Source of the DNA: Variimorphobacter saccharofermentans
GTDB taxonomy: Bacteria > Bacillota > Clostridia > Lachnospirales > Lachnospiraceae
DNA length: 64,000 nt
Assembly: GCF_014174405.1 (NCBI RefSeq)
Contig: NZ_JACEGA010000001.1
Location: 301,001-365,000, forward strand
Reading direction: 5' to 3'
Shown: positions 1 through 64,000 of the stretch, in pieces
How the letters are laid out: each line of letters starts with the position of its first letter
How positions within the stretch are numbered: the first letter of the stretch is position 1
Notes under the pieces: generated by a model
What the model saw: the letters and a program-made list of their open reading frames with translations, nothing else
Told to the model about the DNA's origin: nothing
Databases searched by the model: none
Position numbers and translations under genes: made by a program

Positions 1-1
1 A

Positions 2-259
<258 letters not shown>

Positions 260-373
260 AATAGCATTATCATAGCATGTCTTTCTACCATGGAACACAT
301 GAAATATGAACATTTTGTTCATACTATAGAGAATTGATTTATTTCATTCTTTGTTTACAGTAGTTGAATTGAT

Positions 374-419
374 ACAAGTGAATTTACGAATTCACTTGTT
401 GAGAATTCACTTGTACAAG
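374..419 (+). promoter_or_regulatory. Mutually exclusive hairpins in the fusA leader
   Basis: An 11-base arm (ACAAGTGAATT, 374-384) can pair perfectly with either of two identical downstream arms, AATTCACTTGT at 389-399 (TACG loop) or at 404-414. The second arm also lies in a 10-bp palindrome CTTGTACAAG (410-419) that ends four bases before the fusA Shine-Dalgarno. The arms are seen directly. That they switch fusA translation or transcription is inference; no poly-U follows, so a simple terminator is unlikely. Confidence 0.5.
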
Positions 420-437
420 ATTAAGGAGGAATTATCC

Positions 438-2558
438 TTGGCAGGAAGAGAATATCCGTTAGAGAGAACTAGAAATATCGGTATTATGGCACATATCGAT
501 GCGGGTAAGACAACACTTACCGAACGTATCCTGTACTATACCGGTGTTAACTACAAAATCGGTGATACTCACGAGGGTACTGCAACCATGGACTGGATGG
601 AGCAGGAACAGGAAAGAGGTATTACCATCACATCAGCGGCGACTACATGTCATTGGACCCAAGAATTTGAGCACAAAAAAATCCCCGATGCGTTAGAGCA
701 TCGTATTAATATTATCGATACACCAGGTCACGTTGACTTTACTGTTGAGGTTGAGCGTTCCTTACGTGTACTTGATAGTGCGGTAGGTGTATTCTGTGCC
801 AAAGGTGGTGTTGAGCCACAGTCTGAGACGGTTTGGCGTCAGGCAGATAAGTATAACGTACCTAGAATGGCTTTTGTTAATAAGATGGACATTTCTGGTG
901 CGGACTTTTTCAATGTAATAAAGATGATTCGAACAAGATTAGGAAAGAACCCGGTTGCGTTACAGTTACCAATCGGTAAAGAGGATACCTTCAAGGGCAT
1001 CATCGATTTGTTCGAAATGAAAGCTTACTATTACAATGATGATAAAGGGGAAGACATTTCTATCACAGATATTCCTGATGATATGAAGGATCTTGCTGAA
1101 GAATACAGAGCAGCTATGATTGAGTCCATCTGCGAGACAGATGATGATCTGATTGAGAAATACTTAGAGGGTGAAGAGCCTACAACAGAAGAATTAAAGG
1201 CTGCCTTAAGAAGAGCTACAATCAGTGTTCAGATTATCCCTGTACTTTGCGGTTCTGCATATAGAAATAAAGGTGTTCAGAAGTTACTGGATGCAATTAT
1301 TGAATATATGCCTGCTCCTACAGATATTGAAGATATCAAGGGTGTGGATGAGGATGGTAATGAAGTTCATAGAAAATCCTCTGATGATGAACCTTTTGCA
1401 GCTTTGGCATTTAAGATTATGGCTGACCCCTTCGTTGGAAAGCTTGCATTCTTCCGTGTGTATTCCGGTACATTAAATTCCGGTTCTTATGTATTAAACT
1501 CTACTAAGAATAAGAAGGAACGTGTAGGACGTATTCTTCAGATGCATGCGAATAAAAGAGAAGACTTGGAAAAAGTATATTCTGGAGATATCGCAGCTGC
1601 AGTTGGTTTGAAGGTTACAACCACTGGTGATACCATTTGTGATGAAAAGCACCCTGTAGTGCTTGAATCCATGGAATTCCCTGAGCCGGTTATCAACGTA
1701 GCAATCGAGCCTAAGACAAAAGCTGGTCAGGATAAGATGGGTGAAGCTTTAGCAAAGCTTGCTGAAGAGGATCCTACATTCAGAACCTATACAAATGAAG
1801 AAACAGGTCAGACAATTATCGCAGGTATGGGTGAGTTACACCTTGAAATTATTGTTGACAGACTTCTTCGTGAGTTCAAAGTAGAAGCTAATGTTGGTGC
1901 TCCTCAGGTTGCATACAAAGAAAGCTTCACTAAGACCGTTGAGGTTGACAGTAAGTATGCGAAGCAGTCCGGTGGTCGTGGTCAGTACGGTCATTGTAAG
2001 GTTCGCTTCGAGCCTATGGATGCCAATGCGGAGAAGACCTATGAGTTTGTTAATGAAATAACCGGTGGTGCTATTCCGAAGGAATACATCCCTGCTGTAG
2101 ATGCTGGTATTCAGGAAGCATCCAAAGCCGGTGTGCTGGGTGGTTATCCTGTACTTGGTATTAGAGCGATCTGCTTTGATGGTTCTTACCATGAAGTTGA
2201 CTCCAGTGAAATGGCGTTCAAGATTGCGGGTTCTATGGCATTCAAGGATGCTATGCATAAGGCAGGCGCAGTATTGCTTGAGCCTATCATGAGAGTTGAA
2301 GTAACTGTTCCAGAGGAATACATGGGTGATGTTATCGGTGATATCAGCTCCCGTCGTGGTCGTATCGAAGGATCTGAGGATATTAATGGATCAAAATTAA
2401 TTCGTGGTTTTGTTCCGTTGTCCGAGATGTTCGGATACGCAACCTCTCTTCGTTCTAAGACTCAGGGTCGTGGTGCATACTCCATGTTCTTTGCATCCTA
2501 TGAACCGGTTCCGAAGAACGTACAGGAGAAAGTATTATCCGCTAAGGCTGGAAAGTAA
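438..2558 (+). CDS. fusA: Elongation factor G
   Basis: EF-G is the GTPase that drives tRNA-mRNA translocation on the ribosome. The 706-aa product has the G-domain P-loop AHIDAGKT, the switch II motif DTPGHVDF and the NKMD specificity motif, followed by domains II-V to the usual EF-G length. The start is taken as TTG at 438, because AAGGAGGA at 423-430 is correctly spaced before it and the protein then begins close to the family N-terminus ([13 protein letters not shown]). An upstream ATG at 351 would add 29 residues that read through the leader hairpins and look non-coding. It lies downstream of rpsG and upstream of tuf. Confidence 0.96.
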
Positions 2559-2652
2559 TCATTGATAGTATTACAAAATAAGCGACTTGAACTGGTATTT
2601 AGTTCAATTGCTTAAAACACTTTAAAAAAGTGAATATATCAGTTGTTTGTGC

Positions 2653-2681
2653 TTGAAAATATTTCTAAGTTGAAATATAAT
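2653..2681 (+). promoter_or_regulatory. Promoter for tuf
   Basis: TTGAAA (2653-2658), a 17-bp spacer and TATAAT (2676-2681) lie in the 223-bp fusA-tuf gap. It is a near-consensus sigma-A promoter about 100 bp before tuf, so tuf probably has its own transcript in addition to read-through from fusA. Confidence 0.7.
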
Positions 2682-2781
2682 TAGGCATATGAGGCAATAT
2701 ATAACCAAGCCCTATACAAAATCTTAATGGGCATAAAATCATTTGCTAATAAGCATTATTTATTAAAGGAGGACGTTTCAA

Positions 2782-3975
2782 ATGGCAAAGGCTAAATTTG
2801 AAAGAAGTAAACCGCATTGTAATATCGGTACTATCGGTCACGTAGACCATGGTAAGACAACTCTTACAGCAGCAATTACTAAGACTCTTAATGCAAGACT
2901 TGGAACCGGTGAAGTAATAGCATTCGATCAGATCGATAAGGCTCCAGAGGAGAAAGCAAGAGGAATCACAATATCTACAGCTCACGTTGAGTATGAGTCA
3001 AAGAAAAGACACTACGCTCACGTTGACTGTCCAGGACATGCTGACTATGTAAAGAACATGATCACTGGTGCAGCACAGATGGATGGTGCTATCCTTGTTG
3101 TAGCTGCTACTGACGGTGTTATGGCTCAGACAAAAGAGCACATCTTACTTTCCCGTCAGGTAGGTGTTCCTTATATCGTAGTATTCATGAACAAATGTGA
3201 TATGGTTGACGATCCTGAACTTCTTGAGTTAGTTGAGATGGAAGTTAGAGATTTATTAAATGAGTATGAGTTCCCTGGTGATGATACTCCTATCATCCAA
3301 GGTTCTGCTTTAAAGGCTCTTGAAGATCCTAACAGCCCTTGGGGTGATAAGATCCTTGAGTTATTTGATGCAGTTGATTCATGGATTCCGGATCCTCAGA
3401 GAGAGACAGATAAGCCTTTCTTAATGCCTGTGGAAGACGTATTCTCTATTACTGGTCGTGGTACAGTTGCTACTGGCCGTGTAGAACGTGGTGTTCTTCA
3501 TGTATCTGAAGAAGTTGAAATCGTTGGTATTAAAGAAGAGACTCGTAAGGTTGTTGTAACTGGTATCGAGATGTTCAGAAAGCTTCTTGATGAGGCTCAG
3601 GCTGGTGATAATATTGGTGCACTTCTTCGTGGTGTACAGAGAAATGAAATCGAAAGAGGACAGGTTCTCACTAAACCCGGTTCTGTAACATGCCATAAGA
3701 AATTTACAGCACAGGTATACGTATTAACAAAAGAAGAAGGTGGACGTCATACTCCTTTCTTCAACAACTACAGACCTCAGTTCTACTTCAGAACAACTGA
3801 CGTAACTGGTGTTTGCAACCTTCCTGATGGTGTAGAGATGTGTATGCCTGGCGATAACATCGAGATGAGCATTGAATTAATTCATCCGATCGCTATGGAG
3901 CAAGGTTTAGGCTTCGCTATCCGTGAGGGTGGTAGAACCGTTGGTTCAGGTAAAGTAGCTACAATTATTGAGTAA
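2782..3975 (+). CDS. tuf: Elongation factor Tu
   Basis: EF-Tu delivers aminoacyl-tRNA to the ribosomal A site. The 397-aa product is full length, with P-loop [16 protein letters not shown], and NKCD for guanine recognition, then the two beta-barrel domains. AAAGGAGG at 2765-2772 precedes the ATG. The last 18 codons and the stop are part of a 56-bp sequence repeated at 22353-22408, which marks this gene's 3' end as the attachment site of the island that follows. The coding sequence is not damaged by the insertion. Confidence 0.98.
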
Positions 3976-3976
3976 T
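3921..3976 (+). repeat. Left attachment site (attL) in the tuf 3' end
   Basis: This is one copy of a perfect 56-bp direct repeat; the other is at 22353-22408. The identity begins at the second base of a Pro/Arg codon region of tuf and ends one base past the stop. The bases on each side differ between copies (T versus A before, C versus T after). With the integrase gene just downstream, this is the product of site-specific integration in tuf. Confidence 0.92.
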
Positions 3977-4010
3977 CTCTGATTTCGTATCATAGAAACT
4001 TAAATACAAG

Positions 4011-4050
4011 CCGCAATTCCTCATTTTATGAGGAGTTGCGGTTTTCTTTT
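4011..4050 (+). terminator. Terminator now serving tuf (inside the island)
   Basis: A 13-bp stem (CCGCAATTCCTCA with TGAGGAGTTGCGG, one G-U) with a short loop is followed by TTTTCTTTT. It ends tuf transcription but lies inside the left attachment boundary, so it was brought in by the island. The terminators at 22433-22466 and 26341-26384 are of the same type. Confidence 0.85.
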
Positions 4051-4073
4051 GTTTAGAGAAGATTAACGAACAA

Positions 4074-4113
4074 AGAAAAAGCCCTTTTCAAGTTCTTCAC
4101 TCAAAATGGGCTT
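4074..4113 (-). terminator. Terminator of the repressor gene
   Basis: On the minus strand AAGCCC...GGGCTT forms a stem, extended by an A/T-rich portion with one bulge, followed by TTTTTC. It is positioned just after the minus-strand repressor gene. Confidence 0.6.
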
Positions 4114-4131
4114 GTGATACGCGTGTGATAC
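4114..4131 (+). repeat. Putative integrase arm sites, left end
   Basis: Two GTGATAC heptamers (4114-4120, 4125-4131) are spaced 11 bp start to start, about one helical turn. The same heptamer occurs three times in the same orientation near the right end of the island (22033, 22203, 22231). Lambda/Tn916-type integrases bind short arm repeats at both element ends; assigning these as such sites is inference. Confidence 0.45.
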
Positions 4132-4177
4132 ACGTTGTAAAAAACAGGAATCTCGGTGTTGTACGCACTGTGCGGAC

Positions 4178-4618
4178 CTAATCTTCTTTGTGAGGCCAGT
4201 TAATCTTCCATTCAAAATACTCTTCTTTGGTAATTTTACCGGAGGCTAAGTCCTCTTTTTTCTTTTTCCAGGTATTCAGGAAATCATCCAGTAAAGAATA
4301 ATCGAAACCAACAGCGATATGTTTCTCAGTAGGGTCTTCGGGATTTGCAACTTCGTAGAGGGGCATATTGTAGTGCTCATCCAATTCAAAGAGAGCATAC
4401 ATCACATCTTCCGCTGCGTAGAGGGAAGGCTCGTAGATGGAGCGGTAATTACAGTCTAAAGCTTTTGCAAGCTCCTGTATCATTTCTTCCTTGGGTGTTC
4501 GGTTGCCGATTTCGTACTGACGGATTCGCACGTCGGATAATCCCACAGCTTCGCCAAGCTGTGCCTGTGTTAATTTGCGGAAATTTCTGATTCGCTTTAT
4601 TCGTTCACCAATAGCCAT
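4178..4618 (-). CDS. Cro/C1-type repressor of the island
   Basis: The 146-aa protein has an N-terminal xre-type helix-turn-helix (about residues 5-60: ERIKRIRNFRKLTQAQLGEAVG then the recognition helix DVRIRQYEIGNR) and a C-terminal acidic/aromatic region of no family I recognise. The start is the ATG at 4618, with GGAAGGAG on the minus strand in front. Longer in-frame extensions lack a ribosome site. It is divergent from xis/int, with repeated AGTAAC/GTTACT half-sites between them, so it probably represses the xis-int promoter and itself. Confidence 0.85.
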   Translation of the reverse strand: MAIGERIKRIRNFRKLTQAQLGEAVGLSDVRIRQYEIGNRTPKEEMIQELAKALDCNYRSIYEPSLYAAEDVMYALFELDEHYNMPLYEVANPEDPTEKHIAVGFDYSLLDDFLNTWKKKKEDLASGKITKEEYFEWKINWPHKED

Positions 4619-4638
4619 CGTGTAACTCCTTCCAATTA

Positions 4639-4785
4639 CATAGTAACAATAACATTTCTGATAATACAATAACATAAATGTTACTGTATGGCAAATAGAA
4701 ATAAAAATAACTTTTTCGCCAACCTATTGACAGAAACGAAAAAGTTACTGTATAATCAAAACACAAACAGTAACAATGTAGTTAC
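4639..4785. promoter_or_regulatory. Divergent control region with repeated operator half-sites
   Basis: Five half-sites of AGTAAC or its complement GTTACT occur at 4642-4647, 4680-4685, 4744-4749, 4769-4774 and 4780-4785. Two of them are within the longer repeat GTTACTGTAT (4680-4689, 4744-4753). A consensus promoter toward xis is visible: TTGACA 4727-4732, 18-bp spacer, TATAAT 4751-4756. One half-site sits inside the spacer, where a bound repressor would block polymerase. Binding by the neighbouring repressor is inferred. Confidence 0.7.
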
Positions 4786-4856
4786 TAATTTAGTAGCGTG
4801 AGGTGAGTGCCATGTGCAAGAGCATACATAAGTTTTAGTGGAAAGGAGGAAGGAGT

Positions 4857-5042
4857 ATGACGAAACGCTATTTATCTGCTAAGGAAGTTGCTGAACTTCT
4901 GGGAATTGCAGAATCAACCGCTTACGCAGTTATTCGTGGATGGAATAAGGAACTGAAAGCGCAGGGTTATTTTACCAAGGCAGGTTCCATTCCGAGAGCC
5001 TACTTTGAGAAGAAGTGCTACGGATATGGCGAAGCGCAATAG
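4857..5042 (+). CDS. Excisionase-like helix-turn-helix protein
   Basis: This 61-aa protein has a MerR/excisionase-type fold: YLSAKEVAELLGIAESTAYAVIR is the helix-turn-helix, followed by a basic wing-like tail (GSIPRAYFEKK). AAAGGAGGAAGGAG lies directly upstream. It precedes the integrase by under 80 bp and shares its promoter, the usual xis-int order of Tn916-like and satellite elements. Its expected job is to bias the integrase toward excision. Confidence 0.8.
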   Translation: MTKRYLSAKEVAELLGIAESTAYAVIRGWNKELKAQGYFTKAGSIPRAYFEKKCYGYGEAQ

Positions 5043-5119
5043 ATGAACTTTGATAACTGAATAAGCCATATCCGGAGTAATTCCGGGTGTGGCAACTACA
5101 AGAAAGAGAGGTAATGAGT

Positions 5120-6247
5120 ATGCCGGTTTATAAGGACGAGAAACGAAACACTTGGTTTTGTAAGTGCAACTATAAGGATTGGCTTGGAGAGAGTAAGTCA
5201 AAGATGAAACGTGGATTTGCTACCAAGAAGGATGCCCAACAGTGGGAACGTGATTTTTTACAGAAGCAGAGTGCCAGAATGGACATGAAGTTTGCTTCCT
5301 TTGTGGAAGTGTATTTTGAGGATAAGGCACCGAGACTGAAGGAACGTTCCATAATGACGAAGCGGACATTATTTGAAACCAAGATCATTCCTTACTTTGG
5401 TGAGAAACAGATGAATGAGATTACTGCGGTGGATATCATCAAGTGGCAGAACGCACTTCTGAATCAGGATTATAAGCCAACGTATCTGAGGATGATTCAG
5501 AATCAGATGACAGCACTTTTTAACCACGCAGAGAAGTTCTATGATCTGAAGGACAATCCCTGCAAGAAGGTGGATAAAATGGGGCGTCCGAATGCTAAGG
5601 AGTTAAATTTCTGGACTAAAGATGAGTACGAACAGTTTATTCAAGGTTTTAGTTCGGATGAAGAGATGTACCGAATTATCTTTCAGATGTTATTCTGGCT
5701 TGGATGCCGTGTAGGAGAGCTACTGGCTCTTACCAGTCAGGATATTGATTTTGAAAACGGAATAGTGAACATCTCCAAGACTTATTATAGGAGAAATCAG
5801 ACAGATTATATTACACCACCGAAGACCGAGAGTTCTAATCGCAAGATTACTATTCCAAAGTTTCTGGCAGAGGAGATGAAGAATTTTGTGGACAGACAAT
5901 ATGGATTGACACCGGAGGATCGTATCTTTCCTATCACAGACAGAGCAATTCAGAAGAAGATGAAACAAAAGACGGAGCAGGCGAAACTAAAGCCTATCCG
6001 TGTGCATGACCTTCGCCATTCGCACATTGCTTTACTGATTGAAAAAGGGATGCAGCCATTGGTCATCGCTCAGCGGGTGGGACATGATTCCGTGAATACC
6101 ACCATGAATATCTATGGACACCTTTATCCGAATAAGCAGAAGCAGGTGGCGGATTTGCTCAATGCAGAGGCTACCGGGGAACTTGAAAGCAATCTGGTGG
6201 ATATGGCATCAGAGATGCGGTTTCGAAAGGCAGGTGGCTGGTCGTGA
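5120..6247 (+). CDS. int: Tyrosine recombinase (integrase) of the island
   Basis: The 375-aa site-specific recombinase has an N-terminal arm-binding type domain (residues 1-50, KDEKRNTWFCKCNYKDWLG), a SAM-like core-binding domain (about 58-150) and a C-terminal catalytic domain. The catalytic residues are visible: Arg197 in GCRVGELLAL, His296 and Arg299 in HDLRH, His322 in VGHDS, and the nucleophile Tyr332 in NIYGH. The start is either ATG 5120 (best spacing from GAGAGG at 5106-5111) or ATG 5114 two codons earlier. It most likely catalyses insertion into the tuf 3' end, because attL lies about 1.1 kb upstream. Confidence 0.93.
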   Translation: MPVYKDEKRNTWFCKCNYKDWLGESKSKMKRGFATKKDAQQWERDFLQKQSARMDMKFASFVEVYFEDKAPRLKERSIMTKRTLFETKIIPYFGEKQMNEITAVDIIKWQNALLNQDYKPTYLRMIQNQMTALFNHAEKFYDLKDNPCKKVDKMGRPNAKELNFWTKDEYEQFIQGFSSDEEMYRIIFQMLFWLGCRVGELLALTSQDIDFENGIVNISKTYYRRNQTDYITPPKTESSNRKITIPKFLAEEMKNFVDRQYGLTPEDRIFPITDRAIQKKMKQKTEQAKLKPIRVHDLRHSHIALLIEKGMQPLVIAQRVGHDSVNTTMNIYGHLYPNKQKQVADLLNAEATGELESNLVDMASEMRFRKAGGWS

Positions 6248-6486
6248 GAATGGTAAGAGGATTTTACAACGAGCAGAATAATACGGTGAATGTTATCCAC
6301 TATGATACTAACTGCATTGTAAGTTTGGATTGTGGGAAGTGTGAGAGTGGTCTTCGAACCACTCCAAACTCCCAAGGGAAGATGGATGCGCTGGCGATAG
6401 ATGACCCGGTGGAGTATGTGAGGTTGATGCTTAGCGGGGAGATGCAGGTGTGGCTGGATGCGTTGGATGACTTGAGTGTGTGGTAG
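6244..6486 (+). CDS. Small acidic protein, DUF6061-like
   Basis: The 80-aa protein overlaps the integrase stop (GTGA overlap), so it is probably translationally coupled. It starts at GTG 6244, or at ATG 6250. The C-terminal part DDPVEYVRLMLSGEMQVWLDAL resembles the small DUF6061 proteins common beside recombinases in Clostridia. That family name is from memory and not checked. Its function is unknown. Confidence 0.6.
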   Translation: MRMVRGFYNEQNNTVNVIHYDTNCIVSLDCGKCESGLRTTPNSQGKMDALAIDDPVEYVRLMLSGEMQVWLDALDDLSVW

Positions 6487-6677
6487 AAAGATAAGCGGGA
6501 GTAGGACCGGCTGGAGAAATCCAGTCGGTTTTGCTATTTGCTGAAATGGTATTCCTGTGCCGTAAAATGACACAGGTAAGTTTAGAGGTGTCTTTTGTTA
6601 GATACGCATTTTGGATATCCGGTGCAAAGTGCTGTACTGGTTAGGAAAAATCCCTAAAACCCATTGGATATACATAG

Positions 6678-6878
6678 GTGCTCCACTTTTTGGAGCACTT
6701 TTTGGAAAGTGACGCCAATAAATGGAGCACTATTAAAAAAGTGGCTCCAAAAAGTGACGCACTATCAGATGATAGAAATTTTGAGAATTTTATTGTGGCT
6801 CCACAATATGGAGCACCTTTTGGAAAAGTACTCCAAAAAATGGAGTAACTTTGGTGAAATGGCTCCAAAAAGTGGAGC
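6678..6878. repeat. Array of GCTCCA/TGGAGC hairpins
   Basis: About 200 bp contain four tight hairpins with 6-8 bp stems and 5-base loops: GTGCTCCA/TGGAGCAC (6678-6698), GCTCCA/TGGAGC (6798-6814), TACTCCA/TGGAGTA (6829-6847) and GCTCCA/TGGAGC (6862-6878). A fifth, open pair is TGGAGC at 6723 with GCTCCA at 6744. The stem sequence is conserved while loops vary (CTTTT, CAATA, AAAAA, AAAAG). The surroundings (6487-7133) hold no convincing gene. Function unknown. Confidence 0.75.
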
Positions 6879-7050
6879 ACCTATATGGAAACGGGGGGTT
6901 AGGGGGCTTTGCACCTTAAACGGATGCACCAAGGGGCTTGTGGGCACAAAGTGCGTATCTGGCGAAGGACTGGGAAGATGCAAGAAGAATAATTGAGAAA
7001 TGAGACAAATAAGGAGTAGGTGGAATTTCGTTTTGCACAAGTAAGAGATT

Positions 7051-7078
7051 AAATAGCGGAAAATAGCGAAAAATAGCG
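7051..7078 (+). repeat. Iteron-like triplet AAATAGCG
   Basis: AAATAGCG occurs three times at exactly 10-bp spacing (7051, 7061, 7071), so all copies face the same side of the helix. It lies about 60 bp upstream of the promoter of the small regulator at 7209. It could be a protein-binding array; no replication gene is nearby. Confidence 0.5.
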
Positions 7079-7133
7079 GTTGAGAAGAGCCTGAAGGAAC
7101 TTTTAAAACATCGCAAGGTTGTGCGAAAGTTTC

Positions 7134-7161
7134 TTGAAGAAAAAAATGCTTATGATATAAT
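7134..7161 (+). promoter_or_regulatory. Promoter of the small HTH gene
   Basis: TTGAAG (7134-7139), a 16-bp spacer and TATAAT (7156-7161) lie about 48 bp before the ATG at 7209. Confidence 0.55.
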
Positions 7162-7208
7162 GTTTAATAGAATTTTGTTATTTTTTGATGCATGATGGAG
7201 GGCATATT

Positions 7209-7412
7209 ATGGCTGTATCATATAACAGATTATGGAAGTTATTAGTGGATAGAAAAATGAGCAAAGCGGATTTGAGGAAGCAGGCCGTAATAGCACCTAA
7301 TACAATGACTAAGCTTCGGAGAGATGAAGAGGTGACATTAGGTGTGCTTGGGAAGATTTGCAAGACACTTGATGTGGATTATGGAGATATTATGGAGTAT
7401 GTGAAGGAGTAA
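7209..7412 (+). CDS. Small Cro/C1-type transcriptional regulator
   Basis: This 67-aa protein consists almost entirely of a helix-turn-helix domain of the YozG/Cro type (VSYNRLWKLLVDRKMSKADL; then IAPNTMTKLRRDEEVTLGVLGKICKTLDV). The start ATG 7209 follows GGAGG with good spacing; an upstream in-frame ATG at 7185 has no ribosome site. It stands at the head of the cargo segment, so it may control the genes that follow. The next gene begins after a 239-bp gap (7413-7651) in which I see only a ribosome site. Confidence 0.85.
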   Translation: MAVSYNRLWKLLVDRKMSKADLRKQAVIAPNTMTKLRRDEEVTLGVLGKICKTLDVDYGDIMEYVKE

Positions 7413-7651
7413 GTCCAGATTTTTGGACAGCATGTTTTGTAAAATCTATAAGGCAGAGATATTACTAGCAGAATCAGCTTTTTAGTTGGATGATTAGTAG
7501 AACGAGAGGAAAATGTTTATTTCGAATAATGAGATGTAAGACAGATTTTGTGATGGAGAGTATTTGCCTGGAGCGTTTCGGACACGCAAAACCTTAAAAA
7601 TTAATGATTCTTTGAAGCTTAAAAATTAGTAGTTATGATTGGAGGAAAGCA

Positions 7652-9823
7652 ATGAGTGAACCAAAGAGAACAGGGTTATTACAATTACTAGGAAATAGTT
7701 TAGGTTGTCAATTTGTAATTCCGGTGTATCAAAGAAATTACACATGGGCGGCAGAGCGAGAAGTTAAGCAATATTTTGATGATTTACAGAGTGTTTTAAA
7801 AGGTGATTATAAAAATCATTTTATGGGAATTATAATTTATCTTGAAAAAGCCATTGACTTTAGTTCAAGGGAGTTTTCTATCATTGATGGTCAGCAAAGA
7901 TTAACGACTACATTTTTGATTATATATGCCATAAAGCAAATGCTGGTTAATTGTAATGACACTGAAAAGGTAAAGCAGTTGGAGGGGCAATACCTGACGA
8001 ATCCATATCATAATGATAAAATAAAATATAAGCTCAAACCCTTGGTGTCAGATGATGATGTGTATAGATGTATTGTGGAAGATAGGATGGGTGATATAAC
8101 TGATAAAGAATCAAATGTTTTGAAAAATTATCAGTATATTAGCAATCGTTTAAATGAGCTGTTATTACAAGGTTATGATGCGAATGCTATATTAATGGCA
8201 CTAGACAAATTATATGTGGTGTGTGTTCCTATTTCAGAGGAAGATAACGCTCAAAAAATTTTTGAAAGCATAAATGCTACTGGTGTAAAGCTTACTTCGG
8301 CCGACTTAATAAGAAATTATCTTCTGATGGATTTACAAAGTGATGTACAGGAAAAATATTATGCAGATTATTGGAAAAAACTAGAGGATAATGTTTCTGT
8401 AGATTCTAAGACCTTAGAATTGTTCTTCAGAATGTATTTAGCTATAAAAACATATAATTTGGTTCCCAAAAACAATGTTTATAGAGAATTTGTAAAATGG
8501 ATTGAGGAACATGATACAAATATAAAGGTTTTGTTTGAAGATCTATTGGAATATGCAAAAATATTTAATCTGCTTATGAATGAAGACATAAATAAGATTG
8601 ATAAAGAACTCAAAGATGCAATTGTTGATTTTAGAAAAGTGAATTCAGATTTACCGATGGCAATTGTTATGGAGTTCTATAGAATGTATCGTAAAGGCTG
8701 TATTACTATCGATGTTTTAGCTATGCTAATATGTGCTATCAATACATATATGATTCGTAGAAGTTTATGTGATATGAATTCACAAAATATTTCTAAACTA
8801 TTTCCTACGGTGTTAAAGAAGGTGTTGGAGAAGTGTAATGATGATTATACAGATGTACTACGACATTTGAATCAGGAAATGGTCGGAAATATGGCTTCTA
8901 CAAGTGGTAGTTATATGCCAACAGATAAACAGATGAAGGAAATGTTGTTTAATGCTAATGTTTACAAGAGACCGGCGCTTAGAATCGTATTGGATAGATT
9001 GGAGTTGTACAATAATCCGGCTCCAGTTGACTTGAGTCATTTAAGTATAGAGCATCTGATGCCACAGACACCTACGGAAGAATGGTTGGAAGAATTGGAT
9101 ACAGATATGGAAACATATTTGGAAAACCTACATAGAATAGGAAATCTTACTCTTGCCGCAAAGAAGGACAATAGTAAAATGGGAAATCTTATGTGGGATT
9201 ACAAGAATGAAGTGTTAAAAGAAACTGCTCATTTAAAATTGAATCTTCAACTAATGGAAATTGATAAATGGGATATGGCAAGAATTGATAGCAGAACCAA
9301 GGAACTGATTGAAAAAATATGTTTTATTTATCCGTATCCGGAGGTTAGTGTTACTCAGAAAATAGATGACAGCGTTGTTGATGAAATGACAGCACTTGAT
9401 TTGTGTGTTGAAATAGCCATTGATGAACAACCGATAACCTGTATTAGAAAAAGAAGAACTTTCAAAACGGAGGACAATAAAAAAGGATATACCATAGTGT
9501 CTTCCAAAATGTATCCTCAAGGGGATAAGGAAAAATATTGGTTTGGATATCGTGATAAACGATTTGAGGATATTGAATCTTGTGATGAACAGTATATGAT
9601 TTTGGGATGTAGAAACAAAACACTTTCGGTTGTTAGATTCCCAAGAGCATTTATTGAGCAGAACCTGAGTATGCTAAATTCTTCCGTGGATAGTGAAACA
9701 GGCGAAATATCTCATTATCATATTGTCATTTTCAAAAATCCAGACGGAAAAATGACAATGCTTCTTTCAAAACCGGTATTACGGGAAATAGATATTTCGG
9801 AATATGTGATTGGTGAGATATAA
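7652..9823 (+). CDS. DUF262/DUF1524 (GmrSD-like) restriction protein
   Basis: The 723-aa protein has an N-terminal DUF262 domain (about residues 10-230) with the typical FVIPVYQRNYTW motif and the nucleotide-binding IIDGQQRLTT motif. After a helical middle comes a DUF1524 His-Asn nuclease-like domain (about 440-530) with IEHLMPQ, HRIGNLTL and NSKMGNL. This is the architecture of fused GmrSD type IV restriction enzymes and of SspE/BrxU-type anti-phage effectors. About 150 extra C-terminal residues are not recognised. GGAGG lies 7 bp before the ATG. A role in restricting modified or incoming DNA is inferred from family. Confidence 0.85.
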   Translation: MSEPKRTGLLQLLGNSLGCQFVIPVYQRNYTWAAEREVKQYFDDLQSVLKGDYKNHFMGIIIYLEKAIDFSSREFSIIDGQQRLTTTFLIIYAIKQMLVNCNDTEKVKQLEGQYLTNPYHNDKIKYKLKPLVSDDDVYRCIVEDRMGDITDKESNVLKNYQYISNRLNELLLQGYDANAILMALDKLYVVCVPISEEDNAQKIFESINATGVKLTSADLIRNYLLMDLQSDVQEKYYADYWKKLEDNVSVDSKTLELFFRMYLAIKTYNLVPKNNVYREFVKWIEEHDTNIKVLFEDLLEYAKIFNLLMNEDINKIDKELKDAIVDFRKVNSDLPMAIVMEFYRMYRKGCITIDVLAMLICAINTYMIRRSLCDMNSQNISKLFPTVLKKVLEKCNDDYTDVLRHLNQEMVGNMASTSGSYMPTDKQMKEMLFNANVYKRPALRIVLDRLELYNNPAPVDLSHLSIEHLMPQTPTEEWLEELDTDMETYLENLHRIGNLTLAAKKDNSKMGNLMWDYKNEVLKETAHLKLNLQLMEIDKWDMARIDSRTKELIEKICFIYPYPEVSVTQKIDDSVVDEMTALDLCVEIAIDEQPITCIRKRRTFKTEDNKKGYTIVSSKMYPQGDKEKYWFGYRDKRFEDIESCDEQYMILGCRNKTLSVVRFPRAFIEQNLSMLNSSVDSETGEISHYHIVIFKNPDGKMTMLLSKPVLREIDISEYVIGEI

Positions 9824-9869
9824 AGTGGCGTAATTTGATTGGAGGTACATGAAGTAGAAAGTAGGCAGT

Positions 9870-10439
9870 ATGAGCAGAAGAAAAATAAAAAAACAGAAGC
9901 AACAGCAACAGATTATTAAGTACGAAAGTAACAATCTGTCACAAGAGCAAATGATAGAGATTCAGACAGAAGCATATTACAGGGCACTAAAAAGAATTGA
10001 AGACGAAAAAGCTAAAATAAATGAACAAAAGTTGGAAAAACGAAAGTATAAATGGTATGAAGAAGTTCTTTTTTTCTTCAATATATTTTTATGGCCTTGG
10101 AAAATAAACAAGAGATTTAGCATTAGCAATCGAATTTATGATAGTATACCAGTTCTGTTTGTTTCTGGCATATTGCGCCTTGTTGGAGGAAGCATGTGGT
10201 TGATTGGTTTGGTTGGAATTGCAAGTGAAATATACAGTGTAGTTATTCAAAAGAGTATTAACAATATTTTTAGTACTAGTACACTTGCGTTTGTTTTGGT
10301 GCTTTTGGGAAGTATTTTTATCTTAGCCGGAGGAGAATTTGAAAAAGAAACAGATAGTAATAAAATATATGCGTATTCAGCTAGTATTATAGCGTTGGTT
10401 AGTTGTATTGTAAGTATAATTGCTTTGATGGGGATGTAA
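9870..10439 (+). CDS. Membrane protein of unknown function, GmrSD neighbour
   Basis: The 189-aa protein begins with a Lys/Gln-rich cytoplasmic stretch (residues 1-70, RRKIKKQKQQQQ and a charged helix likely to coil), then hydrophobic segments at roughly 70-80, 92-120, 132-155 and 163-187. It starts 46 bp after the DUF262 gene and shares its last base with the next small ORF, so it is in the same transcription unit. I do not recognise a family. A membrane partner for a defence system is possible. Confidence 0.7.
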   Translation: MSRRKIKKQKQQQQIIKYESNNLSQEQMIEIQTEAYYRALKRIEDEKAKINEQKLEKRKYKWYEEVLFFFNIFLWPWKINKRFSISNRIYDSIPVLFVSGILRLVGGSMWLIGLVGIASEIYSVVIQKSINNIFSTSTLAFVLVLLGSIFILAGGEFEKETDSNKIYAYSASIIALVSCIVSIIALMGM

Positions 10440-10570
10440 TGTGGAAAAATGATAAGGATGGAGTTTGCGGCGGACAGATATTAATACTGAATTATATAAG
10501 TATTGAAGAAGATAAATGTAAGAAATTATTGAATGAACTTATGAAAAATGGCATGTCTGATTTTGCATAG
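10439..10570 (+). CDS. 43-aa ORF overlapping the membrane gene stop
   Basis: The sequence TAATG joins the stop of the membrane protein gene to an ATG that opens a 43-codon frame, the classic arrangement for translational coupling. The peptide (start MWKNDKDGVCGGQILILNY, then a charged amphipathic helix) is hydrophilic with one short hydrophobic core and two cysteines. It ends 21 bp before the large NTPase gene. No family recognised; it may be a real microprotein or chance. Confidence 0.4.
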   Translation: MWKNDKDGVCGGQILILNYISIEEDKCKKLLNELMKNGMSDFA

Positions 10571-10591
10571 GAACATATAGGGAGGTATTGT

Positions 10592-13500
10592 ATGTCCAGA
10601 ATAACTGATATAAAAGCAAAAATTAATGTCCTTGAAGGGGGAGCGTTTCAGGAATTGTGTGATGCGTTATTGGCGCGAAAAGGTTATGAAGGGATTCATG
10701 CATATGGAATGCAAGCGGGGACAATGAAGACAACAAAGGGAAATCCAGATACGTATTTTAAGAGCAAAAATGGTAAATATATTTTTGTTGCATATACTAC
10801 ACAAAAAGACAATTTATTTGAAAAGGCGAAAGATGATATAGAAAAATGTCTAAATCCGGAAAAGACAGGAATTCAAGAAAAAGATATTGAGGAAATAATT
10901 TTTTGTCATACATCATCAAATTTATCGGCGGGAGAAGATAAGGAACTTAAAGATATATGTGCTCAAAAAGGAATTCTATTTGATATTTATGGTATAGATA
11001 GGATTGCAGATGAAATATATCGAAAATACAAAATATTAGCCAAAGATCATTTGGGCATGTCTATTGATACAAATCAAATACTTGAACAAAGAGACTTTAT
11101 TGATAGGTATGATTCAAATGAGATGATGGCGCCACTATCAACTACATTTCAATTTAGAAAAGATGAATATGAAGAGATGATGTCATTTTTACTGCAAAAA
11201 AAAGTAGTTGTTGTGGTGGGAAAAGCAGGTGTAGGAAAGACAAGATTATCTTTAGAGGTAGCCAAAGATTTTGGAAACAAATTCGGATATAAGGTGTTTT
11301 GCATTAAGAGTATGGATTTGTCAATATCAGAAGATGTTGCTGCCTATATGGATAAAGCAGGAAAGTATCTGTTCTTGATTGACGATGCCAATGAATTGGT
11401 GGGATTAAAATATGTTTTGGAATATACAAATATGGAGAATATGGGATATGATATAAAAATCATATCAACATTAAGAGATTATACGGCGGCTGGAGTTGTT
11501 AATCAAATTCGCCAATATACGGAGCCACACATATTAAATGTGGTTCCTTTTACAGATGAGCAAATAAAAGAATTTTTGAATGTTAATATGGAAATTCGCA
11601 ATGGAGATTATGTGGATGCTATTATACGGATTGCAGAGGGAAATCCGAGAATTGCGTATATGGCTGGTAGATTAGCAAAAGCAGAACAATCATTGTCTGC
11701 AATTAATGATGCAACGCAGTTATATGAAAGCTATTATACTAAGTTTTTGGTAAGTTCAGCAATTACTACAGATAGGGATTTGTGCTTAGCAGCAAGTGTT
11801 ATTTCATTACTGCATACAATCAATCTATCAGATATAAAGCCTCTTGAGAGTTTGCTGGATAAATTGAATATGAATCAAGAATTGTTTTTGAAAATGATAT
11901 ATCGTTTATGTGAGGATGAATTTGTTGAGATTAAGCTTGATAAAGTTGCAACAATATCTGATCAATGCTTGCGAAATTATATGTTATATTACGCATTTTG
12001 TAAAAAACGAATTGTGCCGTATTCAGAATTATTAGAGATAGGCTTTAGAAGTTTTAGAAATGGAATCGTAAAGGCTACAAGTATTTTGTGGAACATTTTT
12101 AGTTCGTCGGAAGTTCATGATTATTTGTCTTCAGAAATAGAGAAAGTGTGGGATATATATAAAGAAGAAGGTGGAGAAATATTTTATGAATTTGTTAAAT
12201 ACTTTCACGACTTTAGATTTGAAGAAGTTTTGTTGATTGTAAAGGATAGAATAGAGGCGGTCGATGCAGATAAAATCAACATTGATGAAATAGATTTTTC
12301 AAAGGATAAATATCATACAGAAGATGCAATAATAGAAATGCTTTCCGGTTATTGTAATCGTACTCTTTTGCCAGAGGCGGTTGAACTAATGTGTGAATAT
12401 GTAGAAAAGAAGCAATCAGCGATTGATACGGTTATGCAGTGTATAAAAACAAATTACAGCATTGATAAAAATGCTTATAGGTACGATTATTTTACAGTAA
12501 ATATGATTGTAGAAGGAGTAAAGAAAAAAAGGAATAGTCCTATTATTACAAAACTCTTTATGGGAATTTCCAATCATTTTTTAGAGGTGTTGTACCGACC
12601 GGCAGAATCGGGCAGAGGAAAGACAATAACGATGTATACTATACCTATTATATTAACCGAAGGGTGTAAGAAGTATCGTGGTAGCATTTGGAAAGAACTA
12701 ATTTTGCTTAGTGAAGAGGCATATTGGGAGAAAGATATTAGAAATATTTTGGAGAAATATGCTGAGGGCTGGTATGATGAAGTAGAAAAAGATGTATTCG
12801 AATTTGATAAAGAATATATAGTGAAGTTGGTTGATAAACTGTGGAAAAAAAATAAGATAAGATATTGTGTTTTATGCAAAAAATTAAAAAAGAAATGGAA
12901 GCATTATGGTATTGATTCCGCAGATGAGTTCAATGTAGTTTTTGAATGTGAAGAGTGGAAGATATATAATGTATTTTCGGACAAGCGCTGGGAAACGGAA
13001 TTGTCTTATGAAGAAGCAGAAGAACAGCGGGAATTTGAAATTAGAACGTATGCTAAGTCTTTGACAGAAGAGGATATAACCAATCTTGTAGAAAAAGTCA
13101 ATCAAATCACATTTGAATTAGAACGAGAGAAATATGAAATAGTCCACGGTTTGGAAATCATTGTAGATGAACTGTCAAGTGATAAAGACAAACTGTGTCA
13201 TTTTGCAAAAGTGTTTGTTGAAAAAGGAGATTGTATTGAGTTACATCCTTATTCACTTATAAAGAATTTAATAGCACAATATGGTAGCGAATATGTTTAC
13301 AACCTTATATGGAACAAGGAATTTGTTCAAAAAAACAGATGGCAATTTGAGCTTTTTGAAATATTGCCAAAAGAAGAAATTAATTCTTCGTGGTTAGAAA
13401 GGTTGATTAAATTTTTTCAGGATGATGGAGATAAAGAAATTAAATCATCCCCATATAGGGATCTAAGATTTTTAGATAACTTTATTGAATTTGAGCCGAA

Positions 13501-14332
13501 AATATATTGTATAGCCACTAGAATTATTTTAAAAAAGCAAGAGTATAGTAATTTCATGGTACGAATGTATTTTGAATGGTTGTTCAATGACCATGTGTGG
13601 AAACCGGAAGAGTTAATGTGTAAATTTTCCGATGATATTGAATTATTGAAGGAAGTATATTTATGTACAATAAGATTAGATTCGCACACAGATTATGATG
13701 GTGAATTTATTAAGTATTTTATAAGTGTTGATAATTCTTGGGTTCAGTTATATGCAGAGTATATTAATGAAAATGAAGATAGGTCATATTTGTATGAACA
13801 TGATAGAATTTTGGCATGCTGGGAATTGGATAACTATATGAATATATTTGATTACTTGTTTGATTTTGTTGTAGAAAAGAATGAATATTATAGGTGGAGA
13901 GCCAAAGAAGAATTTAAAAATTTGCTTGTACATGAGCAGGGAAAAGATTTAAGAAATGAAAGAAAAGAAGAATGGGTATTACAAACAGTAGAGAGATATA
14001 ATGATGATAACAAAAAAATGATAGCTTTGTTTCAGGCATTGTCGGAATTGGGTACAGGTATCCGTGAAAAGGCTATAGTAAAGTTTGTTCAGTATAATAA
14101 AGATTATGAAATCTTTACTAAGTTATCATTAGAACCTAATCATTGGGGCGGGACCGGAAGCATGGTGCCTTGTATGCAAGGACGAGTCAAATTTTATGAG
14201 TCTCTGCTGCCTTATTTTACTGGTGTTGATTTACTTAAACATAAACAGTATATACAAGAGAATATACGAAGATGGAAGAGAATGATTGAGCAACAAGAGA
14301 TACAGGAGCTAATGGAGTCATTGTATTTTTAA
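10592..14332 (+). CDS. Large nuclease-like/STAND-like NTPase (Avs-like architecture)
   Basis: The 1246-aa protein begins with a restriction-endonuclease-like domain (about 12-140): the helix GGAFQELCDALLARKGY, then GNPD (50-53) and the strand YIFVAYTTQK (63-72). A P-loop NTPase follows, with Walker A GKAGVGKT (210-217), Walker B KYLFLIDDAN (258-267) and a sensor-like IISTLRDY. The remaining 850 residues are long helical repeats without cysteines or membrane segments. Nuclease-NTPase-helical repeat is the layout of bacterial NLR-like (Avs/STAND) phage sensors. The assignment is by architecture only. The expected acidic residue in the E-x-K position appears to be Ala68, so nuclease activity is uncertain. 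AGGGAGG precedes the ATG. Confidence 0.75.
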   Translation: MSRITDIKAKINVLEGGAFQELCDALLARKGYEGIHAYGMQAGTMKTTKGNPDTYFKSKNGKYIFVAYTTQKDNLFEKAKDDIEKCLNPEKTGIQEKDIEEIIFCHTSSNLSAGEDKELKDICAQKGILFDIYGIDRIADEIYRKYKILAKDHLGMSIDTNQILEQRDFIDRYDSNEMMAPLSTTFQFRKDEYEEMMSFLLQKKVVVVVGKAGVGKTRLSLEVAKDFGNKFGYKVFCIKSMDLSISEDVAAYMDKAGKYLFLIDDANELVGLKYVLEYTNMENMGYDIKIISTLRDYTAAGVVNQIRQYTEPHILNVVPFTDEQIKEFLNVNMEIRNGDYVDAIIRIAEGNPRIAYMAGRLAKAEQSLSAINDATQLYESYYTKFLVSSAITTDRDLCLAASVISLLHTINLSDIKPLESLLDKLNMNQELFLKMIYRLCEDEFVEIKLDKVATISDQCLRNYMLYYAFCKKRIVPYSELLEIGFRSFRNGIVKATSILWNIFSSSEVHDYLSSEIEKVWDIYKEEGGEIFYEFVKYFHDFRFEEVLLIVKDRIEAVDADKINIDEIDFSKDKYHTEDAIIEMLSGYCNRTLLPEAVELMCEYVEKKQSAIDTVMQCIKTNYSIDKNAYRYDYFTVNMIVEGVKKKRNSPIITKLFMGISNHFLEVLYRPAESGRGKTITMYTIPIILTEGCKKYRGSIWKELILLSEEAYWEKDIRNILEKYAEGWYDEVEKDVFEFDKEYIVKLVDKLWKKNKIRYCVLCKKLKKKWKHYGIDSADEFNVVFECEEWKIYNVFSDKRWETELSYEEAEEQREFEIRTYAKSLTEEDITNLVEKVNQITFELEREKYEIVHGLEIIVDELSSDKDKLCHFAKVFVEKGDCIELHPYSLIKNLIAQYGSEYVYNLIWNKEFVQKNRWQFELFEILPKEEINSSWLERLIKFFQDDGDKEIKSSPYRDLRFLDNFIEFEPKIYCIATRIILKKQEYSNFMVRMYFEWLFNDHVWKPEELMCKFSDDIELLKEVYLCTIRLDSHTDYDGEFIKYFISVDNSWVQLYAEYINENEDRSYLYEHDRILACWELDNYMNIFDYLFDFVVEKNEYYRWRAKEEFKNLLVHEQGKDLRNERKEEWVLQTVERYNDDNKKMIALFQALSELGTGIREKAIVKFVQYNKDYEIFTKLSLEPNHWGGTGSMVPCMQGRVKFYESLLPYFTGVDLLKHKQYIQENIRRWKRMIEQQEIQELMESLYF

Positions 14333-14371
14333 GAGTATACACATGAGAGTGTGCTATAAGGAGGGTTTGAA

Positions 14372-14674
14372 ATGCTAAATCTGGTGGTTTTTGAAACAGA
14401 AGAGGAACTCTGTGAGTTAACAGGGCTGACAGAACATGAACTGTGGCAAAAAGGTTTTAATCTTGATGATTGGGAGATTGGTTTTCAATCTGAAGTTAAA
14501 TTGCATAAGACACCGACGAAAAAAGATATAGAGAATGGATATCGGGAGAATGAATTAATTGCGTTATTTGATTTGCCGGCACATTGGTTGATGAATCAAA
14601 TGAACAGTTACTGTGTTGGTGCAAATTATGTTTTTCTGGATGGGAAACATTACTATACAGTTCATCACGCATAA
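14372..14674 (+). CDS. Hypothetical 100-aa protein
   Basis: It begins 39 bp after the large NTPase behind a strong AAGGAGGG site. The sequence is acidic and tryptophan-rich in its first half (TEHELWQKGFNLDDWEIGF) and ends HYYTVHHA. It has no signal peptide or membrane span. I do not recognise the family. Its position in the cargo operon suggests an accessory or regulatory partner of the neighbouring nuclease or NTPase. Confidence 0.65.
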   Translation: MLNLVVFETEEELCELTGLTEHELWQKGFNLDDWEIGFQSEVKLHKTPTKKDIENGYRENELIALFDLPAHWLMNQMNSYCVGANYVFLDGKHYYTVHHA

Positions 14675-14700
14675 AGTGTTTTGGTATAGATGCCGGTGTT

Positions 14701-14726
14701 AAAAATGGCGACGTGTCGCCATTTTT
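14701..14726 (+). terminator. Perfect 12-bp palindromic hairpin before the DUF1016 gene
   Basis: AAAAATGGCGAC, a 2-base centre and GTCGCCATTTTT form a perfect inverted repeat. It resembles a bidirectional terminator, but it stands only five bases before the AAAGGAG site of the next gene. It may therefore attenuate the DUF1016 gene or be an operator. A similar GCGAC-3-GTCGC palindrome lies within that gene at 15046-15058. Confidence 0.55.
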
Positions 14727-14742
14727 GAGAAAGGAGAATGAA

Positions 14743-15789
14743 ATGTCTGAGGAATTAATGAATATCGCAGATGTTGAGAGTGTTTTTAGTGATATATCTA
14801 CAATGATTTATACTGCTAAAAATGAAGTTATGATGCGAGTAAATACATCAGTTATTTCGTTGTATTGGAATATAGGGAAGAAGTTATCTGAAGAAGTTTT
14901 GCAAGGAAAAAAGGCTGAATATGGAAAAAATATAATTGGTGATTTGAGTGAGAGACTAACGGTCGAATACGGAAAAGGTTTTGAAAAATCATCAGTTTTT
15001 AAAATGGTAAAATTTTACCAGGAATTTCCGGAATATGAAAAAGTGGCGACACTGTCGCAACAATTGACATGGTCTCATTTTGTAGAACTGTTACCGATTG
15101 AAGATGAATTAAAAAGGGATTTTTATGCTGCCATGTGTAAAAATGAAAATTGGTCAGTAAGAACTTTGCGTGAACGAAAAAAATCAATGTTATATGAACG
15201 CACTGCTGTATCTAAGTTACCGGAAGAAACCATAGCAAACGAGATTGCAGAGCTAAGAGATGACAAGAAAATGTCATTAGATATGTTTTACAGAGATCCA
15301 TATATGTTAGATTTTCTTGGCTTAAAAGATACGTATAGTGAAAAAGATTTAGAAAATGCTATTTTGTCGGAATTGGAAAAATTCATTTTGGAAATGGGTT
15401 CAGATTTTGCGTTTCTGGCACGTCAGAAACACATCGTTTTAGATGGAAAAGACTACTATATGGATTTATTGTTCTATCACCGAACATTGCGGAGATTGGT
15501 ATTGATAGAATTAAAACTTGGCGAGTTTGAACCTCAAGATAAGGGGCAGACAGAGTTATATCTTCGTTGGCTTGAAAAATATGAGAAAGCCGAAGGAGAA
15601 GAAAGCCCGGTAGCATTAATTTTATGTGCAGAAAAATCACAAGAAACGATTGAATTAATGGAATTAGATCATGGAAGTATACATGTGGGGCAGTATTTAA
15701 CGAAAATGCCACCTAAAGAGTTATTGGAGAAAAAGTTGTCGTTGGCAATTGCTAATGCAAGGGAACAGTTAGAACAGCGGAAAGAATAG
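14743..15789 (+). CDS. DUF1016 (YhcG-type) PD-(D/E)XK nuclease
   Basis: This 348-aa protein has the two-part DUF1016 architecture. The helical N-terminal DNA-binding part shows the family signature TLSQQLTWSHFVELLP. The C-terminal PD-(D/E)XK nuclease core runs from about 230 to 330, with DLLFYHRTLRRLVLIELKLG (Asp...Glu-x-Lys). The start is ATG 14743 after GAAAGGAGAATG; a longer frame from 14584 would overlap the upstream gene. Members occur in type I restriction loci and mobile islands and are viewed as DNA nucleases. The exact role here is unknown. Confidence 0.85.
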   Translation: MSEELMNIADVESVFSDISTMIYTAKNEVMMRVNTSVISLYWNIGKKLSEEVLQGKKAEYGKNIIGDLSERLTVEYGKGFEKSSVFKMVKFYQEFPEYEKVATLSQQLTWSHFVELLPIEDELKRDFYAAMCKNENWSVRTLRERKKSMLYERTAVSKLPEETIANEIAELRDDKKMSLDMFYRDPYMLDFLGLKDTYSEKDLENAILSELEKFILEMGSDFAFLARQKHIVLDGKDYYMDLLFYHRTLRRLVLIELKLGEFEPQDKGQTELYLRWLEKYEKAEGEESPVALILCAEKSQETIELMELDHGSIHVGQYLTKMPPKELLEKKLSLAIANAREQLEQRKE

Positions 15790-15797
15790 GATATGCT

Positions 15798-15833
15798 ATA
15801 GATGGTACTTTAATTTCAGAAAGTACCATCTAT
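15798..15833 (+). terminator. Hairpin after the DUF1016 gene
   Basis: ATAGATGGTACTTT pairs perfectly with AAAGTACCATCTAT across an 8-base loop. The following sequence is only A/T-rich (TAATATATTC), not a clean T-run, so termination may be partial. Confidence 0.6.
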
Positions 15834-15883
15834 TAATATATTCAAATCGGTTTGCACAATATGAAGAAAGGCAGGCAAGGGTA

Positions 15884-15936
15884 ATGGATTATAAAGCATT
15901 AAATGAGAACCAAAGAAAAAGAATGTTACAGATAAG
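15884..15936 (+). pseudogene. 5' fragment of the NACHT-like NTPase gene, cut off by IS66
   Basis: The ATG at 15884 opens a frame (MDYKALNENQRKRMLQ...) that runs into IS66 at 15937. Deleting the IS and one 8-bp duplication (CAGATAAG) fuses this frame exactly in phase with the large ORF at 18586, giving MLQISKNDFSMEWENPD across the joint. So this is the true N-terminus (17 codons plus two bases) of the gene continued at 18586-21933. A weak AAGGCAGG-type ribosome site lies upstream. Confidence 0.85.
15929..15936. repeat. IS66 target duplication, left copy
   Basis: CAGATAAG here is repeated at 18586-18593, immediately after the other end of the element. Eight-base duplications are typical of the IS66 family. 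Confidence 0.95.
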
Positions 15937-16060
15937 GTAAACGGTAAATCTCTTGTACATTAAAAAATAAAATCACATATGGGATAATACTCTAAGTTGA
16001 ATAAGTTGAAAAAGTTGACAACATTTTAAACTTTTCAAACAATCTTAGGAGGTTATCTTC

Positions 16061-16417
16061 ATGAATGCAAAAAATATGAAAAAGGAATATAACTTAAAGC
16101 AATGGCATCTTATAATTCAAGACTGCCGTAACAGTGGCATGAAAGTAGACGACTGGTGTAAACAAAACGATGTTAATCGTAATTCATACTATTATTGGTA
16201 TAAAAAGATTCGTGAAGCTGCATGTGAAGTTTTAACCGAAAGCAATGTAGCCGTATCACCTTCCTTTGCATCTGTTCCTATGAATGTAATTGAACCTATC
16301 AATAATGGAAATCAAGGGTCACTAAACATATCTATTGGTAAAGTTAAAATAGAAGTTACAGAGAACACTTCACCTGATATACTACGTATGGTGCTGGAGG
16401 TACTTTCTAATGCTTAA
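16061..16417 (+). CDS. tnpA: IS66 accessory protein TnpA
   Basis: The 118-aa protein has the family N-terminal helix-turn-helix pattern (LKQWHLIIQDCRNSGMKVDD then NRNSYYYWYKKI). It is the first of three IS66 genes, needed with TnpB for transposition though its biochemical role is unclear. TTAGGAGG precedes the ATG. Its end overlaps tnpB by 8 bp, implying coupled translation. Confidence 0.9.
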   Translation: MNAKNMKKEYNLKQWHLIIQDCRNSGMKVDDWCKQNDVNRNSYYYWYKKIREAACEVLTESNVAVSPSFASVPMNVIEPINNGNQGSLNISIGKVKIEVTENTSPDILRMVLEVLSNA

Positions 16418-16769
16418 TGATGCTACAGGTTTTAAGGCTGTATATATCGCCTGTGGTTATACCGACCTGCGGCGTGGTATAGATGGTTTATCTGTTATTA
16501 TTGATAAAACCTTTCATCTAAATCCTTTTGAGTCTGGTACCTTATTTCTCTTTTGCGGAAGGAGAACTGATCGTATCAAGGGACTTTTATGGGAGGGAGA
16601 TGGTTTTCTATTGCTCTACAAACGCCTTGAAAATGGCAAGTTCCAATGGCCAAGAAATGAAGATGAAGTGCGTCAAATGACATCACAACAATTTCGTTGG
16701 TTGATGGAAGGACTATCAGTAGAGCCAAAAAAAGTTGTCCACACAGTCAAACCAAAACGGACTGCATAG
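16410..16769 (+). CDS. tnpB: IS66 accessory protein TnpB
   Basis: The 119-aa protein carries the strongly conserved IS66 Orf2 signatures YIACGYTDLRRGIDGL, FLFCGRRTDRIKGLLWEGDGF and LLYKRLENGKFQWP. It overlaps the tnpA stop. TnpB is required for transposition, with unknown catalytic role. A 129-bp gap with no strong ribosome site separates it from tnpC. Confidence 0.93.
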   Translation: MLNDATGFKAVYIACGYTDLRRGIDGLSVIIDKTFHLNPFESGTLFLFCGRRTDRIKGLLWEGDGFLLLYKRLENGKFQWPRNEDEVRQMTSQQFRWLMEGLSVEPKKVVHTVKPKRTA

Positions 16770-16898
16770 GGCTATAATTAGTGGATAAAGTTTCTCCATA
16801 AAGCCCTGATTTTACTCGGTTTCGCTATGTTTTCCACAACTTTTAAAAGTTGTTTCAAATCTCTTTACATGCAGTTTTTATTATGCTATGTTTGACAC

Positions 16899-18527
16899 AT
16901 GATGATAGAAAACTATAGTGTAAACCAATTAACTAAATATACTAAGAAAGAGATCATAGATCTTTTTCTAAATCAGCAAGAGAGCCTAAAACTCCTTCGT
17001 GGGGAAATGGAGCTGCTAAACAAAAACATGAATCTATTATTAGAGCAGCTAAAGGTCTCCAATCAAGCAAGGTTTGGAAGTTCCTCTGAAAAGATTGATA
17101 TAGAGATTTCAGAACAACTTCAATTATGTTTTAACGAAGCAGAGGTTACCATTGCTACTGCAGGAGAGATTGCAGAGCCAACAATAGAGCAAGTAGTGTC
17201 TGGGCATACACGTCGTGTAAAACCCCAAGGGAAACGAGATGCGGATTTGGAGGGGTTACCTATTCGTGTGGAGGAACACTTTCTTTCAGAGGAGAAGCTA
17301 CAGGAACTTTTCGGTGGTAGCTATCGTAGGCTACCTGATGAAGTTTATAAAAAACTTGATTTTCATCCTGCAACCTTTGAAGTTGTAGAACATCACGTAG
17401 CCGTGTATTGCGGTAATAAAAATCAGACAATCGTACGGGCAGATCGTCCTTCAGAGCTATTGAAAAATAGCATTGTTACACCTTCGCTTCTTGCTGCAGT
17501 ATTAAATGCTAAATATATAAACTCCCTACCTTTGTATCGTCTTGAGCAGGAATTTAAAAGGTATGATGTAAATATCTCAAGACAGGTAATGTCTAACTGG
17601 GTCATTACTGGAAGTGAACGATATTTATCGCTTCTTTATGACCGGATGCATGATGAGCTTTATAAAAGTCATGTGCTTCATGCAGATGAAACCCCATTTA
17701 AGGTAACAAAGGATGGACGTGATACCATGACCAATAGTTACATGTGGGTATATCGCTCTGGTAAGGATGGTGGAGGGCCCCCAGCAATCCTATATGAGTA
17801 TCAGAAAACTCGTAAATCAGATCATCCTGCACAGTTCTTAAAGGAGTTCCAGGGCGTAGTGGTTTGTGATGGTTATCAAAGCTATCATAAGATAGCCAAT
17901 GAGCGGCCTGATGAACTGAAAGTGGCAGGATGCTGGACTCATGCGAGAAGACGCTTCGCCCAGCTATGCAAAGCCCTTGGCAAAGAGAAAGCCAAAGGAA
18001 CTCTAGCAGAAGCTGCAGTTGGTCAGATAGCAGCTATCTACCATGTGGATAATAGCCTATCAGATCTTAAACAAGATGAAAAACTACGTGAACGACAACT
18101 TCATGTCAAGCCTTTAGTAGAGGCCTTCTTTACGTGGGTAAAAGCCAATAGGCATACAGTTCCTGAAAAATCTGAAACAGGAAAAGCTTTTACTTATTGC
18201 ATAAATCAAGAACAGTACCTACGTACTTTTCTAGAGGATCCAACAGTGCCCCTGGATAATAATTCTGCTGAAATAGCAATTCGCAGTTTTTGCGTTGGTA
18301 AACATAATTGGCACCTGATAGATACTATAAATGGAGCAAAGGCAAGCGCAATTGTGTACAGTATTGCAGAAACCGCAAAGGCAAACAACTTAAAACCTTA
18401 TAATTATTTTAAATTTATCTTAGAAGAGATTCCTAAGTATGTAGATGGAAAGGATACAAAGTTCCTAGAAGACCTACTTCCATGGTCTCCAAATCTTCCA
18501 GATGAATGCAAAAAACAAAGTAATTAA
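16899..18527 (+). CDS. tnpC: IS66 DDE transposase TnpC
   Basis: The 542-aa protein has an N-terminal leucine-rich coiled coil (residues 20-60), the RFGSSSEK motif, and a DDE catalytic domain with Asp in HADETPF, Asp in VVCDGYQSYH and Glu in DNNSAEIAIRSF. Unlike the copy at 23638, the usual CxxC zinc-binding segment between coiled coil and core is missing; only one Cys (YCGNKN) remains. The frame is intact. Confidence 0.93.
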   Translation: MMIENYSVNQLTKYTKKEIIDLFLNQQESLKLLRGEMELLNKNMNLLLEQLKVSNQARFGSSSEKIDIEISEQLQLCFNEAEVTIATAGEIAEPTIEQVVSGHTRRVKPQGKRDADLEGLPIRVEEHFLSEEKLQELFGGSYRRLPDEVYKKLDFHPATFEVVEHHVAVYCGNKNQTIVRADRPSELLKNSIVTPSLLAAVLNAKYINSLPLYRLEQEFKRYDVNISRQVMSNWVITGSERYLSLLYDRMHDELYKSHVLHADETPFKVTKDGRDTMTNSYMWVYRSGKDGGGPPAILYEYQKTRKSDHPAQFLKEFQGVVVCDGYQSYHKIANERPDELKVAGCWTHARRRFAQLCKALGKEKAKGTLAEAAVGQIAAIYHVDNSLSDLKQDEKLRERQLHVKPLVEAFFTWVKANRHTVPEKSETGKAFTYCINQEQYLRTFLEDPTVPLDNNSAEIAIRSFCVGKHNWHLIDTINGAKASAIVYSIAETAKANNLKPYNYFKFILEEIPKYVDGKDTKFLEDLLPWSPNLPDECKKQSN

Positions 18528-18530
18528 TAA

Positions 18531-18552
18531 CTAGCCACCACAAGGTGGCTAG
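18531..18552 (+). terminator. Hairpin after tnpC of IS66 copy 1
   Basis: CTAGCCACC, loop ACAA, GGTGGCTAG form a perfect 9-bp stem between the tnpC stop and the right IS end. No long T-run follows, so it may instead block read-in from outside. Confidence 0.5.
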
Positions 18553-18558
18553 AATTTC

Positions 18559-21500
18559 ATGATAGACAAGTGGTTTACCGTTTACCAGATAAGTAAAAAT
18601 GATTTTTCGATGGAATGGGAAAATCCTGATTTCCTTGATGCACTTATTGGAAAACTTCCTCCCATACATCACGACCGAAATGAGGAAAATATTAAAACGG
18701 AACTTGCCGAATTAAACAAGTATTATTCTCAATTTGATTTTTTCGCAACTGATAGAGCTAAATTTATTCAAGAAATAAAAGTATTAATTAATGATATACA
18801 TAATAAAAATGCGAATTGGTACGGTCTTGATTTATATAGAGTAGAAGAATGCATTCGGCAGCAGGAGTTTTGTTTGATTTCTGGAGAAGGTGGAATAGGA
18901 AAAAGTTATTTTATTAAATGTCTTGAAGAAGAATTTGAACGTAATGGTATTCCGCATTTGTGTATCTATGGAAAATTTGAAAAGAATTTGCAGAATGTTG
19001 ATGTCAACGAAGTTGCCGGAGTAGGTGAAAAAGGTTTTGTATTTATTGTAGATGCAATAAATGAAATGTCCGAAAAGGGGCAATTAGAGCTATTGAATGT
19101 ACTTCGGAATTTAGTTCATCTTTCTAAAATAAGAATTATATTGACATACCGAACAAATGCTATGGATAATCAGATCCTTGAGGAATATAAGGAAATGGCA
19201 AAGGCTGAGTATGCTTTCCCTGGGGTTTCTTTTGAATCTGCATTGAATGAACTCTTAAAGATGTCAGTTCCAGATGTTTACAAATATGAAGATATTCTAT
19301 TTTCGAATAATGCATTATTATTGAATATGCTTTGCAGAGCACTCAGTGATGAAAAACTAATAGAGGAAAAGGTAAATAGCGTAGCTTCTATTACCTTTAT
19401 TTTAGAATATTATATAAAAAATTCCATAAAGAAAACCTTTAAGGGGGAGATTTCATCCACAGATCCTATTGAAATTTGGAAAGATATTAAAAGAGTAGCC
19501 AAATGGATGTATGAACAAGATGTTAAAGAAATTGATAAAGAAAATTTGCTTCTAGTTATTAAATCGGGCGATGTCTTTATACGTATTTTAAGACAAGCAG
19601 GGATTGTAGGCGAGTACGATTATGACGACAGACATTATTATTTCTTTGCCATTGATTCGTTAACTGATTTTTTGATTGCACGTTCGTTATTTGAAGATAT
19701 TACGGGAAAAGCATTTGATGAGCAGGTGAGAATTATATCACAAAAGACCGGCAAGCTCTATAATATGGAGGAAGCTGTGATTTTGGCTATATTTGATAAT
19801 CTGGCACCGGATTATGAGTATATTGCTAAATTGTTAAAAGAAACAAAATTAATGGATTCATTGCAATATGAAACGCTTGTTAAAATCAACTTTAGCAAAG
19901 AAAATATTGTTAAATTTATTACAGCATTTGAACCCATCGAGAAAAATAGCTTGATTACTATATTTGGAGGTTATACAGATAAGCCATTCAATTGTGTGAA
20001 TTATTTAAACTCATACTATACAGTAGAAAAAAATCAGTTAAGAGAGTTATCTTTAGCCTTATCCGGGACACACTTTCTGGGACGAGTGAAGGGAAGACTA
20101 AAAAACATTATATATTTTCTTACACTTCATAATGGCAAGGATAGAAGAGTGGAGGAAGCTTTTTATTATGCATTGTGGTGTTGCGCAGCACCAAACAAAG
20201 ATGTACGTTGTCTTGCAATGAAATTATTATATGAAGTAGTAAGACAGAATACGGAATATAAAAGTGTTCTGATTGATATGTATGAAAGTATTGTAGACCC
20301 ATACATAAAGGAGTCAATAATTTATGTTTTAGTAAATCATCTACAAGATGACGAAGAAATATTGAGCTTCTTTAAGAATTTAATAATAGGTGAAACATAT
20401 TTATTAGCAAGAAGTATTAAAAGAATAGCGGTTTATTTGCATGATGATTATGGTTATATAAAGTGGGATAGAGAAAATTTGTATGATTTGAATAATGCTG
20501 TGCCTATATCAGATTCGTTAAATGATATTTTCTTTAGCGTAGATCTTATGAATAAAGATTTTTTACCATTCCGGTATTGGTCGAAGGAACATATTGATAT
20601 GCATACACGTTTTTTGCAGGTAGACAAGCAGGATATTTTTAAGTTAAATCATTTTTTAGAAGAAAAGTTCCTATGCGTAAAAACGGGAGAGTGTAATGGC
20701 TTGATGTCTTTTGAGAATCATATTAAATCTGAGTATAATATTGATTTGCGAAAACAAGTGCTGGATAATAATGCGTTTTTTGCTTCCTTCGAATCGGTTA
20801 TTAAAGAAATATTCTCTCTATTTCAAGAACCATATGATGAAATTGAACGAATTGGAGGAGAAGAGGAGTTTCAAAATTCAATATTTATGAAGTGTGTTGA
20901 TGTTGCTATCGGTATTTACTATGGGAGCCTTATGTGTAACTACTTTACAAATGAGTTTGCAACATATAATAATTATCAAAACAGTATTGGGTATGAAGTA
21001 TATGATCCTATTGAATATGGCGAGGATGTGTATATAGCAACTCCGGTGCCGACATATCAAGATTATATTGAAAAGTTGGGGGATATGGTTATTAATCGAA
21101 TCGATTTGCCGGAAAAGAAAGACTTGGCGTGGGTAAGGGATGTGTCAAATACTCGTAGAAATTTAGTATCACTTTTTGAAGCGGTTGAGATCAAAGGTGT
21201 TGAGTGGGTTTTGCTCGCGGGAAGAGTTTCTTTGCATGAAGACTCTAAAAAGGAGACAAGGTGGAAAGATACATATGATATATGGTGCTGTACATCGGAA
21301 AAAGAAACTATACATGAAAATGGTGGGGCAAGGTATCTTACGATAGAATTGGAAGATTATGCTGGAAATTTAGGTGATTATAAGAAGTGTGATTCAAAAC
21401 CGTGGTTATGTAAAGATGTAAAAAATATAAATTATCATTCAGAAATATTTGATAATACTTCCTTAGTGCTTCCGCCAGCAGAACTGATATGTTATTTTCA

Positions 21501-21933
21501 ACTGACTCCAGTTTATGCTAATATGTCGTGGATTAATTCGGCTGGTGAAGTTGTAATATTCTGTAATAACAATAAAAATTCGTACTACACAGATCCTATT
21601 GGTGGTACGGTCTTTATAAGAAAAGATTATTTAGATGAGTATAGGAAAGGACATATTTTAAAGTATTTTGCATTTACAGAAAGGTTCATTCCAGAAACTG
21701 GTTATGCAGATGAAACATCGTTGTATTTTGAAATCCAAAATGGTGTTATTATCAAGGAAATATTAAATAATGGTGGAGGATCTCATCGGGCGGCGGAGAC
21801 TAATCCATTGTGTGCGAATTGTCCACACGGTTTCAATCAGAAGTTGTCAAATAACAATAGTGACCTAAATGAAATGATAGAAATAATTTTGAGGGAGGGT
21901 TACGCTTCATGGGAAGAAGATGAAATTAACTGA
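18559..21933 (+). CDS. NACHT-like NTPase, 5' end replaced by IS66 sequence
   Basis: The open frame of 1124 codons now begins with nine residues read from the IS66 right end (MIDKWFTVY); authentic sequence starts at codon 10 (18586). The intact gene, starting at 15884, would encode about 1130 aa. A helical N-terminal region (to about 100) precedes a P-loop with Walker A GEGGIGKS (109-116), Walker B FVFIVDAINEM (160-170, the Asp-x-x-x-Glu form typical of NACHT) and RIILTYRT. About 900 residues of helical repeats and an unrecognised beta-rich C-terminus follow. The ATG at 18559 has no good ribosome site, so expression is doubtful. It is probably a STAND-class immune ATPase. Confidence 0.75.
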   Translation: MIDKWFTVYQISKNDFSMEWENPDFLDALIGKLPPIHHDRNEENIKTELAELNKYYSQFDFFATDRAKFIQEIKVLINDIHNKNANWYGLDLYRVEECIRQQEFCLISGEGGIGKSYFIKCLEEEFERNGIPHLCIYGKFEKNLQNVDVNEVAGVGEKGFVFIVDAINEMSEKGQLELLNVLRNLVHLSKIRIILTYRTNAMDNQILEEYKEMAKAEYAFPGVSFESALNELLKMSVPDVYKYEDILFSNNALLLNMLCRALSDEKLIEEKVNSVASITFILEYYIKNSIKKTFKGEISSTDPIEIWKDIKRVAKWMYEQDVKEIDKENLLLVIKSGDVFIRILRQAGIVGEYDYDDRHYYFFAIDSLTDFLIARSLFEDITGKAFDEQVRIISQKTGKLYNMEEAVILAIFDNLAPDYEYIAKLLKETKLMDSLQYETLVKINFSKENIVKFITAFEPIEKNSLITIFGGYTDKPFNCVNYLNSYYTVEKNQLRELSLALSGTHFLGRVKGRLKNIIYFLTLHNGKDRRVEEAFYYALWCCAAPNKDVRCLAMKLLYEVVRQNTEYKSVLIDMYESIVDPYIKESIIYVLVNHLQDDEEILSFFKNLIIGETYLLARSIKRIAVYLHDDYGYIKWDRENLYDLNNAVPISDSLNDIFFSVDLMNKDFLPFRYWSKEHIDMHTRFLQVDKQDIFKLNHFLEEKFLCVKTGECNGLMSFENHIKSEYNIDLRKQVLDNNAFFASFESVIKEIFSLFQEPYDEIERIGGEEEFQNSIFMKCVDVAIGIYYGSLMCNYFTNEFATYNNYQNSIGYEVYDPIEYGEDVYIATPVPTYQDYIEKLGDMVINRIDLPEKKDLAWVRDVSNTRRNLVSLFEAVEIKGVEWVLLAGRVSLHEDSKKETRWKDTYDIWCCTSEKETIHENGGARYLTIELEDYAGNLGDYKKCDSKPWLCKDVKNINYHSEIFDNTSLVLPPAELICYFQLTPVYANMSWINSAGEVVIFCNNNKNSYYTDPIGGTVFIRKDYLDEYRKGHILKYFAFTERFIPETGYADETSLYFEIQNGVIIKEILNNGGGSHRAAETNPLCANCPHGFNQKLSNNNSDLNEMIEIILREGYASWEEDEIN
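18586..18593. repeat. IS66 target duplication, right copy
   Basis: CAGATAAG, identical to 15929-15936, directly follows the right IS66 terminal repeat and is in the reading frame of the interrupted NTPase (Gln-Ile-Ser). Confidence 0.95.
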
Positions 21934-22352
21934 AAGACAAGGAGGGTAAGTGAAATATATTAAGGAGATACAGTGTGTTTCATGTCCCTCTATCCCTCCT
22001 TTCTCGTTCGACCACCTAGCTTCAAATAAGCCGTGATACATCTGCGAACTCGCCCCCCGTTCGACCACCTACCCACTAATCAACGAAGGTCGAACGAATT
22101 TTAGATGAATTTTGTAAAGAATCATTTTACATTCCAGTTCGCCCATGCTACAATATCCCCAGGTGGACGAAAACGGTGTCGTTCGGGCGCGGACAAAAGG
22201 GCGTGATACACAGGGAAACTTCCCGAATCCGTGATACGAATCTGCAACATTTCCCCCAGAAAAAGCAAAAATAATAGGTAAAATACCCATAAAATGAGTC
22301 AAAAAACGGCAAAAACCGTAACAAATAAGTTTCTAAATACGACCAAATCAGA
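21934..22352. other. Non-coding right end of the island
   Basis: These 419 bp hold no gene. They contain three GTGATAC heptamers (22033-22039, 22203-22209, 22231-22237) matching those at the left end. They also contain a 14-bp direct repeat CGTTCGACCACCTA (22005-22018, 22058-22071) and a near-inverted copy of its core, AGGTCGAACG (22087-22096). Dense short repeats next to an attachment site fit integrase/Xis accessory binding; this is inference. Confidence 0.55.
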
Positions 22353-22408
22353 CCGTGAGGGTGGTAGAACCGTTGGTTCAGGTAAAGTAGCTACAATTAT
22401 TGAGTAAT
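22353..22408 (+). repeat. Right attachment site (attR), copy of the tuf 3' end
   Basis: This 56-bp sequence is identical to 3921-3976. It encodes the last 18 codons of EF-Tu and the stop but is detached from the gene by the island. It is followed by a tuf-type terminator at 22433-22466. Confidence 0.92.
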
Positions 22409-22432
22409 TTGATATTTCATTAATATAATGAT

Positions 22433-22466
22433 AAAACGCAACTCTAATTATGGAGTTGCGTTTTTT
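22433..22466 (+). terminator. Former tuf terminator after attR
   Basis: AAAACGCAACTC and GAGTTGCGTTTT make a perfect 12-bp stem with an 8-base loop, followed by a T-rich tail. It stood directly behind tuf before the island inserted and is now orphaned. Confidence 0.85.
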
Positions 22467-22578
22467 ATCGGATAGAAATTTATCCGAAATTATCCATAAA
22501 TACGCTCCTTAAGAGGTTTTCGTATTATGTTCTTCTGGATAGGTTAAACCGTATAGTATGAATCGTTATAAATGTTAA

Positions 22579-22607
22579 TTGTAAAGTTAGACAGTAATGT
22601 ATATAAT
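22579..22607 (+). promoter_or_regulatory. Promoter of the hydrolase gene, now cut off by IS66
   Basis: TTGTAA (22579-22584), a 17-bp spacer and TATAAT (22602-22607) are followed by AAAAAGGAGAAG (22657-22668) and a GTG (22675). This is a complete start region whose coding sequence resumes beyond the IS at 25250. Confidence 0.6.
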
Positions 22608-22674
22608 ATACACATCTATGCTTAACTTCAAATATACTAGTTTCTATTGTAAATAAAAAAAGGAGAAGAATAGT

Positions 22675-22702
22675 GTGAAAAAAATTGGAGTGCAGTTGAT
22701 GA
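22675..22702 (+). pseudogene. Original 5' end of the hydrolase gene, separated by IS66
   Basis: From GTG 22675, behind a good AGGAG site, the frame reads VKKIGVQL-Met and then hits the IS at 22703. Removing the IS and one GTTGATGA duplication joins it in phase with the hydrolase at 25254. The native start was therefore this GTG, or the ATG at 22699, which has a weaker GGAG site. Confidence 0.7.
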
Positions 22703-22825
22703 GTAAGCGCTCGACAATAGAGTGCCTATTCTATTTTAGAGATCCATGTGATAATAACTCTAAATATTGAGTTAAAGTTTTTCAAGTTTTTCAACTTGAA
22801 AAACTTTAGAAAGGAGTTGTGAAAC

Positions 22826-23185
22826 ATGGATGAAGTTACCTATGTAAAAACAAAGTTCCGTCAAGAACAATGGGAAAAACTAATTGAGGACTGTCAAAAC
22901 AGTGGGCTTAAGGTTGACGACTGGTGCCAGAAAAATCATATCAGCCGTCACGCTTATTACTATTGGCTTCGTAAGATACGTAAAAAAGCATGTGAAGCTA
23001 TTCTACCCGCAATACCTAAGCAAGATTCACAAGTTGAGTTTGCCAAGTTTGAAATAGAAGCACAGCAAACCAATCTTATGGCATCAGTCATTATCCATCT
23101 TCCATCTGCTACACTTGAAGTACATAATGGAGCAAGCGGGCAGACTATTGAAGCAGTGCTTCTAGCACTGAAAAATATATGCTAG
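22826..23185 (+). CDS. tnpA: IS66 accessory protein TnpA
   Basis: The 119-aa protein has the same N-terminal pattern as copy 1 (REQWEKLIEDCQNSGLKVDDW, then SRHAYYYWLRKIRKKACEA). GAAAGGAG precedes the ATG. Its stop overlaps the start of tnpB by 7 bp. Confidence 0.9.
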   Translation: MDEVTYVKTKFRQEQWEKLIEDCQNSGLKVDDWCQKNHISRHAYYYWLRKIRKKACEAILPAIPKQDSQVEFAKFEIEAQQTNLMASVIIHLPSATLEVHNGASGQTIEAVLLALKNIC

Positions 23186-23535
23186 GCGATATTACTGTAG
23201 CTAAGAACATCTACATTGCCTGTGGCTACACAGATATGCGTAAATCAATTGATGGACTAGCTGCAGTGGTACAAGAACAGTTCCATCTAGATCCTTTTTC
23301 AAAGAGTCTCTTTCTTTTCTGCGGTAAACGCCGGGATAGGCTCAAGGCACTCCTTTGGGAAGGAGATGGATTTGTTCTTCTTTATAAAAGATTAGAGAGC
23401 GGAAATTTCAAATGGCCTCGTAGTCAAGATGAGGTAAAACTCCTTACCTGGCAGGAATTTCGCTGGTTAATGGAGGGACTTTCTATCGACCAACCAAAGG
23501 CTATTAAGACTGTCAAACAGGGTGCTTTTTGTTAA
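23179..23535 (+). CDS. tnpB: IS66 accessory protein TnpB
   Basis: The 118-aa protein carries the IS66 Orf2 signatures YIACGYTDMRKSIDGL, FCGKRRDRLKALLWEGDGF and LLYKRLESGNFKWP. It is translated from an ATG inside the end of tnpA. The tnpB-tnpC gap contains TTTTATGGTATAATAA, a possible promoter for tnpC. Confidence 0.93.
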   Translation: MLGDITVAKNIYIACGYTDMRKSIDGLAAVVQEQFHLDPFSKSLFLFCGKRRDRLKALLWEGDGFVLLYKRLESGNFKWPRSQDEVKLLTWQEFRWLMEGLSIDQPKAIKTVKQGAFC

Positions 23536-23637
23536 GTGGAAAGTGACTGAAAGTATTGATTTTACTAGCCTTTTAGCTGTTTTTATGGTATAATAAACCT
23601 ATCAAGTTTAGAATATATGGTAGGAGAAAAACCACTG

Positions 23638-25176
23638 ATGAATAATAAAGATGCTTACATTGAACAGCTCGAAAATACAATAAAAAAGTTACAACTACAA
23701 GTAGATAATCTTACGGAGATGATACTAATACTTCGGAAGGAAAAGTTCGGTTCATCCAGTGAAAAAACTCCTAAGGATGATATTGAAGGACAACTACATT
23801 TGTTCAATGAGGCAGAAGCTTATTCTGATTCTCCTGATCCAGAACCTATAACCAAAGAAGTAAAGGGTTACACCCGGACTCATACAAAGACAAAGAGAGT
23901 AGAAATTATAAAAGATCTTCCTGTCCGTGAAATCCTGTGTGAGATTCCTATAGAGGATCAGTACTGTATTCAGTGTGGGAATAATCTAAAACCAATCGGT
24001 AAGGAAACGGTTCGTGAGGAGCTGGAGTACATACCTGCTAAACTACGTATTGTTCGTTATGTCCGAATGGCTTATGAATGTCCTAAGTGTAAACATACCG
24101 ACAAACCCTATATAGAAAAGGCACCTACACCGACATCTTTAATGAACCATTCACTTGCATCACCAAGTTCTGTAGCCAACGTAATGTATCAGAAATACGT
24201 GAATAGCATGCCACTTTATCGCCAGGAAAAGGACTGGGAGAATCTCGGTATTGCCTTAAAACGTAGCACTATGGCTAACTGGATTATACGTTGCTCCCAA
24301 GATTATTTCTATCCTGTAATCCAGTACTTAAGGAAGAAGCTACTAGAAAGGGATATCATTCATTGCGATGAAACACCTATCCAAGTACTGAAGGAGGATG
24401 GTAAAAAACCTCAGACGAAGTCCTACATGTGGCTTTATCGCTCTGGTAATGACGGGAAAGCTCCCATCATCTTGTATGATTACAGACCAACAAGAAACGG
24501 TGATAATCCAGTCGAATACCTAAAGGGGTTCAGAGGATATCTTCATACCGATGGATACGGTGGATATAACAAGCTTGAAGTTATCCGGTGCGGTTGTTGG
24601 GCTCACCTTCGAAGGAAGTTCATAGAGGCTATTCCTGGAAAGAAGGCAAAGAATGCCCCACCTACCAATGCAGAAATCGGAAGGGACTACTGCAATAAGC
24701 TCTTCCTTATAGAGGAAAGTCTTAAGGAACTGTCCCCTGAAGTTAGATATACTAAGCGTCTTGAACTGGAACGCCCAGTCCTTGATGCCTTTTGGTGCTG
24801 GCTTGAAAACCTTACGGTATTAAATGGCTCTGCTCTAGGTAAAGCTGTAACGTATGCAAAGAATCAGAAGCCATATATGGAGAATTATCTTCTTGATGGA
24901 AGATGCTCCATTTCAAACAATACAGCAGAAAACAGCATACGTCCATTCTGTATTGGCCGTAAAAACTGGCTATTTTCAGATACACCGAAAGGAGCTGAAG
25001 CAAGTGCTGCAGTATATAGCATAGTCGAAACAGCAAAAGCAAACGGACTTAATGTATATACATATCTAGAATACTTATTATTGTATATGCCTGATACGGA
25101 TTATCATAATCACCCAGAAGATCTGAAATTTTTGATGCCTTGGTCAGAGGCAGTACAAGCAGAGTGTGGTAAGTGA
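23638..25176 (+). CDS. tnpC: IS66 DDE transposase TnpC with zinc motif
   Basis: The 512-aa transposase has an N-terminal coiled coil (YIEQLENTIKKLQLQ), the KFGSSSEKTP motif, zinc-type CIQCG and CPKCK pairs, and a DDE core with HCDETP, HTDGYGGYN and NNTAENSIRPFCIG. The start ATG 23638 is 11 bp behind AGGAG; a GTG/ATG seven codons earlier is possible. It is intact. Confidence 0.93.
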   Translation: MNNKDAYIEQLENTIKKLQLQVDNLTEMILILRKEKFGSSSEKTPKDDIEGQLHLFNEAEAYSDSPDPEPITKEVKGYTRTHTKTKRVEIIKDLPVREILCEIPIEDQYCIQCGNNLKPIGKETVREELEYIPAKLRIVRYVRMAYECPKCKHTDKPYIEKAPTPTSLMNHSLASPSSVANVMYQKYVNSMPLYRQEKDWENLGIALKRSTMANWIIRCSQDYFYPVIQYLRKKLLERDIIHCDETPIQVLKEDGKKPQTKSYMWLYRSGNDGKAPIILYDYRPTRNGDNPVEYLKGFRGYLHTDGYGGYNKLEVIRCGCWAHLRRKFIEAIPGKKAKNAPPTNAEIGRDYCNKLFLIEESLKELSPEVRYTKRLELERPVLDAFWCWLENLTVLNGSALGKAVTYAKNQKPYMENYLLDGRCSISNNTAENSIRPFCIGRKNWLFSDTPKGAEASAAVYSIVETAKANGLNVYTYLEYLLLYMPDTDYHNHPEDLKFLMPWSEAVQAECGK

Positions 25177-25182
25177 TTATTT

Positions 25183-25216
25183 GAGACTGACTAATTATCA
25201 TAGTCGGTCTCTTTCT
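25183..25216 (+). terminator. Terminator of IS66 copy 2
   Basis: GAGACTGACT and AGTCGGTCTC (one G-U pair) form a stem followed by TTTCTT, between the tnpC stop and the right IS end. Confidence 0.65.
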
Positions 25217-25253
25217 TATTTACAAGGCACCCTGTTGTTAACCGCTTACGTTG

Positions 25254-26300
25254 ATGAAAATTGTTAAATGGATTTTGATTGTTTTGATTTCAGTTATTGT
25301 ACTATTTTTTATAGTACGTTTTATCGGACAGAAGATAAATGCTAGAACGCCTGAAGGTGGAATTAATGAATCAATGTATGTTGATATCAATGGAACGAAG
25401 CAATGGATTAGTATATATGGAGAAGACATAAACAATCCTGTTCTATTGTATTTGCATGGTGGACCGGGTACATCAACGAGTACTTATGACTATGCTTTCA
25501 CGAGAAAATGGGCTGATGTATACACTGTTGTTACCTGGGACCAAAGAAACTGTGGTAAGAGTTATTCTGAGGAGCAAAATGATGTAGTAATAACTTATAA
25601 CCTGATGATGACTGACGGTGTTGAGATGACAGAATTTATTCTAAAGTATTTAGGAAAGGATAAGCTCACGCTTCTTGGTCATTCATGGGGGACAGTATAC
25701 GGGGCGAATCTTGCGCTTGAATATCCTCAGTACTATGATTGCTTTATTGGTACAGGACAGTTTGTAAATCTCCATGATAATGAGGTTACTTTCAAAGAAG
25801 CAGCAAAAACTTGGGTTGGTGATGATGAAGAAGGCAAAAAACTGATAGATCGTTTGACAATAGATGATTTTTCGCTGGATTACTTTGATGCTAGAAATAC
25901 CTTAATGTCTAAATACGGATACGACATTTTCGCAGATGGAACCGATTACAATTTAGTATTGACACAGATTCTTAATCCATATTATTCGATATCGGAGTTC
26001 ATTTCTTTTATGAATTCGGATTCTTCCCAATACATGAACTTTGTCAATACGGAGGAATTTGCAAAATTCTGGATAACAGATAGAAACGTATACCGGATAC
26101 CATACTACAACATTAATGGGGATAAAGATTATCAGACAAATTACATATTGGCTCAGGAATACTTCGATACGGTTGAAGCTCCATTCAAAAAAATGTATAT
26201 CATGAAGGATACCACGCATGGATTGCTAGAATCAAAATCAAATGAATTTTCTGAGATTTTACATGAAATATATGAAATAGAAAAAGAAAGAGACAGGTAA
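25254..26300 (+). CDS. Membrane-anchored alpha/beta hydrolase, proline iminopeptidase-like
   Basis: The protein of about 348 aa has an N-terminal signal anchor (residues 4-25, IVKWILIVLISVIVLFFIV) and an extracellular alpha/beta hydrolase domain. That domain shows oxyanion motif HGGPG, WDQRNCGKS, nucleophile elbow GHSWG and a late His in DTTHG. This pattern is that of S33 prolyl aminopeptidases and related hydrolases; the substrate is unknown. IS66 copy 2 now lies between its promoter region and this ATG, so expression may be lost or driven from the IS. The stop codon TAA lies inside a decayed copy of the tuf attachment core (26294-26314). Confidence 0.85.
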   Translation: MKIVKWILIVLISVIVLFFIVRFIGQKINARTPEGGINESMYVDINGTKQWISIYGEDINNPVLLYLHGGPGTSTSTYDYAFTRKWADVYTVVTWDQRNCGKSYSEEQNDVVITYNLMMTDGVEMTEFILKYLGKDKLTLLGHSWGTVYGANLALEYPQYYDCFIGTGQFVNLHDNEVTFKEAAKTWVGDDEEGKKLIDRLTIDDFSLDYFDARNTLMSKYGYDIFADGTDYNLVLTQILNPYYSISEFISFMNSDSSQYMNFVNTEEFAKFWITDRNVYRIPYYNINGDKDYQTNYILAQEYFDTVEAPFKKMYIMKDTTHGLLESKSNEFSEILHEIYEIEKERDR

Positions 26301-26314
26301 AATAGCTACAATTA
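26294..26314 (+). repeat. Third, decayed tuf attachment core
   Basis: These 21 bp match tuf positions 3947-3967 at 20 of 21 bases (CAGGTAAA, A for G, then TAGCTACAATTA). They are followed, like the other two copies, by a GAGTTGC-type terminator. Upstream the similarity stops abruptly in the hydrolase coding sequence, as at a recombination junction. Confidence 0.7.
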
Positions 26315-26340
26315 ATTCTGAACGAAACTCATACTATCAT

Positions 26341-26384
26341 AAATTGAAAAAGCAGCTCCTGTTATAGAGTTGCTTTTTCAATTT
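26341..26384. terminator. Bidirectional terminator, probably the oldest tuf terminator
   Basis: AAATTGAAAAAGCA pairs with TGCTTTTTCAATTT (26341-26354 and 26371-26384) around an inner CTCC...AGAG. T-runs are present on both strands, so it serves the hydrolase side and the minus-strand gene at 26434. It resembles the two upstream tuf terminators. Confidence 0.8.
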
Positions 26385-26433
26385 ATCTTGTAAACTGATA
26401 AATAACATTTAATATGCTGTCAGGATATACAGA

Positions 26434-26943
26434 TTATATCTTATTATGCATTAAATCATATGGAATTTTGATTTGATAGAAGACTTGAAATAGGAAACGT
26501 AACACGAAGGCGCAGGCAAGAATTATGACTGGGCTTCGAGAAAGAATACCATTCTCCTGTGGCGACATATAATAACTATATTGCCATAAAATAAGAAATA
26601 GAATGCAAATGAAAAAAGAGATCGTGTTTGAGAAGCTTCGTAATGGTGTGTATTTATATTTACGTACTATTTGATTGAGTTGGAAATCCTTTTTATCTAT
26701 GTGAATAGATAATTGAGATTCGGGATGTTTTTTTATATAATCCTTTACGACATTGCTAATAAAAATGGGCATAATATTATATATAATAAATATATACATG
26801 GGTATTAGGGCATAAGCTTTATAAAACAGATAAATAGAGATAATCAAAAGAGACAAGTTTATCATATATTTTGTTAATATCAGTGCTCTATGTACAGATA
26901 CGGATCGAATCTCTTGCTTCATTGTGAATGCGGTATTAGTCAT
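26434..26943 (-). CDS. Hypothetical membrane protein
   Basis: The 169-aa protein has four likely membrane segments: about residues 24-42, 45-65, 105-125 and 137-157. A basic hydrophilic loop lies between the second and third. AAAGGAG on the minus strand precedes the ATG at 26943. No family recognised. It marks the return to chromosomal sequence after the tuf-linked insertions. The 371-bp gap to its right holds the mbl promoter. Confidence 0.7.
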   Translation of the reverse strand: MTNTAFTMKQEIRSVSVHRALILTKYMINLSLLIISIYLFYKAYALIPMYIFIIYNIMPIFISNVVKDYIKKHPESQLSIHIDKKDFQLNQIVRKYKYTPLRSFSNTISFFICILFLILWQYSYYMSPQENGILSRSPVIILACAFVLRFLFQVFYQIKIPYDLMHNKI

Positions 26944-27120
26944 GTGATTACTCCTTTTGTGAGGACATTAATAAATTTTATTTATCATTATAGTATATTT
27001 ACAGGCAGTACTCAATATCTTTTGTATGTGGACAACAATAAAGTCATTATGCAATATCCATCATAAAATGTGCGGAATTTGTTAAAATATTGCGATATAT
27101 GAAAGTTTTTAAAATTTCCT

Positions 27121-27157
27121 TTGAAAAATACGGAAATTACGTATATAATATATACGT
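27121..27157 (+). promoter_or_regulatory. Promoter with palindrome over the -10, before mbl
   Basis: TTGAAA (27121-27126), a 17-bp spacer and TATAAT (27144-27149) form a near-consensus promoter. The -10 is embedded in a 19-bp palindrome, ACGTATATA-A-TATATACGT (27139-27157), a candidate operator. A leader of about 160 bp follows before the gene. Confidence 0.65.
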
Positions 27158-27314
27158 GTATGTTTAAGTTGCCGAAGTTTGGAAGAAAATATAGAGGAAA
27201 ATGAATTATAGATGAGATGTGTAGGACCTATTGGTCTCATCTTCATATAAGAACATAAACCCTAGAAGGATGCTAATTCATGCAGAAGCATGAGGGAAAG
27301 GAGTTATAGAATAT

Positions 27315-28304
27315 ATGTTAGGTAGTGATATCGGAATTGATTTGGGAACGGCTAGTGTGTTAGTTTATATAAAGGGAAAAGGAGTCGTATTAAAAGAACC
27401 ATCGGTTGTTGCATTTGACAGAGATTCGAATAAGATTAAAGCCATTGGTGAGGAAGCAAGACTGATGCTGGGAAGAACACCGGGTAATATTGTTGCTGTA
27501 CGTCCGTTAAGACAGGGTGTAATTTCAGACTATACTGTAACGGAGAAGATGTTAAAGTACTTCATCCAAAAGGCAGTTGGTAAGTCAAGATTTCGTAAAC
27601 CTAGAATAAGCATCTGTGTACCCAGCCAGGTAACAGAGGTAGAGAAAAAAGCAGTTGAGGATGCAACCTATGCTGCAGGTGCAAGAGAAGTGGCAATCAT
27701 TGAAGAACCTATTGCTGCAGCGATTGGTGCGGGTATAGATATATCAAGACCCTGTGGTAATATGATAGTGGATATCGGTGGAGGTACTACTGATATTGCA
27801 GTTATTTCCCTAGGAGGAACTGTTGTAAGTACTTCAGTTAAGATTGCAGGTGACGACTTTGATGATGCAATAGTTCGTTATATGAGAAAGAAACACAATC
27901 TTCTGATTGGTGAAAGAACAGCAGAGGATATTAAGATAAAAATTGGATCTGCATACCGTAGACCGGAATCGGTATCTATGGAAGTAAGAGGTCGTAATTT
28001 GGTTACTGGTCTTCCTAAGACAATAGCGGTAACTTCAGAGGAGACGGAAGAGGCATTGAAAGAAACCACTTCTCAGATTGTGGAAGCGGTTCATAGTGTA
28101 TTGGAGAAAACTCCTCCGGAGCTTGCTGCGGATATTGCTGACAGAGGAATCGTTCTGACCGGTGGCGGATGTCTGTTATATGGATTAGAAGAATTAATTG
28201 AAGAGAAAACAGGAATTACGACTATGACTGCAGAGGATCCGATGACGGCAGTAGCAATTGGAACTGGAAAGTTTGTTGAGTTCTTATCTGGTAAAAGAGA
28301 CTAA
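27315..28304 (+). CDS. mbl: Actin-like rod-shape protein, MreB/Mbl family
   Basis: The 329-aa protein has MreB-type actin fold motifs: phosphate 1 loop DIGIDLGTASVLVY, IEEPIAAAIGAG, phosphate 2 loop MIVDIGGGTTDIAVIS and adenosine loop VLTGGGCLLYGL. MreB proteins polymerise on the inner membrane face to guide cell-wall synthesis. It is followed by two flagellar rod/hook genes, the arrangement of mbl in Bacillus (mbl-flhO-flhP), which favours Mbl over MreB; no mreCD is present. AAAGGAG lies 12 bp upstream. Confidence 0.88.
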   Translation: MLGSDIGIDLGTASVLVYIKGKGVVLKEPSVVAFDRDSNKIKAIGEEARLMLGRTPGNIVAVRPLRQGVISDYTVTEKMLKYFIQKAVGKSRFRKPRISICVPSQVTEVEKKAVEDATYAAGAREVAIIEEPIAAAIGAGIDISRPCGNMIVDIGGGTTDIAVISLGGTVVSTSVKIAGDDFDDAIVRYMRKKHNLLIGERTAEDIKIKIGSAYRRPESVSMEVRGRNLVTGLPKTIAVTSEETEEALKETTSQIVEAVHSVLEKTPPELAADIADRGIVLTGGGCLLYGLEELIEEKTGITTMTAEDPMTAVAIGTGKFVEFLSGKRD

Positions 28305-28347
28305 AAATACCCATAGGAAATTGGTACCAAACCATTGATTTTTGGCA

Positions 28348-28374
28348 TAAAATCGTTATATTTCCAGTCGAAAT
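28348..28374 (+). promoter_or_regulatory. Candidate sigma-D (flagellar) promoter
   Basis: TAAA (28348-28351), a 15-bp spacer and GTCGAAAT (28367-28374) match 6 of 8 bases of the GCCGATAT -10 of sigma-28/sigma-D promoters. It lies 78 bp before the first flagellar rod gene, which would suit motility control. Confidence 0.4.
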
Positions 28375-28451
28375 AGGTTGTTATAATCTGGCGAATGCGG
28401 TAAAATGTTAAGTAGATGAATCACCATATGCAAAAGAAGAGAGGTTATGTT

Positions 28452-29225
28452 ATGGTAAGGGGTTTATACACGGCTTATACAGGAATGAAAAATGAGCAAA
28501 AAAGGCTGGATATCATTTCAAATAATCTGGCCAATGCCGCTACGGTAGGTTATAAAGAAGAAAATGTAACAAGTCAATCCTTTGATGATCTTCTAACAAT
28601 AAAAATACGGGACGAATCCGAAGCATATAATGACAGACCAATTGGTAATATGACTCTGGGAGTTAAGCTTGGAGAAGTATATACCAATTATGGACAGGGA
28701 TCTCTCAGGGAGACGTCCAATACCTATAATATGGCTCTTGAAGGAAAGGGATTTTTTACAGTATCCGTTACAGACAGAGCTGGAAATGAAAGTACGAAAT
28801 ACACACGCAATGGTTCCTTTACCATGACAAAGGATGGATATATAGTAGATTCAGATGGCAATCACCTGATGGGCGAAGCGGGTGCAATTCAAGTTCCTGT
28901 GGATGCAGCCAGTGTTGTAATTGATACGGATGGAACCATTTATGCAGATGGAGTATTAGTGGATCGTCTTAAAATTACAGACTTTGAAGATTATAATTAT
29001 TTGATTAAGTCCGGTGAGACGATGTATCAGGCACTGGAGGGTGCTGTTGAAACAGAAGCATCTGCACAGGTAAGACAGGGCTTTACAGAGCAATCCAATG
29101 TTAATGTGGTAGCTGAGATGGTTGAAATGATCAGTGTGACTAGAACTTATGAGGCTAATCAAAAGGTAATTCAATCAGTTGATAAGACATTAGAGCTTGC
29201 CGCGAATAATGTAGGTAAAATATAA
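28452..29225 (+). CDS. Flagellar basal-body rod/hook protein (FlgF/FlhO-like)
   Basis: The 257-aa protein has the N-terminal rod signature (YTAYTGMKNEQKRLDIISNNLANAATVGYK), the DUF1078-type middle and the C-terminal coiled coil (VNVVAEMVEMISVTRTYEANQKVIQ). Such proteins build the distal rod outside the membrane by export through the flagellar apparatus. The start is ATG 28452, spaced 7 bp from GAGAGG; a longer frame from 28416 lacks a ribosome site. It pairs with the flgG-like gene 95 bp downstream. Confidence 0.88.
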   Translation: MVRGLYTAYTGMKNEQKRLDIISNNLANAATVGYKEENVTSQSFDDLLTIKIRDESEAYNDRPIGNMTLGVKLGEVYTNYGQGSLRETSNTYNMALEGKGFFTVSVTDRAGNESTKYTRNGSFTMTKDGYIVDSDGNHLMGEAGAIQVPVDAASVVIDTDGTIYADGVLVDRLKITDFEDYNYLIKSGETMYQALEGAVETEASAQVRQGFTEQSNVNVVAEMVEMISVTRTYEANQKVIQSVDKTLELAANNVGKI

Positions 29226-29320
29226 TAACTTATGAATGGTAGCGAAAGAATTTGATTGCTGCACCTAATTATTTCGAAGCTTGATTTTGCAAACCTATCA
29301 GTATATAGGAGGATAAACAT

Positions 29321-30133
29321 ATGATAAGATCTTTATGGACGGCAGCGTCCGGTATGACAGCTCAGCAGATGAACGTGGATACCATATCAAATAACCTTGC
29401 GAATATTAATACCACAGCATATAAAAAGGAAAGTGCTGAATTTAAGTCATTGCTCTATCAGTCCATTCAGGAACAGTCCTATGATAATAATGGAGACCCG
29501 AAGCCATATGGAATTCAGGTTGGACTGGGCGTTAAGAATTCAGCGATCACATCGAAATATACACAGGGAACTCTTATTGAAACAGGTAATGATTTAGACT
29601 TTGCAATTGAAGGAAATGGTTTCTTTACAGTAAGAACAGCAGATGGAAGTACAGCCTATACCAGAGACGGTTCCTTTCAATTTTCCATTGGACCGGAAGG
29701 TTTAACACTGTCCGATTCAGAAGGTAATCCAGTACTGGATACTCAGGGAAATGCAATTGTATTAGGATTAGACTATAATGTTAGTGATATAACATTCGAT
29801 GAAGTAGGAGAATTATATTACCCTAACGAACAGGGAACTGTGACATCATTGAATAAAAGAATTGGGATTGTTCAATTCAATAATCCCGCAGGTCTTCTAA
29901 AAACGTCGAATAGCCTACTGAAAGAAACCGATGCTTCCGGAACACCCAGAATGGAAGCGGAGGATGTTGCCTTGAAGCAAAGTAAAATCCGTCAACGTTA
30001 TTTGGAAGGCTCCAATGTTCAGGCTGTGGATGAGATAGTGAATCTGATAGTAGCACAAAGAGCATATGAGATGAATTCCAAGATCATTACTGCTTCGGAT
30101 GAGATGTTACAGCAAGCCAATAATTTAAGATAA
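29321..30133 (+). CDS. flgG: Flagellar distal rod protein FlgG-like
   Basis: The 270-aa protein begins MIRSLWTAASGMTAQQMNVD with NNLANINTTAYKKE and ends with SNVQAVDEIVNLIVAQRAYEMN, the standard FlgG termini that pack as the helical rod core. TAGGAGGA precedes the ATG. It lies in a mini-cluster with mbl, the FlgF/FlhO-like gene and a rod-binding protein rather than in a large flagellar operon. It could equally be named FlhP. Confidence 0.88.
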   Translation: MIRSLWTAASGMTAQQMNVDTISNNLANINTTAYKKESAEFKSLLYQSIQEQSYDNNGDPKPYGIQVGLGVKNSAITSKYTQGTLIETGNDLDFAIEGNGFFTVRTADGSTAYTRDGSFQFSIGPEGLTLSDSEGNPVLDTQGNAIVLGLDYNVSDITFDEVGELYYPNEQGTVTSLNKRIGIVQFNNPAGLLKTSNSLLKETDASGTPRMEAEDVALKQSKIRQRYLEGSNVQAVDEIVNLIVAQRAYEMNSKIITASDEMLQQANNLR

Positions 30134-30246
30134 TAAAATAAGTTATGGATTATTTATTTATGCTAAAGCGAATATAGATCCATAATATTATTTAGAATAT
30201 TCTTAATTCATATGTGTGCATAATGCACGCAGGAATGGAGAGAACA

Positions 30247-30573
30247 ATGAGTATATCAATCGGTTCTAATTATTCTGTCACAGCGGCTATGGCACAATCG
30301 AAAGCGAAGACAGAGAATTTGGAAGATAAACTGAATAATAAATCAGCCAGTGATGAGGAACTTATGGAAGCATGTAAAAGCTTTGAAGCTTATATGCTTG
30401 AGCAGGTATTTAAAGGAATGGAGAAAACTGTACTCAAGGATGAAGAAGAGGATGATCCTTATCTTAATCAGTTTGGCGATATATTGTACGAGGAATATGC
30501 GAAGGCTGCTACTGAGAATGAAGGTATTGGCTTAGCAAAGATGTTATATGAATCAATGAAACGGACCTCATAA
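30247..30573 (+). CDS. FlgJ-type rod-binding protein (no peptidoglycan hydrolase domain)
   Basis: The 108-aa protein has the FlgJ N-terminal domain: ELMEACKSFEAYMLEQVFKG, then a Leu/Tyr-rich amphipathic helix ending GIGLAKMLYESM. It is presumed to cap or chaperone rod assembly. It lacks the muramidase domain found in enterobacterial FlgJ, as is common in Firmicutes. Start ATG 30247 follows GGAGAG; an ATG at 30235 is possible. Confidence 0.8.
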   Translation: MSISIGSNYSVTAAMAQSKAKTENLEDKLNNKSASDEELMEACKSFEAYMLEQVFKGMEKTVLKDEEEDDPYLNQFGDILYEEYAKAATENEGIGLAKMLYESMKRTS

Positions 30574-30607
30574 ATCAGTTCAAAAAGATAGTTCCATAGA
30601 ATGAGAT

Positions 30608-30657
30608 AAAATGTCGTTTTAAATCAGTAGTAATCACTGATTTTAAAATGACATTTT
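30608..30657 (+). terminator. Terminator after the rod gene cluster
   Basis: AAAATGTCGTTTTAAATCAGT pairs almost completely with the downstream complement ending GACATTTT; the loop is AGTAATC-like. A T-rich tail follows. Confidence 0.75.
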
Positions 30658-30702
30658 CTATATTTCCGTAAAATAGAATGTAAACCATATGTGGAGGATG
30701 TA

Positions 30703-32916
30703 ATGGCAGAAGTAGTGGAAGGATGCATTGAACATATTATATTCCGAAATGAAGAAAACGGGTATACCGTATTAGCTCTTCATGGGGAGGAAGAGATCAC
30801 CTGTGTTGGTAATTTCCCCTATATTAGTGAGGGAGAATTTATTAAGGCAAACGGTAGCTACACAGAACATCCCATTTATGGACAGCAATTTTTAGTGGAA
30901 AGTTATGAAATGAATGAACCGGAAGATTTATTTTCCGTAGAAAGATATTTGGGTTCTGGGGCGATAAAAGGAATTGGCCCGGCTTTGGCCGCCCGTATCG
31001 TAAAAAAGTTTAAAGAAAATACATTTAAAATCATAGAAGAGGAGCCGGAACGTTTATCTGAGATTAAGGGTATCAGCGAACGAATGGCAAAAGATATCTA
31101 TAGACAGTTTGAAGAAAAGCGTGATATGAGAAGTGCCATGTTATTTTTACAGCAGTATAATATCACCGGAAATCTTGCGGTCAAGATTTTTACCGAGTAT
31201 GGACAGAAGATGTATGATATACTGAAAGTGAATCCGTACCAGCTGGCCGAAGATATTTCCGGAATAGGATTTAAAACTGCCGATGATATTGCGCGAAGGA
31301 TTGGTATCGGACCCGACTCAGACTATCGGATTAAAGCGGGTATTCTCTATACCTTATTACAGGCTAGTTCGGACGGACACGTCTATTTACCGGAGATGGA
31401 ACTAATCAATCGATCCAAAGCATTACTGATTGCGGATGAAGAACCTATTCAAAGACAGCTTATGGCCCTGGCGATTGAGAAAAAAATAATGATTAAGGAT
31501 ACACCCCAGGAGCGTTATATTTATTCTTCTGTCTTTTATTATATGGAGCTTAATATCGCAAGAATGCTACATGATTTAAATATTCGATATGATATAAAGC
31601 AGGAACTGGTGCTGAACCGTATTAAGACTGTGGAAGAGCAATTCCATATTGAATTGGAGCAGCAACAAAGAACAGCGGTAGCGGAAGCTGCTGGAAATGG
31701 GCTTTTAATAATAACAGGAGGACCAGGGACCGGTAAGACAACTACTATAAATACAATTATCAAGTTCTTTGAAGCAGAGGGCATGGAGATACTTTTAGCC
31801 GCCCCAACGGGAAGAGCCGCTAAGAGAATGACCGAGACTACGGGGTATGAAGCAAAGACCATACATCGTCTGTTAGAGCTCACCAAGCTTTCAGAGGACC
31901 AGGAAAACAAATATTCCTTTGAACGGAATGAGATGAACCCTTTAGAGACAGATGTCCTTATCATTGATGAGATGTCCATGGTGGATATTAATCTGATGCA
32001 TGCACTACTGAAAGCAGTTTCAATAGGAACCCGAGTCATTCTGGTTGGAGACGTTAATCAACTACCAAGTGTAGGTCCGGGAAACATTCTAAAGGATATA
32101 ATAGAGTCCCATTGCTTTAATGTGGTAATGCTTAATAAGATATTTCGGCAATCCGCCGGAAGTGATATCATTGTAAATGCTCATAAGATAAATGCTGGAG
32201 AACAGATTTCTCTGGATAACAAGAGTAAGGATTTCTTCTTTCTGAAACGAGAAGAAGCCAATGTAATAGCAGCAGTTATGATTAATCTGATAAAAAATAA
32301 ACTACCTAATTATGTAAATGCAACTCCATATGATATTCAGGTTCTTACTCCGATGAGAAAGGGAGAGCTTGGGGTGGAACGACTAAATCAAATTCTCCAA
32401 CAGGCCCTTAATCCGCCTGGTAAGGAGAAAATTGAGAAGGAATATCATGAGACGATTTATCGCGAAGGTGATAAGGTTATGCAGGTAAAGAATAATTATC
32501 AGATTACCTGGGAGATAAAAAGTAAGTATGGAATAACTACACAATCGGGTACCGGGGTATTTAACGGGGATGCTGGAATTATAAGAGAGATCAATCTGTT
32601 TTCGGAGCATTTGATTGTGGAGTTTGATGATAATCGTTTGGTTGATTATTCCTTTAGCCAATTAGATGAATTAGAACTGGCATATGCGGTAACAATTCAT
32701 AAATCACAGGGAAGTGAGTACCCGGCAGTCATTCTTCCAATATTGGATGGTCCGAGATTGTTATTCAATCGAAATCTTTTGTATACTGCGGTTACCAGAG
32801 CGAAAAACTGTGTTACAATTGTAGGAAGTGACACAATGCTTCAATTTATGATTGATAATAAGAATGAGCAAAACCGATATTCAGGGCTATGTGAACGTAT
32901 TAAGGAATTAGTTTGA
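30703..32916 (+). CDS. recD2: RecD2-type ATP-dependent DNA helicase
   Basis: The 737-aa SF1B 5'-3' helicase has an N-terminal OB-like domain (1-90), helix-hairpin-helix repeats (GIGPALAARIVKKF, ISGIGFKTADDIARRIGIG), Walker A GGPGTGKTT, Walker B IIDEMSMVD, QLPSVGPG and motif VI-type VTIHKSQGSEYP near the C-terminus. RecD2 acts in repair and fork processing without RecBC. The start ATG 30703 is 5 bp behind GGAGG, 12 bp inside the longest open frame. Confidence 0.92.
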   Translation: MAEVVEGCIEHIIFRNEENGYTVLALHGEEEITCVGNFPYISEGEFIKANGSYTEHPIYGQQFLVESYEMNEPEDLFSVERYLGSGAIKGIGPALAARIVKKFKENTFKIIEEEPERLSEIKGISERMAKDIYRQFEEKRDMRSAMLFLQQYNITGNLAVKIFTEYGQKMYDILKVNPYQLAEDISGIGFKTADDIARRIGIGPDSDYRIKAGILYTLLQASSDGHVYLPEMELINRSKALLIADEEPIQRQLMALAIEKKIMIKDTPQERYIYSSVFYYMELNIARMLHDLNIRYDIKQELVLNRIKTVEEQFHIELEQQQRTAVAEAAGNGLLIITGGPGTGKTTTINTIIKFFEAEGMEILLAAPTGRAAKRMTETTGYEAKTIHRLLELTKLSEDQENKYSFERNEMNPLETDVLIIDEMSMVDINLMHALLKAVSIGTRVILVGDVNQLPSVGPGNILKDIIESHCFNVVMLNKIFRQSAGSDIIVNAHKINAGEQISLDNKSKDFFFLKREEANVIAAVMINLIKNKLPNYVNATPYDIQVLTPMRKGELGVERLNQILQQALNPPGKEKIEKEYHETIYREGDKVMQVKNNYQITWEIKSKYGITTQSGTGVFNGDAGIIREINLFSEHLIVEFDDNRLVDYSFSQLDELELAYAVTIHKSQGSEYPAVILPILDGPRLLFNRNLLYTAVTRAKNCVTIVGSDTMLQFMIDNKNEQNRYSGLCERIKELV

Positions 32917-32998
32917 ATTAACTAGTGCATTTTCAGATAAAATAGGATATAATTAGTATAAGAGAAAATATGTCATCAAATCATGGAGGAAAATAACA

Positions 32999-33907
32999 TT
33001 GGCTGAGACTACATTAGTAATTATGGCTGCAGGCATGGGTAGCCGGTTTGGTGGGATTAAACAATTAGAGCCAGTTGGTCCTAGTGGCGAGATAATCATG
33101 GACTATTCCATTTACGACGCGATAAAAGCAGGTTTTAATAAAGTAGTATTTATTATTCGGAAAGACTTAGAGAAAGATTTTAAAGAAGTGATTGGAAACC
33201 GTATTGAGAAGTTAATTCGTGTAGAGTATGTCTTCCAGGAGCTCGATGACCTGCCGGAGGGCTTTGTAAATCCAAAGGATAGAACCAAACCCTGGGGAAC
33301 TGGACAAGCTGTGCTATGCTGTAAGGACGTTGTAAAAGGCCCCTTTGCAGTAATTAATGCAGATGATTACTATGGAAAAGAAGCATTTCATATTGTCTTC
33401 AATTTCTTGAATGATAATACCTATCAAGGCAATCAATACTGCATGGCAGGTTTTATTCTTGGTAACACACTTAGTGAAAACGGTGCAGTGACACGTGGTG
33501 TATGTAAAGCAGATGAGAATGGTAAACTGGTAGACATAGCGGAGACCTCAGGTATTGTTCAGAGAGGAAATGCTGCAGTTGCAGCCGGTAGTTCTGGAGA
33601 AGAGATTAATATAGATATTAATAGTATAGTTTCCATGAATATGTGGGGATTTAAGCCAGGACTTTTTGTTGAGTTAGAGAAGAGATTTGTGACCTTCTTA
33701 TCTAATATTGGAGATAATGAACTGAAAAAGGAATATCTGCTTCCTACAGTTGTAGGAGAATTGATCAAGGAGAATAAAGCAGAAGTTATTGTGCTAAAAT
33801 CCAAGGATCGATGGTTTGGTGTAACTTACAAAGAAGATAAGGATAGTGTTGTGAATTCTATACGTGATCTAATTAATCAAGGTGTTTATCCGGAAAAGCT
33901 TTTCTGA
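32999..33907 (+). CDS. Sugar-phosphate nucleotidyltransferase family protein
   Basis: The 302-aa protein has the NTP-transferase signature MAAGMGSRFGGIKQLEP and the metal-binding motif VINADDYYG. The fold is that of GlmU/RmlA-type enzymes, which join NTP with a sugar or other phosphate, but the acceptor cannot be read from the sequence. The start is TTG 32999, spaced 7 bp from GGAGG. It ends 21 bp before comF. Confidence 0.85.
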   Translation: MAETTLVIMAAGMGSRFGGIKQLEPVGPSGEIIMDYSIYDAIKAGFNKVVFIIRKDLEKDFKEVIGNRIEKLIRVEYVFQELDDLPEGFVNPKDRTKPWGTGQAVLCCKDVVKGPFAVINADDYYGKEAFHIVFNFLNDNTYQGNQYCMAGFILGNTLSENGAVTRGVCKADENGKLVDIAETSGIVQRGNAAVAAGSSGEEINIDINSIVSMNMWGFKPGLFVELEKRFVTFLSNIGDNELKKEYLLPTVVGELIKENKAEVIVLKSKDRWFGVTYKEDKDSVVNSIRDLINQGVYPEKLF

Positions 33908-33928
33908 TAAGCAGAGTAGGAGTATTAT

Positions 33929-34651
33929 TTGTTACAAGCAATTCTTGATATGATTTACCCGGTTTGTTGTCCTGTTTGTTCAAAGATAGTAATACCGAAA
34001 GGAGAACGAATTTGTCCGTCCTGTAGGGAAAAATTGCAATATATAAAGGAACCGAGATGTAAAAAATGCAGCAAACCAATAGAAATTGAAGAAAAAGAAC
34101 TGTGCGGTGACTGTGAGCATAAAAAGTTTCATTTTGAAAAGGGATATGCTGTATGGGTTTATGATGAGACAATGAAGCGTTCGATTGCGAACTTTAAATA
34201 TCATAACAAGAAAGAATACGCAAAGTTCTATATTGATGAAATCGTTCGACTGTATGGTTCAGTAATAAAAAAATTATCCGTGGATGCAATTGTTCCTGTA
34301 CCGCTTCATCCCAGTAAATATCGGGAGAGGGGATATAATCAGGCTGATATTTTAGCGAAGGGTATTGGTAAAAAGTTAGAGCTTCCTGTAATATCAAAGC
34401 TTCTGCTTCGTACGAAGAAAACTTTGCCACAAAAAAAGTTAAGTGACAAGGAAAGATTTCGTAATTTACAGGAGGCATTTCAATATAATGAGAAAGTCAC
34501 GGATGCTTATCAAGGTAAGCTGACTAAAGTATTACTGGTAGATGATATTTATACAACCGGAAGTACAATAGAGGCTTGTTCGAAGCAATTGCTGACCAAT
34601 GGAGTAAAAGAAGTATATTTTATCATTTTATGCATAGGAAAAGGTTTTTAG
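33929..34651 (+). CDS. comF: ComF family protein (competence/phosphoribosyltransferase-like)
   Basis: The 240-aa protein has an N-terminal zinc domain with four CxxC pairs (CCPVC, CPSC, CKKC, CGDC) and a phosphoribosyltransferase domain with VLLVDDIYTTGST. In Bacillus the homologue comFC supports DNA uptake. The start is TTG 33929 after TAGGAG. It is followed 11 bp later by yvyF, the same order as in Bacillus subtilis (comFC-yvyF-flgM). Confidence 0.88.
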   Translation: MLQAILDMIYPVCCPVCSKIVIPKGERICPSCREKLQYIKEPRCKKCSKPIEIEEKELCGDCEHKKFHFEKGYAVWVYDETMKRSIANFKYHNKKEYAKFYIDEIVRLYGSVIKKLSVDAIVPVPLHPSKYRERGYNQADILAKGIGKKLELPVISKLLLRTKKTLPQKKLSDKERFRNLQEAFQYNEKVTDAYQGKLTKVLLVDDIYTTGSTIEACSKQLLTNGVKEVYFIILCIGKGF

Positions 34652-34662
34652 GAGGGAAGAAC

Positions 34663-35091
34663 ATGGAAGTAAGAAACTGTAAAAGCTGTGGAAGACTGTT
34701 CAATTATTTATCTGGAACACCGATTTGTCCTAGTTGTGCACATAAGCTTGATTTAAAATTTGAGGAAGTAAAAGAATATGTCTATGATCATCCGGGTGTA
34801 GGAATGCAGGAAGTATCTGAGGTGATGGAAGTTCCTATTCCGCAGATTAAGCAATGGATTCGAGAAGAGAGACTTTCTTTTGCAGAAGATTCCATGATCG
34901 GTTTAGAGTGTGAACGATGTGGAGTTACTATAAAAACAGGTCGCTACTGCAAAGAATGTAAGGATAAACTGGCAAAGGGCTTAAATGAATTATATCCTGA
35001 GGAAAAACCTGTGATTCAAAGGAAAAAAGAGACTAGAGAAAAAGAGAGAATGAGATTTATTGATCCAAGCTCGATTAGAAATAACTTATAG
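34663..35091 (+). CDS. yvyF: YvyF-type flagellar operon protein
   Basis: The 142-aa protein has an N-terminal zinc knuckle (CKSCGRLFNYL..CPSC), a MerR-like winged HTH segment (VGMQEVSEVMEVPIPQIKQWIREERL), a second zinc pair (CERCG...CKEC) and a charged C-terminal helix. It matches the TIGR03826-type flagellar regulators. The start ATG 34663 lies behind GGAGGG. Its motility role is inferred from the Bacillus context. Confidence 0.82.
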   Translation: MEVRNCKSCGRLFNYLSGTPICPSCAHKLDLKFEEVKEYVYDHPGVGMQEVSEVMEVPIPQIKQWIREERLSFAEDSMIGLECERCGVTIKTGRYCKECKDKLAKGLNELYPEEKPVIQRKKETREKERMRFIDPSSIRNNL

Positions 35092-35131
35092 TATTCGCTC
35101 AATATATGTGATTCATATAATCTCAAAAAAC

Positions 35132-35200
35132 AAGGGTGCTATCCGGGGTATAACGAAAGTTGCGTGATGCTGCTTTTGTTATACCATGGACAGCACCCTT
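35132..35200 (-). terminator. Terminator of cvfB (minus strand)
   Basis: A two-part stem, AAGGGTGCT/AGCACCCTT outside and GGTATAAC/GTTATACC inside. On the minus strand it is followed by GTTTTTTGAG, so it serves cvfB; it may also end the comF-yvyF message. Confidence 0.7.
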
Positions 35201-35237
35201 ATACTGTATAATGTTGGTATATAGTAGGATATTAGGT

Positions 35238-36074
35238 TTACTTTAATCGAATACCGTCTTCTTTTATTACTATGGAGCCATCTTTATATAATTTACCGAT
35301 AGCTCTTTTAAAAGCATTTTTACTCATTCTAAATTCATTCTTTATTTCTTCGGGATCTGAATTATCCTGATATGGTAAGAAGCCTCCGGAAGCTTTTAAT
35401 TTTGTCATAATAGTCTCGGCATCAGCGTCCATCTGAAGATAAGATTTCTGACGTGTGCTCAGGGTTAACTTCCCGTCATCACGAACATGGATTACTCTAG
35501 CCTGAATGGTATCACCAACCTTTATGGGGTTGAATACTTCATTCCTAGGAAGCATAGCAGAATATTTATGATCTACTGCTACAAATAAACCAAAGGATTC
35601 AATATCTTCGTATACGATTCCTTCAACTATATCGTCTTTTTTGTAAGGAGATTGTGTAGAAAGTAACGGGTACACTTTCATTGATGCACATAATCGATCA
35701 CTTTTATCTACGTATAGAGTGACGAGTACAGAATCTCCTTCTTGTACTTTTGCTGTTTGTTCCTTATAAGGAAGAAAAAGGTCCTTCAATAATCCCCAGT
35801 CTAAAAAAGCACCGATCTTACTTACCTCTTTAACAGGAAGTACGGCCAGTTCACCAATCGTTACTGGTACTTTTGCAGTTGTAGCGATGATTCTGTCTTC
35901 CGAATCCTTATATATGAATACCTCTATTTTATCACCGACGCAGGTGCCTTCCGGTGCCTCCTTAATAGGAAGTAATATGGTCTGCTTTGTCGTAGAGTTG
36001 GTTTCCGCAAGATAAAAGCCAAAATCTGTCTTCTTCACTGCCTCTAGTATCTGGTATTTTCCTAATTCTATCAT
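35238..36074 (-). CDS. cvfB: S1 RNA-binding protein CvfB
   Basis: The 278-aa protein contains tandem S1-like OB folds (VSKIGAFLDWGLLKDLFLP; EGIVYEDIESFGLFVAVDHKY) and a C-terminal winged helix (SKNAFKRAIGKLYKDGSIVI). This is the CvfB/YitL architecture, which binds RNA and affects virulence or stress gene expression in Gram-positives. The minus-strand start has GGAGGAAC in front. It lies 26 bp after the thioesterase gene and is likely cotranscribed. Confidence 0.9.
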   Translation of the reverse strand: MIELGKYQILEAVKKTDFGFYLAETNSTTKQTILLPIKEAPEGTCVGDKIEVFIYKDSEDRIIATTAKVPVTIGELAVLPVKEVSKIGAFLDWGLLKDLFLPYKEQTAKVQEGDSVLVTLYVDKSDRLCASMKVYPLLSTQSPYKKDDIVEGIVYEDIESFGLFVAVDHKYSAMLPRNEVFNPIKVGDTIQARVIHVRDDGKLTLSTRQKSYLQMDADAETIMTKLKASGGFLPYQDNSDPEEIKNEFRMSKNAFKRAIGKLYKDGSIVIKEDGIRLK

Positions 36075-36100
36075 GTATAGTTCCTCCGTTTAATAAAATC

Positions 36101-36811
36101 TTATATGGATTCGCCCTGGAATTCGACGATTGCATAAGGTTTTTCGTCGGCATCAGCCAGAACAACCGTAATACAGTTGTCACTAGTGAAGGTCATAGGT
36201 AGAATCGCATCTCCCATTACGGCTTGCCTCCGATACTCTGCTCGCATCGACCGAACAGAAAAAGAATCTGGAATAAATTCTTGCGCCATCTTAATGTATT
36301 GCCCATTATTAACATGATTATACGAATCGATATTTGAATTAACGATGGTTATTTGTGGATTTTTAACCAATGCGTCAGGAATACTGATTTTTCGGTTAGC
36401 GTATTCCATTGGATATGCTGGTTCGATTGGATATGAAGTATCGTATGGGACTTTGACTGGTTTACCTGTTACAGTATCCAGATAGACCCATATAGAATTC
36501 GCAACAGCAAGAGGATTGTCTTGCGAATCCTTCATGATGAAGTTTCGATACCCATAGAAACCTTTAAAATCATAAGCCCATGTTCCTATTGTAATATTTT
36601 CCCCCAAATGAGCTGGCTTACGTATTTCCAACTGCCAGCTGTTTAATAACCATACGCGATTATGTTCCTGTAGGTAGGATAAACCTCGATTAAGATCTTC
36701 GGATTGAAACGTGCTGCAATCCTGAAAATAATTTATTATGGCGTAGGCATCAAGCTCGCCTTTTTGGTGATTTAATTCGCTATATCTTATTCTGCTGTTA
36801 AAGCTGTACAT
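36101..36811 (-). CDS. Acyl-ACP thioesterase
   Basis: The 236-aa protein has the double hot-dog fold of acyl-ACP thioesterases (PF01643 type): RIRYSELNHQKGELDAYAIINYFQ at the start, TWAYDFKGFYGYRNF, NSIWVYLD and, in the second half, the conserved NSNIDSYNHVNNGQYIKMAQ. It releases fatty acids from ACP in the cytoplasm. Start ATG 36811 has GGAAGG 11 bp before it; a longer frame to 36925 crosses the promoter region and looks non-coding. Confidence 0.88.
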   Translation of the reverse strand: MYSFNSRIRYSELNHQKGELDAYAIINYFQDCSTFQSEDLNRGLSYLQEHNRVWLLNSWQLEIRKPAHLGENITIGTWAYDFKGFYGYRNFIMKDSQDNPLAVANSIWVYLDTVTGKPVKVPYDTSYPIEPAYPMEYANRKISIPDALVKNPQITIVNSNIDSYNHVNNGQYIKMAQEFIPDSFSVRSMRAEYRRQAVMGDAILPMTFTSDNCITVVLADADEKPYAIVEFQGESI

Positions 36812-36943
36812 TTTGCATTCGACCTTCCCTATAACATCTCTTTCGTTGCATTGATTCATTATATCATTAAACAACCAAATACAATAGCTTTTTTTGGAAG
36901 ATATATTCCTGTAGTTTGAATACATTTACAAAAAAGCTGGAAT

Positions 36944-36967
36944 TATTATAACATATTTGTTATAATA
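36944..36967. promoter_or_regulatory. Palindromic divergent promoter region
   Basis: TATTATAACA, a 4-base centre and TGTTATAATA form a perfect palindrome that contains a TATAAT-like -10 on each strand, between the thioesterase (minus) and the methyltransferase (plus). It could be a divergent core promoter or an operator. Confidence 0.5.
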
Positions 36968-36995
36968 GGCTTGTTTGAAAGGGAGGTATTATGAA

Positions 36996-37589
36996 TTGGA
37001 CTCGATAGAGTATTATAATAAGAATTCAGCAGAGTATTTCGACCACACAATAGATATTGATATGCAGGAGCTATGGGACTCTTTCACCGAGTATTTGCCA
37101 GAAGGGGGCAGTATACTTGATTTGGGATGCGGTTCTGGTAGAGACAGCTCATATTTTATTTCAAAGGGATTTGATGTGACTGCAATGGATGCATCCGAAG
37201 AGATGTGCGATCTGGCCAGTATACATATCGGACAGGATGTACTCAACCTCTCCTTTACTGAGATGGATTTCGATCAGGTTTTTGATGGAGTATGGGCGAA
37301 TGCTTCCTTATTGCATGTGCCCAGTAATGAAATAGAAGATATTTTTATAAAGGTTATTAATAGCTTAAAAGTGAATGGAATTCTGTATATGTCCTTTCGC
37401 TATGGGGATTTTGAAGGCGAGCGGGATTATAGATATTTTAAGGATTACAGAACAAGAGATTTAAAAGAATTAATTGCTGCACATAAGAACCTGGAACTGA
37501 TTGAAATCAAAAAGACTGAAGATTTCAGAAATGATAAGGATTATCAATGGATTTATGCGTTGGTACGCAGAATAGAGACGGAGCAATAA
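36996..37589 (+). CDS. SAM-dependent methyltransferase
   Basis: The 197-aa class I methyltransferase has motif I ILDLGCGSGRDSSYF, an acidic strand-2 end VTAMDASEEM and the post-I LHVPSNEIEDIF region. The substrate is unknown; the sequence resembles UbiE/tellurite-type small methyltransferases. The start is TTG 36996 with GGGAGG 9 bp upstream; the ATG at 36991 is in another frame and stops at once. Transcribed alone. Confidence 0.82.
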   Translation: MDSIEYYNKNSAEYFDHTIDIDMQELWDSFTEYLPEGGSILDLGCGSGRDSSYFISKGFDVTAMDASEEMCDLASIHIGQDVLNLSFTEMDFDQVFDGVWANASLLHVPSNEIEDIFIKVINSLKVNGILYMSFRYGDFEGERDYRYFKDYRTRDLKELIAAHKNLELIEIKKTEDFRNDKDYQWIYALVRRIETEQ

Positions 37590-37672
37590 TATCCAGAAGG
37601 TGGTTTGACTTAATCAACTATATGGGTAAAATGTTAGTTCATTATATGATTACCGGATTGAATAATTAATAT

Positions 37673-37715
37673 AAAAATATGACAATGATAATAATAGAAT
37701 CATTGTCATATTTTT
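37673..37715. terminator. Bidirectional terminator between methyltransferase and yjfB
   Basis: A 17-bp stem (AAAAATATGACAATGAT with its complement) and a 9-base loop, with A-run and T-run flanks, so it works on both strands. Confidence 0.8.
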
Positions 37716-37740
37716 AATCAATAAATTATAAACCAAGTAA

Positions 37741-37917
37741 CTAAATTCTCAAGTCAATATTCTGGCCAAGATGTGGAGTAACAGATTGTTCCATCATTTT
37801 GATTAAGCCTTGTCCTGCCTGTTCAATAGTATCGAGATTTTTAGAAAGAACAGCGATGCCGACAGTAACACTATTAACAGGTTGATTTGTCGATACAGGT
37901 AGTGATGAGATTCCCAT
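37741..37917 (-). CDS. yjfB: YjfB-type putative motility protein (58 aa)
   Basis: This gene is under 60 codons. The protein begins MGISSLPVSTNQPVNSVTVG, has a helical middle (VLSKNLDTIEQAGQGLIKMM) and ends PHLGQNIDLRI. The C-terminal HLGQNIDhRh end is the hallmark of the YjfB family, found under motility control in Bacillus. AAAGGAG lies 6 bp before the ATG on the minus strand, and a terminator follows. The biochemical function is unknown. Confidence 0.8.
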   Translation of the reverse strand: MGISSLPVSTNQPVNSVTVGIAVLSKNLDTIEQAGQGLIKMMEQSVTPHLGQNIDLRI

Positions 37918-38091
37918 GGTTTACTCCTTTCTCACATCCTGAGATGTAACGATTGATTGATCAAATACAGATAAATTGATAACTATATACAAATTATAAC
38001 ACATATTGAGTACATGTAAATAAAATAATTCTCATGTAAAAAGATTATTTCTATGTAAAAAGGTTTGCTTTGAAAAGGGAGGTTAATGTAA

Positions 38092-39009
38092 ATGATTTAT
38101 GATGTAATAATTATAGGCTCCGGCCCAGCAGGACTTGCAGCTGCGATTTATGCAAAAAGAGCTGAGCTCAATGTGATAGTAATAGAAAAAGCCGGATTAA
38201 GCGGAGGTCAGATTATTAACACTTATGAGGTAGATAATTATCCTGGGACACCGGGAATTAGTGGATTCGATCTGAGTATGAAATTCAGAGAGCATGCGGA
38301 TAAGCTTGAAACCACATTTGTGAATGGGGAAGTGATGAAGTTTGAGCTTGAGGATAATATTAAAGTAGTAACAATGGATGATGGAACAGAATATCGGGCG
38401 AAGACAGTAGTAATTGCGGCTGGTGGAACACCGAGACGATTAGGTGTCGAGGGGGAGGAAAAGCTATCCGGTATGGGAGTGTCGTATTGTGCAACCTGTG
38501 ATGGTGCATTTTTTAAGAACAAATCAGTTGCCGTTGTCGGAGGTGGTGATGTAGCTGTTGAAGATGCCATTTTTCTGGCAAGAATATGCAAACAAGTATA
38601 TGTAATTCATCGTAGAGATGAGTTTCGTGCATCCAAAAGCATTACCTCAAGACTTCTTGCAATGGAGAATGTTACGATTTTATGGGACAGCGTAGTGGAG
38701 AAAATTAATGGTGAAGATAAAGTGGAGTCTGTTACGGTTAAGAATAAGAAAACAGATGAGACGAAAGAGGTTGAAGTCGCTGGTGTATTCATTGCGGTAG
38801 GTTATTCACCGAATTCCGAAGTATATAAGCATGTGGTTGCTACCGACGACTGGGGATATATTATTGCAGGTGAAAATTGTGTTACAGATAAACCTGGTAT
38901 TTATGCTGCTGGAGATATCCGAACTAAGGAGCTAAGGCAAATTATTACAGCCGCCGCTGACGGTGCCAATGCAATTACAGCAGTAGAAAAATATTTAAAT
39001 CAGCTTTAA
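38092..39009 (+). CDS. trxB: Thioredoxin reductase
   Basis: The 305-aa flavoprotein has the FAD-binding GSGPAGLAAAIYAKR, the redox-active CATCDG, the NADPH-binding VVGGGDVAVEDA and the C-terminal FAD motif GIYAAGDI. It transfers electrons from NADPH to thioredoxin in the cytosol. GGGAGG is 9 bp before the ATG. No trxA is adjacent. Confidence 0.93.
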   Translation: MIYDVIIIGSGPAGLAAAIYAKRAELNVIVIEKAGLSGGQIINTYEVDNYPGTPGISGFDLSMKFREHADKLETTFVNGEVMKFELEDNIKVVTMDDGTEYRAKTVVIAAGGTPRRLGVEGEEKLSGMGVSYCATCDGAFFKNKSVAVVGGGDVAVEDAIFLARICKQVYVIHRRDEFRASKSITSRLLAMENVTILWDSVVEKINGEDKVESVTVKNKKTDETKEVEVAGVFIAVGYSPNSEVYKHVVATDDWGYIIAGENCVTDKPGIYAAGDIRTKELRQIITAAADGANAITAVEKYLNQL

Positions 39010-39098
39010 TCAGTGAAAAATATGGATATTGCTAGGTAAAGACTATAAGAGTCAAGATTTTATTGTGAATTTTTGTTGATAAAATTGTGGCATTTACA

Positions 39099-39127
39099 TT
39101 GACACGCTGTGTCGGATTTGTTATAAT
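39099..39127 (+). promoter_or_regulatory. Consensus promoter before the NlpC/P60 gene
   Basis: TTGACA (39099-39104), a 17-bp spacer and TATAAT (39122-39127) match the sigma-A consensus perfectly. The 5' leader to the ATG is about 100 bp. Confidence 0.8.
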
Positions 39128-39233
39128 AACCTCATCAAATGTAATAATTTCGTAACAATTTATAGGCATAGAACATGAATTCGTAGGATAAAAGGAAGTT
39201 ATTTACTGGGAACACTTGGGAGGTTTAAAATAC

Positions 39234-40481
39234 ATGAGACAAAATAAGGTTATGAAAGCTGCAGTTATGATAGCATCAGCAACGTTATTTTTATCGTTTC
39301 AATCAACAAAGGCACATGCCGCAGAGACTTGCTTTGCGGAACAGGGAATTGCAGGATTTGCAGTTACATTAGAGAATACTTCTGCTGATGAAATCAAAGA
39401 TGCATACGAAGCATGCGTAAATTCATTTAGCGTTAATTCTCCTTACGCGAATTTAGGTGTTTCCATTGCTGATAATTATGTTAATGTGAGAAGTGAGCCA
39501 TCTACAGAAAGTGAAGTTGTTGGTAAGTTATATCGTGGATGTGCTGCTGATATATTAGAGTATCTGGAAGGTGATTGGGTTAAGATTGAGTCCGGTGATG
39601 TAAAGGGTTATATAGCATCGAACTACTTGGCTATTGGCAAAGAAGCAGAGTCTATGGTGGAGGAGTATGCAACGAAGTATATTACCGTTGCAACCCAGAC
39701 CTTGAATGTTAGAGAAGAACAGAGCACGGAATGCAGTATATTAACACAGATTCCGGAAGGTCAGGAGTATCTGGTTAAGAAGGAATACGATGAATGGGTT
39801 GAAATTCTTTTAGGTACTGATGAAGAAACCAATGAAGATTTTACCGGTTTTGTTTCGAAGGAATTTGTTCAGGTTGATGTAGAATTTAAATATGCGATTT
39901 CCATAGAAGAAGAAAATCGTAGAATACAAGAGCAATTAGAAGCAGAGAGAGCGGAAGCGGAACGTAAGCAAAAGCTGGCGCAGGAAGAAGCGGAGAGAAA
40001 AGAAGCTGCAAGAAGGAAAGAACAGCAGAGACAACAACAATCTTCTTCTAATAATAATAAAAAACAGGAAGAAAAGCCTTCTTCTTCAGAGCACGTACCG
40101 GCTCCTTCAGGATCTGGTTCAGGTAGTGAGATTGCATCCTACGCGCAGAAGTTTGTCGGCAATCCTTATAAATGGGGTGGCGAAAGCTTAACGAGGGGTG
40201 CTGACTGTTCCGGATTTGTTCAAGCGGTTTATGCAGACTTTGGTTACAGCCTGCCAAGAACATCCAGATCTCAGGCATCTTCAGCAGGTAGAAAGATCAG
40301 TGTGGATGAGTTAAAACCGGGTGATCTAATCTTCTATGCGAACAGTAGTGGAACAGTAAATCATGTAGCTATCTATATTGGAGACGGAATGATTGTCCAC
40401 GCTGCAAACTCAAGACAGGGCATTATTAGATCAAAATATAATTATCGTAATATACATAGCTGTAGAACGATTGTTAACTAA
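39234..40481 (+). CDS. Secreted SH3/NlpC-P60 peptidoglycan endopeptidase
   Basis: The 415-aa protein has a signal peptide (basic start, hydrophobic core, cleavage near KAHA-AE). Two bacterial SH3 domains follow (about 75-135, DNYVNVRSEPSTESEVVGKL; about 140-215, TLNVREEQSTECSIL). Then come a Glu/Lys/Arg coiled-coil and Gln/Ser-rich linker (about 225-295) and a C-terminal NlpC/P60 domain with catalytic Cys in ADCSGF, His in NHVAIYIG and a third polar site in VHAANS. It probably cleaves stem peptides at the cell wall. GGGAGG lies 10 bp before the ATG. Confidence 0.92.
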   Translation: MRQNKVMKAAVMIASATLFLSFQSTKAHAAETCFAEQGIAGFAVTLENTSADEIKDAYEACVNSFSVNSPYANLGVSIADNYVNVRSEPSTESEVVGKLYRGCAADILEYLEGDWVKIESGDVKGYIASNYLAIGKEAESMVEEYATKYITVATQTLNVREEQSTECSILTQIPEGQEYLVKKEYDEWVEILLGTDEETNEDFTGFVSKEFVQVDVEFKYAISIEEENRRIQEQLEAERAEAERKQKLAQEEAERKEAARRKEQQRQQQSSSNNNKKQEEKPSSSEHVPAPSGSGSGSEIASYAQKFVGNPYKWGGESLTRGADCSGFVQAVYADFGYSLPRTSRSQASSAGRKISVDELKPGDLIFYANSSGTVNHVAIYIGDGMIVHAANSRQGIIRSKYNYRNIHSCRTIVN

Positions 40482-40506
40482 TAACGAATTATATCAATTA
40501 TTATAC

Positions 40507-40540
40507 AGGGTGCACTTTATATAAAGTGCACCCTATTTTT
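40507..40540 (+). terminator. Terminator of the NlpC/P60 gene
   Basis: AGGGTGCACTTTA and TAAAGTGCACCCT form a near-perfect 13-bp stem with a minimal loop, followed by ATTTTTG. Confidence 0.9.
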
Positions 40541-40577
40541 GTGGGTTTGATGTGAGTTAATATTTTGAAACTTGGTT

Positions 40578-40621
40578 TGTGTGAGGTAAGTTCTTATCCA
40601 TGCTGATGTATTTTGCAAAGT
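40578..40621. repeat. Probable relic of the fold-back repeat family
   Basis: TGTGTGAGGTAAGT is identical to a segment of the element at 60884-61106. It continues with a degenerate match (CTGATG...TATTTTGCAAAG versus CTGATGG...TATTATGCAACAG). No opposite arm was found, so this is a half-copy. Confidence 0.4.
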
Positions 40622-40778
40622 TCCATGTCGAAAACCTGTAGTATCCCTATATTGCATAGGAATATATCACTAATTTTGCAGAAAGACTGTTGGAAATGAG
40701 AAGAAAATGTGATAAAATAAAATAGCCATTAGGAGAGAAGGTAATACCAGACCGTTTACAGGTGAGGAGAAGGATTGT

Positions 40779-41171
40779 ATGGGAGAAAATGATTGGGTTG
40801 ATAGAAGAAAGTATAGGCGATTACCTATAGAGCTTCATTTAGAAATCGATGAAGTATTCAAGCAAGATTATGTTGTAATTAAAAATCTTAATGCATCCAT
40901 ATCTGTATTTGATATATCAAAAAACGGTATTGGTTTTATTAGTGATGCGACTCTCCCTTTAGGATATTACTTTAGAGGACGGATAAATCTGGGGGATGGG
41001 GACTTCTTTTATGTCGTTATCCAGATTATCAGGTCCCATATTACAGATAGCGGAAGCAATATGTATGGTGCCCAGTTTGTTGGGCTTGCCCCTTTCCTGG
41101 CGAATAAAGTGGATAATTATGAAATCAAACTAAATAAAGGATTGATCAAGCCGAATTTAGGCAATTCATGA
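40779..41171 (+). CDS. PilZ domain protein
   Basis: The 130-aa protein is essentially one PilZ domain: the c-di-GMP binding arginines in RRKYRRLP (residues 9-16), and a D-I-S-x-x-G motif as DISKNGIGF (about 46-54). c-di-GMP-dependent control of motility or surface behaviour is the family role. Translation starts at ATG 40779; GAGGAGAAGG precedes it. It is flanked by terminators and transcribed alone. Confidence 0.85.
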   Translation: MGENDWVDRRKYRRLPIELHLEIDEVFKQDYVVIKNLNASISVFDISKNGIGFISDATLPLGYYFRGRINLGDGDFFYVVIQIIRSHITDSGSNMYGAQFVGLAPFLANKVDNYEIKLNKGLIKPNLGNS

Positions 41172-41182
41172 TCATCAAAGCG

Positions 41183-41233
41183 TAAGCTTATGGAAGGTGT
41201 CGATTGTAAAAGAGACGATCTTTCATAAGCTTA
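41183..41233 (+). terminator. Terminator after the PilZ gene
   Basis: TAAGCTTATG and CATAAGCTTA frame a longer imperfect stem, with TTCTTTAT after it. Confidence 0.65.
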
Positions 41234-41535
41234 TTCTTTATATGACAATAGAAAGTTCGCAAAGTATACATTCTATCGTTTTTATCTGTATTGAATCTAC
41301 ACAAATTTAAAGGAATCACTGTTATGAACATAAAAAGGAATATATAAATTGAAATGTTAGCATAATAGTTGGTAAATTGATTAAATTTGAGTTACGATTT
41401 ACAATATCTGAGACCTGGAAATATTATCATTTTTTCCTATTGACAAACTCTAAAATGTACAAATTGCACAAAAGAAGAGTGAGATTTGTAATGAAATGGA
41501 TACCTAAACGTTTTCGAAACTATTTTATAAAAAAG

Positions 41536-41606
41536 TTATCCACATTAGATAAGCCTTGATTTTAATTAAAATAAAGTTATACACCGTTTTATCCACATTA
41601 TCCACA
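41536..41606 (+). promoter_or_regulatory. Cluster of three perfect DnaA boxes
   Basis: TTATCCACA occurs at 41536-41544, 41589-41597 and 41598-41606, the last two directly adjacent and all in the same orientation. This is the strongest DnaA-box sequence. No dnaA, dnaN or oriC genes are nearby, so a DnaA-titration/regulatory role or DnaA control of hpf is more likely than an origin. Confidence 0.6.
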
Positions 41607-41990
41607 AAAAGAAACTACTCTTGTCGCACAGGAAAATCAGTGTCAATATCGAAAGTGCGTTTTGTAACTTATGATAAATCGACAAATATGGGTATAAAAT
41701 TGTATTTTAATACTTGACTTTTTTATTGTCGGATAATATAAAAAAACAGGTTTATTTGCTGTATAATTATCCAATTTTGCGTTGAAATTGTCAGACATGA
41801 GGCATTTGAGGTAATAATATAAAATGTTTAAAAGATAAATAATGGAAAAACTAATTATATATTTAACACAGCTCAGTCTGAATATCTGACAAAATAGGAT
41901 AATTTATATTTAATGTTCTTATTCTGTCGGAAATTCAGACTAATCTGTTACATAAATTTCAAGCATCTGCCAATAATACGGTAAAGTAGC

Positions 41991-42019
41991 TTGTCACTTC
42001 TGGCAGCATATGCTATAAT
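41991..42019 (+). promoter_or_regulatory. Promoter of hpf
   Basis: TTGTCA (41991-41996), a 17-bp spacer and TATAAT (42014-42019) lie 54 bp before the ATG. Confidence 0.75.
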
Positions 42020-42073
42020 GAAACCAGTAATAAGTATAATTGTTACCAAGTAAGTAAAAAAGGAGTTGGGCTT

Positions 42074-42601
42074 ATGCGTTATATAATCAGCGGTAAGAAC
42101 ATTGATGTAACAGAGGGCTTGAAGACAGCTGTATATGAGAAAATCGGAAAACTTGAGAGATACTTTACTCCTGATACTGAAATTCATGTTACACTCAGCG
42201 TTGAGAAAGAAAGACAGAAAATTGAAGTAACAATTCCTGTGAAAGGGAACATTATTCGCGCAGAACAAGTTAGTAATGACATGTATGTATCAATCGATTT
42301 GGTTGAGGAAATAATTGAGCGTCAGTTACGTAAGTACAAAAATAAATTGATCGATCATAAACAAGCCGCTTCGAATTTTAATCAGGCATATATTGAGGAT
42401 GATTATTTTGAGGATGATGCCATTAAAATCGTTAAGACGAAACGTTTTGCAATAAAGCCAATGGATGCAGAGGAAGCTTGTGTTCAGATGGAACTATTAG
42501 GGCATAGCTTCTATGTATTCCGCAATGCGCAAACGGATGAAGTGAATGTTGTTTATAAAAGAAAAGGTAACACTTACGGACTAATAGAACCAGAATACTA
42601 A
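42074..42601 (+). CDS. hpf: Ribosome hibernation promoting factor, long form
   Basis: The 175-aa protein has an N-terminal RaiA/HPF domain (GKNIDVTEGLKTAVYEKIGKLERYF; beta strands to residue 95) that occupies the decoding centre. A linker leads to the C-terminal dimerisation domain (about 115-175, KRFAIKPMDAEEACVQMELLGHSFYVFRN) that joins two ribosomes as 100S dimers. AAAAAGGAG precedes the ATG. It stands before secA-prfB as in Bacillus. Confidence 0.93.
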   Translation: MRYIISGKNIDVTEGLKTAVYEKIGKLERYFTPDTEIHVTLSVEKERQKIEVTIPVKGNIIRAEQVSNDMYVSIDLVEEIIERQLRKYKNKLIDHKQAASNFNQAYIEDDYFEDDAIKIVKTKRFAIKPMDAEEACVQMELLGHSFYVFRNAQTDEVNVVYKRKGNTYGLIEPEY

Positions 42602-42626
42602 TGGAATGTGATGAAGAATTAAAATG

Positions 42627-42735
42627 AGAAAGAGGCTTCGACTGAACTCTCGTAATGCACTGTTTAGAGCTTACACGTGGCAGATCCGGTGTGAAATCTA
42701 AATCGATGTATGGAGTAATGTTGTAGCCTCTTTCT
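42627..42735 (+). other. Long-loop stem between hpf and secA (terminator or structured RNA)
   Basis: An 11-bp stem AGAAAGAGGCT/AGCCTCTTTCT encloses 87 bases that can form a further stem (TTACAC...GTGTGAA). T-rich sequence follows. It could end hpf transcription or be part of a small RNA; nothing in it matches an RNA family I know. Confidence 0.4.
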
Positions 42736-42893
42736 TTGCTTTAAGTAGCTTTATGCTAATCCGTTCATTTTAAATATAATTTATACTATTTTTGGGAGCT
42801 TGTAAAATTAAGTTGAATAGTCAGAAAGTAAATGTTACAATGTTATTTGAACTATTTTGAACTAAATCTGTCATTAACAGGAGTGAATTAATA

Positions 42894-45467
42894 ATGGGAA
42901 TAATAGAGAAAATATTTGGGACACATAGTGAACGCGAAGTAAAGCGCTTGTTGCCCATCGTAGATAAGATTGAAGCATTGGAACCGGAATATGAGAAGCT
43001 ATCTGATGAAGCTTTAAGAGGAAAGACCATAGAGTTTAAAAACAGATTGAAGAATGGGGAAACTCTTGACGATATATTAGTAGAAGCATATGCAACGGTT
43101 AGAGAAGCTGCAAAAAGAACAATTGGACAGAGACATTTTCGTGTACAGCTGATTGGTGGTATTATACTACATCAGGGTAGAATTACGGAGATGCGTACTG
43201 GTGAAGGTAAAACCTTAACCTCCACCCTGCCTGCCTACTTAAATGCGTTGGAAGGAAAGGGTGTTCATGTTGTTACAGTAAATGACTATTTGGCAAAGCG
43301 TGACGCCGAGTGGATGGGACAAATTCATGAGTTCCTCGGGCTGAAGGTGGGCGTTATTCTTAATAGTATGGAGAAGGAAGAGCGCCGTGCTGCGTATGCC
43401 TGTGATATTACCTATGCAACTAATAATGAGCTTGGATTTGATTACTTAAGAGATAACATGGTAATCTATAAGGAGCAGCTTGTACAGAGAGATCTGCATT
43501 ATGCCATTATCGATGAGGTTGACTCCGTATTAATTGATGAAGCTAGAACACCGTTAATTATCTCCGGTCAAAGTGGAAAGTCTACAGAATTGTATAGAGT
43601 CTGTGATATCTTAGCCAGACAGATGGTAAAGGGTAAGGAAAGTGGCGAGCTTACCAAGATGGCTGCCATTATGAAAGAGGAAATTACTGAAGAAGGCGAT
43701 TTTATCGTCAATGAAAAGGAGAAGAACGTTCATCTGACCGCTGAAGGTGTTAAGAAGGTAGAGAATTTCTTCCATTTGGAGAACCTGGCAGACCCTGAAA
43801 ATCTCGAGATTCAGCATAACATTATACTTGCATTACGTGCGCATAATTTAATGTTCCGTGATAAAGATTATGTAGTAAAGGATGATGAAGTACTGATTGT
43901 AGATGAGTTTACCGGACGTATTATGCCAGGTAGACGGTATAGTGATGGCTTACATCAGGCAATCGAAGCAAAGGAAAATGTTAAGGTTAAGAGAGAAAGT
44001 AAGACATTGGCCACCATAACATTCCAGAATTTCTTTAATAAGTATGCCAAAAAGTGTGGTATGACAGGTACGGCGCTGACAGAAGAGCAGGAGTTCCGTG
44101 AGATATATGGTATGGATGTTATCGAGGTACCTACGAATTTACCAGTAGCGCGTATTGATCATCAAGACGCTGTATATAAAACAAGAAAAGAGAAACTGAA
44201 TGCTATAGTCAAAGAAGTAGTGGAATCCCATAAAAAAGGACAACCGGTATTGGTTGGTACCATAACCATAGAAGCGTCCGAAGAAATCAGTGATATGCTG
44301 AAAAAGCATAATATACCTCACAAAGTGCTGAATGCAAAATTCCATGAACTTGAGGCGGAAATTGTAGCGGATGCAGGTCAGTTCGGAGCAGTAACCATCG
44401 CTACAAATATGGCAGGCCGTGGTACGGATATCAAGCTTGGGGAAGGAGTAGTAGAGGTAGGCGGACTGAAAATTATTGGTACGGAACGCCATGAAGCAAG
44501 ACGTATTGATAACCAGCTGCGTGGACGTGCAGGTAGACAGGGAGATCCCGGTGAATCACGCTTCTTTATCTCTTTGGAAGATGATTTGATGCGTTTGTTC
44601 GGTTCTGAGAGGTTAATGAACATATTTACATCACTGGGTATGCCTGAGGGTGAACAGATTGAGCATAAGATGCTTTCCAATGCCATTGAAAAAGCGCAGA
44701 AAAGAATTGAAAGCAATAACTATGGTATAAGAAAGAATTTATTAGAATACGATCAGGTGAATAATGAGCAAAGAGAAATTATTTATGCAGAAAGACGCAG
44801 AGTTCTTGATGGGGAAAGCATGCGTGATACCATTTTCCGTATGATAACGGAGACCGTAGAGGATTGTGTCAACTTCTGCATCAGTGATGACCAGAGTCCG
44901 GAGGAATGGGATCTGGTAGAGCTGAACAATCTTCTTTTACCGATTATTCCGTTAGAACCAATTGAATTGACAAAAGAGCAGATGAACAGCATCAAGAAGA
45001 ATGACTTGATTCAGCAGTTGAAAGAAGATGCAGTAAAGCTGTATGAAGCAAAGGAAGCGGAATTCCCTGAAGCAGAGCAAATCAGAGAAATTGAACGTGT
45101 CATCTTATTAAAGGTGATTGATCATAAATGGATGGATCATATCGATGATATGGATCAGCTTCGTCAGGGTATCGGTTTACAGGCATATGGTCAGCGTCAG
45201 CCTATCGTTGAATATAAATTCCAGGGCTTTGAGATGTTTGACAATATGATTGATGCCATCAGGGAAGATACGGTTAAGGCATTGATGCATGTAAGAATCG
45301 AGCAAAAGGTTGAAAGAGAGCAGGTAGCGAAAGTGACCGGAACCAATAGGGATGACAGTGTTGCTAATGCTCCGATAAAACGAACAAGCAAAAAAATTCA
45401 GCCTAATGAGCCATGTCCTTGTGGTAGTGGTAGAAAATACAAGCACTGCTGTGGAAGAAACGCCTAA
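42894..45467 (+). CDS. secA: Preprotein translocase ATPase SecA
   Basis: The 857-aa motor drives proteins through SecYEG. It shows Walker [13 protein letters not shown] in [13 protein letters not shown], the preprotein crosslinking domain, the [12 protein letters not shown] segment, [11 protein letters not shown] and the C-terminal zinc motif [13 protein letters not shown] for SecB/ribosome contact. ATG 42894 follows AGGAG. No rearrangement seen. Confidence 0.97.
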
Positions 45468-45584
45468 TTATACAAGGATTTGAAGATTTGCGTATATTAA
45501 TGCGTTGAATATATGCAGGTGCTATGTGCAAAAATATTGAGTTTTTAGAAATAGTAATATATAATACAATAAAGAGGTGATTTG

Positions 45585-46701
45585 GTGGTAGAATTAGATC
45601 AGTATAAATATACACTCAGTACCTATGAGAAGCCATTAATAGAAGTGGGGGATTCACTTTGACCTTGCCGGGAAAAGGGAACGTATCAGAGAAATTGAGC
45701 TGACTATGGAAGAACCCGGCTTCTGGGATGATAATGACAGGGCTCAGAGCTTCATGAAGGAATTAAAAAACCTGAAGGATGTCATTGAGGAATATGATCA
45801 TCTTAAGATGAGATTTGAGGATGTTCAGACCTTAATTCAGATGGGCTATGAAGAAAATGATGAAAGCTTAATTCCTGAAATCGAGGAGGCTATGGAGCTA
45901 TTCATCAAGGACTTGGATGAACTCAAATTAAGAACGCTATTATCCGGAGAATACGATCGATATAATGCAATCCTTACTCTACATGCAGGTGCGGGAGGCA
46001 CAGAGAGCTGCGATTGGGCAAGTATGCTGTGCCGAATGTATCAGAGATGGGCGGATAAAAAAGGTTTTTCCGTTGAAATGCTGGATTTTCTGGATGGTGA
46101 AGAAGCAGGTTTAAAGTCTGTAACCTTGCAAATTAATGGGGAAAATGCATACGGCTATCTGAAGTCAGAGCGCGGAGTACACCGTTTGGTTCGAATCTCA
46201 CCCTTCAATGCGGCGGGGAAACGACAAACCTCTTTTGTTTCCTGTGATGTAATGCCAGATATTGAAGAGGATACAGGGATTGAGATTAATGACGATGATT
46301 TGAGAATTGATACTTATCGATCAAGTGGTGCTGGCGGGCAGCATGTTAATAAGACTTCATCCGCCATTCGAATAACCCATTTACCTACTAATATTGTGGT
46401 ACAGTGTCAAAATGAACGTTCACAGCTTCAGAATAAGGAAAAAGCCATGAAAATGCTGAAGGCTAAGCTGTATCTTCTAAAACAACAGGAAAGTCAAGAG
46501 AAAATATCAGGTATCAGAGGTGAGGTTAAGGAGATAGGATGGGGTAACCAGATACGATCTTACGTTATGCAGCCATACACCTTGGTGAAAGACCACCGGA
46601 CGAATGAGGAAATCGGGAACACGTCCAATGTATTGGATGGAAATATCGACCCGTTTATTAATGCTTATTTGAAATGGAATGCACAAAACAGTGAAACATA
46701 G
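45585..46701 (+). CDS. prfB: Peptide chain release factor 2, with programmed +1 frameshift
   Basis: RF2 ends translation at UGA/UAA. Codons 1-25 run from GTG 45585 (MVELDQYKYTLSTYEKPLIE...) to CTT followed by an in-frame TGA at 45660-45662. Slipping +1 at CTT-TGA-C continues in the frame from 45661 as DLAGKRERIREIELTMEE, giving 371 aa in all. The GGGGGA stretch at 45647-45652 acts as the internal Shine-Dalgarno stimulator. The peptide-recognition loop and GGQ motif are present (SSGAGGQHVNKTSSAIR). This is autoregulation by RF2 level. It follows secA, the usual order. Confidence 0.95.
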
Positions 46702-46766
46702 GAGTAAAACCTTAAAGGATGTATCCGATTACCAGGATACAATCGAAGGAGAATGGAGGGTTAACT

Positions 46767-47252
46767 ATGCAGAGTACAAAACAGGCTATTTTTCAACTTG
46801 GAGAAGAAGAATATGGACTGGATATTATGGATGTTAACATCATTGAAAAATACATTCAAATCGAACCGGTTGCGAAATTCCCAAAAAATATTAAGGGAAT
46901 AATCAGGTTAAGAGGAGATGTTATTCCAGTGTACAGCTTACGTAGTAAGTTTGGTCTGGAGGAAATTGAGCCTACGGATGAGACCAGATTTATGATTACG
47001 ACCTCCAATGATATTCAAATTGCTTATGAAGTAGATAAGATGATGGAAATAGTTGATTTTGAATCAGAGCAGCTATATGCTTCACCTGAGATTGTACAGA
47101 ATAAGGATACAACATATATTAAGGCAATAACGAATGTTCACGATCGTTTAGTAATACTGCTTGATCAAAATGGCATTTTGTCCGATGAAGAACAGGAAAA
47201 AGTTAAAATTGTTATGGAAAAAGAGGTAAAGAAGCAAAACCAGACAGCCTAA
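46767..47252 (+). CDS. cheW: CheW-like chemotaxis coupling protein
   Basis: The 161-aa single CheW domain (QAIFQLGEEEYGLDIMDVNIIEKY; IKGIIRLRGDVIPVYSLRSKFG; near-C-terminal RLVILLDQNGIL) links receptors to CheA at the membrane. ATG 46767 follows AATGGAGGG. It stands alone between prfB and an amino-acid transporter, without cheA or cheY nearby, so it may be an extra copy serving particular receptors. Confidence 0.87.
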   Translation: MQSTKQAIFQLGEEEYGLDIMDVNIIEKYIQIEPVAKFPKNIKGIIRLRGDVIPVYSLRSKFGLEEIEPTDETRFMITTSNDIQIAYEVDKMMEIVDFESEQLYASPEIVQNKDTTYIKAITNVHDRLVILLDQNGILSDEEQEKVKIVMEKEVKKQNQTA

Positions 47253-47281
47253 GGCTGTTCGCTTAATTTGGAGGATATTTT

Positions 47282-48025
47282 ATGAAAAAGAAATTACTCA
47301 GTATGTTGGTAGTTACGGCAGTTGCTACGACAATATTAACCGGATGTGGTAAGAAGAATGATGCTTTAATCGTTGGTACGGAAGCCGGCTTCGCACCCTA
47401 TGAATATATGGAGGGTGATACTGTAGTTGGAGTCGATATGGATATTGCGAAAGCAATTGCTGACAGCATGGGGAAGGAATTAGAGATTAAGAATATGGAC
47501 TTTGACGGAGCATTGGTAGCTGTACAGAAGGGCACGATAGACTTTGTGGCAGCAGGTGTATCTGTGGATGAAGATCGTAAGAAAGTAATGGATTTTTCCG
47601 AAGAGTATGTTAATTCAACCGAGGTTATCGTTGTGAATAAGGAAAATCCTGCGGTAGCAGCAGCTTCAGCAGAAGATCTGGCTGGTAAGACAATTGGTGT
47701 TCAGCAAGGGAATATCGCTGATTTCTGGGTAGGTAATAATACTGAGGCGAAAGAAGTGAAGCGCTATACTAAGTTCGCTCAGGCGGCAGAAGACTTAAAG
47801 AACAATAAGATTGATTGCATTGTTATGGATCAGTATCCTGCAGAGGAACTGGTAGCTGCGAACCCTGAACTAGCTATTTTAGATGGAACTTTATTTGAAG
47901 ATAAGTATGCGATAGCAGTTAAGAAGGGCAATACAGAGTTGCTGGAGAAGATTAACGCAGTGATCCGTGAGTTAAAAGAGAACGGTAAAATCGATGAATT
48001 TACTGCAAATCATACTAAAAAATAA
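47282..48025 (+). CDS. Amino-acid ABC transporter substrate-binding lipoprotein
   Basis: The 247-aa protein has a lipoprotein signal peptide with lipobox ILTGC (Cys about residue 22) and then a family-3 solute-binding fold (VGTEAGFAPYEYMEGDTVVGVDMDIAKAIA; DFVAAGVSVDEDRKKVMDFS). It delivers a polar amino acid, identity unknown, to the permease. It is followed by a terminator-like hairpin and then permease and ATPase genes. Confidence 0.92.
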   Translation: MKKKLLSMLVVTAVATTILTGCGKKNDALIVGTEAGFAPYEYMEGDTVVGVDMDIAKAIADSMGKELEIKNMDFDGALVAVQKGTIDFVAAGVSVDEDRKKVMDFSEEYVNSTEVIVVNKENPAVAAASAEDLAGKTIGVQQGNIADFWVGNNTEAKEVKRYTKFAQAAEDLKNNKIDCIVMDQYPAEELVAANPELAILDGTLFEDKYAIAVKKGNTELLEKINAVIRELKENGKIDEFTANHTKK

Positions 48026-48060
48026 GCTCGCCATAAGCATAAATGTAAGTTGATTTAAGT

Positions 48061-48087
48061 GGGGCTGTTATCTTTCGAGACAGCCCC
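48061..48087 (+). terminator. Hairpin between binding protein and permease genes
   Basis: GGGGCTGT and ACAGCCCC form a stem, followed by GTATTTTG. In an operon such an internal hairpin commonly lowers downstream expression, so that the binding protein is made in excess. Confidence 0.75.
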
Positions 48088-48123
48088 TGTATTTTGTATT
48101 ATGCTTTAACAGGAGGTAAGAAT

Positions 48124-48834
48124 TTGGATAAGTTATTCTCATGGTTTGAGAGGCTGTATCAATCCTTTTATAACGCAATAGTGCCAGATCAGAGATATCT
48201 TGCATATTTGGAGGGATTAAAGGTTACGATATTGATTTCTCTAATGGCGATTATACTGGGTATCGCCATCGGTATCATTGTAGCAGTAATTAAAGTTTCT
48301 GCAGCAAATTATAATATGAAATGGTTATCAACTATATGTAATGTTTATATTAATATCATTCGTGGTACTCCTTTGATGGTGCAGCTTTTAATTATATACA
48401 ACCTCATTTTTACTTCTAGGAATACGAACGAATTAATTGTCGGAGCGGTATGCTTTGGTATCAATTCCGGTGCTTACGTAGCTGAAATAATTCGTGCCGG
48501 AATCGAATCGATTGATCGAGGCCAGATGGAAGCAGGTCGTTCCCTTGGATTAAATTACATTCAGACAATGCGTCTGATCATTCTCCCGCAGGCTGTAAGG
48601 AATATATTACCTGCCTTGGGAAATGAATTTATCGTATTAATAAAGGAGACATCAGTAGCAGGCGTTATTGCGGTTACGGACTTAACGAAAGCGGCCCAAT
48701 ATATCGGTTCAAGAACCTGGGACATACTGCCGCCTCTTATCATAGCAGCATTGTGTTATTTAATAATGGTTATGGGCCTTTCCAAGCTATTATCAATTTT
48801 CGAAAGGAGGCTAGCAAAAGGTGATCGTCACTAA
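48124..48834 (+). CDS. Amino-acid ABC transporter permease
   Basis: The 236-aa inner-membrane protein has several hydrophobic segments (for example 37-60, 75-100, 205-225) and the HisM/GlnP-type EAA loop ([21 protein letters not shown]). The start is TTG 48124 after AGGAGGT; an upstream frame to 48094 crosses the hairpin. It overlaps the ATPase gene by 14 bp. Confidence 0.9.
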
Positions 48835-49543
48835 AAATCTGAAGAAATCCTTTGGTAATCTGATGGTGCTTAATGGAATTGACGAAACGATTCAAAAGGG
48901 TGAAAAGGTCGTAGTAATAGGTCCTTCCGGATCTGGGAAGTCCACCTTCTTGCGATGCCTTAACTTATTAGAAACGCCTACGGATGGAGAAATCTGGTTT
49001 GAAGGGAATAATATTACGGATAAAAAGACGGATATCAATAAGATCAGACGTAAAATGGGAATGGTGTTCCAACAGTTTAATCTGTTTCCGCATCTATCCG
49101 TATTGGAAAATATCACATTGGCTCCCGTTAAGCATGGTATTATGACAAAAGAAGAAGCCGAACAGAAAGCAATGGTATTACTGAAAAGAATCGGATTATC
49201 GGAAAAGGCGAAATCCTATCCGAATCAGCTTTCTGGAGGTCAGAAGCAGCGTATTGCGATTATACGTGCATTAGCTATGAACCCGGACGTTATGCTATTT
49301 GATGAACCCACTTCAGCGCTTGATCCAGAGATGGTCGGAGAAGTACTTGACCTTATGGCACAGCTGGCAGAGGAAGGTATGACGATGGTAGTAGTGACCC
49401 ATGAGATGAGATTTGCACAAAAGGTCGCTACCCGAGTTCTGTTTATGGATGAGGGTAAGATAGTGGAGCAAAATACTCCTGACGCTTTCTTTGAGAATCC
49501 GACACATCCGAGACTAAAAGAATTCTTATCAAAAATATTATAG
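48821..49543 (+). CDS. Amino-acid ABC transporter ATP-binding protein
   Basis: The 240-aa ATPase has Walker [10 protein letters not shown], signature LSGGQKQR, Walker [14 protein letters not shown] and switch His in VVVTHE. It is a GlnQ/HisP-type energising subunit. Start is GTG 48821, behind AAGGAGG within the end of the permease gene, implying coupled translation. Confidence 0.93.
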
Positions 49544-49569
49544 ATAAGAGAATACGATTATTACATGTA

Positions 49570-49760
49570 GAAGCTGTCGCATAATATATATACAGAGCTT
49601 ATAACTTACCACACACAGAACGGAATTACATATTACTGATTTTATATGTCTCAGACGAACATAAATTTTCGCCTGATTCCTGTAAAATGCAGTAACATGT
49701 CCTTCTGATAGTGTATTATGGTAAGTTATAAGCTCTTCATATATATTATGTGACAGTTTC
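49570..49760. repeat. MITE-like fold-back repeat, copy 1
   Basis: The 191-bp element has 42-bp terminal inverted arms (49570-49611 and 49719-49760, 38 of 42 complementary), starting GAAGCTGTCGCATAA and reaching CTTATAACTTACCA. The inner part is similar to the element at 60884-61106 read in the opposite direction (CTTACC-CACACACAGA-CGGAA-TACAT...CTGATTTT). No coding capacity; no clear target duplication. Confidence 0.7.
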
Positions 49761-49911
49761 TTTTTTGGATAGATTCTTAAAATGAGAAGGATAATTAAAT
49801 ATAACTAAGTAAAGGTGTATTTCTTTTTAACAAAAAAGAGTTTGCATACACCATATATTCAAGCATTAGTTACAAATCTGATATTTTCAAGTATTAATTG
49901 GGAAATAGTAG

Positions 49912-49940
49912 TTGCAATATGAATAAATATATGATAGTAT
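49912..49940 (+). promoter_or_regulatory. Candidate promoter of the threonine operon
   Basis: TTGCAA (49912-49917), 17-bp spacer, TAGTAT (49935-49940), 88 bp before the first gene. No T-box or other riboswitch motif was seen in the leader. Confidence 0.5.
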
Positions 49941-50027
49941 ATCTTTCTTAGAAAGACAATTGTACATGATATACATACAATACATACATTCTTCCATAAA
50001 GCCGTGGAAACCATAGGAGGGTTTTAT

Positions 50028-50468
50028 ATGAAGGGAGATCAATATTTTATTGTAAAAAAGAAAGCAGTACCGGAAGTATTGTTAAAGGTAGTGGAAGCAA
50101 AGAGACTTCTTGATTCGGAGCGAGTTATGACAGTGCAGGAAGCGACGGATGCTGTGGATATCAGCAGAAGCTCATTTTATAAGTATCGCGATGACATCTT
50201 CCCTTTTTACGAGAACACCAGAGGGAAAACCATCACCTTTATGCTTCAGATGGATGATAAGCCAGGGCTTTTATCAAAGGTATTGAATCAGGTAGCTGGT
50301 AGCGGTGCGAACATTTTAACCATTAATCAAAGCATTCCGGTAAATGGTATTGCTTTATTAACCATGAGCATTGAGATATTGCCACAGACAGATAGTACGT
50401 CGGTACTCTTCGATGGGATAGAGGCAATGGATGGAATACATTATGTAAAGTTAGTTTCCAGAGAATAG
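50028..50468 (+). CDS. ACT domain regulator at the head of the threonine operon
   Basis: The 146-aa protein has a helix-turn-helix-like N-terminal half (VMTVQEATDAVDISRSSFYKYR) and a C-terminal ACT domain (TFMLQMDDKPGLLSKVLNQVAGSGANILTIN). It is the UPF0735/PheB-type ACT protein often next to hom in Clostridia; presumably it senses an amino acid. ATG 50028 follows AGGAGG. Confidence 0.85.
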   Translation: MKGDQYFIVKKKAVPEVLLKVVEAKRLLDSERVMTVQEATDAVDISRSSFYKYRDDIFPFYENTRGKTITFMLQMDDKPGLLSKVLNQVAGSGANILTINQSIPVNGIALLTMSIEILPQTDSTSVLFDGIEAMDGIHYVKLVSRE

Positions 50469-50550
50469 ACCGGATTACGGTACTCCTGAAACACGAATAA
50501 ATAAAGCAGATAAGAATTTAACTTGCATAACATGAAATGGAGGAGCAGTA

Positions 50551-51771
50551 ATGATAAATGTAGCAGTCTTAGGATACGGCACCATAGGTTCCGGTGTAGT
50601 CGAGGTATTGAATACCAATGGTGATAGCATTAATAAAAGAGCCGGAGATCAAATTAATATAAAATATGTTCTGGATTTAAGAGAGTTTCCGGGAGATCCA
50701 GTTATGGATAAACTGGTTCATGATGTGAATATCATATTGGAGGATCCGGAGGTTGGAATAGTAGTTGAGGTTATGGGCGGCGTAGAGCCGGCATATTCCT
50801 TTGTAAAGCAGGCGCTTTTAAAGGGAAAAAGTGTAGTGACCTCCAATAAAGAGCTAGTGGCAAAGCATGGAGCAGAGTTGATTGATCTTGCAAAGGAACG
50901 GAATTTAAACTTCTTATTTGAGGCAAGTGTTGGTGGAGGAATTCCAATTATTCGTCCATTAAACCAGTCACTAACGGCGGATGAGATAGTGGAAATTACG
51001 GGTATTTTAAATGGTACGACAAATTATATTCTGTCAAAGATGAGTGATGAAGGAATTGATTTTAATACCGCTTTAAAGGATGCGCAGGAGAAAGGGTATG
51101 CAGAACGCAACCCTGCTGCTGATGTAGAAGGCCATGATGCTTGCAGGAAGATAGCAATTCTGTCCTCGCTTGCATTTGGAATGCAGGTGGATTTTGAGGA
51201 CATCTATACAGAAGGAATTACACATATCAGTGATATTGATATAAAGTATGCAAAGGCGCTTGAAGCAAGAGTGAAGTTATTTGCTTCCAGTATCAGGGAG
51301 AATGATCGTTGTGTCTATGCTATGGTAGCACCCGTAATGATCAGGGCAAATCATCCCCTTTATAGTGTCAATGATGTATTCAATGGCATTTTTGTCCGTG
51401 GAAATGTAATCGGAGATGTTATGTTCTACGGTAGCGGAGCAGGAAAACTTCCTACTGCGAGTGCGGTTGTTGCAGATGTGGTAGATGCAGCAAAGCACAT
51501 AGGTAAGAATATCTGGACGATATGGAGTAGCAAGAAGCTGGAGCTTACAGATGTGAATGAAGTAGAGAATCGCTTCTTTGTCCGTTTGGAACAGAAGGAT
51601 GATTCTGTTAAGGAGCAGGTTGCAGCATTGTTTGGTAACGTGGAAGAGGTTCAGTGTGCAGATGTTCAAGGAGAGTATGCATTTATCACCAGAAGCATTA
51701 CGGAGCAGCAAATGAAGGAAAAGAAAGAGAAGCTTAATGGGGTACTAAATGTAATACGTGTAAGATTTTAG
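50551..51771 (+). CDS. hom: Homoserine dehydrogenase
   Basis: The 406-aa enzyme reduces aspartate semialdehyde to homoserine. It has an N-terminal Rossmann motif VLGYGTIGSGVVEVL, SNKELVAKHG, ASVGGGIPIIRPL, GILNGTTNYILSKM, AYAERNPAADVEGHDACRK-type catalytic region and a C-terminal ACT domain (FFVRLEQKDDSVKEQVAALF) for feedback. ATGGAGGAG precedes the ATG. Confidence 0.94.
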   Translation: MINVAVLGYGTIGSGVVEVLNTNGDSINKRAGDQINIKYVLDLREFPGDPVMDKLVHDVNIILEDPEVGIVVEVMGGVEPAYSFVKQALLKGKSVVTSNKELVAKHGAELIDLAKERNLNFLFEASVGGGIPIIRPLNQSLTADEIVEITGILNGTTNYILSKMSDEGIDFNTALKDAQEKGYAERNPAADVEGHDACRKIAILSSLAFGMQVDFEDIYTEGITHISDIDIKYAKALEARVKLFASSIRENDRCVYAMVAPVMIRANHPLYSVNDVFNGIFVRGNVIGDVMFYGSGAGKLPTASAVVADVVDAAKHIGKNIWTIWSSKKLELTDVNEVENRFFVRLEQKDDSVKEQVAALFGNVEEVQCADVQGEYAFITRSITEQQMKEKKEKLNGVLNVIRVRF

Positions 51772-51845
51772 TTACCAAAAGATATTATTATACCAATGAA
51801 AAGCTTTCTTATATAGCTTGAAAAACTTTGAAAGGACTTGATTTG

Positions 51846-53045
51846 ATGAAATACCTTGTTGTATTAGGAGACGGAATGGCGGATGAACCGCTAGAAGAGT
51901 TGGGGAATAAAACGCCCCTTATGGCGGCAAATACTCCACAGCTTGATTTGCTTGCAAAAAAATCAGAGATCGGAATAGCATATACCATACCGGAAGGAAT
52001 GAAGCCCGGTAGTGATACTGCAAATCTGGCTGTTTTAGGGTATAATCCCAAGGTGTATTATTCCGGACGTTCTCCACTGGAAGCATTGAGCATTGGTGTC
52101 AATATGAAGCCAACTGATATTGCGCTCCGTTGTAATATTGTTACCTTGACAGAGGATGATAAGCCTTATGAGGAACAGACTATTCTGGACCATAGCTCAG
52201 GGGAAATATCAACCGAGGATGCGGCAATTTTAATAGAAGCAGTAAAAAAGGAACTAGAGAATGATATATATAAATTCTATGTAGGTACCAGCTATCGTCA
52301 CCTGACCATATGGGATAAGGGTGAAGTGGTAGATTTGGCACAACCCCATGATATCTTAGGAAAAGTGATTGGCGAATATCTGCCAAAGGATGCTGCTCTA
52401 AGAGAAATGATGAAAAAAAGTTATGATATTCTGAATAATCACCCCTTGAATATTGAAAGAAAAGCGAAGGGTCTCAATAAGGCAAACTCAATTTGGTTCT
52501 GGGGTGCAGGTACCAGACCGGCACTGACCTCCTTTGAGGAGAAGAACCATGTTAAAGGTGCGATGATTTCCGCAGTGGATCTATTGAAGGGAATTGCTGT
52601 GGGTGCGGAGATGAAGGTCATAGAAGTGCCAGGTGCAAATGGAACGCTTCATACGAATTATGAAGGCAAAGCAATGGCAGCGGTTAAGGTCCTTTTAGAA
52701 GATAATTATGATTATGTATACATTCATGTAGAGGCTCCGGATGAGATGGGGCATCAGGGAAGTATTAAGAATAAAGTTCAATCCATTGAATATCTGGATC
52801 AGCGAGTGATTAAGGTAGTTATGGATGAAATGAGCAAATCAGGAGTGGATTATCGTATGTTAGTTATGCCGGATCATCCAACACCAATTTGGTGCAGAAC
52901 ACATACCAGTGATCCGGTACCCTATCTTCTCTATGACAGTACCAAAGAACTTAATAAGGACTGGAACTATAATGAGGAAGATGCCAAGGCAAGTGGGAAT
53001 GTAGTATCCGAAGGATATACCATTATAAATAAGCTAATTCAATAA
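51846..53045 (+). CDS. apgM: ApgM-type phosphatase-superfamily enzyme, possible homoserine kinase analogue
   Basis: The 399-aa protein belongs to the archaeal-type cofactor-independent phosphoglycerate mutase group (alkaline phosphatase superfamily; YLVVLGDGMADEP, GSDTANLAVLGY, HVEAPDEMGHQG, PDHPTPIWCRTHT). It sits between hom and lysC in a threonine-type operon without thrB. In such contexts this family has been predicted to replace homoserine kinase; here that is inference. Start ATG 51846, AAAGGA 9 bp upstream. Confidence 0.85.
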   Translation: MKYLVVLGDGMADEPLEELGNKTPLMAANTPQLDLLAKKSEIGIAYTIPEGMKPGSDTANLAVLGYNPKVYYSGRSPLEALSIGVNMKPTDIALRCNIVTLTEDDKPYEEQTILDHSSGEISTEDAAILIEAVKKELENDIYKFYVGTSYRHLTIWDKGEVVDLAQPHDILGKVIGEYLPKDAALREMMKKSYDILNNHPLNIERKAKGLNKANSIWFWGAGTRPALTSFEEKNHVKGAMISAVDLLKGIAVGAEMKVIEVPGANGTLHTNYEGKAMAAVKVLLEDNYDYVYIHVEAPDEMGHQGSIKNKVQSIEYLDQRVIKVVMDEMSKSGVDYRMLVMPDHPTPIWCRTHTSDPVPYLLYDSTKELNKDWNYNEEDAKASGNVVSEGYTIINKLIQ

Positions 53046-53130
53046 GAGGAAACGCTTAACCATACTTAAGAGTTAAGCCCCAATAAAATCGCAGTTATCT
53101 GTGATAAAACTTAGTAAGTAGGAGGCAGCT

Positions 53131-54345
53131 ATGTTAATAGTAAAGAAGTTCGGTGGCACATCCGTAGCCGACAAGGAAAGAATTTTTAATGTTGCCAGAA
53201 GATGTATTGAAGATTATAAAAAAGGCAACGAGGTAGTAGTTGTACTATCAGCAATGGGAAAGCAAACTGATGTATTGCTGGCACAAGCGAAGGAGATTAA
53301 TCCTAATGCATCCAAGAGAGAGCTGGATATGCTTTTAACAACCGGTGAACAGATTTCTGTATCCCTGATGGCTATGGCTATGGATTCCCTGGGAGTACCT
53401 GCGGTATCCCTGAATGCTTATCAGGTTGCAATGCACACAACTTCCGTATATGGAAATGCAAGATTAAAGAGAATTGATACAGAGAGAATACATAATGAGT
53501 TGGAAAGCAAGAAAATAGTAATTGTCACTGGTTTTCAGGGTGTGAATAAATTCGATGATTATACTACACTTGGACGAGGTGGTTCCGATACGACTGCGGT
53601 AGCGCTGGCAGCTGCGCTTCATGCGGATGCATGTGAAATCTACACGGATGTAGATGGCGTATTTACAGCAGACCCGAGAATTGTAAAATCAGCCAGAAAG
53701 CTTGATGAGATCACCTATGATGAGATGCTTGAACTGGCATCCCTTGGAGCGGGCGTTTTACATAACCGTTCCGTAGAAATGGCGAAAAAATATGGTGTTC
53801 AATTAGTAGTTCGTTCCAGTCTAAATAATACAGAAGGTACTGTTGTTAAGGAGGAAGTAAAAATGGAAAAAATGCTTGTTAGTGGTGTGGCATGTGATAA
53901 GAATGCAGCGCGTATTGCCGTAATCGGATTAGAAGATCAGCCTGGAGTGGCTTTTAAATTATTTAATCATTTAGCTAGACATAACGTAAATGTTGATATT
54001 ATTTTACAGTCAGTTGGTCGTGACGGTACTAAGGACATCAGCTTTACTGTGAAGGAAGACGATTTAGAGGAAGCAGTAGCAGTTCTGGAAAGACATCGTG
54101 AAGGTAGTTTAAAATGCCAGAAGATTGACGTGGAGAGAGAAGTGGCCAAGGTATCCATCGTTGGAGCTGGTATGATGAGCAATGCCGGAGTGGCTGCTAA
54201 GATGTTTGAAGCATTATATGATGTTGGCGTAAACATTAAAATGATCTCCACCTCTGAAATCAGAGTTACCGTTCTGATTGATGAAATTCATGTAGAGAAG
54301 GCAATGAATGCAATTCATGAGAAATTCTTATTATCTCAGATGTAA
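53131..54345 (+). CDS. lysC: Aspartate kinase
   Basis: The 404-aa enzyme phosphorylates aspartate, the entry to Lys/Thr/Met synthesis. It has an N-terminal kinase domain (VKKFGGTSVADKERI, TTGEQISVSLMA, GRGGSDTTAVALAAAL) and two C-terminal ACT domains (AVIGLEDQPGVAFKLFNHLA; VSIVGAGMMSNAGVAAKMFEAL) for feedback by lysine or threonine. TAGGAGG precedes the ATG. A terminator follows, so this is the last gene of the operon. Confidence 0.94.
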   Translation: MLIVKKFGGTSVADKERIFNVARRCIEDYKKGNEVVVVLSAMGKQTDVLLAQAKEINPNASKRELDMLLTTGEQISVSLMAMAMDSLGVPAVSLNAYQVAMHTTSVYGNARLKRIDTERIHNELESKKIVIVTGFQGVNKFDDYTTLGRGGSDTTAVALAAALHADACEIYTDVDGVFTADPRIVKSARKLDEITYDEMLELASLGAGVLHNRSVEMAKKYGVQLVVRSSLNNTEGTVVKEEVKMEKMLVSGVACDKNAARIAVIGLEDQPGVAFKLFNHLARHNVNVDIILQSVGRDGTKDISFTVKEDDLEEAVAVLERHREGSLKCQKIDVEREVAKVSIVGAGMMSNAGVAAKMFEALYDVGVNIKMISTSEIRVTVLIDEIHVEKAMNAIHEKFLLSQM

Positions 54346-54391
54346 TAGGGAATGCCTGTCATTCAATAAATGAATAATTAAAATGTTTTAA

Positions 54392-54427
54392 GGGAGCAAT
54401 CTTTTATAGAAAAGATTGCTCTTTTTA
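54392..54427 (+). terminator. Terminator of the threonine operon
   Basis: GAGCAATCTTTT, loop ATAG, AAAAGATTGCTC, then TTTTTATT. The remaining bases up to 54712 hold no gene I can support. Confidence 0.92.
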
Positions 54428-54712
54428 TTAGACATAGATGTTACCTGGGTTGATTTTTTATTCAACCACATCGACAAGCATACTATTTAAAGGACTTTAT
54501 TGAATAACTACAATGATCAAAAAATGCATCCTTTGGCTTTATAATAACCGGATAGATATTCTGATAGAATATACATGGGGTTGGCATGCATTTAAGTTTG
54601 TGATAAAATGAATACAAAATTCTGCCGGACATAGTAAGTATTAACTGGAGAAAGATCAGGAGTTTGACATGCTATTTGGCATAGTATAGGTATTTGTAAA
54701 AAGGAGAAAGCA

Positions 54713-57061
54713 ATGGACATTTTAAAACAGATAAAAGAAGAATTGGGAATCCGATTGGAACAGGTTGAGGCTGCGGTAAAGCTGATTGACGAGGGTAATA
54801 CAATCCCCTTTATAGCCAGATACCGTAAGGAGGCAACAGGGTCTCTCGATGATGAACAGCTTCGTAATTTGCATGAGCGTCTGCAATACTTAAGAAATCT
54901 GGAGGAAAAGAAAAACCAGGTTCTGAGTAGTATTGAGGAACAGGGAAAGTTAACGGAGGAGTTAAAGGAGCAAATACTAGCGGCAACTACCTTAGTGGTA
55001 GTGGAGGATTTATATCGACCTTATCGACCGAAGAGAAGAACCAGAGCAACCATTGCGAAGGAAAAAGGACTGGACGGACTGGCAGCAATTATTATGGCTC
55101 AGGAAATCAATCAGCCTGTAGCAGAGGTAGCAAAGGAATATCTATCCGAAGAGAAGGAAGTCAATACGGTAGAGGAAGCAATCGCAGGAGCGATGGATAT
55201 TATTGCTGAGGATATTTCGGATGAAGCTCAGTACCGCAGCTATATACGAGAGATTACTGCAAAGGAAGGTACCTTAACCTCAACAGCGAAGGATCCTGAG
55301 CAGGAGTCCGTATATGAGATGTATTATAACTTTGAGGAAAGCATTGAGAAACTGGCAGGACATCGCATCCTGGCAGTGAACCGTGGTGAGAATGAGAAAG
55401 TTCTTACAGTAAAGATAGTAGCTCCTGAGGAGAGAATCCTTCGTTATCTTGAGAAGAAAGTAATTACGAAAGAAAACGAATTTACAACGGATATTTTGAA
55501 GGCAACCATTGAGGATAGCTATAAACGACTAATCGCACCTGCGATTGAACGTGAGATCCGGAATGATCTGACAGAGAAGGCGGAGGATGGTGCAATTAAA
55601 GTATTTGGCAAGAATCTGGAACAGTTACTTATGCAACCTCCGATTGCAGGACAGGTGGTGCTTGGATGGGATCCCGCATTTCGTACTGGCTGTAAGCTGG
55701 CGGTAGTTGATAGTACGGGTAAGGTACTGGATACAGTAGTTATCTATCCGACAGCTCCTCAGAATAAGGTGGAAGAGGCAAAGCAGGTATTAAAGAAACT
55801 GATAGATAAATATAATATTACCTTAATCTCCGTTGGTAATGGTACGGCCTCCAGGGAATCAGAAATGGTAATTGTAGATTTACTTAAGGAGATTAATAAA
55901 CCAGTAAAATATGTCATTGTAAACGAAGCAGGTGCTTCTGTATATTCGGCAAGTAAGCTTGCTACAGAGGAGTTCCCGAACTTTGACGTTGGACAAAGAA
56001 GTGCCGCTTCCATCGCTAGAAGATTACAGGATCCTTTGGCTGAATTAGTAAAAATAGATCCAAAATCAATTGGTGTTGGTCAATATCAGCATGATATGAA
56101 CCAGAAGAAATTAGGTGAAGTACTTGCCGGCGTGGTAGAGGATTGTGTGAATAAGGTAGGTGTGGATCTGAATACCGCTTCTGTATCCTTGCTGGAGCAT
56201 GTGTCCGGTGTAAGTAAGACAATCGCGAAAAACATCGTTGCTTACCGAGAAGCCAATGGAAGATTCCATAGCAGAGAAGAGCTCCTTAAAGTGGCGAAAC
56301 TAGGACCGAAGGCATTTGAACAATGTGCTGGTTTCATGAGAATTCAAGGAGGTGTGAACCCCTTGGATGCAACTGGAGTTCATCCGGAATCCTACGAAGC
56401 AACCCAGGCATTACTTACAAAACTGGGTCTTGCATTGGAGGATGTGAAAGAGATACAGGTGAAAGCACAAAAGCAGAAAGCACAGGAGCCATCAACTAAG
56501 ACAGAACCTAAACCGCAGAAGAAAAAGCAGACTATAACAGTTAAGTCCCAGAATACGGCATTTGCAAAAGCGCTTGCTGCAGCAGTTGGCGGTGTGGAGA
56601 TTCCGGTTTCGGATAAGCAGAACGAAAAACAAGATAGTAAATCCGGTAATGAGGAACAGGATATCATTACCATCGGAAGTAAGATAAAGGATAAGCGCAA
56701 GTTAGCAGAGGAACTTGGTATTGGTGAAATCACGCTGACAGATATTATTAAGGAGCTGGAAAAACCGGGTAGAGATCCAAGAGATGAGATGCCGAAGCCA
56801 ATCCTTCGTACGGATGTACTTGAAATGAAGGACTTAACGGAGGGTATGATTCTTAAGGGAACAGTAAGAAACGTTATTGACTTTGGCGCGTTTGTGGATA
56901 TTGGTGTACATCAGGACGGCCTGGTTCATATATCCCAGCTTTCTGATAAGAAGTTCGTAAAGCACCCCTTGGACGTAGTCAGTGTCGGTGATATTGTTGA
57001 TGTTAAGGTTCTCAGTGTAGATCTGGCGAAGAAGCGTATTCAATTAACAATGAAGCTGTAG
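54713..57061 (+). CDS. tex: Tex-family RNA-binding transcription accessory protein
   Basis: The 782-aa protein shows the Tex N-terminal domain (NTIPFIARYRKEATGSLDDEQLR), a YqgF-like fold (VLGWDPAFRTGCKLAVVDSTG; SVGNGTASRES), helix-hairpin-helix repeats (GVSKTIAKNIVAYREANGRF) and a C-terminal S1 domain (GTVRNVIDFGAFVDIGVHQDGLVHIS). A Lys/Gln/Pro-rich spacer (about 585-660) is longer than in most Tex proteins. AAAAGGAG precedes the ATG. Role: transcript and nucleic acid quality control. Confidence 0.92.
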   Translation: MDILKQIKEELGIRLEQVEAAVKLIDEGNTIPFIARYRKEATGSLDDEQLRNLHERLQYLRNLEEKKNQVLSSIEEQGKLTEELKEQILAATTLVVVEDLYRPYRPKRRTRATIAKEKGLDGLAAIIMAQEINQPVAEVAKEYLSEEKEVNTVEEAIAGAMDIIAEDISDEAQYRSYIREITAKEGTLTSTAKDPEQESVYEMYYNFEESIEKLAGHRILAVNRGENEKVLTVKIVAPEERILRYLEKKVITKENEFTTDILKATIEDSYKRLIAPAIEREIRNDLTEKAEDGAIKVFGKNLEQLLMQPPIAGQVVLGWDPAFRTGCKLAVVDSTGKVLDTVVIYPTAPQNKVEEAKQVLKKLIDKYNITLISVGNGTASRESEMVIVDLLKEINKPVKYVIVNEAGASVYSASKLATEEFPNFDVGQRSAASIARRLQDPLAELVKIDPKSIGVGQYQHDMNQKKLGEVLAGVVEDCVNKVGVDLNTASVSLLEHVSGVSKTIAKNIVAYREANGRFHSREELLKVAKLGPKAFEQCAGFMRIQGGVNPLDATGVHPESYEATQALLTKLGLALEDVKEIQVKAQKQKAQEPSTKTEPKPQKKKQTITVKSQNTAFAKALAAAVGGVEIPVSDKQNEKQDSKSGNEEQDIITIGSKIKDKRKLAEELGIGEITLTDIIKELEKPGRDPRDEMPKPILRTDVLEMKDLTEGMILKGTVRNVIDFGAFVDIGVHQDGLVHISQLSDKKFVKHPLDVVSVGDIVDVKVLSVDLAKKRIQLTMKL

Positions 57062-57167
57062 CAGAATACTTTTCCTATGATGATTAGGTTGTTAAAAGTC
57101 TGATTAAGACAGTGTGATGAATATTAGAGCATATATCATCTGGACTCATTCGAAGGAGTGGAGAGCG

Positions 57168-57506
57168 ATTAAATTATTAGTTCTGATACTAAAAAAGGTG
57201 CAACGAATGGATGACATTATAAAGCAACTTGCAGAAGCAGGAGTGAAGGGTGGAACAATTCTCGATGGAACGGGTATGGCGAAGTCGTTAGTCAACATGG
57301 AGGAGCTGCCCATTTTCGATATGCTGAAGGCCTTGCTGGCGGATGAGGAAAAGGAAGCCTGTAAAGTAATGCTGTTTGTCCTGAAGCAGGATCAGGTTCA
57401 AGATGCTAAGACTGCAATCAAGGAAGTAATAGGCGATCTAACAGCACCTAATACAGGAATTATGTTTACTGTTCCCATTGATGATATTGAAGGCTTAAGA
57501 GGATAG
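57168..57506 (+). CDS. PII-like small signalling protein, probable ATT start
   Basis: The 112-aa protein has an alpha-beta fold of the PII-like type: (M)KLLVLILKKVQRMDDIIKQL, GVKGGTILDGTGMAKS, and a C-terminal NTGIMFTVPIDDIEGL. AAGGAGTGGAG (57153-57163) is correctly spaced before ATT 57168, where homologues as I remember them begin Met-Lys-Leu-Leu. Initiating at GTG 57114 or ATG 57117 would place that strong site inside the gene, and ATG 57207 would delete the first beta strand. The ligand is unknown. Confidence 0.7.
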   Translation: MKLLVLILKKVQRMDDIIKQLAEAGVKGGTILDGTGMAKSLVNMEELPIFDMLKALLADEEKEACKVMLFVLKQDQVQDAKTAIKEVIGDLTAPNTGIMFTVPIDDIEGLRG

Positions 57507-57568
57507 TTTAGGCATTGACAAGGCGGAAAACCTGTTGTATGATATTAAAGTAAATTAAATAAAGGTAA

Positions 57569-57701
57569 ATTCTTCGGGGCAGGGTGAAATTCCCGACCGG
57601 CGGTATAGTCCGCGACTCTAATATGATTTGTGATACACAGTCATAGATGATTGATTTGGTGAAATTCCAAAACCGACAGTAAAGTCTGGATGTGAGAAGA
57701 G
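57569..57701 (+). ncRNA. FMN riboswitch (RFN element)
   Basis: The element shows the conserved RFN segments in order: TTCGGGGCAGGGTGAAATTCCC, GACCGGCGGTA, GTCCGCGAC, GGTGAAATTCC, AACCGACAGT, AGTCTGGATG and the closing strand GAGAAGA, which pairs with TCTTC at the 5' end (P1). It precedes the riboflavin transporter gene and a terminator, so FMN should switch transcription off. Confidence 0.96.
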
Positions 57702-57726
57702 CAGCAGAAATATTATAAATATTACG

Positions 57727-57762
57727 CCCCGATTTTAACTCGTTTAGAATCGGGGTTTTATA
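57727..57762 (+). terminator. Expression-platform terminator of the FMN riboswitch
   Basis: CCCCGATT...AATCGGGG forms the stem, with GTTTTATATT after it, 26 bp behind the aptamer. Confidence 0.9.
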
Positions 57763-57874
57763 TTGCATAAATTACGTAGGCCGAAGTATGATGAATGTGA
57801 TATTGCACATATTTATAGTATTGGATGCTGCACCACCTAGAATTTTTCCTTTGAATAAAAAAGGAGAGAGAAGA

Positions 57875-58531
57875 ATGAATGTAATGAATGCTACAAGAAT
57901 TTCAAACAAAGTAGAAAACAAAAAGGTAAAATTATTGTCAGCCAGGGGGATGACGGTTATTTCCGTATTGTCGGCCATATCTTTTGTATTAATGTTTTTC
58001 GATGTTCCATTATGGTTTGCACCAAGCTTTTATCAAATTGATTTTAGCGATGTTCCGGTATTAGTCGGTGCGTTTGCATTGGGTCCAATGGCGGGAGTTA
58101 TTATAGAATTGATTAAAATACTCCTTAATTTATTGCTTCAGGGTACCGATACCGCCGGTGTAGGAGAGATTGCGAACTTTATTATAGGATGTGCACTGGT
58201 CGTTCCGAGCGCATTGGTTTACCATACGAATCGAACCAGAAAAACAGCAATTTATGGAATGATTACTGGAACAATAGTATTTGTCGGAATCGGATGTTTG
58301 CTAAACGCATTTGTATTACTACCAACCTATGCAAAAGTGTTTGGTATGCCAATGGAAGCTCTTATTGAAATGGGAACAAAGGTAAATCCGAATATTAAAG
58401 GATTGGGAGGATTTATCTTTATGGCAGTGGCACCGTTTAACCTGGTTAAGGGTGTTGCGGTATCTCTCATTACAATATTGATTTATAAAAGGATAAGCCC
58501 GTTAATAAAAGGTTATCATTATAATGTATAA
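57875..58531 (+). CDS. ribU: Riboflavin ECF transporter substrate-binding subunit
   Basis: The 218-aa integral membrane protein has about six membrane segments and typical RibU motifs: FFDVPLWFAPSFYQIDFSDVPVLVGAFALGP, and GVGEIANFIIG. As S component it captures riboflavin and works with a shared ECF energising module not in this window. Start ATG 57875 follows AAGGAGAG; the frame upstream to 57788 has no ribosome site. Controlled by the FMN riboswitch. Confidence 0.93.
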   Translation: MNVMNATRISNKVENKKVKLLSARGMTVISVLSAISFVLMFFDVPLWFAPSFYQIDFSDVPVLVGAFALGPMAGVIIELIKILLNLLLQGTDTAGVGEIANFIIGCALVVPSALVYHTNRTRKTAIYGMITGTIVFVGIGCLLNAFVLLPTYAKVFGMPMEALIEMGTKVNPNIKGLGGFIFMAVAPFNLVKGVAVSLITILIYKRISPLIKGYHYNV

Positions 58532-58565
58532 TCTATTTAACACTACAATCGGTTAACTTATAATA

Positions 58566-58627
58566 AAAGATAGAGTCCGAACGATATCATTTACAGTGGT
58601 ATTCAAAGAGGCTCTATCTTTTTTTAC
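58566..58627 (+). terminator. Terminator of ribU
   Basis: AAAGATAGAG pairs with CTCTATCTTT around a loop of about 36 bases, followed by TTTTTAC. Confidence 0.75.
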
Positions 58628-58687
58628 TTTTATCTGTTATAATAATGGCGATTTATTTAGCTGCCGAAAGCAGAATGGAGTGTTATT

Positions 58688-59116
58688 ATGACAGTAGAAA
58701 GCTTCAAAGCGGAGGATACGTATGAGCTAGGGTATACCATGGGTACCAAAGCGAAGAAAGGTGAGATTTACTGCCTCAGTGGTGACTTGGGGGTGGGTAA
58801 GACCTTATTTACCCAGGGTTTTGCAAAGGGTTTAGGAATAGAGGAGGCTGTCTGCAGCCCTACATTTACCATAATACAGGAATATGAAGGAAGAGAGATG
58901 CCCTTCTATCATTTTGATGTATATCGGATTGCTGATATCGAAGAAATGGATGAAATCGGTTATGAGGATTACTTTTATGGAGACGGTGTCTGTCTGATTG
59001 AATGGGCTGAGCTGATAGAAGAGATACTGCCTAGAAGTTATACCAAGATTTTGATTAAAAAGAATATGGATAAAGGTTTTGATTATAGAGAAATCATTAT
59101 CGATCAGATAAATTAA
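58688..59116 (+). CDS. tsaE: tRNA t6A biosynthesis ATPase TsaE
   Basis: The 142-aa P-loop protein (Walker A GDLGVGKT, CSPTFTIIQEY, FDVYRI, IEWAE) is needed with TsaB, TsaC and TsaD to place threonylcarbamoyl on A37 of ANN-decoding tRNAs. GGAG is 9 bp before the ATG. First of the tsaE-tsaB-rimI cluster. Confidence 0.93.
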   Translation: MTVESFKAEDTYELGYTMGTKAKKGEIYCLSGDLGVGKTLFTQGFAKGLGIEEAVCSPTFTIIQEYEGREMPFYHFDVYRIADIEEMDEIGYEDYFYGDGVCLIEWAELIEEILPRSYTKILIKKNMDKGFDYREIIIDQIN

Positions 59117-59210
59117 ATGTAGATATTCGTTATAGAATTGATAAATGCCGGAAGAGTATTTGACTCATACGGGATGTAAGCGTCGCATTATGCGGCAGAT
59201 GGAGGTTATT

Positions 59211-59918
59211 ATGAAATTATTAGCATTGGACAGCTCTGGTTTAGTTGCAACTGTTGCAATTGTTACAGAAGATGCCATGCTGGCTGAGTATACAATCAAT
59301 CATAAGAAAACACATTCACAGACGCTGCTACCCATGCTTGATGAAATTGTGAAAATGGTGGAGCTTGATATGTCGGACATTGATGCTATCGCAGTCGCGG
59401 CGGGACCAGGCTCCTTTACTGGACTCCGCATCGGGTCGGCAACGGCAAAGGGACTGGGTATGGCACTTAATAAACCAATCATCGCGGTCCCAACCTTGGA
59501 CGGACTTGCCTATAATCTATATGGAACGGACAAGTTGATCTGTCCCATGATGGATGCTAGAAGAAATCAGGTATATACAGGCTTATATGAATTTTCTGAC
59601 AAAGAATTTAAGGTAAGAAAGGAACAGGCAGCAGTAGCAGTGGAGGAAATTGTCGCTGCCATCAGTCAATTAGGCAGAGAGGTTATCTATCTGGGTGATG
59701 GTGCTGCTGCTTATCGCCAGACGATTGAAGAGCAGACGAAGGTGGGATATGAATTTGCTCCTGCTCATGTAAATCGCCAGAGAGCTGGTGCAATTGGTGC
59801 ACTTGGTATTCTATATTACCAGCAGAACAGGCTGGAAAGTGCGGCACAGCATGAACCGATTTATCTGCGTTTATCCCAGGCAGAAAGAGAACGTGCTGAA
59901 AGAATTAAAAAGAATTAA
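59211..59918 (+). CDS. tsaB: tRNA t6A biosynthesis protein TsaB
   Basis: The 235-aa ASKHA-fold protein (LLALDSSGLVATVAIV; HSQTLLPMLDEIV; VAAGPGSFTGLRIG) forms the TsaB-TsaD dimer core of the t6A synthase. The start ATG 59211 follows GATGGAGG; the longer frame from 59145 lacks a site. Confidence 0.93.
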   Translation: MKLLALDSSGLVATVAIVTEDAMLAEYTINHKKTHSQTLLPMLDEIVKMVELDMSDIDAIAVAAGPGSFTGLRIGSATAKGLGMALNKPIIAVPTLDGLAYNLYGTDKLICPMMDARRNQVYTGLYEFSDKEFKVRKEQAAVAVEEIVAAISQLGREVIYLGDGAAAYRQTIEEQTKVGYEFAPAHVNRQRAGAIGALGILYYQQNRLESAAQHEPIYLRLSQAERERAERIKKN

Positions 59919-60096
59919 ACAGGTAATTGCAAGACTAATATTTGTATCCATTGTGTTTATAGTGTATACATGTTCCGAAGCAAACCATAGCGGAAGGAGC
60001 GGGTTTGCGCAGGAATATATATCCACTGTAAACACAATTAAGATGTCTTCAGAGCTTTGCAATTACTAAAAAGATTAAAGGCATAGGGGGAGCTCC

Positions 60097-60537
60097 ATGG
60101 TTATTCGGAATATGACGGAAATGGATTTGGTAGAGGTATGTGCTATAGAGCAGGAGACATTTTCGGAACCCTGGACCAAGGAAGATTTTATCAGTGCATT
60201 TACGAAACAGAATAATGGATATCTGGTAGCGGAACAGGAAGGTAAAATTACCGGATACTGCGGCTTTTGGGGAATTGTAGGAGAAGGCTATATATATAAT
60301 GTTGCTGTCAAAAAGGAATATCGCAGACAACAAATTGGATATCAGCTGATGAAAGAGTTAATTCGTCTTGCTTATCATAAAGGGGTTACCTCACTTACTC
60401 TGGAGGTCAGAAGCTCCAATTTACCAGCAATACGCCTATATGAATCATTAGGGTTTGAACATACCGGGATCCGTAAGGACTTTTATTCGAAGCCGAAGGA
60501 GGACGCTGTAATTATGTGGCTGAACCCGATACAGTAA
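60097..60537 (+). CDS. rimI: Ribosomal-protein-alanine N-acetyltransferase RimI
   Basis: The 146-aa GNAT acetyltransferase has the acetyl-CoA loop VKKEYRRQQIGYQLMKEL, LEVRSSNLPAIRLYESLGF and the RimI hallmark end RKDFYSKPKEDAVIM. It acetylates the N-terminal alanine of S18. AGGGGGAG lies before the ATG. Its place behind tsaB is conserved in Firmicutes. Confidence 0.9.
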   Translation: MVIRNMTEMDLVEVCAIEQETFSEPWTKEDFISAFTKQNNGYLVAEQEGKITGYCGFWGIVGEGYIYNVAVKKEYRRQQIGYQLMKELIRLAYHKGVTSLTLEVRSSNLPAIRLYESLGFEHTGIRKDFYSKPKEDAVIMWLNPIQ

Positions 60538-60617
60538 TTCCCACTGTAAAAAATCTACTCAAACGATTATAATGTGTTTAGGGGCGAAGCTCGTTAAAAA
60601 ACCAGGAGGGATAAGTC

Positions 60618-60866
60618 GTGAAAAGAACGGACAATAAAAGGTCAAGTGGGGATGTTCCAATATATTGCAATTGTTGCGGTAAGAGTCTGAAGGTCGAAAA
60701 TGGTATTCTACAGGAGGATGCCTTTGAAGCGACAAAGGAATGGGGATATTTTTCTGGACGTGATATGGAGGTTCATCATTTTAACCTTTGTGAAGTGTGT
60801 TACGATGAAATGATCGCGAAGTTTCAAATTCCAGTGGAAATTAAAAAGAAGCTAGAGGTGTTATAG
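60618..60866 (+). CDS. Small zinc-ribbon-like protein of unknown function
   Basis: The 82-aa protein has two Cys pairs, CNCCG (about 17-21) and CEVC (about 59-62), with an acidic/aromatic middle (EDAFEATKEWGYFSGRDMEVHHF), suggesting one zinc site. The start is GTG 60618 behind AGGAGGG. No family recognised. Confidence 0.7.
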   Translation: MKRTDNKRSSGDVPIYCNCCGKSLKVENGILQEDAFEATKEWGYFSGRDMEVHHFNLCEVCYDEMIAKFQIPVEIKKKLEVL

Positions 60867-60883
60867 AAGGTATTATAGATTTT

Positions 60884-61106
60884 GGGGCTGTTGCAGGATG
60901 TACTGTCAGGGACTATGACTTACCAAAATGCACTATAGGAAGAATATTGCTGTGTTTTGTGTGAAACAAGCGAATTTATTAATCTCATGCGAATATTCAG
61001 ATTCGCATGCGAATATTCGCATGAGACATACAAAATCAGGAAAATGTACTTCCGTCTGTGTGTGAGGTAAGTCATAGTCCCTGATGGTATATTATGCAAC
61101 AGCCCC
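60884..61106. repeat. MITE-like fold-back repeat, copy 2
   Basis: The 223-bp element has outer arms GGGGCTGTTGCA/TGCAACAGCCCC (60884-60895, 61095-61106), a perfect 18-bp inner stem (60906-60923 with 61067-61084, TCAGGGACTATGACTTAC), and a separate apical hairpin CTCATGCGAATATTC/GAATATTCGCATGAG (60983-60997, 61010-61024). Relative to copy 1 it is inverted and homologous in the CTTACC...CACACAGA...CTGATTTT segment. No gene inside. Confidence 0.75.
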
Positions 61107-61376
61107 ATCCTTATGCGCCTAGCAGCTCGTATATATTCCTTCCATTGGATATCGGATCGTGACAAAATAATTGTTACATCACTTATTTCTGGACAAAAAA
61201 TGTACAAAGCTGTTAAAATAATAGAAATATGCCGAAAAGGCACAAGATTTACTGTGATTATTCCGATATCATAAATGAGAGATAATTTAGTCGATACTTT
61301 ATATAAATATTATTTTATGAATTGGAAATAATGTGTTAGAATGTATTTGATCAACTAGAGAAAGGCTTGGAATACA

Positions 61377-62291
61377 ATGTTAGATGTTTGTTTATTAGGA
61401 ACGAGTGGTATGATGCCACTACCAGGAAGATGGCTGACTGCTCTTATGACCAGATATAATGGGAGCAGTTTATTGATAGATTGCGGAGAAGGAACTCAGG
61501 TTGCAATAAGGGAGAAGGGATGGAGTTTTCATTCAATTGATATCATATGTTTTACTCATTATCATGGTGACCATATCAGTGGTTTACCAGGTTTACTTCT
61601 TTCCATGGGTAATGCAGAACGTAAGGAACCGGTAACGCTTATCGGACCGAAAGGTTTAGAACGGGTTGTCGGAGCGCTTCGAGTGATAGCACCGGAGCTT
61701 CCCTTTGAGCTTAAATTTGTGGAAATAAGTTCAGCAGAAGAAACCTATGAAATAAATGGATACAATATAAAAGCTTTTCAGGTAAAACATAATGTCCTCT
61801 GTTATGGTTATAGTATTGTAATCAAACGTGGGGGGAGATTTTATCCGGAACGGGCACTGGAAAATCAGGTTCCACAAAAGTATTGGAACCGACTTCAAAA
61901 GGGAGAATGTATACAGGATGGAGAGATACAGTACACACCGGATATGGTTCTTGGGCCGGAAAGAAAAGGTATTAAGCTGACTTATTGTACCGATTCAAGG
62001 CCTGTGAAGGCTATTGAAGATAATGCTGCACTTTCTGATTTATTCATATGCGAAGGCATGTATGGAGAGAAAGAAAAAGATACGAAAGCAAAAGAATATA
62101 AGCACATGACTTTTCGTGAAGCTGCAAAGCTTGCGAAAGCAGCGCGGGTTAGAGAACTTTGGCTTACTCATTACAGCCCATCTTTAACTCGTCCGGAAGA
62201 CTATCTAGGAGAAGCAAAAAATATATTTCCACATACGAAGGTGGGAAAAGATAGAAAAAGTACTACGCTGGAGTTTGAGAAAGACGAATAA
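61377..62291 (+). CDS. rnz: Ribonuclease Z
   Basis: The 304-aa metallo-beta-lactamase-fold nuclease matures tRNA 3' ends. It has the zinc motif THYHGDHISGLPGLL, the preceding LIDCGEGTQ, Asp in YCTDSRP and a late His in LWLTHYSPS. The length fits RNase Z of the short type. The 270-bp gap from the repeat at 61106 holds no gene. GAAAGGC lies before the ATG. Confidence 0.93.
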   Translation: MLDVCLLGTSGMMPLPGRWLTALMTRYNGSSLLIDCGEGTQVAIREKGWSFHSIDIICFTHYHGDHISGLPGLLLSMGNAERKEPVTLIGPKGLERVVGALRVIAPELPFELKFVEISSAEETYEINGYNIKAFQVKHNVLCYGYSIVIKRGGRFYPERALENQVPQKYWNRLQKGECIQDGEIQYTPDMVLGPERKGIKLTYCTDSRPVKAIEDNAALSDLFICEGMYGEKEKDTKAKEYKHMTFREAAKLAKAARVRELWLTHYSPSLTRPEDYLGEAKNIFPHTKVGKDRKSTTLEFEKDE

Positions 62292-62338
62292 TGATATCTG
62301 TATATCAAAAAGGAAGTTAGTTGAGAGGAGGATGCGAT

Positions 62339-62938
62339 ATGAGTAATAAGAGAAAGAGAACTTTATCAACGATTGTTTCTATGTCAATTCTAGCAATTGT
62401 CATAGTACTATTTTACTTTTATATTGAAAACAAAGTGAGTACGACTGATCCCTCATTAAAGGAACTTACTGATGCAGAACGATTACTGAATAAAGACTTT
62501 GATTTATATTATCCAGAGACTCCAAGAGAAGTTGTTAAGTATTTTAGCAATATGATAAAAATCATATATGGTAATAAGGCGAGTGAAGAAGAGATTAATC
62601 AATTAGCAGTTAAGATAAGAGAACTATATGATCCCGAGTTCCTTCAACTAAACCCGGAAGAGAAATATCTTCAGAATCTCGCGACTGAGCTGGCAGAATG
62701 GAAGGAAAAGAACCGACGAATTACAAACTATATATTTGTGAATAAAAATATGGAGAAGGAGAGCGAGATTGATGGTATCAAGTATGCAGTAAAATATGTC
62801 TCCTTTACTATTCAGGAAGATATCAAGTTCACAGAGACGTGGAAAATACTACTTCGTAAAAATGAGGATGATAAATGGAAGATCCTCGGATGGGAATTCG
62901 TGCCGAATACAGAGAAGCAGGATGATTCTGAGGATTAA
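62339..62938 (+). CDS. Membrane-anchored protein of unknown function (DUF6715-like)
   Basis: The 199-aa protein has a basic N-terminus, a single membrane segment (about 12-31, STIVSMSILAIVIVLFYFYI) and an extracellular helical/beta region containing LTDAERLLNKDFDLYYPETPREVVKYF. The TPREVVKhh pattern is that of a Lachnospiraceae family I recall as DUF6715, not verified. ATG 62339 follows GAGAGGAGG. Confidence 0.65.
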   Translation: MSNKRKRTLSTIVSMSILAIVIVLFYFYIENKVSTTDPSLKELTDAERLLNKDFDLYYPETPREVVKYFSNMIKIIYGNKASEEEINQLAVKIRELYDPEFLQLNPEEKYLQNLATELAEWKEKNRRITNYIFVNKNMEKESEIDGIKYAVKYVSFTIQEDIKFTETWKILLRKNEDDKWKILGWEFVPNTEKQDDSED

Positions 62939-62953
62939 GGTGTTACATATAGA

Positions 62954-63997
62954 ATGAAAGGAATAGCTAATCATATGACAAAAGATACTTTTATATTAGC
63001 AATAGAGACGTCCTGTGATGAGACAGCAGCAGCCGTTGTAAAAAATGGGAGAGAGGTACTCTCGAATGTCATCTCCTCACAGATTGAATTACACAAGCTG
63101 TATGGAGGGGTGGTCCCGGAGATTGCCTCTCGAAAGCATATTGAAAAGATAAATCAGGTGATTGAAGAAGCACTTGACATAGCAAATATGACATTTCAAG
63201 ATATGGATGCGATTGGGGTGACCTATGGGCCAGGACTGGTAGGGGCTTTACTGGTCGGTGTAGCTGAAGCGAAAGCCATCAGCTTTGCTACAGGGAAACC
63301 GTTAATTGGTGTTCATCATATTGAAGGACATGTCTCAGCAAATTATATTGAGAATAAGGACTTGAAACCACCGTTTTTATGCCTGATCGTTTCAGGAGGG
63401 CATACGCACCTTGTACTAGTAAAGGAATATGGTAACTACGAGATTATCGGGAAAACTAGGGATGATGCAGCGGGCGAAGCATTTGACAAGGTGGCACGTG
63501 CGATTGGATTGGGATACCCCGGAGGTCCGAAGATAGATAAGTTGTCAAAAGAAGGAAATAAAAAAGCCATTACTTTTCCGAGAGCGTCAATTGTCGGAGC
63601 ACCCTATGATTTTAGCTTTAGTGGCCTGAAATCCGCTGTATTAAATCACATTAATACAATGGAAATGAAGAAGGAAGAAGTTAATCGCGCTGATATTGCA
63701 GCAGCATTTCAGGATGCAGTAATTGACGTCCTTGTAACGAAAACGATACTAGCGGCAAAGGATTATGGTATGGAGAAAGTTGCAATAGCAGGAGGAGTGG
63801 CAGCGAATTCATCCCTTCGCGAAGCGATGGAGAAGGAATGCAGCAATAATGGAATTCGTTTTTATCATCCATCTCCTATTTACTGTACGGATAATGCAGC
63901 AATGATAGGAGCGGCTGCATATTATGAATATTTAAGAGGAGCCAGAGCGGGATTAGATCTGAATGCAGTACCGAATCTTAAAATTGGTGAACGATAA
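62954..63997 (+). CDS. tsaD: tRNA t6A synthase catalytic subunit TsaD
   Basis: The 347-aa ASKHA enzyme transfers threonylcarbamoyl to tRNA A37. It shows [14 protein letters not shown], the metal-binding [53 protein letters not shown] and [11 protein letters not shown]. Start is ATG 62954, or ATG 62975 (AAAGGA before it). Its partners tsaE and tsaB are 4 kb upstream. The gene ends three bases before the window end. Confidence 0.95.
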
Positions 63998-64000
63998 GAG

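Follow-up and report, generated by a model that had tools for sequence, protein, structure and literature searches.

A third copy of the tuf 3' end closes a lone alpha/beta hydrolase gene in the 64,000-nucleotide stretch of the Variimorphobacter saccharofermentans genome analysed here (the window). We consider it probable that an older element once inserted at the tuf 3' end and has since eroded to this one gene, and that a newer defence island later came to lie between it and tuf. What is left has the appearance of a fossil rather than of a mobile cassette.

The target gene tuf, encoding EF-Tu, is an ORF on the forward strand (2782–3975), 86–96% identical to the tuf genes of relatives. Its 3' end forms the left core (attL, 3921–3976, +), and these 56 bp recur with 56/56 identity as the second core (attR, 22353–22408, +). 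Between the two lies the newer island of about 18.4 kb (3977–22352, +), defence-type according to Pfam and PADLOC annotation. More specifically, it contains an HTH regulator (4178–4675, −), a small HTH protein that is excisionase-like judging by its position (4857–5042), a tyrosine integrase (5087–6247, PF00589), a GmrSD-type nuclease (7652–9823), an nSTAND protein (10592–14332), a DUF1016/YhcG nuclease (14584–15789), IS66 genes (16061–18527) and an ATPase (18559–21933). The island thus has both an integrase and a 56-bp att pair. Its right end (22226–22352, +) is conserved: positions 22226–22409 match MT838322.1 at 93.5% identity over 184 bases, and like ends occur at L161 and L171. The analysis gives no support for calling the island an ICE: the island has 15 ORFs of 100 aa or more, and a profile scan of 11 of them and of one 61-aa ORF found no relaxase or conjugation genes (the other four ORFs are 6124–6573 (−), 6664–6996, 12574–12879 (−) and 15383–15712 (−)). 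No relatives of the island integrase were found in IMG/VR. An inverted repeat 3' of the second core (22433–22464, +) is terminator-like by eye and absent from the list of the consensus terminator scan.

The third core (26294–26314, +) matches at 20 of 21 positions, as had been claimed. A pattern scan of the window gives cores starting at 3947, 22379 and 26294 with 0, 0 and 1 mismatches in 21 bases, while 100 shuffles of the window yield none; the alignment score of the third core is 37 against a maximum of 26 in 300 shuffles. Across the 4.16-Mb genome, the only exact copies of the 19-base core are the three known ones. The pattern GGTAAARTAGCTACAATTA, in which R absorbs the single difference, is exact at 3 of the 11 genome sites listed, with one of the remaining listed sites at two mismatches and seven at three; the reversed pattern, used as control, has 10 matches at three or fewer mismatches. 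The third core is a real tuf-derived copy, far above chance. A chance match in the 3' end of the hydrolase gene, already disfavoured, is scarcely credible: the match is short and sits at a gene end of variable length in the family (52 of 53 homologs end 2–11 residues past the HEI motif, the other one 29, and this hydrolase 9), but the shuffle and genome scans speak against it, it lies exactly at the expected native tuf end, and it is absent from the gene end in all of the best 80 of 144 homolog loci. The core as a regular part of the hydrolase 3' end was rejected on the same count (0/80 with a core-like match there); the core matches with at most four mismatches in these loci fall elsewhere (L081, L097, L099).

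The third copy corresponds to positions 27–47 of the 56-base tuf/attR core, the left 26 bases and the tuf stop codon being absent. It starts at CAGG, immediately 3' of the hydrolase codons, and the hydrolase stop codon (26298–26300) lies inside it, also as initially annotated. Microhomology at this joint was considered by eye, and we make no claim on it. Downstream, an inverted repeat (26339–26358/26367–26386, +) with 95% complementarity is, by its position, presumably the native tuf terminator. The tuf-like terminator suggested at this place exists as a repeat, although it is not among the terminators listed by the consensus scan.

The third core is positioned where the native tuf end is expected, just before orf169 (26434–26943, −) and mreB (27315–28304, +, PF06723), the native next gene. 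mreB follows tuf in all 26 genus relatives that carry both genes on one contig, and in 12 of them orf169 is the tuf neighbour. The usual gap between tuf and orf169 is 74–383 bases (10 of the 12 relatives), and here it is about 110 counted from the missing stop. Therefore, an insertion took place behind tuf, apparently earlier than that of the 18.4-kb island, and the third core marks the native tuf end that it displaced. Extra DNA behind tuf is found in six genus relatives; since five of them (G001, G007, G016, G031 and G033) have no tuf-tail copy, insertions at this place need no att recombination.

Only the hydrolase gene and an IS66-family insertion sequence lie between the second and third cores, leaving no integration or transfer genes there, in line with the claim of a segment lacking an integrase, and no element remnant beyond the core copy was seen there. 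The 5' piece of the hydrolase gene (22675–22702, +) has a GTG start and about 8–9 codons, resembling the N-terminus encoded at L067. It is followed by the IS66 (22703–25249, +, by Pfam and mapped ends), flanked by the target duplication GTTGATGA at 22695–22702 and 25250–25257; 1580 bases of the right part of this IS66 recur at 100% identity at four other genome places. The remainder of the gene (25254–26300, +, PF00561, E 1.3e-16) has a homolog in Acetivibrio mesophilus that is 88% identical. The IS66 thus interrupts the gene after codon 8 and severs it from its upstream region. Among the best 80 of 144 homologs, 77 have an in-frame start upstream, most commonly 8 codons up (27/80). The proposal that the gene has its own promoter fails at this split, and the promoter-like match at 22579–22607 (TTGTAA-17-TATAAT) is no evidence for one because it is one of 15 such matches where shuffles give 14.1. 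Once the IS66 and a single target duplication, together 2555 bp, are subtracted, the segment 22353–26314 measures about 1.4 kb, as claimed. This small size had been called notable, but it falls within the 1.2–13 kb given for CIMEs, next to microCIMEs of 130–220 bp, in PMC7563491.

Hydrolase relatives at E 1e-80 or better are present in 6 of 396 other genomes of the family; a plasmid collection holds two distant hydrolases (34–42%), and the segment has no DNA match in a phage collection. tuf was found in none of the best 80 of 144 hydrolase loci (flanks of up to 10 kb, some ended by contig ends), so that no case of the hydrolase behind tuf without island or core emerged among them. The flank 22409–22702 was rejected as the left end of an element: in the 396 other family genomes, relatives reach no farther than about 53 bases beyond the core.

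Extra tuf cores are recurrent in the family. A copy starting at the attR point is present in at least 13 of the 119 other genomes of a 120-genome family sample, and the 16 extra cores collected in 14 genomes of the family (19 rows minus three genuine tuf ends) start without exception at (C)RTGARGG, which is probably the crossover sequence. Relatives of the island integrase (48–50%) adjoin tuf in G081, G085 and G175. The third core has neither (C)RTGARGG nor the island's right end and, therefore, the integrase should not use it; we regard it as probably dead for recombination. This bears on the initial reading of the segment as a CIME-like cassette, in which the hydrolase segment would be mobile through recombination between the second and third cores by the island integrase. 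PMC5704250 describes mobilisation in cis for such tandems, and one gene with cores on both sides and no integrase has the expected outline. However, the crossover sequence seen in 16/16 extra cores is missing, the island's right end is missing as well, and the cargo gene is broken by the IS66, which makes such a cassette very improbable. Of the two att-type sites initially described, the left one (22353–22408) is intact, whereas the right one is only the partial copy. Tandem accretion stands in the broad sense of a displaced native tuf end with a newer island in between; a cis-mobilisable cassette finds no support, as the search for a right att site that could still be used was negative.

In the eroded-insertion reading that we favour, an older element targeting the tuf 3' end, presumably with an integrase of its own, would have placed the hydrolase gene, preceded by a new tuf end and a terminator-like repeat, in front of the original end, of which the third core would be the remnant. 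This insertion, which probably predates the island, would then have eroded to one gene, its right att site losing the left half and with it the crossover sequence. The defence island with its tyrosine integrase would subsequently have integrated at the intact tuf end, creating the perfect 56-base att sites, and at some point the IS66 landed in the hydrolase gene. Nothing is left of the older element's right end, crossover sequence or integrase, so that it is the core copy by itself that points to such an element. The newer att pair is identical at 56/56 positions while the third copy is shortened and carries one change, which argues for this reading. Furthermore, tuf-targeting elements recur in the family, and both tandem sites (G073, with a second, decayed core 2.7 kb past its attR) and eroded att sites (G101, at locus L171, with a core reduced to its left 38 bases) occur. 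In published tandems, the most decayed element lies farthest from the target gene (PMC7563491). Counting against an eroded element are the flank 22409–22702, which has no informative relative, and the insertions of five out of six relatives that have no tuf-tail copy.

The arrangement resembles the CIMEs found in tandem with ICEs or IMEs in Streptococcus and described in PMC5704250 and PMC7563491: a decayed, integrase-less cargo segment lies beyond a newer element that has integrated into the 3' end of a housekeeping gene. Unlike those, the right att site here is not kept usable, an ICE or IME origin is only putative, the neighbour is a defence island in which no relaxase was seen, and the target gene is tuf. 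The target site and core are shared with the tuf-targeting integrase islands of the family (G085, G175, G081, G073 and others), and the newer island also shares their right end, whereas the third core does not start at (C)RTGARGG as their extra cores do. These data suggest that, in this family, the tuf 3' end repeatedly serves as an integration site for defence-type islands. No literature describing tuf as such a site was found in a search that most subscription papers lie outside. The locus would display two insertions of different age stacked at one housekeeping gene, and also the way in which an att site dies.

A parallel exists in the genus relative G029, where a lone HAD-hydrolase gene behind tuf is closed by a decayed tuf-tail copy (28/33) scoring 41 against a shuffle maximum of 26 (0/300 shuffles reach it). 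This HAD gene has no copy in the rest of 34 genus genomes (E 1e-40) or elsewhere in the 298 loci searched. To the left of the G029 copy, CAAAATCAG was noted by eye and may be the vestige of an element end. An eroded element would mean that erosion stopped within the core on two occasions, once here and once in G029. Homology-anchored illegitimate recombination, in which linear DNA carrying a tuf 3' end and the hydrolase pairs by homology in tuf and is joined illegitimately within the last 30 bases with no integrase, directly predicts a 5'-truncated tuf tail behind a new gene. It would explain the same shape in G029, and the gap behind tuf accepts other genes without cores in five relatives. 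Homology-facilitated illegitimate recombination is reported in PMC3240628 from three competent species and, at low frequency, during conjugation in E. coli; it predicts a truncated anchor-gene copy beside a new gene, as seen here, with donor and joint sequence being putative in the present case. None of the best 80 of 144 named loci qualifies as a donor carrying the hydrolase behind tuf, and each scar begins no more than 37 bases from the tuf stop, whereas a joint might have formed at any point in tuf. We hold this route to be possible but the less likely one. A different recombinase making tiny single-gene insertions, with crossover in the last 20–30 bases of tuf, would account for two species of the genus having lone enzyme genes (alpha/beta hydrolase and HAD hydrolase) closed by 3'-half tuf copies. 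It is unlikely, as no recombinase is attached to either gene and a survey of 90 family loci brought out no other short copy: the one clear match, in G073, is of the ordinary full kind, and the next, L250, is borderline, with a score of 30 where 60 shuffles gave 23 and the best reverse-strand control 26. Rather doubtfully, the tuf 3' end in this genus may generally accept very small single-gene insertions that leave a 20–33-base tuf-tail scar, independently with the alpha/beta hydrolase here and the HAD gene in G029. If so, single genes could be added compactly and free of an integrase behind a housekeeping gene of high expression, either by a trans-acting site-specific enzyme or by homology-anchored joining.

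The 3′ end of tuf is present three times in the window. The first copy is the end of tuf itself (2782..3975, + strand; core at 3921-3976), the second (22353-22408) shares 56 identical bases with it and closes an 18.4-kb island (3977..22352), and the third (26294-26314), which matches the tuf core at 20 of 21 bases, corresponds to no more than positions 27-47 of the 56-base core. No core match was obtained in 100 shuffles of the window, a 19-base core has no exact match in the genome besides the three copies, and the third core scores 37, whereas 300 shuffles of 25258-27314 reach at most 26 and the reverse strand 18. These three results rule out a fortuitous match, confirming the third core proposed in the initial annotation.

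The place of the third core was compared with the native neighbours of tuf in 30 of the 33 relatives of the genus set. tuf and mreB are on one contig in 26 of them, the remaining four being broken by contig ends, and mreB is downstream of tuf in all 26. The gene orf169 lies between the two in 12, at 74-383 bases from tuf in 10 of these, 1210 in G029 and 6345 in G031. The window has the third core, together with an inverted repeat (26339-26386), about 110 bases ahead of orf169 (26434..26943, − strand), with mreB at 27315..28304 (+ strand). Judged by this position, the third core is the original tuf end, displaced by the DNA now in between. The evidence is positional: downstream of the tuf stop, species of the genus share no conserved sequence, so identity offers no check on the displaced-end reading. 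Separately, 22599-22628 (upstream of the hydrolase) and 27141-27170 (upstream of mreB) are alike at 25 of 30 bases, around a TATAAT-like sequence.

Extra tuf cores in the family, probably Lachnospiraceae, amounted to 19 rows, reduced to 16 from 14 genomes by removing three genuine tuf ends that passed the filter (L231, L268, L280); being selected by core match, these loci give no measure of prevalence. In all 16 the tuf-like part starts at (C)RTGARGG and the sequence to the left is unlike. In three genomes (G163, G085, G175) the parts on the right differ between the two ends, as expected for strand exchange near this motif. Across the family, integration recurs at the tuf 3′ end, with one start motif common to these cores (window 3921-3976 and 22353-22408; loci L158-L171, L292). 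The third core lacks (C)RTGARGG and starts at CAGG, directly behind the hydrolase codons, so that, judging from sequence, the island integrase should not use it.

The missing motif also bears on the earlier proposal that the segment between the second and third cores, about 1.4 kb without the IS66, is a CIME-like cassette. According to two published accounts (PMC7563491, PMC5704250), CIMEs retain att sites and span 1.2-13 kb, microCIMEs are gene-free and 130-220 bp long, and in tandems the target gene lies farthest from the most decayed elements. The hydrolase segment resembles the end state of a CIME tandem in working and placement, but it fails on the right att site, the third core, and a working CIME is highly improbable. 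The search for the hydrolase flanked by tuf elsewhere came back empty: tuf was found at none of the best 80 of 144 relatives' loci in named genomes, within the flanking DNA searched.

The gene of this segment encodes an alpha/beta hydrolase, 88% identical to its nearest named relative, from Acetivibrio mesophilus. The IS66 (22703-25249; 8-base duplication GTTGATGA) is inserted behind codon 8 and thus separates the upstream region and first codons from the remaining gene, so that the promoter of its own once ascribed to it is cut off. Of the best 80 of the 144 homologs, 77 offer an in-frame start codon ahead of the ATG at 25254 in the window, most commonly 8 codons up (27/80). A terminator-like stem (25183-25211) lies inside IS66 just ahead of the hydrolase; such sites are no commoner than in shuffles. 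The C-terminus is ordinary, with 9 residues past HEI (2-11 in 52 of 53 homologs, 29 in one), so the joint with the third core is at the gene end. A 58% relative occurs amid phage head genes, named from their ORFs, on IMG/VR contig L300 (1393-2466), as if it were a phage cargo gene.

When the tuf-to-mreB intervals of the 26 relatives were searched for copies of the tuf tail, a single clear case emerged, in G029 (locus L147, 2609-2641, − strand), with 28 of 33 bases and a score of 41 against 26 in 300 shuffles; the remaining 25 scored 13-23, under the top shuffle score in each. There a lone HAD-hydrolase gene is followed by the decayed copy, then by an inverted-repeat-like stretch and orf169. 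This copy also lacks the (C)RTGARGG part. Extra DNA lies behind tuf in six relatives (G001, G007, G016, G029, G031, G033), with a copy in G029 only. Within 6 kb downstream of tuf at 90 family loci, the one clear copy, in G073, is an ordinary full-length one complete with its element end; L250 (30 vs 23, 60 shuffles), L282 (29 vs 24) and L277 (29 vs 29) are borderline, and the top reverse-strand score is 26.

We consider it somewhat more likely than not that an older element behind tuf eroded and left the third core as a remnant. Erosion of a core is observed in G101, and such an element would account for the third core, the order of parts and the family's tandem-site habit (G073). Homology-anchored illegitimate recombination producing the hydrolase insertion would be the more direct explanation of the copy's truncated shape in the two species, but a donor was not found and we consider this origin rather unlikely. 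Locus L167 (G073) has att sites behind tuf at 5549-5601 and 8330-8385, the outer one decayed, with the same element end. In L159 (G085) below 2641 and L165 (G143) after 9384, the sequence past attR resembles by eye another element's left end, which suggests further tandem elements.

The newer island encodes an integrase (PF00589 domain match), a small HTH protein and IS66 genes. Defence-type genes abound in its cargo (7652-21933). They encode a GmrSD-type nuclease, an nSTAND protein, a nuclease of the DUF1016/YhcG type (PADLOC PDC-S02) and an ATPase that matches Avs2 weakly (E 4.9e-6, 22.6 bits). No relaxase was seen among the island proteins scanned. Integrases 48-50% identical to the island's adjoin tuf in G081, G085 and G175. 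The right end is conserved at 93.5% over 184 bases in MT838322.1 (L301, 5181-5364), a human faecal virome scaffold, and similar ends occur in L161 and L171. MT838322.1 was deposited as a bacteriophage, yet it carries the island's right end and a tuf core and is therefore probably a bacterial island fragment; it also carries a large ORF, read by inspection as type I methylase-like.
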